41,632 bases of DNA, from the IMG/VR virus record IMGVR_UViG_3300046777_001449, positions 1 through 41,632 of that record; one strand, 5' to 3'. This document shows positions 1 through 41,632 of the stretch, in pieces (position 1 is the first letter of the stretch; the number at the start of each line of letters is the position of its first letter). The notes beneath the pieces are model-generated. The model was not told where the DNA came from. It saw nothing but the letters and a program-made list of their open reading frames with translations, and did no database searches. Position numbers and translations under genes: made by a program. This DNA is from a virus.

Positions 1-767
1 GGATTGACAACATGCGTAAGTGTGATGAGATTTGGGCTACATCAGATTTTATTAGAGATATTTATATTAAGCACAATGTTAATGCAAATGTATTTACAAT
101 ACCTCACGGCATTTCTCCAGAGTTTTCCATCGTTGAAAGAGAGCTAACTGGTAAGTTTAATTTTTTACATGTTGGTGGTGATTCAAAAAGGAAAAATGCA
201 CAAATGGTTGTTGATGCCTTTCTTGAATTGTATGAAGGCAATACTGACTTTCAGTTAGTTCTTAAATACAACAAGTTCTGCTATGCAGAATGTTATGTTG
301 ACGATCAACTAGTTCCTGCATACAAACATCCTCAAATTATTGGAATCCCAGATAATTTTAGTACAGAAGATTTAGTTGCTTTGTATCACAAATGTCACTG
401 TATGGTTTATCCAACAATGGGTGAAGGATTTGGAATGATACCTTTTGAAGCAATCGCAACTGGTTTGCCAACAATTGTTACAAACTTAACTGGATGCGCA
501 GACTTTGCAAAATACGGTATTCCTCTTGAAGCTACTTTTGTAAAAGCGGATTGGCAAGATCATCTTTATGATTGTGATACTGGCGAATGGGCAAGTCCTA
601 ATTTTCAACAACTTCTTGATTTGATGGAGCATGTTGTAAATGAATATGATGATTTTAAAAAGTATGCGGTTAAATCAGCAAGAGTTATTCACTCTGAGTG
701 GTCTTGGTCATCTGTTGCCGATAAAATTTTAAACCGATATGAATTTTATCAAAAATCTTTGTCGTAG
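1..767 (+). CDS. Glycosyltransferase, GT-B fold (group 1/GT4-like), 5' end outside window
   Basis: C-terminal part of a GT-B nucleotide-sugar glycosyltransferase. Counting from the ATG at 12, a conserved E-x7-E motif (E138 in GEGFGMIPFEA to E146) binds the donor nucleotide-sugar in the GT4 family, and HVGGDSKRKNA near residue 53 is the usual first strand of the donor domain. The reading frame is open to the window edge (codons Ile-Asp-Asn before the ATG), no ribosome binding site precedes the ATG, and MRKCDEIWATSDF resembles the mid-protein stretch of this family, so the true start is probably upstream. Phage glycosyltransferases act on DNA bases, capsid or tail proteins, or host glycans; nothing here decides the acceptor. 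The neighbour downstream is a nucleotide-metabolism gene with its own promoter. Confidence 0.85.
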   Translation, partial: IDNMRKCDEIWATSDFIRDIYIKHNVNANVFTIPHGISPEFSIVERELTGKFNFLHVGGDSKRKNAQMVVDAFLELYEGNTDFQLVLKYNKFCYAECYVDDQLVPAYKHPQIIGIPDNFSTEDLVALYHKCHCMVYPTMGEGFGMIPFEAIATGLPTIVTNLTGCADFAKYGIPLEATFVKADWQDHLYDCDTGEWASPNFQQLLDLMEHVVNEYDDFKKYAVKSARVIHSEWSWSSVADKILNRYEFYQKSLS

Positions 768-783
768 TCCTAAGTACTAATCT

Positions 784-812
784 TTGACTCTGCTAAGCTG
801 ACCGTCTAAACT
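784..812 (+). promoter_or_regulatory. Sigma70-like promoter for the ribonucleotide reductase gene
   Basis: TTGACT at 784-789 and TAAACT at 807-812 are separated by 17 nt. They lie in the 74-nt gap before the reductase gene, which has a GGAGG site at 830-834. The -10 is a weak match; the -35 matches the consensus at five of six positions. Confidence 0.5.
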
Positions 813-841
813 AGTTTCTCTTACTTTCTGGAGGTATGTAT

Positions 842-2770
842 ATGTCGCTTTTATCAAATGATTTTATTGCTAGTTATGGTTCAAAAACTCCACCTTGGGG
901 TTTCGGTGGTCTTGGAGAAGTTGTGTTCCTTAGGACATATAGTCGCAAGATTGAAGGAACTGATGCAACAGAATCTTGGGTTCAAACTATAAAAAGAATC
1001 ATTGATGGCGCTGTTGAGATCGGAGTCCCATTCTCACAGGAAGAAGCAGAAAAACTTTTTGATCACATGTTTAATCTTAGATGCTCAGTGTCTGGCAGAG
1101 CACTCTGGCAGCTCGGTACGCCTCTTGTAAGCAAGTTCTCTGGAACTTCACTCAATAATTGTTTTTATACAAACATTGAGAAGATTGAAGACTTTGAACT
1201 TTTGTTTGATTATCTAATGCTTGGTGGTGGAGTTGGTTTTTCTGTTGAGCGTTCAAAGATTCATGATCTGCCAAAGGTAAAGAAGGTTGGATATATTACA
1301 GCAGAAAGAACTGCAGACGCAGACTTCATTGTTCCAGACTCACGACAGGGGTGGAGAGAGCTTCTTCACAAAGTTCTTGAATCTTATTTTGTAACTGGAA
1401 AATCTTTTACATACTCAACAATTCTTATTCGTGAATACGGCGCACCTCTAAAAACATTTGGTGGAATTGCATCTGGTCCAGGAGCGTTGGTTGAAGGTTT
1501 GGTTGATATTGGCAAAGTTTTAGATAATCGTGTTGGCAAGAAACTTCGTTCTGTTGATGTGTTGGATATTTGCAACATCATTGGTCGTATCGTAATTTCT
1601 GGCTCTTCACGCCGCTCTGCACAAATCGCAATCGGTGATCCTGATGACATGTTATTCCTTCGTGCAAAAAACTGGGGAAGCGGTAATGTTCCAGCATGGA
1701 GATCAAATAGCAATAACAGTATCTATGCAGACTCATACGATGAGATTGTCCCAGAATTTTGGAAGGGTTATGATGGCACTGGTGAGCCGTATGGCTTGTT
1801 GAATAGAAAAATGGCAAGAACATATGGAAGACTTGGTGAAAAATCACCAGATCCAACAGTTGAAGGATTCAATCCATGCGCAGAAATCGCATTATCAGAT
1901 GGTGAGTCTTGTAATCTTTCTACAATCTTTTTGCCAAACATTGATTCGCTTGCTCAAATGCTTGAGGTTTCAAGACTTCTATACATGGTTCAAAAGCAAA
2001 TTACAAGACTTTCGTATCCATATGAAAAAACAAATACAATTGTTCATAAAAATGGTCGCCTAGGTCAGTCTGTTACTGGTATTTTGCAAGCAACAGAAAA
2101 ACAAGTTGCATGGCTTAATGAAGCTTATGGGTATCTCAAGAGTTTTGATAAGACATATAGTGAAGAAAATGGATGGAATCCATCAATTCGCCTCACTACA
2201 GTACAACCATCAGGAACTTTATCGCTACTTCCAGGTGTGACACCAGGTATTCACCCAGCATTTGCTAAGTTTTATACAAGAAGAGTTAGGTTTAGCTCTG
2301 TTGATCCGCTAGTTGATGCCTGTCGCAAGCGTGGTTATAAGGTTGTTTGGGACATCGGGCTAGATGGTCGTGAGGATCATACTCGTTATGTTGTTGAATT
2401 TCCTTGTAAATCACCAGATGGAGCTGTTTTGGCTGCAAATATGACTGCAATTGACCAGCTTGAGTGGGTAAAGAAGATGCAAACTGAGTGGGCTGACAAT
2501 GCCGTATCGGTAACTGTCTATTATCGCAAGGAAGAACTGCCATCAATCAAAGAATGGCTTGCTTCTAACTACGATTCTTCGGTAAAGAGTGTTTCTTTCT
2601 TGCTTCATGTTGATCACAACTTCCCATTGCCTCCATATGAAGAGATTTCAGAGGAAGAATACAATAAATCTATTGCCAAATTGGACTTTTCAATTCCACT
2701 TCAACAAAATTCTAGCGATTTGATGATTGATATGGATGATTGTGCAACAGGTGCATGTCCAATACGCTGA
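842..2770 (+). CDS. nrdJ: Adenosylcobalamin-dependent (class II) ribonucleoside-triphosphate reductase
   Basis: Reduces ribonucleotides to deoxyribonucleotides using a cobalamin-generated thiyl radical, feeding phage DNA synthesis. All five expected cysteines are visible, numbered from the ATG at 842: C81 in LRCSVSGRALWQ, C346 in NPCAEI (thiyl position), C357 in ESCNLS, and the C-terminal redox pair C634/C639 in DCATGACPIR. The 11-residue spacing between C346 and C357 is the same as C408/C419 in the Lactobacillus leichmannii enzyme. Other landmarks are LGGGVGFSVERS, SGSSRRSAQIA and TVQPSGTLSLLPGVTPGIHP. At 642 residues it is shorter than the roughly 730-residue monomeric RTPR. I prefer ATG 842 over 836 because the GGAGG at 830-834 is 7 nt from 842 but only 1 nt from 836. 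It implies cobalamin supply in the host. Confidence 0.95.
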   Translation: MSLLSNDFIASYGSKTPPWGFGGLGEVVFLRTYSRKIEGTDATESWVQTIKRIIDGAVEIGVPFSQEEAEKLFDHMFNLRCSVSGRALWQLGTPLVSKFSGTSLNNCFYTNIEKIEDFELLFDYLMLGGGVGFSVERSKIHDLPKVKKVGYITAERTADADFIVPDSRQGWRELLHKVLESYFVTGKSFTYSTILIREYGAPLKTFGGIASGPGALVEGLVDIGKVLDNRVGKKLRSVDVLDICNIIGRIVISGSSRRSAQIAIGDPDDMLFLRAKNWGSGNVPAWRSNSNNSIYADSYDEIVPEFWKGYDGTGEPYGLLNRKMARTYGRLGEKSPDPTVEGFNPCAEIALSDGESCNLSTIFLPNIDSLAQMLEVSRLLYMVQKQITRLSYPYEKTNTIVHKNGRLGQSVTGILQATEKQVAWLNEAYGYLKSFDKTYSEENGWNPSIRLTTVQPSGTLSLLPGVTPGIHPAFAKFYTRRVRFSSVDPLVDACRKRGYKVVWDIGLDGREDHTRYVVEFPCKSPDGAVLAANMTAIDQLEWVKKMQTEWADNAVSVTVYYRKEELPSIKEWLASNYDSSVKSVSFLLHVDHNFPLPPYEEISEEEYNKSIAKLDFSIPLQQNSSDLMIDMDDCATGACPIR

Positions 2771-2810
2771 TATCTGAACGCCTCTGTACTGTTTTTGATT
2801 AAATCTGGTG

Positions 2811-2816
2811 TATAAT
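2811..2816 (+). promoter_or_regulatory. -10 box TATAAT of a probable leaderless promoter
   Basis: A perfect TATAAT ends 7 nt before the ATG at 2824, and no Shine-Dalgarno lies between them. Transcription would start at or beside the A of the start codon. No convincing -35 is seen. Confidence 0.6.
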
Positions 2817-2823
2817 TAAACCT

Positions 2824-3156
2824 ATGTCGTCAGATATGATTAAAGATAAAAATATTTGGGTTCCAGAACGCTCTTATGGAGTTTGTGTCTACTTTACAGC
2901 AGAAGGGCAGGCGTTATCCGATGGTGATGGTGTCCTCTCAGCAGAGGGGGCTATGTATGACTTAAATATTGAGCGTAGAGTTCTAGAGGCTGGAAAGTAT
3001 TGGACTGGCGATGATGATGGACATGTTAGATGGATTGCTGGTGGTAGAAAAATTTCTGCCTCAGAAAGAGATGATCAGGCAGAAAGACTAGCTAATGGGT
3101 TAGTTGCTGATCCATTTGAAGACATGTTTGATGAACACTTTAACAACAGGAGATAA
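2824..3156 (+). CDS. Hypothetical protein, first gene of the head operon
   Basis: I do not recognise this 110-residue acidic protein. It has no signal peptide or membrane segment. It contains an aromatic, Gly/Asp-rich centre (KYWTGDDDGHVRWIAGG around residues 59-75) and a charged C-terminus. Its stop codon lies 1 nt before the portal ATG at 3158, so the two are co-transcribed and probably translationally coupled; the portal's ribosome binding site (AGGAGA) sits inside the end of this gene. A small gene directly before the portal could be a head-assembly or terminase-associated factor, but that is position only. Confidence 0.75.
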   Translation: MSSDMIKDKNIWVPERSYGVCVYFTAEGQALSDGDGVLSAEGAMYDLNIERRVLEAGKYWTGDDDGHVRWIAGGRKISASERDDQAERLANGLVADPFEDMFDEHFNNRR

Positions 3157-3157
3157 T

Positions 3158-4813
3158 ATGCAAAAGAAAATGGAACTCGTAGAAGATAGTTTTGTTGATG
3201 ATGAAATTGATGATATCTCCTATATGGGGTTTACTTCAAAAACAGAAGATACAGATCCGTTTTCATTTGTAAAAATTTCATCCCTATCTCCAAAAATGAA
3301 GCGCAAAGCAATGCGCTTGCAAAAGAAACATGAAGGAGAAGATGGAACTAAGTCAAAATATGTTGATCCAGAAGTTGTCAGTGGATATTCACTTTATGAC
3401 ATTGTAAATCCACCATACGACCTTGATACACTAGCTGGATTGTACGACCAAAGTGCAATTCACTATGCAGCAATTAATGCTCGTGTTATGAATACAGTTG
3501 GTCTTGGATATGAGTTTGTAGAAACACTCAAGGCTAAGAGAAAAATTGAAAAAGCTCAAGGCAGCGAAGAAAAAATTACAAGACTAAGACAGCAATATCA
3601 AGACCTTAAAGAAAATCTTGATGAGACATTTGAGAGTTTGAACATTGAAGAAACATTGATTGAAACACTAGTTCGTGTATGGCAAGATGTTTTAACTGTT
3701 GGAAACGGATATCTTGAAATTGGTCGTAACAATTCTGGTCAAATTGGTTACATCGGTCATGTTCCAGCAACTCTTGTTCGTGTACGCAGAAAGCGTGATG
3801 GCTATGTGCAGATTGCAAAAACAAATAAAATTCAAGCAGTGTTCTTTAGACAATTCCAGGATAAAGAAACTCCAGATCCAATTAATAATGATCCAAAGCC
3901 GAACGAGTTGATTCACTTTAAAATTTACTCACCAAATAATACATATTATGGCATTCCTTCAGCAGTTTCTGCTGCTACAGCAATTGTTGGTGATAAATTT
4001 GCAAAAGAATACAATATTGACTATTTTGAAAACAAAGCGATTCCTCGTTATGCAATTCTTATTAAAGGTGCAAAGTTAAGCAATAAGTCAAAACAAGAAT
4101 TGATCAATTATTTCAGGAATGAGGTTAAAGGTCGCAATCATGGAACGCTGGTTATTCCAATTCCAGCAAATCTTGGAACAGATACTGATATTAAATTTGA
4201 AAAGCTTGAAGCTGGTATTCAGGATTCTTCTTTTGATAAATATCGTAAATCAAATCGTGATGAAATTCTTGTTGCAAACAGAGTTCCTGCGCCAAAAGTT
4301 GGTGTTTATGATAACGCAAACTTGGCTGTATCAAGAGATGCTGATAAGAGTTTTAAGATGCAAGTTATTGGACCAGACCAAGCAATTGTTGAAAAGAAGT
4401 TAAATAGAATTATTGCGGAATTTACCGATCTTATGGAAATCCGCTTGAAGAAAATTGATCTCGTTGATGAAGATATTCAGTCAAGAATTAATGATAGATA
4501 TCTTCGTACAGAAGTGCTTACCCCTAACGAAGTTAGAGGTCAAATTGGTTTGCCAGAAAGATATGATGGAGATTCCGTTTTGCCTTTCCCAACAAATGTT
4601 AAGAAAGAACAAAATGCTGCTGGTAATCCTGGTCCTGGTGCGCCTCCAGGTAATGATAACAATTCTGCTGCTAATCCTCCTAAGTCACCAACTGGTGACG
4701 GAGCAACGAGTGATCCAGTAGCAGATGGAGCCCAAGCAGAGCGTGGTGAAAATCAAGATTCTGGAGTGAACAATGATTCAACCAGTAAATTCAATCAAGG
4801 AGAAGAATTATGA
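3158..4813 (+). CDS. Phage portal protein
   Basis: A 551-residue portal subunit, forming the dodecameric ring at the capsid vertex through which DNA enters and leaves. Portal-family features are the N-terminal stretch VNPPYDLDTLAGLYDQSAIH, the LTVGNGYLEI strand around residue 180, the wing/stem segment with YYGIPSAVSAATAIVGDKFA, and the clip-region helices ending in LTPNEVRGQIGLPERYDGD. It resembles the PBSX/SPP1-type and lambda-type portals found in siphoviruses. The last ~60 residues are a low-complexity Pro/Gly/Asn/Asp tail. An upstream in-frame start at 3104 overlaps the previous gene by 53 nt and has no ribosome binding site; ATG 3158 follows AGGAGA at 3148-3153. Its stop overlaps the next start (ATGA). 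Confidence 0.93.
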   Translation: MQKKMELVEDSFVDDEIDDISYMGFTSKTEDTDPFSFVKISSLSPKMKRKAMRLQKKHEGEDGTKSKYVDPEVVSGYSLYDIVNPPYDLDTLAGLYDQSAIHYAAINARVMNTVGLGYEFVETLKAKRKIEKAQGSEEKITRLRQQYQDLKENLDETFESLNIEETLIETLVRVWQDVLTVGNGYLEIGRNNSGQIGYIGHVPATLVRVRRKRDGYVQIAKTNKIQAVFFRQFQDKETPDPINNDPKPNELIHFKIYSPNNTYYGIPSAVSAATAIVGDKFAKEYNIDYFENKAIPRYAILIKGAKLSNKSKQELINYFRNEVKGRNHGTLVIPIPANLGTDTDIKFEKLEAGIQDSSFDKYRKSNRDEILVANRVPAPKVGVYDNANLAVSRDADKSFKMQVIGPDQAIVEKKLNRIIAEFTDLMEIRLKKIDLVDEDIQSRINDRYLRTEVLTPNEVRGQIGLPERYDGDSVLPFPTNVKKEQNAAGNPGPGAPPGNDNNSAANPPKSPTGDGATSDPVADGAQAERGENQDSGVNNDSTSKFNQGEEL

Positions 4814-5061
4814 GTGAAAGCACTTTGGTGTATTCAAATAAAAATCTAGTGACAGCTGATGGTGCTGTTAGTATAGGTCTTCACACAAGTGAAATCTATG
4901 TTTATAATAAAAACGGGACTGATGTTGATATTAAGCTCAACGGAAAGTACACCGTACTCATCCCAGCAGAATCTACAGAGTATGTAGGAATTGATGGTGA
5001 TTATACAACTATTGAGGTTGTTACAGCAAACTCAGCAGTAGCTGTTTTTGCTCTGGGCTGA
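4810..5061 (+). CDS. Small beta-rich protein, copy 1 of a tandem pair (putative virion protein)
   Basis: An 83-residue protein with alternating hydrophobic beta-strand pattern and no signal or membrane segment. It is clearly paralogous to the next gene: both carry LVYSN near the start, IGLHTSEIYV / IGQHTSAIYV, LNGKY, and end in DYTTIEVVTANSAVAVFALG or its equivalent. The start overlaps the portal stop (ATGA) and follows AAGGAGAAG at 4797-4805. The context between portal and protease suggests a capsid-associated protein such as a decoration or head-fibre component; this is inferred from position only. Confidence 0.8.
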   Translation: MSESTLVYSNKNLVTADGAVSIGLHTSEIYVYNKNGTDVDIKLNGKYTVLIPAESTEYVGIDGDYTTIEVVTANSAVAVFALG

Positions 5062-5064
5062 TTT

Positions 5065-5328
5065 ATGTACGGCTCGTTGGTTTATTCAAATGTTTCAATA
5101 GCACCTGCTGATGGTGTTGTTAACATTGGACAGCACACAAGTGCAATATATGTTGTTAATTTAAATAAAGATGATGACACAACAATTAGACTTAATGGAA
5201 AATATAATATTTTTCTATCCCATGTGCCAAATGGTTCTGTTCATCAATATGAGAAAATACCAGGTGATTACACAACAATTCAGGTGCTAACTGCAAACAC
5301 TAGTGTTGCTGTCTATGCAGTAGGATAA
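5065..5328 (+). CDS. Small beta-rich protein, copy 2 of a tandem pair (putative virion protein)
   Basis: An 87-residue paralogue of the preceding gene, separated by 3 nt. Shared landmarks are LVYSN, NIGQHTSAIYVVN, IRLNGKYN and GDYTTIQVLTANTSVAVYAVG. Compared with copy 1 it has a few extra residues in the middle (SHVPNGSVHQYEKI). No clear ribosome binding site precedes it, which suggests translational coupling to copy 1. The retained sequence similarity with a diverged centre indicates duplication followed by divergence. Function unknown. Confidence 0.75.
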   Translation: MYGSLVYSNVSIAPADGVVNIGQHTSAIYVVNLNKDDDTTIRLNGKYNIFLSHVPNGSVHQYEKIPGDYTTIQVLTANTSVAVYAVG

Positions 5329-5345
5329 TTTGCAATATTGCGGAT

Positions 5346-5351
5346 TATAAT
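5346..5351 (+). promoter_or_regulatory. -10 box TATAAT upstream of the protease/scaffold gene
   Basis: A perfect TATAAT stands in the 49-nt gap, 26 nt before the ATG at 5378. A GAGGG at 5369-5373 can act as ribosome binding site, so unlike other promoters here this one leaves a short leader. No good -35 is visible. Confidence 0.5.
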
Positions 5352-5377
5352 ATATGCTTGTAAGTTACGAGGGCTAA

Positions 5378-7201
5378 ATGTCAGATTTTAATATTTCATT
5401 CCCAATTGATATGATTAAGAGGGAGCAAAGAATTGTAGTAGGTATTGCTACCGCAGACAATATTGATAAAGCTGGTGATATTGTTGATTTTGAGGCATCC
5501 AAAGAAGCGTTTGCAAATTGGGGTGGGAATATTAGAGAAATGCATGCCCCAATTGCTGTTGGCAAAGCTGTTAAGTACGAACCTGTTACAATTAAAGGCG
5601 TTGATGGCACAACATATAATGCAGTTAAAGTAGAGGCATATATCTCAAAAGGTGCTGAAGATACTTGGCAAAAAGTTCTTGATGGAACCCTCCGCTCTTT
5701 TTCTATCGGTGGAAAAGTTATTGAAAAATCAGAATCAGCAGACAAAATGTTTCGTGGTAAGCCAGTAAATATTATCAAAAAGTATGTACTTGGTGAATTA
5801 AGCCTTGTTGATAATCCAGCTAATGCCTTGGCGACAATTGATATCATCAAAATGAATGAAGATGGCGGTTTAAAGTATGCGCTTGATTGCGATCTTGACT
5901 GCCAGCTTGCAAAAGCAAAACAACCTCTAAAAGATCCAAAAGGTGGTCTTACTGCCGCTGGAAGAAGACATTTTAAGCAAACAGAAGGTTCTAACCTTAA
6001 GCCAGGTGTTAAAGGTCCAGCAGACACTCCAGAAAAAATGCGCCGCAAAGGTTCATTCCTTACTAGATTCTTTACTAATCCATCTGGTCCGATGAAAAAG
6101 CCAAATGGCGAACCAACAAGACTTGCGCTCTCAGCTGCAGCTTGGGGTGAGCCAGTTCCTCAAGATAGAGCAGACGCAGCAAGACTCGCTGCAAAAGGTC
6201 GTAGATTACTTGAGCGTTATGCTAATTCAAAAAAGAAAGGTTTCTTAGAAAACGATTTTGACGAGGATTTGTTGAATGTTGTTTTGGAATTAATGAAGGA
6301 TGAGGGTTGTGGTTGTGGTTGCAATTCCTGTGAAGATGTAGAGAAGGATGCTTCTGTAACAACAGAAAATGCAGAATCAAAGTATCCAGCAAGAAATGGT
6401 ATCACATCACCAACAATGCCTCCTTTCCCATCCAGCTCTCCAAAGTTCAAGCCAAAAAAGAAAGCTAAAGAAGAAGAAAGCCCTTGCGGTGAAGGTTATC
6501 ACCAAGAGGGTTTGAAGAAGGGTAAGGATGGAAATATGATTCCAAATTGTGTTTCAAATAACCCTACTGAAAAGAAAACAAAAAGCGAAATGTTCTCACA
6601 AGAGGATGAACTTTTTGGTACAATTAAGGAGATGATTGAGAAAATGGATTCTATTATTCAGCAAGACTCTGAATTGCAATTAAATGATACTTATGATAAG
6701 ATCTCTGACATGAATGAACAGGAAATTAATAAACTTAGTCTATTGAAAAAGTTTATCGGATGGCTTGTTCCAGATGTCGCAGAAGAAACAACTTCAACTT
6801 CCGTTGAAGTAAGTGGAGACACACAGGAGGAAGAAATGGACATTAATGTTCTTAAAGATGCTCTGAGTGCTGTTGTTGATGAAAAACTGGCTAGTTTTGC
6901 TACTTCAATCAAGGAAGAAGTTGAAGCCTCTGTTCAGGAAAAAATTGAAGCAGTTGCTAAGGGTTTTGAGGTTCAGAATTCTGAACTTCAGCAAAAGCTG
7001 GAAACAGCAGAATTGGCTCTCGCTGAGCAGACAGAGAAGGTTGAGGCATTTGCCACAGCTGGCGCTGTTAAAAAGAGCGTAGATCCAGAAGATGATGAAG
7101 AAGTAGCAGAGGAAGCACTCGTTAAGTCTGCACCTACTTCATTCTGGAAGAATACATATTTGCCACAGGAGTTAATTAACTCCCTAGGTTATAGGTCATA
7201 A
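5378..7201 (+). CDS. Prohead protease (XkdF/S78-like) fused to DUF6321-like region and scaffold
   Basis: A 607-residue capsid-maturation polyprotein. Residues 1-160 look like the herpesvirus-fold prohead protease related to PBSX XkdF: candidate catalytic His56 (IREMHAPIAVG) and Ser109 (LRSFSIGG), followed by VLGELSLVDNPAN. Residues ~185-287 match, from memory, the DUF6321 domain of phage proteins (DPKGGLTAAGRRHF, NLKPGVKGPADTPEKMRRKG, RFFTNPSGPM, LALSAAAWGEPVP). Next come a CGCGCNSC cluster near residue 311 and a GYHQEGLKKGKDGNMIPNCV segment. The C-terminal ~150 residues are acidic, coiled-coil-rich scaffold. An internal in-frame start at 6836 with AGGAGG could make the scaffold alone, as in lambda C/Nu3. 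The gene directly precedes the capsid gene, as expected for a protease plus scaffold. Confidence 0.85.
   Translation: MSDFNISFPIDMIKREQRIVVGIATADNIDKAGDIVDFEASKEAFANWGGNIREMHAPIAVGKAVKYEPVTIKGVDGTTYNAVKVEAYISKGAEDTWQKVLDGTLRSFSIGGKVIEKSESADKMFRGKPVNIIKKYVLGELSLVDNPANALATIDIIKMNEDGGLKYALDCDLDCQLAKAKQPLKDPKGGLTAAGRRHFKQTEGSNLKPGVKGPADTPEKMRRKGSFLTRFFTNPSGPMKKPNGEPTRLALSAAAWGEPVPQDRADAARLAAKGRRLLERYANSKKKGFLENDFDEDLLNVVLELMKDEGCGCGCNSCEDVEKDASVTTENAESKYPARNGITSPTMPPFPSSSPKFKPKKKAKEEESPCGEGYHQEGLKKGKDGNMIPNCVSNNPTEKKTKSEMFSQEDELFGTIKEMIEKMDSIIQQDSELQLNDTYDKISDMNEQEINKLSLLKKFIGWLVPDVAEETTSTSVEVSGDTQEEEMDINVLKDALSAVVDEKLASFATSIKEEVEASVQEKIEAVAKGFEVQNSELQQKLETAELALAEQTEKVEAFATAGAVKKSVDPEDDEEVAEEALVKSAPTSFWKNTYLPQELINSLGYRS
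6825..6838 (+). promoter_or_regulatory. Internal ribosome binding site and start codon for a scaffold-only product
   Basis: AGGAGG at 6825-6830 lies 5 nt before an ATG at 6836-6838 that is in frame with the protease gene (its codon 487). The site falls exactly before the coiled-coil scaffold region, so it looks functional rather than accidental. Confidence 0.65.
6836..7201 (+). CDS. Predicted scaffold protein from internal in-frame start
   Basis: A 121-residue product nested in the 3' end of the protease gene. It is almost entirely helical with heptad character (KDALSAVVDEKLASFATSIK, then VQNSELQQKLETAELALAEQ) and acidic near the end (SVDPEDDEEVAEEAL), finishing in a conserved-looking SFWKNTYLPQELINSLGYRS tail that could contact the capsid protein. 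Internal capsid scaffolds with this arrangement are known from lambda Nu3. Production depends on the AGGAGG at 6825-6830; the full-length fusion is the alternative. It is 20 nt upstream of the capsid gene. Confidence 0.6.
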   Translation: MDINVLKDALSAVVDEKLASFATSIKEEVEASVQEKIEAVAKGFEVQNSELQQKLETAELALAEQTEKVEAFATAGAVKKSVDPEDDEEVAEEALVKSAPTSFWKNTYLPQELINSLGYRS

Positions 7202-7221
7202 GGTAAGGAGGAAAAACTACT

Positions 7222-8268
7222 ATGGCATCACAAGAAGAAATTTTGGCAAAAGCCAACGAAGTCACCACAGCGGTGGTTTCAAACAGCAGCCCAGTCAGCG
7301 GTGGTGGTGGACTTCTCTACCCAGAGCAAGCTAACCGCTTCCTTGACTTTGTTGTTGATCAATCAGTATTGATGAAGAACGCACGAGTAATTCGTATGCG
7401 TACACCACAGATGGACATTGACAAGGTGTCTGTCGGTACTCGTTTGCTTGCAAAGGCAACCGAAGCAACAGATGATGGCGCAAATGCAGCTGTCACATTC
7501 AGCAAGGTATCGCTTTCAACTGTAAAGCTCCGTCTTGACTGGAATATTTCAACAGAATCGTTGGAAGACAACATTGAGGGCGCTTCGCTGGAAGACCATA
7601 TCGCACAGATCATGGCTCGCCAGACAGCAAACGACCTTGATGACTTGTTTATCAACGGTAACACATCGTCAAACAACGGTCTTTTGAAGGCTTTGGATGG
7701 CTTTGTTAAGCTTGCAAGAACAAGCGGAACTGTTGTAGACTTCGCAGGAAACAATGTTTCCCGTTCAGTATACGACAAGGTTCTCCGCAACTTGCCAAGC
7801 AAGTACTTGCAACGCCGTAACGAGCTGCGATTCTTCACAGGTCCAGGCATTGTTCAAGACTCAATCTACAGCTTGGGTAATCCAAACTCAGCAACTGAGG
7901 CAACAGCAGGCGCACCTGCTCCAATGTCAACAGCTGGTGAAATGGCATTCTTGCAGGGTGCAATGAGAGCAAATGGTGGTCCAGGTTCAACTGGTCTCTC
8001 ACCATTCGGTATTCCTCTGATTGAAGTACCTCTAATGCCAGAAACAGTAACTGGTGACTACTCAGCAGCAGCAGGTTCGCATGGTTATGTAGAACTTACA
8101 TTCCCAAATAACCGTGTAATTGGTATCCACCGTGACATCACAGTGTACCGCCAGTTCAAGCCAAAGACTGACACAATTGAGTACACACAGTACATGAGAG
8201 TTGCAAGCAACATTGAAAATGCCGAATCGTATGTAATCGGTAAGAATGTTAAGTTGCGCTCACTCTAA
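7222..8268 (+). CDS. Major capsid protein, HK97 fold
   Basis: A 348-residue shell protein. The pattern fits HK97-type capsid proteins: an N-terminal arm, QANRFLDFVVDQSVLMKNAR, an E-loop-like strand region, VKLRLDWNISTESLEDNIEG followed by LEDHIAQIMARQTANDLDDL (spine helix and P domain), YLQRRNELRFFTGPGI, and the late RVIGIHRDITVYRQFKPKTD strand. Removal of residues by the upstream protease is possible; no cleavage site is obvious. AAGGAGG at 7205-7211 precedes the ATG. Codon use differs from the neighbours, with AAC, TTC, AAG and CGC/CGT favoured, as expected for a very highly expressed gene. A strong intrinsic terminator follows 24 nt after the stop. Confidence 0.93.
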   Translation: MASQEEILAKANEVTTAVVSNSSPVSGGGGLLYPEQANRFLDFVVDQSVLMKNARVIRMRTPQMDIDKVSVGTRLLAKATEATDDGANAAVTFSKVSLSTVKLRLDWNISTESLEDNIEGASLEDHIAQIMARQTANDLDDLFINGNTSSNNGLLKALDGFVKLARTSGTVVDFAGNNVSRSVYDKVLRNLPSKYLQRRNELRFFTGPGIVQDSIYSLGNPNSATEATAGAPAPMSTAGEMAFLQGAMRANGGPGSTGLSPFGIPLIEVPLMPETVTGDYSAAAGSHGYVELTFPNNRVIGIHRDITVYRQFKPKTDTIEYTQYMRVASNIENAESYVIGKNVKLRSL

Positions 8269-8292
8269 TTTAAACAATTAAAGTAGATATTG

Positions 8293-8320
8293 GGCGGGGT
8301 TCAAACGAACCCCGCCTTTT
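8293..8320 (+). terminator. Rho-independent terminator after the capsid gene
   Basis: GGCGGGGTTC at 8293-8302 pairs perfectly with GAACCCCGCC at 8307-8316 around an AAAC loop, followed by TTTT. It is the most GC-rich structure in the window and closes the head operon. Confidence 0.95.
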
Positions 8321-8352
8321 ATCATGCCTAATTGATTTAATTAAATATAAGT

Positions 8353-8358
8353 GATAAT
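8353..8358 (+). promoter_or_regulatory. -10 box GATAAT of a probable leaderless promoter
   Basis: GATAAT ends 9 nt before the ATG at 8368, with no Shine-Dalgarno between them. TTGATT at 8332-8337 could be a -35 with a short 15-nt spacer. It restarts transcription just after the capsid terminator. Confidence 0.55.
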
Positions 8359-8367
8359 ATTGATCAT

Positions 8368-8667
8368 ATGACTAATAACGAAACAAGCGTAACATCCGAA
8401 AATATTAATAAACCAAAAAAAGCAGTAGCAAAAAAAGCTGCAGTGAAAAAAGAAATTACTCAAGAAAATATTTCTAAAGAAGGAAATGTTTTTGTTGTTT
8501 TTGAGAGCGGGACTGCTTATGTAACAGCATCTGGTTTTCGTTTTTCACAAAGAAATAAAATAGGCTTGCTTCCAGCAGAAGAAGCCAACTTGCTTCTTGC
8601 ATTAGATAATTTTAGATTGCCTAGTGATGAAGAAAAGGAAATGTATTATACTAATCAGGAGGATTAA
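8368..8667 (+). CDS. Hypothetical protein with lysine/alanine-rich N-terminus
   Basis: A 99-residue protein I do not recognise. Residues 1-45 are hydrophilic and probably disordered, with a KPKKAVAKKAAVKKE run; residues 48-80 look like a small beta domain (GNVFVVFESGTAYVTASGFR), ending in acidic residues. The Lys/Ala run resembles nucleic-acid-binding tails but could also be a linker. It is the first gene after the capsid terminator, under a leaderless-type promoter, and 2 nt separate it from a tail-fibre-type gene, so a virion role such as head decoration or a fibre base is possible. Confidence 0.7.
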   Translation: MTNNETSVTSENINKPKKAVAKKAAVKKEITQENISKEGNVFVVFESGTAYVTASGFRFSQRNKIGLLPAEEANLLLALDNFRLPSDEEKEMYYTNQED

Positions 8668-8669
8668 TA

Positions 8670-9053
8670 ATGGCAGGCAATCTTACAAACTATCTTGAGA
8701 ACAAACTTATTGATCACTTCCTTGGTACCGCATCGTATACAATGCCAGCAGATGTCTATGTAGCGCTATTTACAGTCGCTCCATCTGATGCAGGTGGTGG
8801 AACAGAAGTTACAGGTGGTTCATATGCTCGTCAAATTGCAACATTTAGCAGTGCATCAAGTGGTGCAACATCAAATGATTCAAACATTGACTTTACAGGA
8901 ATGCCAGCAGTAACAACTGTCGCAATTGGTATTTTTGATGCTTTAACAAGTGGAAACATGTTGTTGTATGGAACACTTACAACAAACAAAACAACAGATG
9001 CTGGGGATACTTTAAGAATCGCAACAGGCGATCTTGATATCAGCATTGACTAA
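8670..9053 (+). CDS. Phage tail-fibre-associated structural protein
   Basis: A 127-residue protein that fits a common phage minor structural family: NLTNYLENKLIDHFLGTASY, then PADVYVALFTVAPSDAGGGTEV, GGSYARQIATF, and a late GIFDALTSGNMLLYGTLTT. Family members are beta-rich and occur in tail or fibre modules of many siphoviruses and cyanophages; the exact role is not settled. AGGAGG at 8657-8662 precedes the ATG by 7 nt. It opens a run of small virion proteins leading to the long fibre gene at 10099. Confidence 0.8.
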   Translation: MAGNLTNYLENKLIDHFLGTASYTMPADVYVALFTVAPSDAGGGTEVTGGSYARQIATFSSASSGATSNDSNIDFTGMPAVTTVAIGIFDALTSGNMLLYGTLTTNKTTDAGDTLRIATGDLDISID

Positions 9054-9062
9054 GGAGTTTTG

Positions 9063-9404
9063 ATGCTGAGAAGAGAATTTACAGGAGCTGCGCTGAGAAC
9101 AAATCTAAGTGCAAATATTTCAAGCAGTGACTCTTCTTTTGCTGTAACCGATGCAAGTGGTTTTCCATCTGGTTCAAATCCATTTGCAGTGGTTATTGAT
9201 AGAGGAACATCTGATGAAGAGAAAATCCTTATTTCCTCAAGAAGCACAAATACCTTTACAATTCAGACTCGTGGTTATGACGGAACAACGGCAAAATCAC
9301 ATACATCTGGTGCATTCGTAGACCACATTCTTGATGCAGCAACAATTCAAGACATGAATACGACAACTTATGATAACGAAGTTTTAATGTGGATGGGGGC
9401 ATAA
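9063..9404 (+). CDS. Small virion/tail protein with RGxDGT motif
   Basis: A 113-residue beta-rich protein. The RGYDGTTAKSHTSGA segment near residue 78 is typical of small phage tail or fibre proteins, and the N-terminal half (SSFAVTDASGFPSGSNPFAVVIDRGTSDEE, quoted here only by its start SSFAVTDASGFPSG and end) reads as a matching beta domain. I use ATG 9063, 5 nt after AAGGAG at 9052-9057, rather than the TTG one codon earlier. The stop abuts the next ATG. It is probably part of the fibre or its base. Confidence 0.75.
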   Translation: MLRREFTGAALRTNLSANISSSDSSFAVTDASGFPSGSNPFAVVIDRGTSDEEKILISSRSTNTFTIQTRGYDGTTAKSHTSGAFVDHILDAATIQDMNTTTYDNEVLMWMGA

Positions 9405-9737
9405 ATGGCAAATCTAGTTCCAAAGTCTTTTTATCTTGGTAATTCAACAGGTTCTAATGTGTATACAGTAGCGAATACGGCTGGTAATTACTCAATTATT
9501 AAATCAATCAATATTTGCAATACCAGCAATACCGCAAATGCTACAGCCGATATTCACATCCTTGTAGCTGGAGCAGCACCATTAGCTAATAATAAAATTA
9601 TTAGCAATGCTAATGTCATTAAAAACGATGTCCTGTATTACAACACATCTATTGTCGTTCCAGCAAACAGTAATGTCTATGTTGCTTCAAGTAACTCTTC
9701 AATTACATTTAGCATTAGCGGGGTAGAGTATGCCTAA
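9405..9737 (+). CDS. Small beta-sandwich virion protein
   Basis: A 110-residue protein with strong beta-strand alternation and many Asn, Ser and Thr residues (YSIIKSINICNTSNTANATA, NSNVYVASSNSSITFSISG). It starts directly after the preceding stop and overlaps the next gene by 8 nt, so it is coupled within the fibre operon. Composition resembles the small proteins at 26761 and 4810-5328, without clear alignment. I assign no function beyond likely structural protein. Confidence 0.7.
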   Translation: MANLVPKSFYLGNSTGSNVYTVANTAGNYSIIKSINICNTSNTANATADIHILVAGAAPLANNKIISNANVIKNDVLYYNTSIVVPANSNVYVASSNSSITFSISGVEYA

Positions 9738-10098
9738 TCTTGTTAATAGCGGGAGTGGAGTTGGTGGTTCTGGTGCATCTGGAATTATAACCTGGGATCC
9801 GACAAAAGAAGAGTTTAAAATTGGCGATAAGTTTTATGGGTTTCAATACTATCCAGCAAATGCAAAATTGATAATCCAGGAAATCCTTGAACCAACTATT
9901 ATTACAAATGAATACGACACTACATCTAATGTAGTGTCAATTCCAAAACATAGATTGGGGGATGTCTTTACTCCAGACAACGAGTATTTTGATCCTTCAA
10001 ATCATGGTATATATAAAAACTGGTTAACCAGTCAAGCTGAATTAACATTTTCTTGGTATACTGGTAACGAAAAGAATTTAATAGTGGAGGTTGCATAA
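9730..10098 (+). CDS. Hypothetical fibre-operon protein
   Basis: A 122-residue protein beginning with a glycine/serine-rich stretch (VNSGSGVGGSGASG) followed by a compact aromatic-rich region (WDPTKEEFKIGDKFYGFQYY) and a C-terminal strand WYTGNEKNLIVEVA. No signal peptide or membrane segment. It overlaps the previous gene by 8 nt, and its stop directly abuts the ATG of the large fibre gene, so it may encode a fibre adaptor. Not recognised by family. Confidence 0.65.
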   Translation: MPNLVNSGSGVGGSGASGIITWDPTKEEFKIGDKFYGFQYYPANAKLIIQEILEPTIITNEYDTTSNVVSIPKHRLGDVFTPDNEYFDPSNHGIYKNWLTSQAELTFSWYTGNEKNLIVEVA

Positions 10099-12123
10099 AT
10101 GGCTGCAATAGATCTTGGTAGACTAAGGTTCTACCATCAAGGTGCCTATAATAGTGGTACTACATATGAAATGAATGATGTTGTTACATATGGTGGTGTT
10201 TCGTATGTCTATGTAAGCACAACAAATGCAAGCGGAAATGCTCCAACAAATACAACCTATTGGTCAAAATTAGCAGATGGTATTTCTGCAAGAGGTAACT
10301 GGGCATCAAATACAGTTTACTACCCAGGAGATATTGTAGAAAGTGGTGGAAATAGCTATCGTGTTCTTTTGCAACACACATCTGGTAATTTTTTAAATAT
10401 TGATATTGTTGCTAACAAGGTTACTCCTTTTGTTGAAGGCTTTGATTGGCGTGGTGCTTGGGCTGCAAATACAGCCTATAAAACTAATGATGTTGTTTTT
10501 ATAGATGGAAATGCTTACATCTCAACTCAGGACTTTACTTCTGATGGTACATCTTTTGCTGGCGATAACTCTGGTGAGTGGGAATTGTTTTCACAGGGTG
10601 GAACTGGAGAAATCCCATCTCAGTCTGGAAATGCAAACAAAGTACTAAAAACTGATGGAACAAATGTTTCATGGACAAATGCGGTAAGTATTGTTAGCGC
10701 TACTTTGTCTGGTGAATTGTCTGCAAACACAGTTGTTGGTGGTCAAGTTACATCTAATGTGGATCTGTATGTAGGTGGTACTGGGTTTGTTGGTCCAAAC
10801 GCTGCGACTTTTGGAAGTGGATTAACCAATCCAAGACTTGTGTTGCAAACAGATAAAACAGATTATGCACAAATTGCATTTAGAAATTTAGGAACAAACG
10901 CAAATAGTTCAACGGACATTATCGCCTACTCAGACATTGGTGATGACGATACTGGTTGGATTGACATGGGTATCACATCAAGTAATTTTAGCGACCCAGG
11001 CTTCACAGTAACTGGTGCTCATGACGGATATATCTTTGTAGAAGCTCCTGCAAACTCTGCAGGTAGTGGTAACTTTATTCTTGCAACTGGTGGTAACGGA
11101 ACTCAAAATAAGATTATCTTTGCTGCTGGTGGTCTGCAAAGCAGCAATACTCAGATGGTTATTACTCCAGACACATCTGTTGCTATCAATATTGCAACCA
11201 ATTCTACAAGCGCTACAACAGGTGCATTAACTGTTGCTGGTGGTCTTGGTGTTGGCGGTAATGTTTATATTGCTGGCAATACAAACATTGTTGGTACAAT
11301 CACAATTGGTGGTGGTGCGTTTCAGTCAAACAACCTTACCGTATCAGACCCAATTGTTTTCATGGGAAATACAAACACTGGTGATACCTTTGATCTAGGC
11401 TTTGCTGGTAAGTTTAATGATGGTGCTGTTAAGTATGCAGGTCTTCTGCGAGATGCATCGGATAGCGGAAAGTTCAAGCTATTTACAAACTTAACCACTG
11501 CTCCTACATCAACAGCAAACTTTGCTGCTGCATCAAGCGCATCACTGGTTCTGGCAGGTGTAGAAGCAAGTGGAAATGTTGTAATTACATCAAATGTCGC
11601 TTCAGCAAACACAACATCTGGCTCGCTCATCGTAACAGGTGGTGCTGGTATCTCCAATAATGTGTTTGTAGGTGGAAATATCTCGGTTGCTGGAACATCT
11701 GCGCTAACAGGTGATGTAACCATTACTGGAAATGCAACAATCAGTGGAAGATTGGTTGTTAATGAGCTGTCAGAAGGCACTGCTGCAGGAACAATTTCTA
11801 CAAATGTTCTTACAGTCGCATATACAGATACGCTTGTTTCATATGTTTCATCACCATCTGCTAACTTTACTGTTAATTTAACAGGTGTCCCAACAACAAA
11901 TGATCGTATAACGACATATACTGTTCTTGTGACACAAGGAGCAACTGGCTATATTCCAAGTGCTTTCCAGATTGATGGCTCAGCACAAACTATTAAATGG
12001 GCAGGTGGAACAGCTCCAACTCCAACATCGTCAAGTGGTAAGATTGATATATTCAGCTTCTCGCTCCTTAGGAATTCAAGCGGTACATGGATTGTATTTG
12101 GAGCAGGTAACTTAAATTACTAA
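10099..12123 (+). CDS. Long tail fibre with N-terminal CBM5/12-like modules
   Basis: A 674-residue fibre. The first ~165 residues hold three aromatic modules of the CBM5/12 (chitin-binding-like) type, each with W/Y...Y...D-V-V/I...Y pattern: YNSGTTYEMNDVVTYGGVSY, NWASNTVYYPGDIVESGGNSY and AWAANTAYKTNDVVFIDGNAY. The central region contains triangular-beta or beta-helix repeats such as TTGALTVAGGLGVGGNVYIA and TSGSLIVTGGAGISNNVFVG. The C-terminus (TYTVLVTQGATGYIPSAFQI, then IDIFSFSLLRNSSGTWIVFG) is a domain common at the ends of cyanophage-type fibres. GGAGG precedes the ATG. It is likely a receptor-contacting or receptor-positioning fibre. Confidence 0.85.
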   Translation: MAAIDLGRLRFYHQGAYNSGTTYEMNDVVTYGGVSYVYVSTTNASGNAPTNTTYWSKLADGISARGNWASNTVYYPGDIVESGGNSYRVLLQHTSGNFLNIDIVANKVTPFVEGFDWRGAWAANTAYKTNDVVFIDGNAYISTQDFTSDGTSFAGDNSGEWELFSQGGTGEIPSQSGNANKVLKTDGTNVSWTNAVSIVSATLSGELSANTVVGGQVTSNVDLYVGGTGFVGPNAATFGSGLTNPRLVLQTDKTDYAQIAFRNLGTNANSSTDIIAYSDIGDDDTGWIDMGITSSNFSDPGFTVTGAHDGYIFVEAPANSAGSGNFILATGGNGTQNKIIFAAGGLQSSNTQMVITPDTSVAINIATNSTSATTGALTVAGGLGVGGNVYIAGNTNIVGTITIGGGAFQSNNLTVSDPIVFMGNTNTGDTFDLGFAGKFNDGAVKYAGLLRDASDSGKFKLFTNLTTAPTSTANFAAASSASLVLAGVEASGNVVITSNVASANTTSGSLIVTGGAGISNNVFVGGNISVAGTSALTGDVTITGNATISGRLVVNELSEGTAAGTISTNVLTVAYTDTLVSYVSSPSANFTVNLTGVPTTNDRITTYTVLVTQGATGYIPSAFQIDGSAQTIKWAGGTAPTPTSSSGKIDIFSFSLLRNSSGTWIVFGAGNLNY

Positions 12124-12135
12124 ATAGGAGATATA

Positions 12136-12918
12136 ATGCCATTCTTTAGCAGTATTCAATCAAGAGGTCCATTTGGACAAAAAGGCGCAAAGGTAAAGCT
12201 TACCGCTACTGGCGGTAACGGAACGCAAACAATCGGTGCGTACAAATATCACACATTTACATCTAATGGAACACTGACGGTGGTTGGATCTGGTGAGATT
12301 CAAATACTTGCTGTAGGTGGTGGAGGCGGTGGAGGAACTTCACCAGGTGTTGCTGGTGCTGGTGGTGGTGGTGTGATTGCATATAATACTTATACATGCA
12401 CAAGCAATCTGTCAATAACAATTGGTGGTGGTTCTGGTCCAGGCGCTATCGGATCAGCAAATGGTGGATCAACAACGGTTACAGGAACTGGTATTTCTGT
12501 CACCGCACTTGGCGGTGGTGGTCAACAAAGAGGCACTGCATCTGGACAAGTTGGCTCTGGTGGTGCTTATAGTGGTGTCGGAACATCACCGCAAGGAAGA
12601 ACAAATGGAAATCACGGTCATGGTGCTGGATCTAATCAGGTTGGAGAGTATATCTCAAACGGTTGGAATGTTGATGCAAATACAGCTCAGATTTCAGCGA
12701 TGTCAGGCATGACATATCTTGCATCTGGTGGTGCTCTTGGTGGAAACCCTAATCATGGAGGTACTGGCGGTGGTCAGGGACCAGGTGGTGGAGGTATTTA
12801 TGGCGCAGCAGCAACATCATGGGGATCTGGTGGTGGTGGTGCAAGCAACATGAATTATCATTTTAGTAATGGCAGTGCTGGAAAATCAGGTATTGTTGTT
12901 GTGAGGTATTTGGTCTAA
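12136..12918 (+). CDS. Glycine-rich adhesin (fibre tip) 1
   Basis: A 260-residue glycine-rich protein. After a short N-terminal region, HTFTSNGTLTVVGSGEIQIL leads to AVGGGGGGGTSPGVAGAGGG and further Gly-rich loops, closing with the strand GIVVVRYLV. This glycine-rich architecture is shared by phage fibre-tip proteins and by the T-even gp38-type adhesins, where poly-Gly loops set receptor specificity. The same framework occurs in the larger gene at 24979. AGGAGA precedes the ATG, and the stop overlaps the next start by 1 nt. Placement right after the long fibre supports a tip or receptor-binding role. Confidence 0.75.
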   Translation: MPFFSSIQSRGPFGQKGAKVKLTATGGNGTQTIGAYKYHTFTSNGTLTVVGSGEIQILAVGGGGGGGTSPGVAGAGGGGVIAYNTYTCTSNLSITIGGGSGPGAIGSANGGSTTVTGTGISVTALGGGGQQRGTASGQVGSGGAYSGVGTSPQGRTNGNHGHGAGSNQVGEYISNGWNVDANTAQISAMSGMTYLASGGALGGNPNHGGTGGGQGPGGGGIYGAAATSWGSGGGGASNMNYHFSNGSAGKSGIVVVRYLV

Positions 12919-13262
12919 TGTCATTAAATTACGCTTATGTCATCAATGGCGTAGTTCAGAATATTGTTGTTGCTGATACAGCATGGGTTGATGAACAAGA
13001 AGATAAAGAAAACTATATTCAATACTCAGAGAGTAATTATGCATTTATAAATGGTCCATATATTGATGGTTGGTTTTATGAACCAAAGCCATATCCGTCA
13101 TGGTCTCTAAACACAGTGACTAAGCAATGGCAAGCGCCAATTGACAAACCTACTGATTTAAAAAAATGGTGGGATTGGGATGAAGATAGTCAATCTTGGG
13201 TTGAAAACCCAAATTTTGCATGGAGTGAAGTAGATCAACATCTTTCAATTATAGAAGATTAA
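12918..13262 (+). CDS. Fibre-module protein with C-terminal WWxW-x6-W motif
   Basis: A 114-residue protein of a type common in aquatic phages: an N-terminal beta part (LNYAYVINGVVQNIVVADTA), then PYPSWSLNTVTKQWQAP and a tryptophan-rich end with W84, W85, W87 and W94 in WWDWDEDSQSW. Relatives are annotated as tail-fibre assembly or virion structural proteins. The same WWxW-x6-W ending appears at the C-terminus of the halogenase encoded 0.6 kb downstream. It overlaps the glycine-rich adhesin gene by 1 nt and is the last gene of the first fibre operon. Confidence 0.7.
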   Translation: MSLNYAYVINGVVQNIVVADTAWVDEQEDKENYIQYSESNYAFINGPYIDGWFYEPKPYPSWSLNTVTKQWQAPIDKPTDLKKWWDWDEDSQSWVENPNFAWSEVDQHLSIIED

Positions 13263-13273
13263 AAATATTTAAT

Positions 13274-13282
13274 TGTGATAGA
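13274..13282 (+). promoter_or_regulatory. Possible extended -10 promoter for the enzyme cassette
   Basis: TGT-GATAGA (extended -10 form, weak hexamer) ends 8 nt before the ATG at 13291, and no Shine-Dalgarno is present. Geometry matches the other leaderless-type promoters of this window, but the hexamer match is poor. Confidence 0.35.
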
Positions 13283-13290
13283 CTTTTCCT

Positions 13291-13911
13291 ATGGAAGAAA
13301 AAAATGTATTTGATCATATTTTTATTGTTGAAAATGTTTTAACTCCAACACATTTAAAGCTTTTAACAGACACTGTAAAAGCACCAAATTTTCAATGGAA
13401 TTATTTGCCAAACACTCATACTGATCATACAATTAATCCATTAAATTCTTATGGACTTGTTCATAATTTGTATGACTATAAATATCAAGAAAAACCTAGT
13501 GAGCACTGGGGTGTGTTTATAGTTCCATTACTAGTGATGATTGATAAAGCTGGATTTGAATTCCACTCGCTGCTCAGGGCAAGAGTGAATTGTACAGTAA
13601 GTAATGCGATGCCTCATGATGGCTATCCGCATATAGACGATCTAGACCAGATATCAATGTATAGTGCAATATTTTATATTGAAAACTCTGATGGTCCAAC
13701 CATTCTTTATTCTCATATGAGAAAATCAATCAATGAAAACCCATATTTAGATGCTCACCCCGATGTTGATTTTGTTCCAGCAAGAATAATTGATCCAATT
13801 AAAAATACTGGTTTTATTTTTGATGGAAACATATATCATAGTGGAATGCTGCCAGAAAAACATCCAACAAGAACTTTGATTAATTATAACTTTTTAGGGA
13901 GAAAAAAATGA
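13291..13911 (+). CDS. Fe(II)/2-oxoglutarate-dependent oxygenase (prolyl-hydroxylase-like)
   Basis: A 206-residue enzyme with the double-stranded beta-helix signature: iron ligands H114-x-D116 (GYPHIDDL) and distal H183 (GNIYHSGM), with R194 eleven residues later to bind 2-oxoglutarate. The strand SMYSAIFYIENSDGPTILY between them is typical. Members hydroxylate proteins, nucleobases or small molecules; the substrate cannot be read from sequence. The stop overlaps the halogenase start (ATGA), so it belongs to one operon with the halogenase, sulfotransferase and a second Fe(II) oxygenase. Related oxygenases are common in aquatic phages, often near tail genes. Confidence 0.85.
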   Translation: MEEKNVFDHIFIVENVLTPTHLKLLTDTVKAPNFQWNYLPNTHTDHTINPLNSYGLVHNLYDYKYQEKPSEHWGVFIVPLLVMIDKAGFEFHSLLRARVNCTVSNAMPHDGYPHIDDLDQISMYSAIFYIENSDGPTILYSHMRKSINENPYLDAHPDVDFVPARIIDPIKNTGFIFDGNIYHSGMLPEKHPTRTLINYNFLGRKK

Positions 13912-15437
13912 AAAAAATAACAATTGTTGGGTCTGGCACCGCTGGGCTTATTACTGCACTCTATGTAAAAAAAATGTTCCCAGCATATGATATAAAGATC
14001 ATATCTTCTTCATCAATTGGAATTATTGGTGTTGGTGAAGGTTCAACTGAGCACTGGCGTGAGTTCCAAACGGTTGTTGGTATTGACAATACCGATATGA
14101 TAAAAGAGACTGATGCTACTCATAAATATGGAATTCGTTTTATAAACTGGACAAATCATACGCCAGATTATTTTCACAGCATAGCCCCAGGTGGAAGAGT
14201 TAATAAAGGTAATTTTCTTGGAAGCTATACATACGCATTAAAAAACAATTTGTTATTAACTGATACTTTTGCATCAACAGGCTTGCGGTCTAATTTGATA
14301 GAGCTATCTGATGATGTTCACATGAACACAAATCAATATCATTTTGATACATTTAAGCTAAATGAATATTTAAAAAATCTCTGCATCCAGCGAGATATTG
14401 CCCTAACTGATTCCCAGGTTGTGAATCTCACTAGAGATAGTCAAACTGGTTTTATAGATTCACTTGTTTTATCAGACAACTCAATAGATAAATCTGATTT
14501 CTTTTTTGATGCAACTGGTTTTTCTCGTGTTTTAATGAAATTTTTAGACAAACCAGACTTTGTGAGTTATTCTGAATACTTACCAACAAATTCAGCAATC
14601 GTTTTCCCTAAGCAGCATGATAAGTCTGGACAGATTAAGCCATACACAAAAGCTACAGCAATGTCTAGCGGCTGGATGTTTGAGATACCAACTTTGAACC
14701 GAATTGGTAATGGTTATATTTTTGATTCAAGCCATATTGATGAAGAGGGTGCGGCAGAGGAGGCATCTTCTATTCATGGATTTAAGATTGAAAATTATAG
14801 AAGTATTAAGTATGATGCTGGCTATTTAAGAAATAGCTGGCAGTATAACTGTGTTGCAGTTGGTCTTTCTGGATCTTTTGTTGAACCACTTGAGGCAACA
14901 TCAATAGCAACAACAATACAGCAGATTAAATTAATATGCTCGTATCTTCCAACATTTACAAAGAATAGTAAAAAAACAGTAAACGAATATCACAGGATTA
15001 TGGATTCTGTTATGGAAAATATTCTCACGATGATATCACTCCACTATATCTCTGACAGGAGAGACACCCCTATGTGGTTAGAGCAAAGCAACAGACCAAA
15101 GCCTGAGCTGCTGAATCATTTACTGGAAATATGGAGCGAAAGACCACCTGAGTACCATGATATTCCTACAACTGGGTTTGAACTGTTTAGTTGTAATCAC
15201 TTTTGGCATGTAGCTCAAGGACAAGGTGTTTTGAGCAAAGAATCTGCACTAAAACAATTAGAGGCATATGATCCGCTTCATGAGGTTGATATTTTCATGA
15301 AAGCTCTTAAGGCTGAGAGGGTGTCATCAATCTTGTTGGATCACGCAGAGGAACTGAGGAATTTAAAGAGACCACCAAAACCAGATTCTGATGGATGGTG
15401 GACATGGAGTGATGAGGACCAAAAATGGATGTATTAA
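13908..15437 (+). CDS. Flavin-dependent halogenase (tryptophan halogenase/PrnA-like)
   Basis: A 509-residue FAD enzyme. Features: Rossmann motif IVGSGTAGL (residues 6-14), the halogenase GVGEGSTEHW box (41-50), probable catalytic Lys73 in ATHKYGIRFINW (compare PrnA K79), SGWMFEIPTLNRIGNGYIF with W256, F258, I260, P261 (the WxWxIP motif with Trp changed to Phe), and FVEPLEATSI with Glu329 at the position of the catalytic PrnA Glu, followed by Ala where PrnA has Ser. It would use FADH2, O2 and halide to make hypohalous acid for halogenating an aromatic substrate. A phage relative, VirX1 of cyanophage Syn10, is known to iodinate. The C-terminus carries W497, W498, W500 and W507, matching the tail of the protein encoded at 12918. 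It overlaps the sulfotransferase gene by 13 nt. Confidence 0.9.
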   Translation: MKKITIVGSGTAGLITALYVKKMFPAYDIKIISSSSIGIIGVGEGSTEHWREFQTVVGIDNTDMIKETDATHKYGIRFINWTNHTPDYFHSIAPGGRVNKGNFLGSYTYALKNNLLLTDTFASTGLRSNLIELSDDVHMNTNQYHFDTFKLNEYLKNLCIQRDIALTDSQVVNLTRDSQTGFIDSLVLSDNSIDKSDFFFDATGFSRVLMKFLDKPDFVSYSEYLPTNSAIVFPKQHDKSGQIKPYTKATAMSSGWMFEIPTLNRIGNGYIFDSSHIDEEGAAEEASSIHGFKIENYRSIKYDAGYLRNSWQYNCVAVGLSGSFVEPLEATSIATTIQQIKLICSYLPTFTKNSKKTVNEYHRIMDSVMENILTMISLHYISDRRDTPMWLEQSNRPKPELLNHLLEIWSERPPEYHDIPTTGFELFSCNHFWHVAQGQGVLSKESALKQLEAYDPLHEVDIFMKALKAERVSSILLDHAEELRNLKRPPKPDSDGWWTWSDEDQKWMY

Positions 15438-15964
15438 CACACGGATCTTTTCCGAGGTCTGGTAATCATTTGCTAGATACAATTCTCAAGTTCTCTTATC
15501 CTTCATGTACGATTAAATGGATAGAACATAATGCTTGGCTTTCGTTAAAAGAAAAAAATTTTATTTGCGTAGTTCGTGATCCCTTGATGTGCGCAGCATC
15601 CTGGATCGCTCTCTCTCAAGACTCAAGAGAAAATCGCTCCGAAATGATTCTAAATTGGTATAGTAGGTATCATAGCTTTATGATGAAAAATAATAATGCT
15701 GTATTGATCAACTTTGATGATTTAATAAAAAATCCATCAATGCTTAATGATATTATTTATTTCAAGTTTAATATTAAAAATAGTTTAGAAATACCAAATG
15801 ATTATTATCTTAATCATATGAGTATTATTCATCCTGACAATTATCCTAAAGGTAACAGTGATCAAAAAAATATATTGATTAATGAAATTAAAAAATCATC
15901 TGAGTATAAAAATGCAAAGAAAATATATAAAAATATTTTGAAAAGGACAGTTAATGAATTTTAA
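15425..15964 (+). CDS. Sulfotransferase-like protein (PAPS-dependent, compact)
   Basis: A 179-residue protein with both PAPS-binding signatures of sulfotransferases: the 5'-phosphosulfate loop GSFPRSGNHLL (residues 7-17) and the 3'-phosphate motif VVRDPLMCAASW (49-60), in which R51 and S59 are eight residues apart as in oestrogen sulfotransferase R130/S138. The loop lysine of the classical PKSGTTW form is Arg here. At 179 residues it is shorter than usual (about 250-300) and the C-terminal part is Lys/Asn/Ile-rich, so it may be minimal or need a partner. It starts inside the halogenase gene (13-nt overlap) and its end overlaps the next gene by 11 nt. It would transfer sulfate to a hydroxyl, amine or tyrosine; the acceptor is unknown. 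Confidence 0.75.
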   Translation: MDVLTHGSFPRSGNHLLDTILKFSYPSCTIKWIEHNAWLSLKEKNFICVVRDPLMCAASWIALSQDSRENRSEMILNWYSRYHSFMMKNNNAVLINFDDLIKNPSMLNDIIYFKFNIKNSLEIPNDYYLNHMSIIHPDNYPKGNSDQKNILINEIKKSSEYKNAKKIYKNILKRTVNEF

Positions 15965-16505
15965 ATATATTAAAAATTTTAATATAGACAAGATTAAAAA
16001 AATCGTTACGCTGTTTACCGATGAATGGGAAGTGGACACATCAAGGCAAAAAACATTTGATGCCCACTCAGCAACGAAAACATACAATATCTATAATATA
16101 GATATTGTTATGTGGAAGCCTGGAATGCAGTATGAAACAAGATTATCCTGTAAAAATAAAAAATTACTAAAATATGTTGATAGAATAGTTTCTGATTTGG
16201 AAAAATTACATGACGGTAGAGTTGGTCAATGTATTCTAACAAGTCTTGATGCTGGTGCTGAAATACCTTATCATGTAGATAAAGGTGAATATCTTGTTGC
16301 TTCAAAAAGACATCACATCCCAATTATCACGAGTGATAATGTCTTTTTCTTTATAGATAGCGAACTGTCTGTTATGGGAGAAGGGGAGTGTTGGGAGATT
16401 AGAAATACAAGACCTCACCGTGTTGTTAATGCCAGTGGTCTTGATCGCATTCATTTAATAATTGATATTATTCCGAATAAATATATAGGAGGCGCAAATG
16501 CTTAG
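15954..16505 (+). CDS. Aspartyl/asparaginyl beta-hydroxylase-like Fe(II)/2OG oxygenase
   Basis: A 183-residue cupin-type oxygenase. Candidate iron ligands are H107 (IPYHVDKG, with D109) and H155 (TRPHRVVN); RHHIPI (119-124) and RIHLIID with R165 match the co-substrate-binding strands of the Asp/Asn hydroxylase family. GECWEIRN before H155 is also characteristic. Animal members hydroxylate Asp or Asn in proteins; bacterial members modify peptides or amino acids. It overlaps the sulfotransferase gene at its start and a small membrane protein gene at its end (8 nt), so it is the fourth consecutive modification enzyme. Confidence 0.85.
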   Translation: MNFKYIKNFNIDKIKKIVTLFTDEWEVDTSRQKTFDAHSATKTYNIYNIDIVMWKPGMQYETRLSCKNKKLLKYVDRIVSDLEKLHDGRVGQCILTSLDAGAEIPYHVDKGEYLVASKRHHIPIITSDNVFFFIDSELSVMGEGECWEIRNTRPHRVVNASGLDRIHLIIDIIPNKYIGGANA

Positions 16506-16782
16506 TTTTAATGATATTTTGAAAGTTTCAAAAAAATGGGGAAACAAGAGTTACTGGACTAAGACAAATATAGTTGAAGCTTGGGCTTTTATGACCAAGA
16601 TTGCAATCATATTCCCAGGTCTACTGTTTGGAGTGCAGTTTTGGTGGTTATATATATTTGCACTCGTGTCAAGTCTTGCTTTAATACTAACATCAACTAT
16701 TAAAACAATGCCGACAATTATTTGGTTTAATATTGCATGGGTATTTCTTGCTTCTGCATCAATAATTAAATATTGGTGGTAA
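16498..16782 (+). CDS. Small membrane protein with three predicted TM segments
   Basis: A 94-residue protein with hydrophobic stretches around residues 33-50 (KIAIIFPGLLFGVQFWW), 51-68 (YIFALVSSLALILTSTI) and 72-93 (TIIWFNIAWVFLASASIIKY). AGGAGG at 16488-16493 precedes the ATG, which lies inside the end of the hydroxylase gene. It could be a holin or antiholin because lysis genes follow, or a membrane anchor for the enzyme cassette with which it is co-transcribed. No family recognised with certainty. Confidence 0.7.
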   Translation: MLSFNDILKVSKKWGNKSYWTKTNIVEAWAFMTKIAIIFPGLLFGVQFWWLYIFALVSSLALILTSTIKTMPTIIWFNIAWVFLASASIIKYWW

Positions 16783-16813
16783 TTTCTATTGTTTATCAAT
16801 AACTTTAAGACTT

Positions 16814-16843
16814 TTGTCAAATTAACTCTTTCTAAGATATAAT
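16814..16843 (+). promoter_or_regulatory. Sigma70-like promoter, leaderless for the GTG at 16850
   Basis: TTGTCA at 16814-16819 and TATAAT at 16838-16843 have an 18-nt spacer. The -10 ends 6 nt before the GTG start, with no Shine-Dalgarno. The CTAAGATATAAT block recurs at 20244-20255 before the holin genes. Confidence 0.75.
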
Positions 16844-16849
16844 CTTTAT

Positions 16850-17080
16850 GTGAAAAGATTATTTTCTGTGTTATGCCTTTCAATAGGCTTGCTTTCATGC
16901 GGGTATGACGGTGGTTATCGCTACCCATGCCAAGACCCAGAAAATTGGGAGAATGAAGAATGCAAACCTCCAACATGCAAGGTAGATGGGGCTTGTACAG
17001 AAGACTTGCTCGGATTCAATCCGTCATCAGACACAGCCCCAGAAGACACCGTTTTGACAGAGGAGACAGTAGCGCCATGA
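16850..17080 (+). CDS. Small lipoprotein (candidate outer spanin-like or surface protein)
   Basis: A 76-residue protein from a GTG start. It has a lipoprotein signal: MKRLFSVLCLSIGLLSC with lipobox LLSC (Cys17). The mature part contains four further Cys residues (YPCQDPENWENEECKPPTCK, then GACTEDL) and an acidic Thr/Glu tail. The ATG two bases earlier is followed at once by TGA, so GTG 16850 is the start. I recall similar small cysteine-bearing lipoproteins in aquatic phages. A spanin role would be unexpected in an actinobacterial host without a typical outer membrane. Its stop overlaps the next ATG (ATGA). Confidence 0.7.
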   Translation: MKRLFSVLCLSIGLLSCGYDGGYRYPCQDPENWENEECKPPTCKVDGACTEDLLGFNPSSDTAPEDTVLTEETVAP

Positions 17081-17337
17081 AAAAAAGATTAACTCCAGAA
17101 GAACTGGATGCTCGTTTAAAGTTTGTTATCGGATGCATGCTCGGAGCTGTTTTACTTATTACCACTGTTTTTATTCTTTATGCACTCGTATTCGTGACAC
17201 AACCAATTGGTGCTCAAGCCGAAAACGACAAGATGTTCTTCGGTGTTCTTTCCTCGGTTGCAACATTTATTACAGGAACATTGGCTGGTCTGATGATTTC
17301 TACAGGAAGGAATAAAGATAGCTCTTCAGAGGAATGA
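17077..17337 (+). CDS. Small membrane protein (holin-like)
   Basis: An 86-residue protein with two predicted transmembrane helices: residues ~15-38 (FVIGCMLGAVLLITTVFILY) and ~54-74 (FFGVLSSVATFITGTLAGLM), with charged ends (KKRLTPEELDAR and RNKDSSSEE). The ATG overlaps the lipoprotein stop; an in-frame start at 16960 would overlap that gene by 121 nt and is not credible. Two-helix proteins with short charged ends in a lysis region are holin candidates, but several compete for the role here. Confidence 0.7.
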   Translation: MKKRLTPEELDARLKFVIGCMLGAVLLITTVFILYALVFVTQPIGAQAENDKMFFGVLSSVATFITGTLAGLMISTGRNKDSSSEE

Positions 17338-20237
17338 TGAGAAAGATATCTTTTAGCAAAGGTTCCTGGGCGCTAATTCCTGCACTAGTTGTCTCATTGG
17401 TATCTATATTTATCTCATCGTCAAGTGTAAATGCGAATAATACCACTCCAATACCAAACGCAGGGTTTGAAGACAATACATTTACTGGTTGGTCAAAAGG
17501 CTCTCAAACTGGAACACTAGGTTCTTCTATAACTGGAAACGGATCTGGCGTAACAATATTTAATGGCTCAAGGACATTCGCTCATGGATCTCACGGTGCT
17601 ATGGGTAATCCATCCAGCCCATACTATGCTCCAGCGGTAAGCGCAGGAAGTTGGACATTCTCGCCAAAGAACGCTACTTATGCTGCTCTTCTTCAGCCAA
17701 AAGGAGAACAAACTTATAATCAAGCTATAGCAGCATTGGGTCTTAATAACGCAGAGAAGAGTGAAATCCAAAACATTCTTACTTCACAAGCATCTGCATC
17801 AGGCTTTGGTGGTGGTAATCCAACTGATGCTGCATGGATAACTCGTGAAGTTCAATTGACTGCTGGAGATGTATATACAATGGCTTGGAACTATGTGGGA
17901 ACTGACTATGTTCCGTACAACGATGGCTCCATAACATCACTCGTTCCAGTATCGGTAAATGGAACACCTGTAATTACAGTTAACAACTATGTTAAATCTT
18001 ATGCTTTACTTGGATTCACTAACCCAGGAACAGGCGACTATTCAACCAACTCCTATGGCGCTACTGGTTGGCAAACATCAACATACGAGGTTTCTATATC
18101 AGGAACATATAAACTTGGCTTTACATCATTTAACCTGGATGATCAAGGACTACCTCCAGCATTGATGGTTGATAGTGAAGCTGGGTCAACACAAAAGTGT
18201 ATCTCTGGAACCTGCACTACATTTGGCGGTGTTGAACCAAATAATGAAACAGCACCAACTGTTCCCCCAACTACTACTACTGAGCCTGCAACTACTACGA
18301 CTACAACAGTTCCACCTACCACTACCACAACTACTACCACAACTACAGTTCCATCTACAACAACTACAACAATCCCTCCTATAGTGGAAAATATTGTTTG
18401 GGGTGAGATTGATGAAAATGGTGAATTAACATTAACCGCTCCAAGCGGCAATGTATTTACATCAGTCCTTTTTGCTAGTTATGGAACTCCTACAGGCTCT
18501 GATGGTGACTATTCAATTGGGCAATGTCATGCGTCAACTTCTATCACTGAAGTTGCAGATATCGCTCTAGGGAGTAGTGTTGCTGTCATACCAGCAAACA
18601 ATGATGTGTTTGGAGACCCATGCGGTGGTACTGGAAAGCGCTTGTATGTTTCTCTTCAGTACGGTGAAGACACATCGGAGCCTTATTTCAACACAGTGCA
18701 AAATTTAACTGCAGTAGCAAATAGTGATGGCAGTGTTGATCTTAATTGGGATACTCCAGCATCTAGTAACGCTGTACCTTATGGTTATTCAATAACTTTT
18801 TATGATTTGAATAATGGTGTTGTTTCTGGTGGTTGGGGAATTTGGACTTTAAACAATTCTTATAATCTCGGTCACTACATGTTTGATGGGAATAATCCAG
18901 TAACTACTGGTTATGGTCCTGTTCGTTTTGAAGTAAAAGCTATGAGCGAAGGTTGTGTTGGGGCAGATAGTAATCCATGTCTGTACGGTCCAGGGTCTAC
19001 TGTGGATGCTACGGTTCTTGAGCCTACCACTAGCACCACCACTAGCACTACGACTACCACTACAGTGCCAAACACTACAACGACTACGGTTGTTATAAAT
19101 ACACCAGAGCCCCCAACTACTGAGCCTGAGGTTATAAATTCACCAGAAACGCTCCCAGAGCCTTCTACGACCACATCTGAGCCAGAGCCAGAAGTCACCG
19201 ACTCTATCTCTGAAGAAACTACGACAACGACAGAGCCAGATTTAGAGCCATCGGTAGAAGAAGAGGTTCAGGAAGAGGTTATTCCTGAAGAGATAACTCC
19301 AGAGGAAGTAGCGGTTATCGTGGATCAGATTATTGATGCTTCTGCTGAAGAAGTAATAGCAGTACTATCAGCTCTAAGTGGTGAAGAGGTGACTGCTGTG
19401 ATTGAAAATATATCCGCAGAGCAGCTATCGGAAGTTCTTGACGAACTTCCAGCAGAAGAAGTTTTGAGCCTTATTGAGTCAATTGACTCTGCAGATGCAT
19501 TAGCAAATGTTGTTGATGCAATCAGTGATGAAACGATTGATCCAGATACCGCAATTGCAGTTATTGAAAACGGAAATTTTGAAGAATTACCTATTGAGCA
19601 AGTTGCAGAAGTTTTTGCTGCAATTGAGCCAGAACAATTTACAGAAGAGCAAAAGACAGAACTAGCTGCTGTGCTTACTGAAGCTCCAACTGAGATCAAG
19701 GAAGCGTTTGAAGAAGAAATTGACATCTATGGAGATGGGTTTGATGATTATGTTCCTACAGGGTCAAGCATTGATGTTGGAACTCGTAAGACAGTTCTTG
19801 CAGCAGTAGCCGCTACAGCAACAATAGCTGCTGGCGCAGCAGCGTCTGGAGGAGGCACATCAGGTGGTGGTTCATCTGGAGGTGGTTCTGGTGGAGGATC
19901 TCCTAGTGGCAATGAAGGTCGCTCAAGAAGAGAGGAAGATTCTGGCGATGAACCGTCTGGAGAAATTGCTGGACCAGAAGATGACGATGGCGAAGAATTT
20001 ACAAGAAACAGTATTTTTAAATATTATATTAAGGAGGGCAAAGAAATGAAGAAATTTAATTTGTTCGGTTTTAGCAAAAAAATATGGGACATCACTGCTG
20101 GTTTAGCCTTTACTCTGGCAGGAAGTCTTGTGGTTTATGTTACTCTTTCTGGAGTAACACAAAGAATTGCTGGAATTGCAACTTTAATTGCTATTCTTGT
20201 GCATTATGTGCATGAAATTCTAAAGAATGACGAATAA
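17334..20237 (+). CDS. Large secreted surface protein with SUEL-type lectin domain and C-terminal membrane segment
   Basis: 967 residues. N-terminal signal peptide (~1-34). Residues ~38-290 form a beta-rich domain beginning PNAGFEDNTFTGW, of the kind seen in bacterial surface proteins. A Thr/Pro/Val linker follows (~308-348). Residues ~355-445 fit the SUEL (galactose/rhamnose-binding) lectin domain: FASYGTPTG, GQCHAST, NNDVFGDPCGGTGKRLYVSL. A fibronectin-III-like domain comes next (~450-560), then a second Thr-rich linker, then acidic helical repeats (~643-799: EEVIAVLSALSGEEV and EEVLSLIESIDSAD types), a hydrophobic Ala-rich stretch (~819-840), a Gly/Ser linker, and a C-terminal hydrophobic region (~915-962). 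The last 63 residues have their own AAGGAGGG and ATG. It may display a lectin on the host surface or act in adsorption. The start overlaps the previous stop (ATGATGA). Confidence 0.75.
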   Translation: MMRKISFSKGSWALIPALVVSLVSIFISSSSVNANNTTPIPNAGFEDNTFTGWSKGSQTGTLGSSITGNGSGVTIFNGSRTFAHGSHGAMGNPSSPYYAPAVSAGSWTFSPKNATYAALLQPKGEQTYNQAIAALGLNNAEKSEIQNILTSQASASGFGGGNPTDAAWITREVQLTAGDVYTMAWNYVGTDYVPYNDGSITSLVPVSVNGTPVITVNNYVKSYALLGFTNPGTGDYSTNSYGATGWQTSTYEVSISGTYKLGFTSFNLDDQGLPPALMVDSEAGSTQKCISGTCTTFGGVEPNNETAPTVPPTTTTEPATTTTTTVPPTTTTTTTTTTVPSTTTTTIPPIVENIVWGEIDENGELTLTAPSGNVFTSVLFASYGTPTGSDGDYSIGQCHASTSITEVADIALGSSVAVIPANNDVFGDPCGGTGKRLYVSLQYGEDTSEPYFNTVQNLTAVANSDGSVDLNWDTPASSNAVPYGYSITFYDLNNGVVSGGWGIWTLNNSYNLGHYMFDGNNPVTTGYGPVRFEVKAMSEGCVGADSNPCLYGPGSTVDATVLEPTTSTTTSTTTTTTVPNTTTTTVVINTPEPPTTEPEVINSPETLPEPSTTTSEPEPEVTDSISEETTTTTEPDLEPSVEEEVQEEVIPEEITPEEVAVIVDQIIDASAEEVIAVLSALSGEEVTAVIENISAEQLSEVLDELPAEEVLSLIESIDSADALANVVDAISDETIDPDTAIAVIENGNFEELPIEQVAEVFAAIEPEQFTEEQKTELAAVLTEAPTEIKEAFEEEIDIYGDGFDDYVPTGSSIDVGTRKTVLAAVAATATIAAGAAASGGGTSGGGSSGGGSGGGSPSGNEGRSRREEDSGDEPSGEIAGPEDDDGEEFTRNSIFKYYIKEGKEMKKFNLFGFSKKIWDITAGLAFTLAGSLVVYVTLSGVTQRIAGIATLIAILVHYVHEILKNDE
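18267..18377 (+). repeat. Low-complexity ACT/ACA repeat coding a Thr-rich linker
   Basis: Degenerate threonine codon run (ACT, ACC, ACA, ACG mixed) with Val-Pro and Pro interruptions, inside the lectin protein gene. Mixed synonymous codons argue for protein-level selection rather than recent slippage. Confidence 0.85.
19023..19100 (+). repeat. Second Thr-rich linker repeat
   Basis: A shorter run of mixed Thr and Ser codons coding TTSTTTSTTTTTTVPNTTTT, between the fibronectin-like domain and the acidic helical repeats of the same protein. Confidence 0.8.
20046..20237 (+). CDS. Possible internal-start small membrane protein nested in the lectin gene
   Basis: ATG 20046 is in frame with the 967-residue protein (its codon 905) and follows AAGGAGGG at 20031-20038. 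The 63-residue product has a positively charged start (MKKFNLFGFSKK) and two hydrophobic helices (ITAGLAFTLAGSLVVYVTL and IAGIATLIAILVHYVHEIL), like a small holin or antiholin. Either this is a separate protein whose gene became fused to the surface protein, or the site is used to make both anchored and free forms. Confidence 0.55.
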   Translation: MKKFNLFGFSKKIWDITAGLAFTLAGSLVVYVTLSGVTQRIAGIATLIAILVHYVHEILKNDE

Positions 20238-20255
20238 CTAACTCTAAGATATAAT
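20227..20255 (+). promoter_or_regulatory. Sigma70-like promoter for the holin/endolysin operon
   Basis: ATGACG at 20227-20232 and TATAAT at 20250-20255 are spaced by 17 nt. Downstream is AAGGAGGTG at 20275-20283, so this promoter gives a real leader, unlike the similar promoter at 16838. Confidence 0.6.
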
Positions 20256-20288
20256 ATATATGACCCGTTGGGGTAAGGAGGTGGTCTT

Positions 20289-20486
20289 TTGTCTACTTTA
20301 TTGAATGATGCTAATAAGAAAATGCTTTCGTCTTGGGCGAGATCGTTTTTTGGAGCTGCTTTGGCTGTCTACATGACAGGCAATCATGATCCAAAGGCGA
20401 TTGCTACTGCAGGAGTTGCGGCTATTGCGCCAGTAATTCTTCGCTGGTTGAATCCAAACGATACTGCATTTGGAAGAACGAAGTAA
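20289..20486 (+). CDS. Holin-like membrane protein, TTG start
   Basis: A 65-residue protein read from TTG, 7 nt after the GGAGG in the near-perfect AAGGAGGTG at 20275-20283. It has a hydrophobic segment around residues 18-33 (WARSFFGAALAVYMTG), a second at 38-52 (AIATAGVAAIAPVIL), and ends in RWLNPNDTAFGRTK. Small proteins with this RWLNPxDTAFGR ending occur near lysis genes of aquatic phages and are often called holin-like. It is the first gene of an operon with an r1t-type holin and the endolysin. The rare start codon behind a strong site may limit its amount. Confidence 0.75.
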   Translation: MSTLLNDANKKMLSSWARSFFGAALAVYMTGNHDPKAIATAGVAAIAPVILRWLNPNDTAFGRTK

Positions 20487-20498
20487 GGGTAATTTAAA

Positions 20499-20747
20499 AT
20501 GGCACAGATAAAGAACATCCTCCTTAGAATTGTTGCAACATTTGCTGCTTCTGGTTTGGGTGTAATCGGTGCTGGAACGATTGCTGGTGTCCCGCTGTGG
20601 AAAGCAATTTTCATGGCGGGCATCGCAGGCGTAGCAACTGTTGTTGAAGGATTATCAAGAGCATTCCTAGATGATGGTAAACTTAGTCTAGACGAAATTG
20701 ATCGTGTCTTTTCAAAAGTTGAAAAGAAAAAAGAGGAGATTAAATAA
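20499..20747 (+). CDS. r1t-type holin
   Basis: An 82-residue protein fitting the phage r1t holin family: N-terminal hydrophobic segment ILLRIVATFAASGLGVIGAG, then GTIAGVPLWKAIFMAGIAGV, and a cytoplasmic acidic C-terminus with DDGKLSLDEIDRVF. Holins of this family form the membrane holes that release or activate the endolysin. The family is well represented in phages of actinobacteria and lactococci. It lies directly before the endolysin gene and overlaps it by 1 nt (TAATG). Confidence 0.85.
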   Translation: MAQIKNILLRIVATFAASGLGVIGAGTIAGVPLWKAIFMAGIAGVATVVEGLSRAFLDDGKLSLDEIDRVFSKVEKKKEEIK

Positions 20748-21589
20748 TGGCTAAAAGAACTGAATGGGATTACATTGTTGATGTAAAGATGCCTGTTGCG
20801 CTCAAAGGAGTTGAGCCAGGTAAGTTGCATCCAAGTCTATTGAGAGACATTCCAGGTGGTGGAAAATTGTTTTATCTTGCTGCTGATGCGTGGATGGCAA
20901 TGGTTGAAGCGGCTAAGGCTGAAGGTGTTGAACTAAAACCGACTTCCAGCGGCGATACATATCGCAGTTATGAAAGCCAAAAGGCAGGATTTCTTTCTAG
21001 ATACAGTCTTGAGGATACAGGTACTGGATCAACAAAAACTTTTGAAGGCAAGACTTGGTATTTGAAGAAAGGCATGGCAATGCTTGCGACACCTGGTAAG
21101 TCACAGCATAATCTCGGCTTGGCGGTTGATGTTGCTAATGCTTCTGAAAAGAAGAGAATTAATTGGTTGATTGCTAATGTTGAAAAGTTTGGATGGAGCT
21201 GGGAGGTAGTTCCTTCAGAGCCTTGGCATATTCGTTATGTTTGTGGTGATGCAGTTCCTCAAGCAGTAAAAGATTATGTTGCTCGCAATCCAAGAGAGGC
21301 AAGTCCATTTGGAACAGTAGCAGAGCAAAAAGCTGCTGCTGAAGCAAAGGCAGCAGCTCCTAAACCAAATGCTGTTGCTGCTGCTGCAAAACCAAATCTT
21401 ACAAAAGATAATAAAGGTGCTGCTGTTAAAGAAGCTCAAACACTTCTTGCAAAGCATGGCTTTGCTTGCAAACCAGATGGTGATTTTGGACCAAAAACTC
21501 AGGGACTAGTAAAAGATTTTCAGAAAGCAAAAGGTCTTGCTGTTACTGGAGATGTTGATCAAAAAACCTGGGCTGCATTGCTGGCATAA
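20747..21589 (+). CDS. Endolysin: M15 (VanY-like) peptidase with C-terminal peptidoglycan-binding domain
   Basis: A 280-residue cell-wall hydrolase. The catalytic domain (~25-185) has the M15 zinc site: H121 and D128 in SQHNLGLAVDV, and H161 in EPWHIRYV with catalytic Glu158; the substrate-binding Arg73 is in GDTYRSYESQ. An Ala/Lys/Pro linker (~193-213) joins it to a PG_binding_1 domain (~215-280) with KEAQTLLAKHGF, DGDFGPKTQGLVKDFQKAKG and TWAALLA. It should cleave L,D- or D,D-peptide bonds in the stem peptide. No signal peptide, so release depends on the holins encoded just upstream. Confidence 0.93.
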   Translation: MAKRTEWDYIVDVKMPVALKGVEPGKLHPSLLRDIPGGGKLFYLAADAWMAMVEAAKAEGVELKPTSSGDTYRSYESQKAGFLSRYSLEDTGTGSTKTFEGKTWYLKKGMAMLATPGKSQHNLGLAVDVANASEKKRINWLIANVEKFGWSWEVVPSEPWHIRYVCGDAVPQAVKDYVARNPREASPFGTVAEQKAAAEAKAAAPKPNAVAAAAKPNLTKDNKGAAVKEAQTLLAKHGFACKPDGDFGPKTQGLVKDFQKAKGLAVTGDVDQKTWAALLA

Positions 21590-21598
21590 CCAATCTTT

Positions 21599-21604
21599 GA
21601 TAAT
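21599..21604 (+). promoter_or_regulatory. -10 box GATAAT before the second fibre module
   Basis: GATAAT lies in the 32-nt gap after the endolysin gene, followed by TAGGAGA at 21611-21617 and ATG at 21622. No clear -35. Confidence 0.45.
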
Positions 21605-21621
21605 ATCTTATAGGAGATATT

Positions 21622-21954
21622 ATGGCTGCAACTAGGAATATTACTATTTATCAAGGCGATACTTATGCTCATGAGCTTCGCATTAAAAATAGTTCTAATG
21701 CTAATGTAAACATTACATCTAGAACATATACTGGTCAAATCAGAAAGAAAAGAAATTCTGAAACAAGTGCAGCAACATTCTCATCTGAGATTACAAATGC
21801 TGCCAATGGCATCGTTGTCCTGTCTCTGACATCTGCCCAGACTGCAAATATTGCGGCTGGAACATATGTTTACGATTTTCAAGAAACCAATGGCTCTACT
21901 GTCACCACGCTGATTACTGGAACGGTAACGGTCACTGGTGAGGTAAGTAGGTAA
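21622..21954 (+). CDS. Virion/fibre-base protein with phage beta domain
   Basis: A 110-residue protein fitting a widespread phage structural family: an N-terminal ITIYQGDTYAHELRIKNSSN, the TYTGQIRKKRNSE strand, and ANGIVVLSLTSAQTANIAAG followed by TYVYDFQETNG and a final TGTVTVTGEVSR. Such domains often precede or form the base of fibres. TAGGAGA precedes the ATG. It overlaps the next gene by 1 nt and opens the second adhesin module. Confidence 0.8.
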   Translation: MAATRNITIYQGDTYAHELRIKNSSNANVNITSRTYTGQIRKKRNSETSAATFSSEITNAANGIVVLSLTSAQTANIAAGTYVYDFQETNGSTVTTLITGTVTVTGEVSR

Positions 21955-22253
21955 TGGCTGGGGATATTACAACCGTTCAGGTAACTAGCGGTGATGTTAC
22001 ATCCCTATCTGTATCTACAGATGTTTCAAATGTTACGGTTGCTTCTGAGATTACAGCAGTAACTGTACAAACGAATGACACAACTGTACTAACGCAATCT
22101 TCTGGAACAATCAATTTAGCATCGCTCTCCTTTGCTACATCAGATCCAGCCGATGTTGCTAGAACTGCAAGTGTTGGAGTAAGCAATTTAGCAGCTAGGG
22201 CAGATCATGTTCATAGTGCAGCAAATCTATTAATGGATGGAGGAAACTACTAA
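21954..22253 (+). CDS. Small fibre-module protein
   Basis: A 99-residue Thr/Ser/Val-rich beta protein with a regular alternation in the first 60 residues (TTVQVTSGDVTSLSVSTDVS) and a conserved-looking end ARADHVHSAANLLMDGGNY, a motif I recall from short proteins in cyanophage-like fibre clusters. It overlaps both neighbours by 1 nt (TAATG), so all three are translated in a chain. Likely structural. Confidence 0.75.
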   Translation: MAGDITTVQVTSGDVTSLSVSTDVSNVTVASEITAVTVQTNDTTVLTQSSGTINLASLSFATSDPADVARTASVGVSNLAARADHVHSAANLLMDGGNY

Positions 22254-23137
22254 TGGCAAATACATTAAGAATTAAAAGAAGGGCGACTGGTAATGCAGGC
22301 GCACCTACAAGTTTGGAGAATGCAGAATTAGCATTTAATGAAGTAGATAATATTCTTTACTACGGTAAAGGAACGGGTGGTGCTGGTGGAAGTGCTACTA
22401 CCGTAGAGGCTATTGGTGGTTATGGTGCTTATACAACACTTTCAACAACGCAAACAATCACTGGAGACAAGACTTTCTCTGGTGTTGTAATTGTTCCTAC
22501 TCCTACAGCAAATACACATGCTGCTACTAAGCTGTATGTTGATAGCGCACTCCCAACACTATCTGGTACAGAAAATCAAATTACTTACACATCTGGTACA
22601 ATCGCACTTGCTACCAATGTTACAACACCAGGTAATCTAACTGTTACTGGAGACCTGACTGTTCAGGGAAATACAACAACTCTTAACACATCAACACTTG
22701 TTGTTGAGGATAAGAATATTGTTCTTGCCAATGTTACATCACCAACAGATACGACAGCAGATGGTGCTGGATTTACAGTTAAAGGAGCAACGGATAAGAC
22801 ACTTAACTGGGTTGATGCAACTGATGCATGGACATCATCTGAACACTTCAATATCGTTGCAGGTAAGTCATTCCATATCGGCGGTTCGGCAGTACTTTCA
22901 AATACAACGCTTGCTTCAAGTGTTGTTACATCAAGTCTTACATCCGTAGGAACAATCGGCACAGGTGTATGGCAAGGAACTGCAGTAGCAATTGCTTATG
23001 GTGGAACTGGATCAACAACAGCCTCTGATGCAAGAACCGCATTGGGTCTTGCAATTGGCTCAAATGTCCAAGCCTACAGTGCTCAGCTCGCAGCGCTCGC
23101 TGCGAACACTGCTACAATTGATGGCGGTACTTTCTAA
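22253..23137 (+). CDS. Tail fibre protein (cyanophage-like)
   Basis: A 294-residue fibre. It starts with LRIKRRATGNAGAPTSLENA followed by ELAFNEVDNILYYGKG, the standard N-terminal attachment block of many aquatic phage fibres. A shaft follows with GNLTVTGDLTVQGNTTTLNT and STLVVEDKNIVLANVTSP, then IGTGVWQGTAVAIAYGGTGS and TTASDARTALGLAIGSNVQA, typical of phage fibre C-termini. GGAGG precedes the ATG, and the start overlaps the previous stop. The same N-terminal block recurs in the next gene, so the two fibres may use the same docking site. Confidence 0.85.
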   Translation: MANTLRIKRRATGNAGAPTSLENAELAFNEVDNILYYGKGTGGAGGSATTVEAIGGYGAYTTLSTTQTITGDKTFSGVVIVPTPTANTHAATKLYVDSALPTLSGTENQITYTSGTIALATNVTTPGNLTVTGDLTVQGNTTTLNTSTLVVEDKNIVLANVTSPTDTTADGAGFTVKGATDKTLNWVDATDAWTSSEHFNIVAGKSFHIGGSAVLSNTTLASSVVTSSLTSVGTIGTGVWQGTAVAIAYGGTGSTTASDARTALGLAIGSNVQAYSAQLAALAANTATIDGGTF

Positions 23138-23150
23138 GTAAGAGGCTTCA

Positions 23151-24374
23151 ATGGCTAATGTAATAAAAATTAAAAACTCTGGTACAGCTAATGCTGCTCC
23201 TACCTCACTTGAGATTGGTGAGCTTGCTATTAACTATGCCGATGGAAAAATTTATTACAAAAATTCAAGCAATGCAATTGTTGAATTCACTAGCTCTGGA
23301 GCTGGATCATCAACTACAATATCAGAAACTGCTCCTTCAAACCCATCTGCTGGAGATGTCTGGTTTGAATCTGATACTGGAAAGATGTTTATTTACTACG
23401 ATAGTTTTTGGGTTGAAACATCAGGAGCAGATGGTTCTCAAGGAGCTACTGGATTAACTGGTCCAGAAGGCGGTTCAACAACCTTAACAACCAAGGGTGA
23501 TATTTTAGCAAGAAACTCTAGTGAAATAATTAGACTACCTGTTGGAACAAATGGTCAAGTCTTATCTGCAAATTCTGCAACATCAATTGGTCTTCAGTGG
23601 ACTACTCCTGTAGTGTATGCAACAGTAGAGGATTTAAATACATTATCAAATACTGTTACAACAGTATCTAGCAATGTTTCTTCTCTTTCAAATACTGTAT
23701 CTTTAAAAGCAACAATTGCATCTCCAACATTTACTGGAATTCCATTAGCCCCTACTGCAGCAAATACTGTAAACAATACACAAATTGCAACAACTGCGTA
23801 TGTAAAAACAGTAATTAATGATCTAATAAATTCAGCACCAACAACCCTGGATACCCTTGGTGAGATTGCAACATCTCTTGCCAATAATGCATCATTATCA
23901 TCAACATTGACAACATCAATTGCGCTTAAAGCACCATTAGAAAGCCCTACATTTACAGGCACTGTTTCGGGTATTACAAAATCAATGGTTGGGCTTGGAA
24001 ATGTTGATAACACAACCGATCTAGGAAAGCCAATCTCAAATGCTACACAGACTGCCTTAGACCTCAAGGCTCCTCTTGCTAATGCTACATTAACTGGAAC
24101 TGTCGTACTTCCAGAAACAACATCAGTCGGTAATGTTACATCAACAGAAATTGGTTATCTAGATGGCGTTACATCATCAATACAATCACAACTTGATGCC
24201 AAAGAAAAAATGATCCCCTACTCCAACACCGCTCCAGTATCTCCAGCAGAAGGTGATCTCTGGGTTGATTCAACAGTGCCAACAATTAAGGCATATATTG
24301 GAAGTTCATGGGTTGCTCTTGGAGGTGTAGCTGACGATGATCAGCCAATTCTGGCAGCAAGAATATTCTCGTAA
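23151..24374 (+). CDS. Tail fibre protein with collagen-like segment
   Basis: A 407-residue fibre. N-terminal block IKIKNSGTANAAPTSLEIGE parallels the previous fibre. A SAGDVWFESDTGKMFIYYDS unit follows and recurs near the end as PAEGDLWVDSTVPTIKAYIG. In between are a short Gly-X-Y stretch (GADGSQGATGLTGPEGG, residues ~91-107), a coiled coil (LNTLSNTVTTVSSNVSSLSN), and repeats of the ALKAPLESPTFTGTVSG / DLKAPLANATLTGTVVL type with KSMVGLGNVDNTTDLGKPIS. These are trimeric fibre shaft elements. AGAGG precedes the ATG; the stop overlaps the next start by 1 nt. Confidence 0.85.
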   Translation: MANVIKIKNSGTANAAPTSLEIGELAINYADGKIYYKNSSNAIVEFTSSGAGSSTTISETAPSNPSAGDVWFESDTGKMFIYYDSFWVETSGADGSQGATGLTGPEGGSTTLTTKGDILARNSSEIIRLPVGTNGQVLSANSATSIGLQWTTPVVYATVEDLNTLSNTVTTVSSNVSSLSNTVSLKATIASPTFTGIPLAPTAANTVNNTQIATTAYVKTVINDLINSAPTTLDTLGEIATSLANNASLSSTLTTSIALKAPLESPTFTGTVSGITKSMVGLGNVDNTTDLGKPISNATQTALDLKAPLANATLTGTVVLPETTSVGNVTSTEIGYLDGVTSSIQSQLDAKEKMIPYSNTAPVSPAEGDLWVDSTVPTIKAYIGSSWVALGGVADDDQPILAARIFS

Positions 24375-24979
24375 TGAAAGCGGAAAGGTTATTACCGTCA
24401 ACATCTGTTTCAACCTGGCTTCCTAATAATCGCCCTACTTATTTGCAATATGAAACTCTTAATTTCACACTGAGTGCGAATTTGATTGCAAGAGGAAACG
24501 GCACAGACTTAGTTTCAATATTCAAAATGTCAGGCGGGTTTGCTTGGGATAATCAAGCATATTCATCACAGTCATTTACAGCGCCATGCACAATTGAGTT
24601 TAATAAAAATTCAAGTTATGTTGATACAACATTTAACTATGCAATGATTGGTTGGAACGAAGACCCAACAACAAATGCTAGTTACGACACTCTTGATCAT
24701 ACAGCATACCCATATAGACAAAGTAATTTTGAAGTGTATAATAATGGAGCATACATAAGCGCTCCTACTGCTTGGTCTTCTTTGAGTAAATTTTATATTG
24801 TCTATACATCTGATGGTTTTATTAAACATTACAATGGCTCAACGCTTTTATATAGCGCATCATATGCTGCTAATAAAACTGTTTATGTTGATAGTTCTTT
24901 TTATTCAAACTCAGCTGGAACTGGTGGTTTTACAAATATCCGTGTTATCAAAAAAGCTTGGAATGGGACATCTTACTAA
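24374..24979 (+). CDS. Putative fibre-tip/lectin-like protein
   Basis: A 201-residue beta-rich protein with many Tyr, Asn and Ser residues. The N-terminus (KAERLLPSTSVSTWLPNNRP) looks like an attachment peptide; the rest reads as a jelly-roll type domain (TAPCTIEFNKNSSYVDTTFN, KFYIVYTSDGFIKHYNGSTL), similar in style to concanavalin-like domains. A sugar-binding role is inferred from fold impression and location between a fibre and a glycine-rich adhesin. It overlaps both neighbours by 1 nt. Confidence 0.65.
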   Translation: MKAERLLPSTSVSTWLPNNRPTYLQYETLNFTLSANLIARGNGTDLVSIFKMSGGFAWDNQAYSSQSFTAPCTIEFNKNSSYVDTTFNYAMIGWNEDPTTNASYDTLDHTAYPYRQSNFEVYNNGAYISAPTAWSSLSKFYIVYTSDGFIKHYNGSTLLYSASYAANKTVYVDSSFYSNSAGTGGFTNIRVIKKAWNGTSY

Positions 24980-26556
24980 TGGATATACGAAAACTAAACC
25001 CTGGGAAAGCAGCATCTAGATTTACTGGCTTCAGACCAGTCGTTGCATCTGGCGGTGTTGAATCAATTATAACTGTTAATAATATTCAATATCGTGTTCA
25101 CCTATTTACAACAGTTGGTTCATCATCTATAACGATTCATGACTCTGGTTCAGATGGCTATGTTGAATATCTAGTTGTTGCTGGCGGTGGTGGTGGTGGA
25201 ATGGATATGGGTGGAGGCGGTGGAGGCGGTGGAGTACTTACTGGTATATATCCAGTAAGAGCACCAGAGGTTATATCGCTTTCTGTTGGTAATGGTGGAT
25301 TTGGCGGTCCTTCAGGTAGCGGTGGATACAGAACTGATGGTACTGCAGGACCACAGCCAGGATCTCATCAGTTTACTATTTCTGCAACAAGCGGTGGTAA
25401 TTCAACATTTGGAGTATTAACTGCAATTGGTGGTGGTTATGGTGGAAGTTCATATTATGGATACACACCAAATAATGGCAATGGAGTTACTGGTGGTTCT
25501 GGTGGTGGTCATAGTGGATACAGCGATACCAATGTTAGAGCACCAGTTGTAGGAACTTCTGGTCAAGGAAGTCGTGGTGGGCAAGGCGGTGGTCAATACT
25601 ATTCTGGTGGAGGTGGTGGTGCAGGCGGTCCAGGTGCTGACTCAACAAATCAACCAAATGGTGGTCCTGGAAAATTTTCTTCAATACTTGGTGTTGATTT
25701 ATATTGGGGCGGTGGAGGTGGTGGAGCTGCCTATTCTGCTGGCAGCGGTGGTAACGGAGGCATTGGCGGTGGAGGCGGTGGGGCAGTAGGCTCTAACTCT
25801 GGCGGTGCTGGTTATAATAATGGATATAGTGGATACGGTGGTAGTAATAATGCACAAACTAATACCAGAGGCGGTGATGCTGGTTCAAACACTGGCGGTG
25901 GAGGTGGTGGAAGCTCTCACTACAATAATACTAATAAAGGTGGTGAAGGTGGATCTGGAATTGTTGTTGTAAGATACCCTCTTCAAAAACCAGAGCCATA
26001 CGGAACTCAAAATAATCCTGCACGATCACCAATGTTTTTACAAAACCTTGGCTATCCAGCAGGAAATTATTGGTTTAGAGATGGCGCAATGACATCAGCA
26101 GTTGAATTATATTATTCACCAAATTATATTGAATCAAAACCTTGGGTAAGAGTTTTTTCAAGTCCATACAATGGAACCGCAACAGTAAACAGATTGGGTT
26201 TGGACATTCCATATCAAGGGTTGCTTGTTCAAAGAGATACTTTAGATATACGACATACTGGTTATTTTGCTGGATATGAAAGATATAACACAACAAACTT
26301 TACAAACATCTATACAACATCTGGAACAAGAACTGGATATAGAATATTTCTTGGATATGCAGGCGGTCATGGATTCTTCAATAATGTTCAGGCATCCTGT
26401 AGCTGGGGAAACTCTGATGGCGCTGTGGGGGCTGGTTGGAACGGTTCAACTTGCGGTTCATTCCCAAATGGTCTAATATGGGGTACAGGGCAGGCTGGAA
26501 CACCGACTTACACAAACTTGTCTGGAACATGGGAGCATTGGGTTTACTGGGCATGA
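24979..26556 (+). CDS. Glycine-rich adhesin (fibre tip) 2
   Basis: A 525-residue protein from the ATG that overlaps the previous stop (TAATG); an in-frame start 21 nt upstream lies inside the previous gene and is not used here. Residues ~1-20 resemble an attachment peptide. The glycine-rich region (~65-335) begins YLVVAGGGGGGMDMGGGGGG and closes with GIVVVRYP, the same frame as the protein at 12136. Residues ~345-525 form a separate, aromatic domain: NYWFRDGAMTSAVELYYSPN, SSPYNGTATVNRLGLDIPYQ, and WGNSDGAVGAGWNGSTCGSF, resembling fibrinogen-like or lectin-like C-terminal domains. Most likely a receptor-binding tip. Confidence 0.75.
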   Translation: MDIRKLNPGKAASRFTGFRPVVASGGVESIITVNNIQYRVHLFTTVGSSSITIHDSGSDGYVEYLVVAGGGGGGMDMGGGGGGGGVLTGIYPVRAPEVISLSVGNGGFGGPSGSGGYRTDGTAGPQPGSHQFTISATSGGNSTFGVLTAIGGGYGGSSYYGYTPNNGNGVTGGSGGGHSGYSDTNVRAPVVGTSGQGSRGGQGGGQYYSGGGGGAGGPGADSTNQPNGGPGKFSSILGVDLYWGGGGGGAAYSAGSGGNGGIGGGGGGAVGSNSGGAGYNNGYSGYGGSNNAQTNTRGGDAGSNTGGGGGGSSHYNNTNKGGEGGSGIVVVRYPLQKPEPYGTQNNPARSPMFLQNLGYPAGNYWFRDGAMTSAVELYYSPNYIESKPWVRVFSSPYNGTATVNRLGLDIPYQGLLVQRDTLDIRHTGYFAGYERYNTTNFTNIYTTSGTRTGYRIFLGYAGGHGFFNNVQASCSWGNSDGAVGAGWNGSTCGSFPNGLIWGTGQAGTPTYTNLSGTWEHWVYWA

Positions 26557-26726
26557 TAATTTGGGAAAACTTACAAGATCTTACAGAAGAAAAAAAAGAA
26601 TGCATTCGTATATGCGAGCAGTGTGAATATCTTGGTGAATATAAAAATTGCACAGAACATGAATGCGGTTGTTTTGTTACATCTATTGTTATTGAGGGTT
26701 TAAATTGCCCTCATAATAAGTGGTAA
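26553..26726 (+). CDS. Small zinc-ribbon-like protein
   Basis: A 57-residue protein starting at an ATG that overlaps the adhesin stop (ATGA). Six or seven Cys residues are arranged as C-x3-C-x2-C (CIRICEQC), then CTEHECGCF and LNCPHNKW. This matches short proteins I recall from aquatic phages with a C-x2-C...C-x2-C-G-C-F...C-P...K-W pattern, presumed to bind zinc. Function unknown. An in-frame start 117 nt upstream would lie in the adhesin gene and is rejected. Confidence 0.7.
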   Translation: MIIWENLQDLTEEKKECIRICEQCEYLGEYKNCTEHECGCFVTSIVIEGLNCPHNKW

Positions 26727-26743
26727 AAAAGCGCTATATGGAT

Positions 26744-26749
26744 TATAAT
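26744..26749 (+). promoter_or_regulatory. -10 box TATAAT of a probable near-leaderless promoter
   Basis: Perfect TATAAT ending 11 nt before ATG 26761. No Shine-Dalgarno in between. A leader of only a few bases is expected. Confidence 0.55.
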
Positions 26750-26760
26750 TGATATAGACT

Positions 26761-27111
26761 ATGGCAACCTTTTCCAAAAGACTCTTATCTGGATCAACAG
26801 ATGGTAAGCAGATTGTAATTGCTAATACAGCGACTGCTGGTACATTGATTCATACTTGCGTTTCTGGGACATCATCATTAGATGAAATTTGGATTTATGC
26901 CGTTAACTCATCAACAAGTGCAGTTAAACTAACCATTGAATACGGTGGAACAACTGCTAACACAGATCATATTGAATCAACCATTCCTGCTGAGGCTGGA
27001 TTAACACTAGTTGTCCCAGGGCTTCCTATGAACAACTCTCTTGTTATTAGAGGGTTTGCTGGAACAGCAAATGTTATTAACATTTCTGGCTATGTTAATA
27101 GAATTGTTTAA
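26761..27111 (+). CDS. Small virion structural protein (beta sandwich)
   Basis: A 116-residue protein with a pattern I know from aquatic phage structural proteins: KQIVIANTATAGTLIHTCVS, DEIWIYAVNSSTSAVKLTIE, YGGTT, and a closing strand VINISGYVNRIV. These small beta proteins are usually called virion or decoration proteins. It stands alone between two leaderless-type promoters, with no Shine-Dalgarno of its own. The following small gene has a separate promoter. Confidence 0.75.
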   Translation: MATFSKRLLSGSTDGKQIVIANTATAGTLIHTCVSGTSSLDEIWIYAVNSSTSAVKLTIEYGGTTANTDHIESTIPAEAGLTLVVPGLPMNNSLVIRGFAGTANVINISGYVNRIV

Positions 27112-27131
27112 AAATTCGTAAAAAAGTTCTT

Positions 27132-27144
27132 TATAATCTATAAT
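27132..27144 (+). promoter_or_regulatory. Two overlapping-phase TATAAT boxes before a 53-residue gene
   Basis: TATAAT occurs at 27132-27137 and again at 27139-27144. The second ends 11 nt before ATG 27156. No Shine-Dalgarno is present. The gap between genes here is only 44 nt. Confidence 0.55.
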
Positions 27145-27155
27145 GGATACTAACT

Positions 27156-27317
27156 ATGGCTGCTATCAATTTTCCCTCCAATCCAGCTACTGACGATACG
27201 CATTCTGCTAACGGAAAGACTTGGGTTTGGGATGGGGAAAAATGGATTCTTAATACGCAAAATGTCACTAATAAAATAAATGATTTAGAAGTGTCATTAG
27301 CAATGCAGACTTTTTAA
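27156..27317 (+). CDS. 53-residue virion-type protein
   Basis: A short gene with a recognisable phage motif: INFPSNPATDDTHSANGKTW followed by VWDGEKWILN. This NFPxxP...GxxW.WDGxxW block is found in fibre-anchor or structural proteins of many aquatic phages. The rest is a short amphipathic helix (TNKINDLEVSLAMQTF). Start choice: ATG 27156 keeps the motif in frame; ATG 27143 reads another frame to a stop within 17 codons. Confidence 0.7.
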   Translation: MAAINFPSNPATDDTHSANGKTWVWDGEKWILNTQNVTNKINDLEVSLAMQTF

Positions 27318-27326
27318 AGGCTGAAA

Positions 27327-27346
27327 AACAGTAATACTGTTATAAT
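27327..27346 (+). promoter_or_regulatory. TATAAT promoter box with overlapping perfect dyad (candidate operator)
   Basis: TATAAT at 27341-27346 ends 6 nt before ATG 27353, without Shine-Dalgarno, so a leaderless start is likely. A perfect 7-bp inverted repeat AACAGTA-A-TACTGTT occupies 27327-27341, covering the promoter spacer and the first base of the -10. It lacks the GC stem and T-tract of a terminator and looks like an operator. Confidence 0.5.
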
Positions 27347-27352
27347 TGTATT

Positions 27353-28282
27353 ATGGATGATGTAAAGATTGAAACAAGTAAAACGCTAACTTTAACACTT
27401 CCAAGTGATCCTACATCTAATGTGGTCTCAGTTAGTTTATACCATGAATTTGGTTCTCTTGTTTCTGGTCCAACAAATGCAACAAGATCAAGTGCTGGTG
27501 TTTACACAATTACCTATGGTCAGGCGGCTTCTGGTATCTATGTGTTAAATGCTGCAGGAAGATATCGTGCTGATTTTACATACACGGTAAGCGGAACCTC
27601 GTACACGCAGTCTCAGTACTTTAATGTCTATACCCCGTATATTGATATTGACACCTTCTTTGAAGACCACCCAGAGCTTGAGACAGAGTGGTACGACAAG
27701 TTTGACAAGATGGAGAAAAAGGTAAGAAATATCATTAATACCTACTGTGGTCAATCTTTTGAATACTACCCTAATAAGTATCTTGAAGTCATGGGGTCTG
27801 GAAAAAATTCATTGCATCTTCCAAATCCAATTACAACACTAAGAAAGGTTACATCAGACCCAGGAACAAATGATGAAACAATTATTCATGATTATTCTGA
27901 TGCAACTTTAAATCATATTGAAAAGATTAGAGAGCCTCATAACTTCGGTAGTTCCTATTACATACAGTTTAGAAAGTCTGTGCTGGATAGCGTAAATGTT
28001 CTTTTAATTCTAAATAAGTTTGACAGGCAAAGTACCTACAGAGTTGAGGGCGATTTTGGTTGGCAATTTGTTCCAAATAATATTGAGCAAGCAGCGGATC
28101 TTTTACTGGTTGATATGATGAATGATGACTCTGAATTTAGAAGACATGGAATTCAAAGAGTTGAAATGGATACGATTAGATACGAAATTAACACTACAAA
28201 CTTTTTTGAGACAACTGGTAATATTGATGCAGATGTTCTCCTTATGGACTATACGCTGTTTGTAATGGATTATGTGGTCTAA
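27353..28282 (+). CDS. Head-tail connector (HK97 gp6-like adaptor) with extra N-terminal beta domain
   Basis: 309 residues. The first ~95 form a beta domain with an Ig-like or fibre-base look (TLPSDPTSNVVSVSLYHEFG, RADFTYTVSGTSYTQSQYF). From ~100 the protein fits head-tail adaptors that dock under the portal: a helical start (DTFFEDHPELETEWYDKFDK), a beta section with LHLPNPITTLRKVTS, and the family signature VEGDFGWQFVPNNIEQAADL. The fusion makes it longer than typical gp6 proteins (~100-200). It leads the connector operon under a leaderless-type promoter; the next gene starts right after its stop. Confidence 0.8.
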   Translation: MDDVKIETSKTLTLTLPSDPTSNVVSVSLYHEFGSLVSGPTNATRSSAGVYTITYGQAASGIYVLNAAGRYRADFTYTVSGTSYTQSQYFNVYTPYIDIDTFFEDHPELETEWYDKFDKMEKKVRNIINTYCGQSFEYYPNKYLEVMGSGKNSLHLPNPITTLRKVTSDPGTNDETIIHDYSDATLNHIEKIREPHNFGSSYYIQFRKSVLDSVNVLLILNKFDRQSTYRVEGDFGWQFVPNNIEQAADLLLVDMMNDDSEFRRHGIQRVEMDTIRYEINTTNFFETTGNIDADVLLMDYTLFVMDYVV

Positions 28283-28657
28283 ATGTCTAACGGTGTCTTT
28301 TTCAATCTTCCGCATAAAATGGATGTTTATACAAAGACAACATCTTACAATGATGCAGGACAGAGAACCACTTCGTACACAAAGGCTGGCACGATACGAG
28401 CTATGTTTCAATCAATGGCTTCGGAAAGAAGAACATATCCATATGTTGCAAACATTGATGAAGTTGAATTCTTTATTTCGTACAAAGATTCTGCATATGC
28501 AAACTACAGTAATAAGATTCAAAATGTTGTTGATCGCTACGGAAATGTAATAGTTGACTATCCAGTAGAGATTGTAAATATTGATAAAAGAACTGGGTAT
28601 AACGGAAAGATCAGAATGATACTTTTGACCTGCAGGAAGATTACAGAGAATGCTTAG
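28283..28657 (+). CDS. Head-closure (stopper) protein
   Basis: A 124-residue beta-barrel protein in the style of SPP1 gp16/HK97 gp7-type stoppers: an early HKMDVYTKTTSYNDAGQRTT strand pair, then KAGTIRAMFQSMASER, EVEFFISYKD and a closing PVEIVNIDKRTGYNGKIRMI. It lies immediately after the adaptor gene without a gap and overlaps the next gene by 8 nt, which is the standard connector order. Confidence 0.75.
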   Translation: MSNGVFFNLPHKMDVYTKTTSYNDAGQRTTSYTKAGTIRAMFQSMASERRTYPYVANIDEVEFFISYKDSAYANYSNKIQNVVDRYGNVIVDYPVEIVNIDKRTGYNGKIRMILLTCRKITENA

Positions 28658-29180
28658 TATAAGAGTTAATAAAACAGCTCTGATTCAAACGGAGATGGCT
28701 GCAATCTACTATTCAGTGCTACCAGTGAGAGTTCAGCATGCACAGATGCAAGCAATGATGAAGTCAAAGCGTGATATGAAGATGGCAACAGCGGATCTAG
28801 GAAGAGCTGCAAGGTATTTACAATACGAAGTTGTTCCATTTGGTCAAGGTGGTATGACTTTAAAAGTAAAGCCATTTCCAAAAAGTACATTTAGAAAAGA
28901 CGGTGGAAATATCCAGATTGGATCATCAATTCTTTTGACTGGTAAAAAAGGCGGCGGTGTCATTAGAGGAAGAAACAACGGAATCATGAAGGTAAGAGCG
29001 GAGTCCGTTGCACAGGGCTATTCAGAATTTTATAGGGTTGTTAGAAAAGTAGCAATCCCTTCAAAGAGAAAACAAATTAGAGAGATTGCAAAGCAAGTAA
29101 TTCTTAAAAACTTAAAGCAAGAATTTATCAAACAAGGTTTTACCGCAAGAGGTGCTGGCGGTTTGGATGTGGTAAGGTAG
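28650..29180 (+). CDS. Tail completion/connector protein (HK97 gp10-like)
   Basis: A 176-residue basic protein. Position between stopper and tail terminator, the basic central region (TLKVKPFPKSTFRKDGG), and a helical C-terminal arm rich in Lys/Arg (SKRKQIREIAKQVILKNLKQ) fit gp10-type neck proteins. The family assignment rests mostly on gene order. The ATG lies within the end of the stopper gene. Confidence 0.65.
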   Translation: MLSIRVNKTALIQTEMAAIYYSVLPVRVQHAQMQAMMKSKRDMKMATADLGRAARYLQYEVVPFGQGGMTLKVKPFPKSTFRKDGGNIQIGSSILLTGKKGGGVIRGRNNGIMKVRAESVAQGYSEFYRVVRKVAIPSKRKQIREIAKQVILKNLKQEFIKQGFTARGAGGLDVVR

Positions 29181-29183
29181 TTT

Positions 29184-29594
29184 ATGCCAATTAGCGTCTA
29201 TGATGTAAACACATATTTAAAAGCAGATAGCACACTGGCTAATATCGCTGGTAAAACAATGAACTTCTTTCCAGTCATTGGTTACAGCACAGAGACAGCC
29301 CCTTTTGTAATCTATTATTACAACCCCCATATCCCATCGGTTGAATCATACTGGAACAGGTATGACGCAATTAGATATTCTATTTATGACTCAGATGTTG
29401 ACAGACTATTTCGCATCTCAGAAAGGATTATCAAACTCCTTGGAGAAGGGGATCAGATTCAGGGAAATGTAGCCAGTTCAAATGTAAGAGTTCTTAGCTC
29501 ACAACTGGTTTCAAGCTCGCTGTCAGAACCTATTGAAAAAGAAGGCTGGTATCAAATGGACCTTGATTTCTCACTCTTCTCAGTGAGCCTCTAA
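29184..29594 (+). CDS. Tail terminator protein
   Basis: A 136-residue protein in the tail terminator slot (gpU/gp17-like), directly before the tail tube region. The pattern of an N-terminal helix (YDVNTYLKADSTLANIAGKT), a central strand pair (APFVIYYYNPHIPSVESYWN) with RYSIYDSDVDRLFRISERII, and a final strand EGWYQMDLDFSLFSVSL matches this family. It would cap the tail tube and join it to the head. Confidence 0.7.
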   Translation: MPISVYDVNTYLKADSTLANIAGKTMNFFPVIGYSTETAPFVIYYYNPHIPSVESYWNRYDAIRYSIYDSDVDRLFRISERIIKLLGEGDQIQGNVASSNVRVLSSQLVSSSLSEPIEKEGWYQMDLDFSLFSVSL

Positions 29595-29602
29595 TATATT
29601 TG

Positions 29603-29611
29603 TGGTATCAT
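29603..29611 (+). promoter_or_regulatory. Extended -10 promoter, probably leaderless
   Basis: TGG-TATCAT ends 8 nt before ATG 29620, with no Shine-Dalgarno between them. It stands in the 25-nt gap between the tail terminator gene and the tail tube operon. Confidence 0.5.
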
Positions 29612-29619
29612 AAAAGTAT

Positions 29620-29814
29620 ATGAAGTATAATGTAATTACATACATCGGCAAGACCCCAGGGTTTTCCGTGAAACTAGGAAAAGATGTTTATGAATTTGAG
29701 TGGCAGAAAGGCATAGGAATAGGTCGCCGCTCCGATGAAATAAAATTAGATCATGCCATTAAGATTTCTAAATGGCGTGATCGCAAGGGCAAGAAAATAT
29801 TTGTCCTTGATTAA
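29620..29814 (+). CDS. Hypothetical small basic protein before the major tail protein
   Basis: A 64-residue Lys/Arg-rich protein (SVKLGKDVYEFEWQKGIGIG, then RDRKGKKIFVLD). No signal or membrane segment. It is 15 nt upstream of the major tail gene and shares its promoter. No family recognised; a minor tail or assembly role is possible from position alone. Confidence 0.65.
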   Translation: MKYNVITYIGKTPGFSVKLGKDVYEFEWQKGIGIGRRSDEIKLDHAIKISKWRDRKGKKIFVLD

Positions 29815-29829
29815 CAGGAGGAAAATAAA

Positions 29830-30408
29830 ATGGCAGTAACAACTTCCAATATCGTTGTTGGTGAGGCTTCAGTAAAAACTGGTGTTTCCAACATCACGAT
29901 GACAAACTCAGATTTTGATAGCTTGACAGATGTGGGCGCAACCCAGGGCGGTCTTGAAATTTCTTGGGAACCAGACATGGTTGACATTGAAATTGACCAA
30001 TACGGTGACGCAGCAAAGGTCATTCAGTCAAAGGTTAAGGTAATGGTTAAGACAACCCTCGCAGAAGGAACTCTTAACAACCTTGCAACAGCATGGAGCT
30101 ATGACAATGTAGACGGTGGAGCAGACATCAAGGTAAACAACGATGGTGCAAACACAAAGACATTGTTGTTCGGTTCACAGAGCGTGTACCCATTTGAGTA
30201 CGCTCTCCAAGTAACTGGATATGCACCAGGCTCAACAGCATCAGTAACAAAGACACGCAAGTTTAACACTAAGCGAGCAGTGTCAATGACAACTTCAATG
30301 CTCTCCATGAAGAGAGCAGAGGCTTCGGTCTTTGAAGTTTCGTTCCGTATTCTCCCAGTAGTCGGTGACACTGGTTACGAGTATGGCAAGATTATTGATC
30401 AGCAATAA
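29830..30408 (+). CDS. Major tail (tube) protein
   Basis: A 192-residue tube subunit. Tube-family traits: VVGEASVKTGVSNITMTNSD at the N-terminus, the DVGATQGGLEISWEPDMVDI strand region, EIDQYGDAAKVIQSKVKVMV and a late FEVSFRILPVVGDTGYEYGK. AGGAGG at 29817-29822 precedes the ATG. Like the capsid gene, it favours AAC, TTC and AAG codons, in line with high expression. An intrinsic terminator lies 25 nt after its stop, and the chaperone genes follow, as in siphoviruses. Confidence 0.88.
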   Translation: MAVTTSNIVVGEASVKTGVSNITMTNSDFDSLTDVGATQGGLEISWEPDMVDIEIDQYGDAAKVIQSKVKVMVKTTLAEGTLNNLATAWSYDNVDGGADIKVNNDGANTKTLLFGSQSVYPFEYALQVTGYAPGSTASVTKTRKFNTKRAVSMTTSMLSMKRAEASVFEVSFRILPVVGDTGYEYGKIIDQQ

Positions 30409-30433
30409 TTAGACCTAAAAATTTGTACTAAGC

Positions 30434-30484
30434 AAAAACTCCTGAGTTACAGTATGATATACTGAAACCTGGGAGTTTTTGTAT
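30434..30484 (+). terminator. Branched rho-independent terminator after the major tail gene
   Basis: AAAAACTCC at 30434-30442 pairs with GGAGTTTTT at 30472-30480, with the T run forming the end. Inside the loop a second hairpin pairs CAGTAT (30450-30455) with ATACTG (30459-30464). The A-tract stem could also work in reverse. It would attenuate transcription into the chaperone and tape measure genes. Confidence 0.8.
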
Positions 30485-30520
30485 TATTCCCTACGATTAT
30501 AAAACAAGGAGCATTTAAAA

Positions 30521-30829
30521 ATGACAACAAATACTGATTTGTTCAAGGGTACCGAAATCACTTTCTCTGACGGAAAGAAGAGAGTCGTTAAGCCTTTGAC
30601 GATTAAGCACCTTCGTGAATTCATGAAGGTCGCAAACGAAATGAAGTCCAATGATGAGGCTGGAATGACTGATGAGGACATTGATAAGATGATCGCAGCA
30701 GCATCAATTGCTCTCAGAAAAGCTGATCCAGAGTTGGCTGCAAATCGTGACTTGCTTGAAGACATTCTTGACCTTAGAACATTCGGTGAAGTAATGGCTG
30801 CGGCAATGGGTAACGACCCAAACCAGTAA
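30521..30829 (+). CDS. Tail assembly chaperone, short form (gpG-like)
   Basis: A 102-residue protein between the major tail gene and the tape measure gene, the standard slot of the gpG-type chaperone that coats the tape measure during tail assembly. It has a beta start (ITFSDGKKRVVKPLTIKHLR) followed by helices (EFMKVANEMKSNDEAGMTDE and ILDLRTFGEVMAAAMGN). AAGGAG at 30506-30511 precedes the ATG. A slippery heptamer stands two codons before its stop. Confidence 0.85.
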   Translation: MTTNTDLFKGTEITFSDGKKRVVKPLTIKHLREFMKVANEMKSNDEAGMTDEDIDKMIAAASIALRKADPELAANRDLLEDILDLRTFGEVMAAAMGNDPNQ

Positions 30830-31152
30830 ACGGGGATGATGGGGGTGGTGAACCTCTATCATGGAACGAGATTCCCCTTCTCAAGTATGAATCAGAAATA
30901 TTTGTGCAAGTCGGTGCGTGGAAAAATCTAGAGGAGTTAGAGGAGTCTCTAATCCTTCATGAGATGTTTCTATTGTACCGAGCTTGTACTAATGAATTTA
31001 GCAAGAATATCAAAGCACTTGCCTTGTCTCAGGGTGCTGATGTTGACTTTGATGAAGACTGGTACTCACCAGAAGATAGAGCATCAGCTGAGCCGATGAG
31101 ACCATTTGAAGTAATGAACTTCGGCATTCCATTGGGATATCAGCAGGAATAA
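30521..31152 (+). CDS. Tail assembly chaperone, -1 frameshift product (gpGT-like)
   Basis: At C-CCA-AAC (30817-30823) the ribosome would slip back one base and continue in the -1 frame through PVNGDDGGGEPLSWNEIPLL to a TAA at 31150-31152, giving about 210 residues: 101 from the G part and 109 from the T part. The T part is clearly coding but has no start of its own that includes its first part; a GTG at 30904 would lose the conserved-looking SWNEIPLLKYESEIFVQVGA segment. It contains LEELEESLILHEMFLLYRAC and an acidic end. Frameshifted G/GT pairs are a hallmark of siphovirus tail operons. Confidence 0.85.
30817..30862 (+). promoter_or_regulatory. Programmed -1 frameshift signal: slippery site and stem-loop
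   Basis: Slippery heptamer CCCAAAC at 30817-30823 in the correct phase (C CCA AAC), followed after 12 nt by an 11-bp hairpin: 30836-30846 pairs with 30852-30862 (two G-U pairs), with a 5-nt loop GGTGA. Confidence 0.8.
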
Positions 31153-31155
31153 TGA

Positions 31156-31184
31156 TTGCTGATTATCTAAAAAAATGGGATAAT
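31156..31184 (+). promoter_or_regulatory. Possible promoter for the tape measure gene
   Basis: TTGCTG at 31156-31161 and GATAAT at 31179-31184 have a 17-nt spacer; ATG 31201 is 16 nt after the -10. No Shine-Dalgarno precedes the ATG. Confidence 0.45.
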
Positions 31185-31200
31185 ATTTGTTGGTACAAAC

Positions 31201-34200
31201 ATGTCTGATGTTGATTTAATAATTAATGTACATACTAACGGCGTTAAGGATATTACCAATCTTAGCGCTGCTACTAGAGCCCTAGCCCTTAATCTGAGGG
31301 GTATTTCAGTACCAATGACCAAGCTTGATGCTCACAGCAAGGCTGTGAACAAAGCCCTTGGTATGACAAACAGAAGCATGAATGATCATGCTAAGACTGT
31401 TAAACAATTAATTACCAATCAAAAAGCTCTTGGCGCAGAAACTAAGCGTGTCCAGTCAAATATTAAATCATATGCTATGGCTATCCAATCTGCTGGTGGT
31501 ACAACCACAGCATTTGGTAGAGAATTAATTCAGAGCAGAAATGAATTAAAACAGTTTAGTTCAACTCTGCGAGGTTTAAGAATTAGAGCATTTGGCTCAG
31601 ACCTCTCTTCAATATCACTAAAGCTACAACGAATTGGTAAAGACGCACAGTTCGTTGGTAGAAGCTTGATGATTAACCTCACAGCGCCAATTCTTCTGTT
31701 TGCAAGGATGGGCTTCCAGAGTCTTCTGAAAGTTGACGAACAGTTTGTAAGATTAACAAAGGTTCTTGAAGGCGTTGCTATGACAACGGAGCAAGCAAAT
31801 CTAAAGCTTAAGGATTATGTTGGTCCAGATAAGGAGAAGAGGGTCAGACAGATGACCGACTCCTTCAGGGAGTTGAATATTGTTCTGACTGAACAAAGTT
31901 CACGATTTGGTGTTGCTAAAGATTTAGTAGTTGGCTTGGCTGTTGATTTTGCAGAACTTGGTGTTACGGCTAATGAAAACATTACAGCGCTCACAGAGAT
32001 GGCATTGGCTGCAGAAAAACTTGGAGGAATGGATGCATCTGGCGCACAAGATCTCTCATCAGCTCTATTCTTCAATGCAACCAGAGCCTATGAAGTTGCT
32101 GGTGCATTTGATAAGGTAACATCAGCCGCTGATCGTGAAGCTAAGGCTATAGCGTCAGCAAGAGTTCAGCTCAACATGTTCAACACGATTGAAAATGTTA
32201 CCGCACTCTCATTAAGAGATCTATCTGAATCACTGCCTGAACTTGGTGGTATGGCATTAAGTTTTGGTCTGTCAATGACAGAAGCAGCAGCTTTGCTTGC
32301 ACCAATGAAAGCTGCTGGTTTTGATATTGGTGCATCTGCAAACTCAATTAAAGTATCTTTGCAAAGAGCAATTGTTCCAACTAAGCAGAATGTTGAGTTA
32401 CTAGCAAGGCTCTCAAAGCAATATGGTGCTACTGGCAAGGCTGGCAATGCATTTAGTGAATCAACAAAAACTGGTCTCACTGGTCTCCAGGCAATTGTTG
32501 ATATCTTTGGAAAAGTTGTTGAAGGTGGAAGGAATACTGAAGCTGGATTGAAGTTGATGTCTGAAATCTTTGAAAAGCGTCAAGGTCCAAGAATGTATGT
32601 TGCTATTGAGCAACTAAATCAATTTGATGCGGCTCTAAAGAATGTAAATAATAATCAATCCCCAGAAAGATTGTTAGCTGGTGTTGCTGAAAATTCAATT
32701 AGAGCTTTCAATAAATTAAATGGCACCACCCTTCCAGAAACGATAACTCAGTTTAGCGATATCGGTATTATTGCAAGAATTGCAAGTGCAGAAGTCGGTT
32801 CATTGGTTGACGGTTTTACGGGTAAGGGTGTTAAGGGAAGCATTACAGAGAAAGAAAAGCAAGGTGCTATTGAAGCACGAAAAGCAGTAGCTTTGTTAAT
32901 TAAAGAAAAGAGATTAAATGAGGATATTGACTTAATCAGCCAAGTTAAGACCCAGGCTGGTCGTGCAATGCTCGTTGAACTTGCAGGTGCATCTGGAGCT
33001 CAAGATGTAGCTAATATGGAATTGGAGCAGTCACTGAATTCGCTCTCTGTTGCAACACAGAGAATGAAGATTGCATTCAAAAACTTTGCTGCCGATATTA
33101 TCAGATATGTATCTCCATCACTTAAAAAATTGTCAGATAAAATTAATGCTTTTTATCTAAAATGGCAATCGTTGAGCGATACAACGAGAGAAAGAATATC
33201 TAAATTAATTCTTGGATTCCTTGGCTTCTTGGCTGCAATGGCACCAGTAATTCTTGCATTGGGAACAATGCAATCTTCTATTGGTGTTCTTGGAAGATTC
33301 GCTACATTCTTTTTGCCAAAGTTAAAGAATTTTGAAGGCGGTCTTGTAGGTATTGCTGGAGGTGCAAAGAAAGCAACTAAAGCAATGACAGATATGTACA
33401 ACAGTTTCCTTGGCAAGAAACAACCACTTGCCATGCTACCAAGCTTTGCACCTGCTGGCGGTACAGCGTCATCAATGATTGGTATGCCAACAAGAGTTGG
33501 TCGCAACATCACACTCCCAGGTAATGTTGCGCCAACCCCAACACCACTTACAGGTCTTACAGGTGCTGCTAGAACAAGTGCTATTAATGCAAACAGAGCA
33601 GCTAGGCTTTCTCATGCAACAGCAGGAAGATTATCTGTAGATCAGTACTTAAGAAATGAAGGTTCAATTCTTGGTTCACAAGGTATGCGAGTTAATGCTC
33701 GTGGTCGTGTTGTTGATTCAAGTGGTCGTTTTGTTGGCGGTAATATTCTCGGAAAGGTCTCACAAGCATCGGTACTTAGAGAGGCTGCATTAACAGACTC
33801 TGGAATCTCCAGAACAATGTCTGGTGGAGCAAGGCTTGCTACAAAGAGAGGCTTTGTAGATATTTCTGAAGATAGAGCCTTAAAGATTGCTCGTGGTGGT
33901 ATTGGTGGTGCAGTAGCAAGAAGAACAGCGGCACTTCCTGGTTTGGCTGACTCATTTACTTCAGCTACTGGCGTAACAGGAAGAGGTTTTGCAAGAGGAA
34001 TGCTACCTACCCGTGGAGGGATTGCAACTGGTGCAGGAAATATTAGAGGTCTAGCGTCAGCTGCATTTAACGCTGGTCCAGTTGCTGCTTACACAAAGTC
34101 GGTGCAAGGTGCTAAAGCTGCAGTTCAAGCAATGAAGATTGAACAGATGGCTTTAGGCGGTAGTGCTGGAAGAATTAGAACAATGACAACCGCAATGAGC

Positions 34201-37200
34201 GGTTTCATGAAAGCAACAAAGCTTGGAACAGTTGCTCTTAAATTAATGAAGATTGCTTTGGTATCAACTGGCATTGGCGCAATCATGCTGGGTATCGGTG
34301 TTGCTGTTTATATCATTGTTAAAAACTTTAGTGCTTTTAAAGATAAAGCATCTAATGCAATACTAAGAGTCAAGAACGCATGGGCAATATTTAAAGAATC
34401 TATTGGGCTGCTGATTCAACCTTTTGTAGATTTGTTTTCAATAATCGGTGGTGGTTCTAAGAAAGGTGGAGATGCTGTTGGCGGTCTTTCAAAAGCATTT
34501 GAAGTAGTTGGAAAGGTATTACAAAAGGTAGCCTCTTGGTTTAAGATGCTGGTTGAAAACTTCATTCAGCCATATCTGTACATGATTATTGATATTGTAA
34601 TGTTTGTTGTTTCAATATTCCAAGGCAACTGGGGCAAAGCTTTTGATTACCTTGTTGCTGCTACCTCTGGTGCAGTAAAGATTGTTATTAAGTTAATTGC
34701 CGCTTTGCTAAAGGGAATGGTGTGGATCACCGCTGGTGGAATTAAGTTGATAATCGGATACTTTACACTAATTCCAAAAGCTGTTGCTAAAGTGTTTAGT
34801 TTCCTTGAAAGAATTCCAGGTGTTGGTGGAATATTTGGATGGATTGGTGACAGTATCAATTTCGTTATTGACGGTCTTTATGGATTGGTTGATGCGGGTA
34901 AAAATGCTGCTAGTGGTGCCATTGATGCAGTAGCTAATGCAGCAACTGGATTGCTAGATAAGGGTGTATCTAAGGGTATCAGCTCAGCCGAAGGAAAAAT
35001 CAGTAATGATACAAAGATTAAGGATGCAGCAAAAGAAACAGGCGAAGAATCTGGCGAAATCATGGGTAATTCCTTTGGTGATGGATTTGAAGAGTCAGAT
35101 GCTTCTGGAAAAATTGCAAAAAGCATAGCAGAAGGGATTGTTGAAGAGATTCAAAAACTTCAAGATTATGTTGCTGGTGAATTATCAAATGCACTTTCTA
35201 AATTTGTAGATGCATCTGTTAAGGCTCTTGAAAAACAAAAAACATCTGCTCTAAAAGTATTTGATGTTCAGATTAAAACTCTTGGTAAACTTGAAAAAGC
35301 AGAAGAGTCACTCACTAAGAAGAAAGAATACGAAACTAATAGAAGAAAGATTATTGACAATCAAGCTCTTAGCAATGAGCAGTTCCGTAGAAATTATGCA
35401 TTGGCTGTTTATGAAGGTCGTATTGATGATGCAAGAATGCTACAGCTCCAACAGAGTGCTGATGAGAAAGGATTTAGTGATGACCTCTTAACAATTGAGC
35501 AAGAGAGAGCAAAGGATCTTGCAAAAGAAAATCTTGATGCTCTTAAAGAAGCAATTAACGAAGCAAAAGATGCGGCTTCACTATTCTTTGAAGAATCAAT
35601 TACCAAGTTCCAAGAATCTGCTGCTCTAATCACAAAGATTGCACCAGTTACTGTTGAACAATACACAGCGCAACTGCAAGAACTTCAAACATTAACAGAA
35701 ACAAACGCTACCGATATGAATACAACATTCGGTACGATGTTTGAAAGCTTTGCAACCACAATTCAAGACAAGATGCCAAACAAGGTTATTGGACCATTTG
35801 CAACAAATCTTGATGAATTAGTACTCACAGCAAAAGAAAAGTTTGGTCTTGGATCTGACAAGAGTGAAAATACTGTAATTGGTATTACCATTGGAATGCT
35901 CGCTGATATGGGGGCACGATTTGGTGAAGGTAAGCAATCGGTAATTGATTCATTTGGTGTAATAACATCTGGTCTTGCTCAGAACTTTACTGATATGAAG
36001 ACTAAGTTCTTAGATGAGGTTAAAAATGATTTTATCACTAACTTCAAGAAGGCATTAGACGAAGCAGAACCAGCAAAAGTTTTCAATCAGGCAATTATTG
36101 ATGGAAACCTTAGCATCCTTAGAAGCTTCCAAAATCTAGTAGAGCTAAATCCAGGTTTGATGGAGAAGCTAAAGAATAGTCTTGATCCAGCAATTAATAA
36201 ATATGTTGAACTAAAAGCAGCCGCAGATGCAGCAAAAGATGCAGCAGCTGCAGCAGCAGACGCTGCTGCAAACGGCGGTGGTGGTACTGGAAGTTCTTCA
36301 TCTTCATCAAGTACTACTAAAGCTCCTGGAATTGCTGCTGGTGCAAGAGTTGATGCATGGGAAAAGAACAATGCATTAAGAGCGGCTAGAAATCTAAGAG
36401 CTCTTACCTATGCAGAGTTTGTAGGCACATCTGGTGTACAAGGATTCAAGAAGGGTGGAATTATTCCATCAAGGGCTCAGAATCAAAATCAGGGATACCC
36501 AGAAGGTTTTATTCCAGCCCCAACACAAGAAGGTGTACCTACGCTTCTTCATGGTGGAGAATATATTCTTAATGCGAAGGCGGTTCAAAGAATTGGTGTA
36601 GGTGCTTTGAACAAGATGAATAACAACCTTATTCCAAAGTTCCTCAAGGGTGGTGTTGTTCCAGGTGGAAAGAAAGGTACAGCTTCAAACACAAGAGGGT
36701 CTGCAGATCGTCTTGAGCAGAAAGTTACTAACAAGACATCTACTTCACCAAGTTCATTAAAAGCTCCAATAGACTTGTCAACAATTAAAGGCGTTACTTT
36801 AAAACCGACTACACCTGTTAGTCCAAAAATTCCAGGAATTGCAACACCTGGTCACACCTACAGCTCCTCAGAGATAAAAAATCTTACAATGCGACCAAAC
36901 ACTTATTTGGTTCCAGCCCCATCTTTTACATCTTCTGGAACTAAACAAGCGCCTAAAGAATTCTTTAAAGTTGCAACAAGAGAAGAAGCACTTTCTTATG
37001 CACAAATAAAAATGCAAAATGATGCTAAGGCAGCACAAAGAGCCGAGCAAGAAAAGTGGACAACATGGGAAAGATTTATCGGAAGAAATACTGTTGATAA
37101 TGTTACAACAGAGGGTGGTCCATACAAGCAATCAGGTATTGCAAGTGCAATTGAAAAATTCCCACTCGCAGCAATTCTTGCAAAAGATCTTGCTGTTGAA

Positions 37201-40200
37201 TCAGCTAAATCGCTTGGAAGAACATTCTCTGGAAGCAATGCTCGTCAATACTTAAACTTCGGCTCAGAAGGTCCAGGTTGGGCAGGTCGTTTATTGATGG
37301 GGGCAGAAGATGTTCTTAATATCATTAGCGTAGCTCAAATAACAAAGCCATTTACAGAACCTCTTAGAATGCCTCTTACTGCTGCTCTGAAGAAGAGAGG
37401 GCTTGCTGAGGCATCAAGTATTTGGCAAGATGCAACTGGAACTAGTTTCATAAGTCAACTTGAAACGATGGCTGGCGGTAATACATTTAAAGGTCTTCAA
37501 ACTCAAGGTCGCATATTAACACAACTTGAAGCTAGAACATGGGATGAAGGTCTTTTCACGCTAGATAAATTTATTAAAGAACAAGCTCGTATAAAATTGA
37601 TGCAAAATACTGCATACGAAACAACCCTTGCTGCAAGCGTTGCTGCAACAGCTCCGTCTGCAAGAGGTAGTGGTCTTCAATTCTTAAAAAATACAATAGC
37701 TGATTATCAGGTAGCAAAAACTTTGATTGACTCACCAATGGCTGATGTAAGCGCTGGAATAAATAAAACTGTTCTTTCATCAATTGGTGGAAAAGCAGCA
37801 GCTGGTGTTAAGAATGTAGGATCCGTATTCAGCAATATTGGTTCAAATATAAGATACAGCAAACCAGTTCAATCAACTTTAAACGCAGGAACTTTAACAT
37901 TAGCTGGCTTGAGCGGAAGAAAGGGTCTTGAATATGGTTTGATGGCAACAGGGTTTAAACCAGCTCCTCTCGGAATAAGCCCAGCCCAGCTAAGAGATGC
38001 AAGTTGGATTGATTCATCAATATATAGATTTGAGAAAAAGAGTTTATTCACTAAAGCAAGATCAACACCTGATCTATTAAGAGAAATTGAAAACCAATTT
38101 GATAATTCATTGGTTTCAGGAATTCAGCAAAATGCTTCAATTTCATCTTATATGGACTTAATTAATAGCAAGTCAACTGGTGATCCAAGAATTCCTTACA
38201 TGACGAGTGATTTAAGAACAACATTAATCAATAGCGGACTTAGTTCTCCGACCCTTTCGCCAGACAATATGTATGCTCGTGTCTTACTAAGACAAGATTT
38301 AGAGGGAATGTTAAGAACATATTATGGCGACAATCTGTTTATTGATTCGCAAAATATGCCAATTCCTCTTTCAGAAATCAGAACTAGAGTTGGGCGCATT
38401 GTTAATGGTGCAGTTGAAGGATGGTCTAATGACGGTTTTATGCCAAGTGGTAGCGGTATAAGAGCAAGAGCATTTGAAACTTATTTAAAAAATTATGATA
38501 TTTTAGGAAAAGAATTTTCTAAAAAAGAAATGTCTCCAACATCTATTGATCCAAACTTATTTGAAACAATAACAAGTCCAAGTACATCGCAAAAACATCT
38601 AACAGGAAGTTTTCAAAATATATTTAGATCAATTCATAATACTAGTAAAACAGATTATAGATTAGCTATTGATCAATTACGAAAGCTGATAGGAAATGAT
38701 CATGATATTGCAATTAGATTTGCAGGGCAAGAACCGCTTACAAGCACAGCTCAAATTCCTGGTTTGGGTAGTGGATCTATAATAGAGGAAATGTTCCCTA
38801 CACAACTTCTTGAACCAGGATTAAGTCAAATACAACGCTCAGCTAGGCAATACTTATTAACAAGTAATTTTACAGACATTCCAGATTTTATGCAGTTAGT
38901 AGAAGATGCAACACTTGGCAATTTTGCACCTGTAAATCCGCTCTCTCCAATTGTAGCTACTGATCTACAAGATTATGCAGGTAATGTTGGATTACTTGGC
39001 TTCCCTTCTACTGCAGAAAACACTGCATATAAGACATCATTGTATATTAAATCAAGATTGAAGCCAGAAGAAATGATTCAGCCAAATGGAACGGTTGCTG
39101 GTACTCTAAATCAATTAACTGCACTTGATGAAATTTACAGAAATTTATATGAATCATACCGTAACGGTCTATATAGAATTGATGGCATTGATGCTGATTC
39201 TGAGCTATACCCGTTTATCTCCCCTACATGGGCTGATTTCAATATAATTTGGCAAACTTTTATTGATGATCTAATATCTGATATAGCAGCACCAGCTAGA
39301 CAAGCAAGTACTGGATATATGCAATCAATGTTTGAGATACCTCAGCTACTACAAAATGCTCCACTTGATGCAGAGGTAGCAATAATTGATGAGCTGAGAA
39401 ATCGCCTAGCTAATCATCTTAACTTTGGAAATAATCTAGTAGGTGGAATTGAAAATTTAGATATTAATTCTTTTGATAAAGATCAGGGAATTATGACCTT
39501 TAATGATATTTCTGCTAATAGGGAAAGACCATCTAATGGTTGGTTTTATGGTATTAGAAGCGGAAGAAACATCTTAGGAAATATGCAATCTAATGTCAAT
39601 AACACAATTAGTGATTTAGTTTGGGAAATACAAACTGGTCGTTCAAGCCTGTTTAGAACCGATCCAGGCTCTAATGCTTTACCAAATTATGGTACTGTAC
39701 CACTAGCCAGCAGTCGTAGTTATAGACCTAATAATAGACAAGCAATTGAAGGCGCTATAAGTTCAATAAGAGCAGATGGATTAGATAAAATATTACCTTT
39801 TAATGAATTTAGACTTTCTGATTTTTTAAGAGATAATTCATTTGATTTGCGATCACAAACTAGAGGTAGAAATGTTCACTTCTCCAATGCTCCAGGCAGC
39901 TGGTCATATAATAACGAAGCTGAAATTCAAGCATTGCTTGATAACTCAGTATCCTCTGGATTTATGGGTGGTAGAACACCAATGCCGAGTGAATTTATTG
40001 ATGTTATAAACACAATATTTGGCTCAGGGCAGTCAGAAGAATTTGCATCTTTAATATGGAGTGAATGGGCAAAAACAAAAGGGGTGCTATTTCAGACAAC
40101 ACCAGATATAGATGACTTTAGAATTGGAGCATTTGTGCAAAATCCATTTGATTCTAAGTTTTATGCAACGCTGTCACATGGTAGCGTTAGTCTTGGTGAT

Positions 40201-41632
40201 GTATTTAAAAATGATCATTTAAGGCATTTGGGCGTGTCAGTAAAGAATGGTCAGATTAAAGTTGAACCATATGATAAAATTAGCAGAGCAACCTACCACC
40301 TAGCTGGCAGAATGATTCCTGAAATCAAAAAAACTCTCATAGAGAGAAAGGGTGTTTCCGTATTAGATGACCCAATAATTAATTCTCTCTCGCCAGAAGA
40401 TCTCTTAAAGAGTAGTCAGTTTGCAGAGCTTATCGGACTATATGATTGGAATACTATTCCAAGCAGCAATCTTGATATTATGTATCCAAACTTATTTGAA
40501 GGCTTTTCTGATAAATATAAGTACTTGAGCACAGGTGGTTTGTTCTCAACTGAATTACCACTTCATCCAAAAGAATTTGAATGGATTGCTAATTTTGCAG
40601 AAAACATGCTAAATAGCTCATTAGATCTTAAAATGTTTATCCCTTTGCCATATGAGTCAATGCCTGCTGGAGAATATTTTGGTCTCAAACTCCCAGGCGA
40701 GACAGGTTCTAACTTTAAAAATCCTACATTTGGGTATAGTTACCAAGGAAGAAGTATTGAGCAATGGCTGGATAGATTAATTAGTGATTTTTACGATAAG
40801 AATCACGCCGCTCCAGTGATGAGAGCAAGAATGCAATATTTTGATGCTCTAGATGCTTTCTTAAATGGCAGATCAATATCATCTGAGAGCTTCTATAGTG
40901 ATTACTTCCAAAATCCACAGTTAAATGATTCGTCTGTTATGGATGCACTAAAAATAATAAATGAAACTGCAAAAATGACAGACACTCAAGTGCCAAAACC
41001 ATACCCAGGATTGATGTCTGGTTCAGACTATAACACATCGTCTGGATATAGTAAATCATTAGTTGCAGCAAATATGCTGCAGTCTGCTAAGATGGCTGGA
41101 TCTAATGTTGTTGCTCAATATTCAAGTAGTGTTTCTAACTATGCACAAAGAATTGCTGAGCATAGCATTGCTCCACTATTCCCTGGACAAACTAATTCAA
41201 TTAATCCTTGGACAATGAGTACTGCTACTTCACAAGATATTATTAATACATATTTTATGGGACAAATGCTAACTCCGTCAGCACTAATTGAAATTATTGG
41301 AAATGGTATTAAGAATCAAGGTCTGATCGGCGCTCTCGCCCCAGAAAGTGATGTGTTAAGACAAATTCCTAAGCAGTATACAAAATTTGGAAAAATGACA
41401 ATTAAGCAATATAAGACTGGTGGCTATGTTCCTGGAGCTCCATCAACTGCAATTCCTGCAATCTTGCATGGTGGTGAATATGTAATTAATGCTGATGCTG
41501 TAAGGAATATGGGTGTAAGAACAATGCAGAGCATTAATCAGTCAAAGTTTAGAGCACCTTCTGGAGTACCTGCATATGCAGGTGGTGGAACAACAAATGT
41601 GTCCACAGTTAATATAAATGTAGACACATTTA
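31201..41632 (+). CDS. Tape measure protein, giant, 3' end outside window
   Basis: At least 3,477 residues with no stop before the window edge. Residues ~160-490 fit the TP901-type tape measure domain (SLLKVDEQFVRLTKVLEGVA, AVDFAELGVTANENITALTE, ESLPELGGMALSFGLSMTEA). Hydrophobic, probably membrane-interacting segments lie near 665-690, 1018-1040, 1124-1140 and 1161-1187. Helical and coiled regions follow (~1330-1500). A motif typical of tape measure C-terminal parts, GGxxP...PAxLHGGEYxxNAxAV, appears twice: TLLHGGEYILNAKAVQRIGV near 1783 and AILHGGEYVINADAVRNMGV near 3422. The ~1,640 residues between them resemble no family I know. The protein sets tail length and travels with DNA at infection. 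The start ATG 31201 lacks a Shine-Dalgarno. Confidence 0.92.
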   Translation, partial: MSDVDLIINVHTNGVKDITNLSAATRALALNLRGISVPMTKLDAHSKAVNKALGMTNRSMNDHAKTVKQLITNQKALGAETKRVQSNIKSYAMAIQSAGGTTTAFGRELIQSRNELKQFSSTLRGLRIRAFGSDLSSISLKLQRIGKDAQFVGRSLMINLTAPILLFARMGFQSLLKVDEQFVRLTKVLEGVAMTTEQANLKLKDYVGPDKEKRVRQMTDSFRELNIVLTEQSSRFGVAKDLVVGLAVDFAELGVTANENITALTEMALAAEKLGGMDASGAQDLSSALFFNATRAYEVAGAFDKVTSAADREAKAIASARVQLNMFNTIENVTALSLRDLSESLPELGGMALSFGLSMTEAAALLAPMKAAGFDIGASANSIKVSLQRAIVPTKQNVELLARLSKQYGATGKAGNAFSESTKTGLTGLQAIVDIFGKVVEGGRNTEAGLKLMSEIFEKRQGPRMYVAIEQLNQFDAALKNVNNNQSPERLLAGVAENSIRAFNKLNGTTLPETITQFSDIGIIARIASAEVGSLVDGFTGKGVKGSITEKEKQGAIEARKAVALLIKEKRLNEDIDLISQVKTQAGRAMLVELAGASGAQDVANMELEQSLNSLSVATQRMKIAFKNFAADIIRYVSPSLKKLSDKINAFYLKWQSLSDTTRERISKLILGFLGFLAAMAPVILALGTMQSSIGVLGRFATFFLPKLKNFEGGLVGIAGGAKKATKAMTDMYNSFLGKKQPLAMLPSFAPAGGTASSMIGMPTRVGRNITLPGNVAPTPTPLTGLTGAARTSAINANRAARLSHATAGRLSVDQYLRNEGSILGSQGMRVNARGRVVDSSGRFVGGNILGKVSQASVLREAALTDSGISRTMSGGARLATKRGFVDISEDRALKIARGGIGGAVARRTAALPGLADSFTSATGVTGRGFARGMLPTRGGIATGAGNIRGLASAAFNAGPVAAYTKSVQGAKAAVQAMKIEQMALGGSAGRIRTMTTAMSGFMKATKLGTVALKLMKIALVSTGIGAIMLGIGVAVYIIVKNFSAFKDKASNAILRVKNAWAIFKESIGLLIQPFVDLFSIIGGGSKKGGDAVGGLSKAFEVVGKVLQKVASWFKMLVENFIQPYLYMIIDIVMFVVSIFQGNWGKAFDYLVAATSGAVKIVIKLIAALLKGMVWITAGGIKLIIGYFTLIPKAVAKVFSFLERIPGVGGIFGWIGDSINFVIDGLYGLVDAGKNAASGAIDAVANAATGLLDKGVSKGISSAEGKISNDTKIKDAAKETGEESGEIMGNSFGDGFEESDASGKIAKSIAEGIVEEIQKLQDYVAGELSNALSKFVDASVKALEKQKTSALKVFDVQIKTLGKLEKAEESLTKKKEYETNRRKIIDNQALSNEQFRRNYALAVYEGRIDDARMLQLQQSADEKGFSDDLLTIEQERAKDLAKENLDALKEAINEAKDAASLFFEESITKFQESAALITKIAPVTVEQYTAQLQELQTLTETNATDMNTTFGTMFESFATTIQDKMPNKVIGPFATNLDELVLTAKEKFGLGSDKSENTVIGITIGMLADMGARFGEGKQSVIDSFGVITSGLAQNFTDMKTKFLDEVKNDFITNFKKALDEAEPAKVFNQAIIDGNLSILRSFQNLVELNPGLMEKLKNSLDPAINKYVELKAAADAAKDAAAAAADAAANGGGGTGSSSSSSSTTKAPGIAAGARVDAWEKNNALRAARNLRALTYAEFVGTSGVQGFKKGGIIPSRAQNQNQGYPEGFIPAPTQEGVPTLLHGGEYILNAKAVQRIGVGALNKMNNNLIPKFLKGGVVPGGKKGTASNTRGSADRLEQKVTNKTSTSPSSLKAPIDLSTIKGVTLKPTTPVSPKIPGIATPGHTYSSSEIKNLTMRPNTYLVPAPSFTSSGTKQAPKEFFKVATREEALSYAQIKMQNDAKAAQRAEQEKWTTWERFIGRNTVDNVTTEGGPYKQSGIASAIEKFPLAAILAKDLAVESAKSLGRTFSGSNARQYLNFGSEGPGWAGRLLMGAEDVLNIISVAQITKPFTEPLRMPLTAALKKRGLAEASSIWQDATGTSFISQLETMAGGNTFKGLQTQGRILTQLEARTWDEGLFTLDKFIKEQARIKLMQNTAYETTLAASVAATAPSARGSGLQFLKNTIADYQVAKTLIDSPMADVSAGINKTVLSSIGGKAAAGVKNVGSVFSNIGSNIRYSKPVQSTLNAGTLTLAGLSGRKGLEYGLMATGFKPAPLGISPAQLRDASWIDSSIYRFEKKSLFTKARSTPDLLREIENQFDNSLVSGIQQNASISSYMDLINSKSTGDPRIPYMTSDLRTTLINSGLSSPTLSPDNMYARVLLRQDLEGMLRTYYGDNLFIDSQNMPIPLSEIRTRVGRIVNGAVEGWSNDGFMPSGSGIRARAFETYLKNYDILGKEFSKKEMSPTSIDPNLFETITSPSTSQKHLTGSFQNIFRSIHNTSKTDYRLAIDQLRKLIGNDHDIAIRFAGQEPLTSTAQIPGLGSGSIIEEMFPTQLLEPGLSQIQRSARQYLLTSNFTDIPDFMQLVEDATLGNFAPVNPLSPIVATDLQDYAGNVGLLGFPSTAENTAYKTSLYIKSRLKPEEMIQPNGTVAGTLNQLTALDEIYRNLYESYRNGLYRIDGIDADSELYPFISPTWADFNIIWQTFIDDLISDIAAPARQASTGYMQSMFEIPQLLQNAPLDAEVAIIDELRNRLANHLNFGNNLVGGIENLDINSFDKDQGIMTFNDISANRERPSNGWFYGIRSGRNILGNMQSNVNNTISDLVWEIQTGRSSLFRTDPGSNALPNYGTVPLASSRSYRPNNRQAIEGAISSIRADGLDKILPFNEFRLSDFLRDNSFDLRSQTRGRNVHFSNAPGSWSYNNEAEIQALLDNSVSSGFMGGRTPMPSEFIDVINTIFGSGQSEEFASLIWSEWAKTKGVLFQTTPDIDDFRIGAFVQNPFDSKFYATLSHGSVSLGDVFKNDHLRHLGVSVKNGQIKVEPYDKISRATYHLAGRMIPEIKKTLIERKGVSVLDDPIINSLSPEDLLKSSQFAELIGLYDWNTIPSSNLDIMYPNLFEGFSDKYKYLSTGGLFSTELPLHPKEFEWIANFAENMLNSSLDLKMFIPLPYESMPAGEYFGLKLPGETGSNFKNPTFGYSYQGRSIEQWLDRLISDFYDKNHAAPVMRARMQYFDALDAFLNGRSISSESFYSDYFQNPQLNDSSVMDALKIINETAKMTDTQVPKPYPGLMSGSDYNTSSGYSKSLVAANMLQSAKMAGSNVVAQYSSSVSNYAQRIAEHSIAPLFPGQTNSINPWTMSTATSQDIINTYFMGQMLTPSALIEIIGNGIKNQGLIGALAPESDVLRQIPKQYTKFGKMTIKQYKTGGYVPGAPSTAIPAILHGGEYVINADAVRNMGVRTMQSINQSKFRAPSGVPAYAGGGTTNVSTVNINVDTF

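Follow-up and report, generated by a model that had tools for sequence, protein, structure and literature searches.

What do four consecutive genes for chemically different modification enzymes do among the fibre genes of a phage? Genes for halogenases and 2OG oxygenases have been on record in phages since the first cyanophage genomes and are usually classed as auxiliary metabolic genes. We addressed this question at a locus within a 41,632-nucleotide stretch of viral DNA, hereafter called the window, from a phage whose host is probably an aquatic actinobacterium.

A late unit of four enzyme genes and a membrane protein gene

The four genes lie on the plus strand and encode a predicted oxygenase of the Fe(II)/2OG type (Ox1; 13291–13911, 206 amino acids), a flavin-dependent halogenase (Hal; 13908–15437, 509 amino acids), a probable PAPS-dependent sulfotransferase (Sulf; 15425–15964, 179 amino acids) and a predicted second oxygenase, of the Asp/Asn β-hydroxylase family (Ox2; 15954–16505, 183 amino acids). 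Coordinates, strand and the overlaps of 4, 13 and 11 nt are exactly as in the initial annotation. Compared with the copies in a close relative, L001, dN/dS is 0.09–0.21; these overlapping genes are genuine and intact, and purifying selection acts on them. The proposal that they form a single translational unit was supported but incomplete, because it left out a fifth plus-strand gene, TM (16498–16782), which overlaps Ox2 by 8 nt (16498–16505). TM has an SD-like AGGAGG, encodes a 94-residue membrane protein with three predicted transmembrane helices and is the last gene of the unit.

Upstream lie the genes for a Gly-rich adhesin (Gly12136; 12136–12918, plus strand, 260 amino acids; PF21722 Gly_rich_2, E = 3.6e-10) and for orf12918 (12918–13262, plus strand, 114 amino acids), a member of the phage family PHROG 7759 (E = 1.2e-8) with the Trp-rich C-terminal motif WDWDEDSQSW. 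All seven genes follow one another head to tail in the late region, overlapping or set apart by short gaps, in agreement with the earlier placement of the enzymes among fibre genes. An intrinsic-terminator-like hairpin on the plus strand 3′ of the major capsid gene (8292–8317; 11-bp stem and T-rich tail, a pattern match only) is probably the upstream limit of the unit. Directly 3′ of TM, the promoter-like site TTGTCA-18-TATAAT (16814–16843, plus strand; 11 of 12 consensus bases) probably marks the start of the next unit, although it too is a pattern match only, and such sites are no more frequent in the region than in shuffles. The description of the enzymes as next to lysis genes was loose: 4.2 kb separate the cassette from an endolysin-like gene (20747) farther downstream. 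Between Ox2 and that gene are TM, the promoter-like site and a gene for a lectin-like exported protein.

Identity of the enzymes

The halogenase assignment in the initial annotation was borne out. In a Pfam profile search Hal matched PF04820 (E = 1.7e-92; 311.1 bits against a cut-off of 21); it also matched PHROG 2928 (E = 1e-103) and, in the PDB, tryptophan halogenases with E values down to 3e-53. Lys73 and Glu329 are invariant across 16 phage homologues, and GxGxxG is conserved, here as GSGTAG. At the WxWxIP site Hal has GWMFEIP, with Phe in place of the second Trp; 137 of 142 phage homologues carry GW-x-[WF]-x-IP. We regard the identity of Hal as a flavin-dependent halogenase as secure. No flavin reductase gene was found in the cassette. 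The 19-residue Trp-rich C-terminal tail of Hal shares the WDWDEDSQSW-type motif with the C terminus of orf12918; the motif occurs in 9 of 3,399 proteins, against a shuffled mean of 1.6, and its nine carriers are exclusively halogenases of the Hal lineage or relatives of orf12918.

The best PDB matches of Hal are tryptophan halogenases of natural-product pathways, and antibiotic protection has been suggested for cyanophage prnA (PMC2984593). The enzymes might thus tailor a secreted aromatic small molecule, an antibiotic or a signal, from a host precursor. We consider this very unlikely: the Hal clade is almost exclusively viral, represented by at least 598 viral stretches and by 5 contigs from bacterial assemblies; Pfam and PHROG searches of the cassette revealed neither a scaffold-building gene nor an export pump; and the linkage to an adhesin speaks against it.

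Both oxygenase assignments are well supported by conserved motifs, as first proposed. Ox1 matched PHROG 274 (E = 3.2e-32) and no Pfam family; H114-x-D116…H183…R194 is invariant across three phages, and each of the 20 family members identified in this analysis carries HxD…H…R. We rejected the PHROG 274 label ‘DNA endonuclease V’ because of this conservation. Relatives of Ox1 occur in 155 phage records, the best about 28–31% identical. Ox2 scored 46.6 bits for PF05118 (cut-off 22.6), with H107…H155…R165 conserved.

Sulf is a probable PAPS-dependent sulfotransferase. The two cofactor motifs noted earlier are invariant in both known copies (5′-PSB FPRSGN, with the loop P10-R-S-G-N, and 3′-PB R51…S59), whereas the PF13469 score (21.3 bits; 18.6 bits for the L001 copy) falls below the cut-off of 27. 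In a Foldseek search with a low-confidence model (pLDDT 61), sulfotransferase-fold proteins took the first 22 places, none with E ≤ 0.001; the top match was the glycopeptide sulfotransferase Teg12 (E = 0.027), and a sequence-level PDB search gave no match. No Sulf homologues were found in 396 genomes of the actinobacterial phylum, a search run without a positive control.

The block is exchanged between relatives

Between close relatives, everything from the Gly-rich adhesin to Ox2 is replaced as one block, whereas TM and the flanking regions are retained. In three such relatives (L017, L024 and L023), most flanking genes are 84–97% and TM 87–94% identical to those of the window; Gly12136, orf12918, Sulf and Ox2 are absent, and a different adhesin, halogenase and 2OG oxygenases are present, the halogenase being 32–33% (L017 and L024) or 53% (L023) identical to Hal. 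Conversely, L102, with otherwise different neighbours, keeps the order of the Gly-rich adhesin (48% identical), orf12918 (42%), Ox1 (54%) and Hal (58%). The gene orf12918 thus moves together with the Gly-rich adhesin. Against L001, dS is 1.3–2.4 for the cassette and 0.26 for the capsid gene; together with the dN/dS values given above, this indicates that the cassette genes are older, exchanged and functional.

The initial annotation had presented the four enzymes as one tailoring cassette. We rejected the four-gene set as a conserved system, since scans of viral contigs found Sulf and Ox2 homologues in the window order in L001 only; what recurs in the exchanged slot is a halogenase, one or more 2OG oxygenases and TM. 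PF05118 scored above its cut-off in 3 of 50 halogenase-bearing records and PF13469 in none, but the latter missed L001 too and is therefore insensitive for the Sulf family. Sulfotransferases have been recruited independently elsewhere: L053 carries a separate one (PF00685, 3.4e-12), and L035 carries one recognized by eye (a PAPS-like loop and RDP, with no Pfam match), followed by an Ox2 relative. In every slot version seen, a halogenase adjoins fibre genes together with one or more 2OG oxygenases, and among 37 dereplicated halogenase loci a 2OG oxygenase and a fibre-like gene were each present within 6 kb in 34. Because the adhesin–orf12918–oxygenase–halogenase order survives in L102 while close relatives swap the set, we conclude from gene order that the core is a halogenase and a 2OG oxygenase beside fibre genes, with the sulfotransferase and Asp-hydroxylase optional. 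We found no paper describing the full enzyme set.

Accessory genes differ greatly from one slot version to another, which could mean that these are unrelated ‘moron’ enzymes gathered in a fibre-gene hot spot and acting separately, with no shared substrate, the 2OG oxygenases for example on 2-oxoglutarate or iron status. Nitrogen metabolism (PMC3037559) and PiuC-like iron uptake (PMC13184970) have been invoked for cyanophage 2OG genes, in line with such roles. We nevertheless find this improbable. Halogenases that are only distantly related sit with 2OG oxygenases in nearly every slot version, and a single virus-only membrane protein family, TM, accompanies them; independent accumulation would not preserve this combination.

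A membrane protein linked to phage halogenases

TM matched nothing in Pfam, PHROG or NCBIfam, and searches of 50,697 phage records and 84,980 genomes, bacterial genomes included, did not detect it; a structure search with its model (pLDDT 68) gave no PDB match. Judged by these searches, the family is known only from viruses. Across 34 homologues, 35 of 94 positions are invariant. In six-frame counts on viral contigs, a halogenase was present in 45 of 50 TM loci and TM in 37 of 48 halogenase loci. The 25 of 37 loci obtained with a gene caller are an undercount, because at some loci TM is lost under an overlapping minus-strand open reading frame. The linkage persists with halogenases less than 40% identical and across several gene orders. 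It is the strongest new fact of this analysis, and we found no description of it in the literature. A 76-residue membrane protein of L102 was not supported as a TM homologue. We also rejected a holin as the main reading of TM: an endolysin-like family, the only one sought, lay within 5 kb in 10 of 50 TM loci, against 45 of 50 for the halogenase.

Since TM accompanies halogenases of very different subfamilies, it is likely to act directly in the same process, as a membrane reaction site or in export. One possibility, which we hold with some doubt, is that TM serves phage halogenases as a dedicated partner in the membrane, within a viral-only system in which distantly related halogenases, 2OG oxygenases and the conserved three-helix protein, perhaps with Hal docked by its Trp-rich tail, would modify phage adhesins or the cell surface.

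The same linkage and the three predicted helices would also suit a cassette whose target is the host envelope, be it a surface protein, a surface glycan or a precursor linked to lipid, and in which TM serves as membrane anchor or exporter; receptors would be masked and superinfecting phages excluded, as in serotype conversion but by other chemistry. Related loci carry genes for carbamoyl-, glycosyl- and FkbM-type transferases and a PF00685 sulfotransferase, typical of surface polysaccharide work. We judge this explanation unlikely. Flavin halogenases target aromatic rings, which surface glycans seldom contain; the genes belong to a late structural unit rather than an early one; Pfam and PHROG searches detected neither a glycosyltransferase nor a lipid-carrier enzyme in the cassette; and co-transfer of the adhesin is left unexplained. 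The serotype-conversion (gtr) cluster, moreover, is a lysogeny module of bactoprenol glycosyltransferase and flippase, unlike the cassette, with its late structural position.

Possible targets of the cassette

We tentatively favour the reading that this is an exchangeable cassette of aquatic tailed phages for the decoration of receptor-binding adhesins. Its enzymes would act inside the infected cell during late expression: the oxygenases would hydroxylate side chains of the neighbouring Gly-rich adhesin or of a fibre; Hal, FADH2-dependent and using reduced flavin from the host, would halogenate exposed Tyr or Trp of the same proteins; and Sulf may, in this phage, add sulfate. Made before virion assembly, these changes would adjust stability or the binding of receptors; the joint exchange of enzymes and adhesin, in the manner of host-range genes, would follow from this. 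The transfer of the Gly-rich adhesin along with the enzymes lends indirect support to the adhesin target suggested earlier, although the target itself is inferred. Nothing in the analysis supported the further suggestion that hydroxylation followed by sulfation, together with halogenation, tailors a single substrate. Against adhesin decoration, the fibre-gene neighbourhood could reflect a general insertion hot spot, and the conserved membrane protein and the transferases of related loci fit envelope or glycan modification equally. Two further observations count against it: the halogenase of the pelagiphage HTVC008M sits between terminase subunit genes, and at loci with adhesin type c21 the order c22–2OG–c13 is constant while the halogenase varies, so an adhesin and its enzymes are sometimes exchanged separately.

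Whole-cassette exchange alongside adhesins and the tight link to TM lead to a specific, testable claim, that this module would act at the virion tip or cell surface and not in host metabolism. If adhesin decoration is correct, phages would decorate receptor-binding proteins chemically with halogens, hydroxyls and sulfate. This would add a new layer to host-range evolution and make the cassette a source of peptide-halogenating enzymes.

Comparison with known phages

VirX1, the flavin-dependent halogenase of cyanophage Syn10 (PDB 6QGM; PMC8407142), is like Hal a phage-encoded PF04820 protein and is related to it by sequence (E = 3.3e-35), but Hal is nearer to bacterial tryptophan halogenases and other phage clades, and VirX1 was the last of 30 PDB hits. 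In the cyanophages and pelagiphage Sf-CH11, P-SSM2, S-H38 and HTVC008M, the halogenase adjoins or lies near 2OG oxygenase genes, as in the window, and in Sf-CH11 and HTVC008M these genes are within structural modules; the order in Sf-CH11 is structural protein–2OG–2OG–halogenase–2OG–‘ferrochelatase’–LamG protein. The four halogenases are, however, at most 36% identical to Hal, no TM was found in these phages, and no sulfotransferase or Asp-hydroxylase is annotated by the halogenase. In the freshwater Actinomycetia phage DSL-LC01, a halogenase and a glycosyltransferase end a collagen-like fibre operon (PMC10611076); the halogenase thus has a glycosyltransferase as its partner there, and no 2OG–TM cassette is annotated. 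The layouts of Sf-CH11 and DSL-LC01 are in keeping with the proposed adhesin decoration. The Streptomyces Stanwilliamsviridae phages Wakanda and Jay2Jay have capsid, portal and protease proteins 46–54% identical to those of the window and collinear head–tail genes, and Wakanda lacks a block of about 13 kb (8368–21589) that in the window carries the fibres, the cassette, TM and the endolysin-like gene between the capsid and head–tail genes.

Four enzymes and an associated membrane protein

The initial annotation had proposed a four-enzyme tailoring cassette made up of an Fe(II)/2OG oxygenase (Ox1, 13291-13911), a halogenase (13908-15437), a sulfotransferase (15425-15964) and a second oxygenase (Ox2, 15954-16505). 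Its open reading frames, overlaps and catalytic residues were all confirmed as written. The halogenase match is unambiguous (311 bits, profile) and Ox2 is a PF05118 protein. The sulfotransferase carries both PAPS motifs with a sub-threshold PF13469 match, and the first 22 structural matches to its low-confidence model were sulfotransferase-fold proteins, none of them significant. A Pfam search with Ox1 returned no match; the protein was assigned to PHROG 274 and has a conserved HxD...H...R. We rejected the PHROG label 'DNA endonuclease V' for Ox1, which is at odds with these residues. Cyanophage relatives are annotated DenV, and the PHROG 274 members here bear the 2OG-oxygenase motif; judging from this motif, an erroneous name has probably been passed on. 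The dN/dS values of the four genes (0.09-0.21) indicate that all have been kept functional.

Ox2 overlaps by 8 nt a further gene, TM (16498-16782), encoding a 94-aa protein with three predicted transmembrane helices. The unit probably spans from past a terminator-like hairpin (8292-8317) through TM, downstream of which lies a promoter-like site (16814); hairpin and site are pattern matches only. Searches of 50,697 phage records and 84,980 species genomes, which would reveal only sufficiently close relatives, did not find TM. When TM alone was the query, viral contigs yielded 140 relatives, of which 80 were kept. Fifty loci have flanks of 5 kb or more on each side, and 45 of these contain a halogenase; two of the remaining five (L067 and L096) carry one elsewhere on the contig. 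With the halogenase as query (598 relatives, 80 kept), 48 loci were flanked to this extent, and 37 of them had TM. The loci in both scans are best matches and partly redundant, and these fractions describe nearby sequence space, not all phage halogenases. The halogenase lies upstream of TM on the same strand in 112 of the 118 loci with both genes; reversed and opposite-strand neighbours also occur, and TM accompanies halogenases of several clusters below 40% identity. Short halogenase-like proteins (388-395 aa, ~23-24% identical to the window halogenase) adjoin TM at L035:9298-10485 and L025:7738-8904.

Individual enzymes of the cassette, sulfotransferase excepted, are already recorded in phages (PMC3037559, PMC2984593, PMC8407142, PMC9602691); for this kind of sulfotransferase, the search of phage records gave no example. 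A literature search found no description of a sulfotransferase in such a cassette, of the TM family or its halogenase link, or of whole-slot exchange with adhesins.

Exchange of the cassette with its adhesin

The adhesin and the tailoring enzymes form one exchangeable unit, in which the enzyme set varies among loci and the core does not. In three closely related contigs (L017, L024 and L023), most genes flanking the slot are 84-97% identical to those of the window and TM is 87-94% identical, with the whole stretch from the Gly-rich adhesin (12136-12918) through Ox2 substituted by a different adhesin (c21), an unknown protein, 2OG oxygenases, PHROG 7084 and PHROG 17480 proteins and another halogenase (33%, 32% and 53% identical to that of the window, respectively). 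The same four genes are present in L001. Against a dS of 0.26 for the capsid gene, theirs is 1.3-2.4, five to nine times as high, and the cassette therefore has an older, separate history. L102 keeps the order Gly-rich adhesin, orf12918 (a 114-aa small protein), Ox1 and halogenase amid different outside neighbours; in TM's place stands a different 76-aa membrane protein (4961-5191), with no detectable homology to TM and a weak, below-cut-off DUF6552 match.

Among 37 dereplicated halogenase loci, 2OG oxygenases and fibre-like genes each occur within 6 kb in 34, and a PHROG 7084 protein in 33. PHROG 7084 and 17480 proteins (L002:6521-7255 and 7255-8004), of unknown function, recur in such cassettes and are missing from the window version. 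The annotated phages Sf-CH11 and DSL-LC01 have a similar layout without TM, the latter with collagen-like fibres and a glycosyltransferase. Beside one halogenase cassette lies a fibre-like protein (L010:5854-7701) with stretches very rich in His, Asn and Gly (HHTTPHHHGNAHVNNGHH...). Fibres do not usually have such stretches, and the protein is perhaps metal-binding.

Possible substrates

Late in infection the adhesin or fibre would be the substrate of the enzymes, and the reduced flavin, 2-oxoglutarate, iron and PAPS that they need would presumably come from the host. Some flavin halogenases act on peptides within natural-product pathways (MibH), which makes a protein target plausible. The main rival, modification of the envelope, owes that rank to the presence of TM in the unit and of carbamoyl-, glycosyl- and sulfotransferases in related loci. 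Tailoring of a free small molecule would call for a scaffold gene, and none was found in the cassette.

The C-terminal 19 residues of the halogenase (KPDSDGWWTWSDEDQKWMY), absent from other family members except that of L001, resemble the Trp-rich end of orf12918; the motif W-x-W-[DS]-[DE]...W is common to the halogenase C-terminus (15380-15437) and orf12918 (12918-13262). This pattern, composed after the sequences were seen, occurs in 9 of 3,399 proteins (shuffles, 1.6), each either a halogenase of this lineage or a relative of orf12918. Because of that order of events, we take the tail as a hint of docking and as a lead only.

Genome context

The window is a linear viral contig of 41.6 kb. 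Its portal, protease and capsid proteins share 46-54% identity with Streptomyces phage (Stanwilliamsviridae) counterparts, and its later genes are collinear with the head-tail genes of phage Wakanda. From these relationships we infer that the host is probably an aquatic actinobacterium. Relative to Wakanda, ~13 kb (8368-21589) is inserted after the capsid gene, before the point where conserved genes resume, and holds fibres, the cassette, a lectin-like, putatively exported protein and an endolysin-like gene. The lectin-like protein (17334-20237, 967 aa) has what appear to be a signal peptide and a C-terminal membrane segment, is Thr-rich in places and carries a SUEL-lectin-like domain (30.5 bits, just under the cut-off of 31.4). 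It resembles an exported protein more than a virion fibre; relatives occur at 25 of the loci surveyed. An open reading frame of at least 3,477 aa (31201-41632) extends past the window end and, by position, probably encodes the tape-measure protein.
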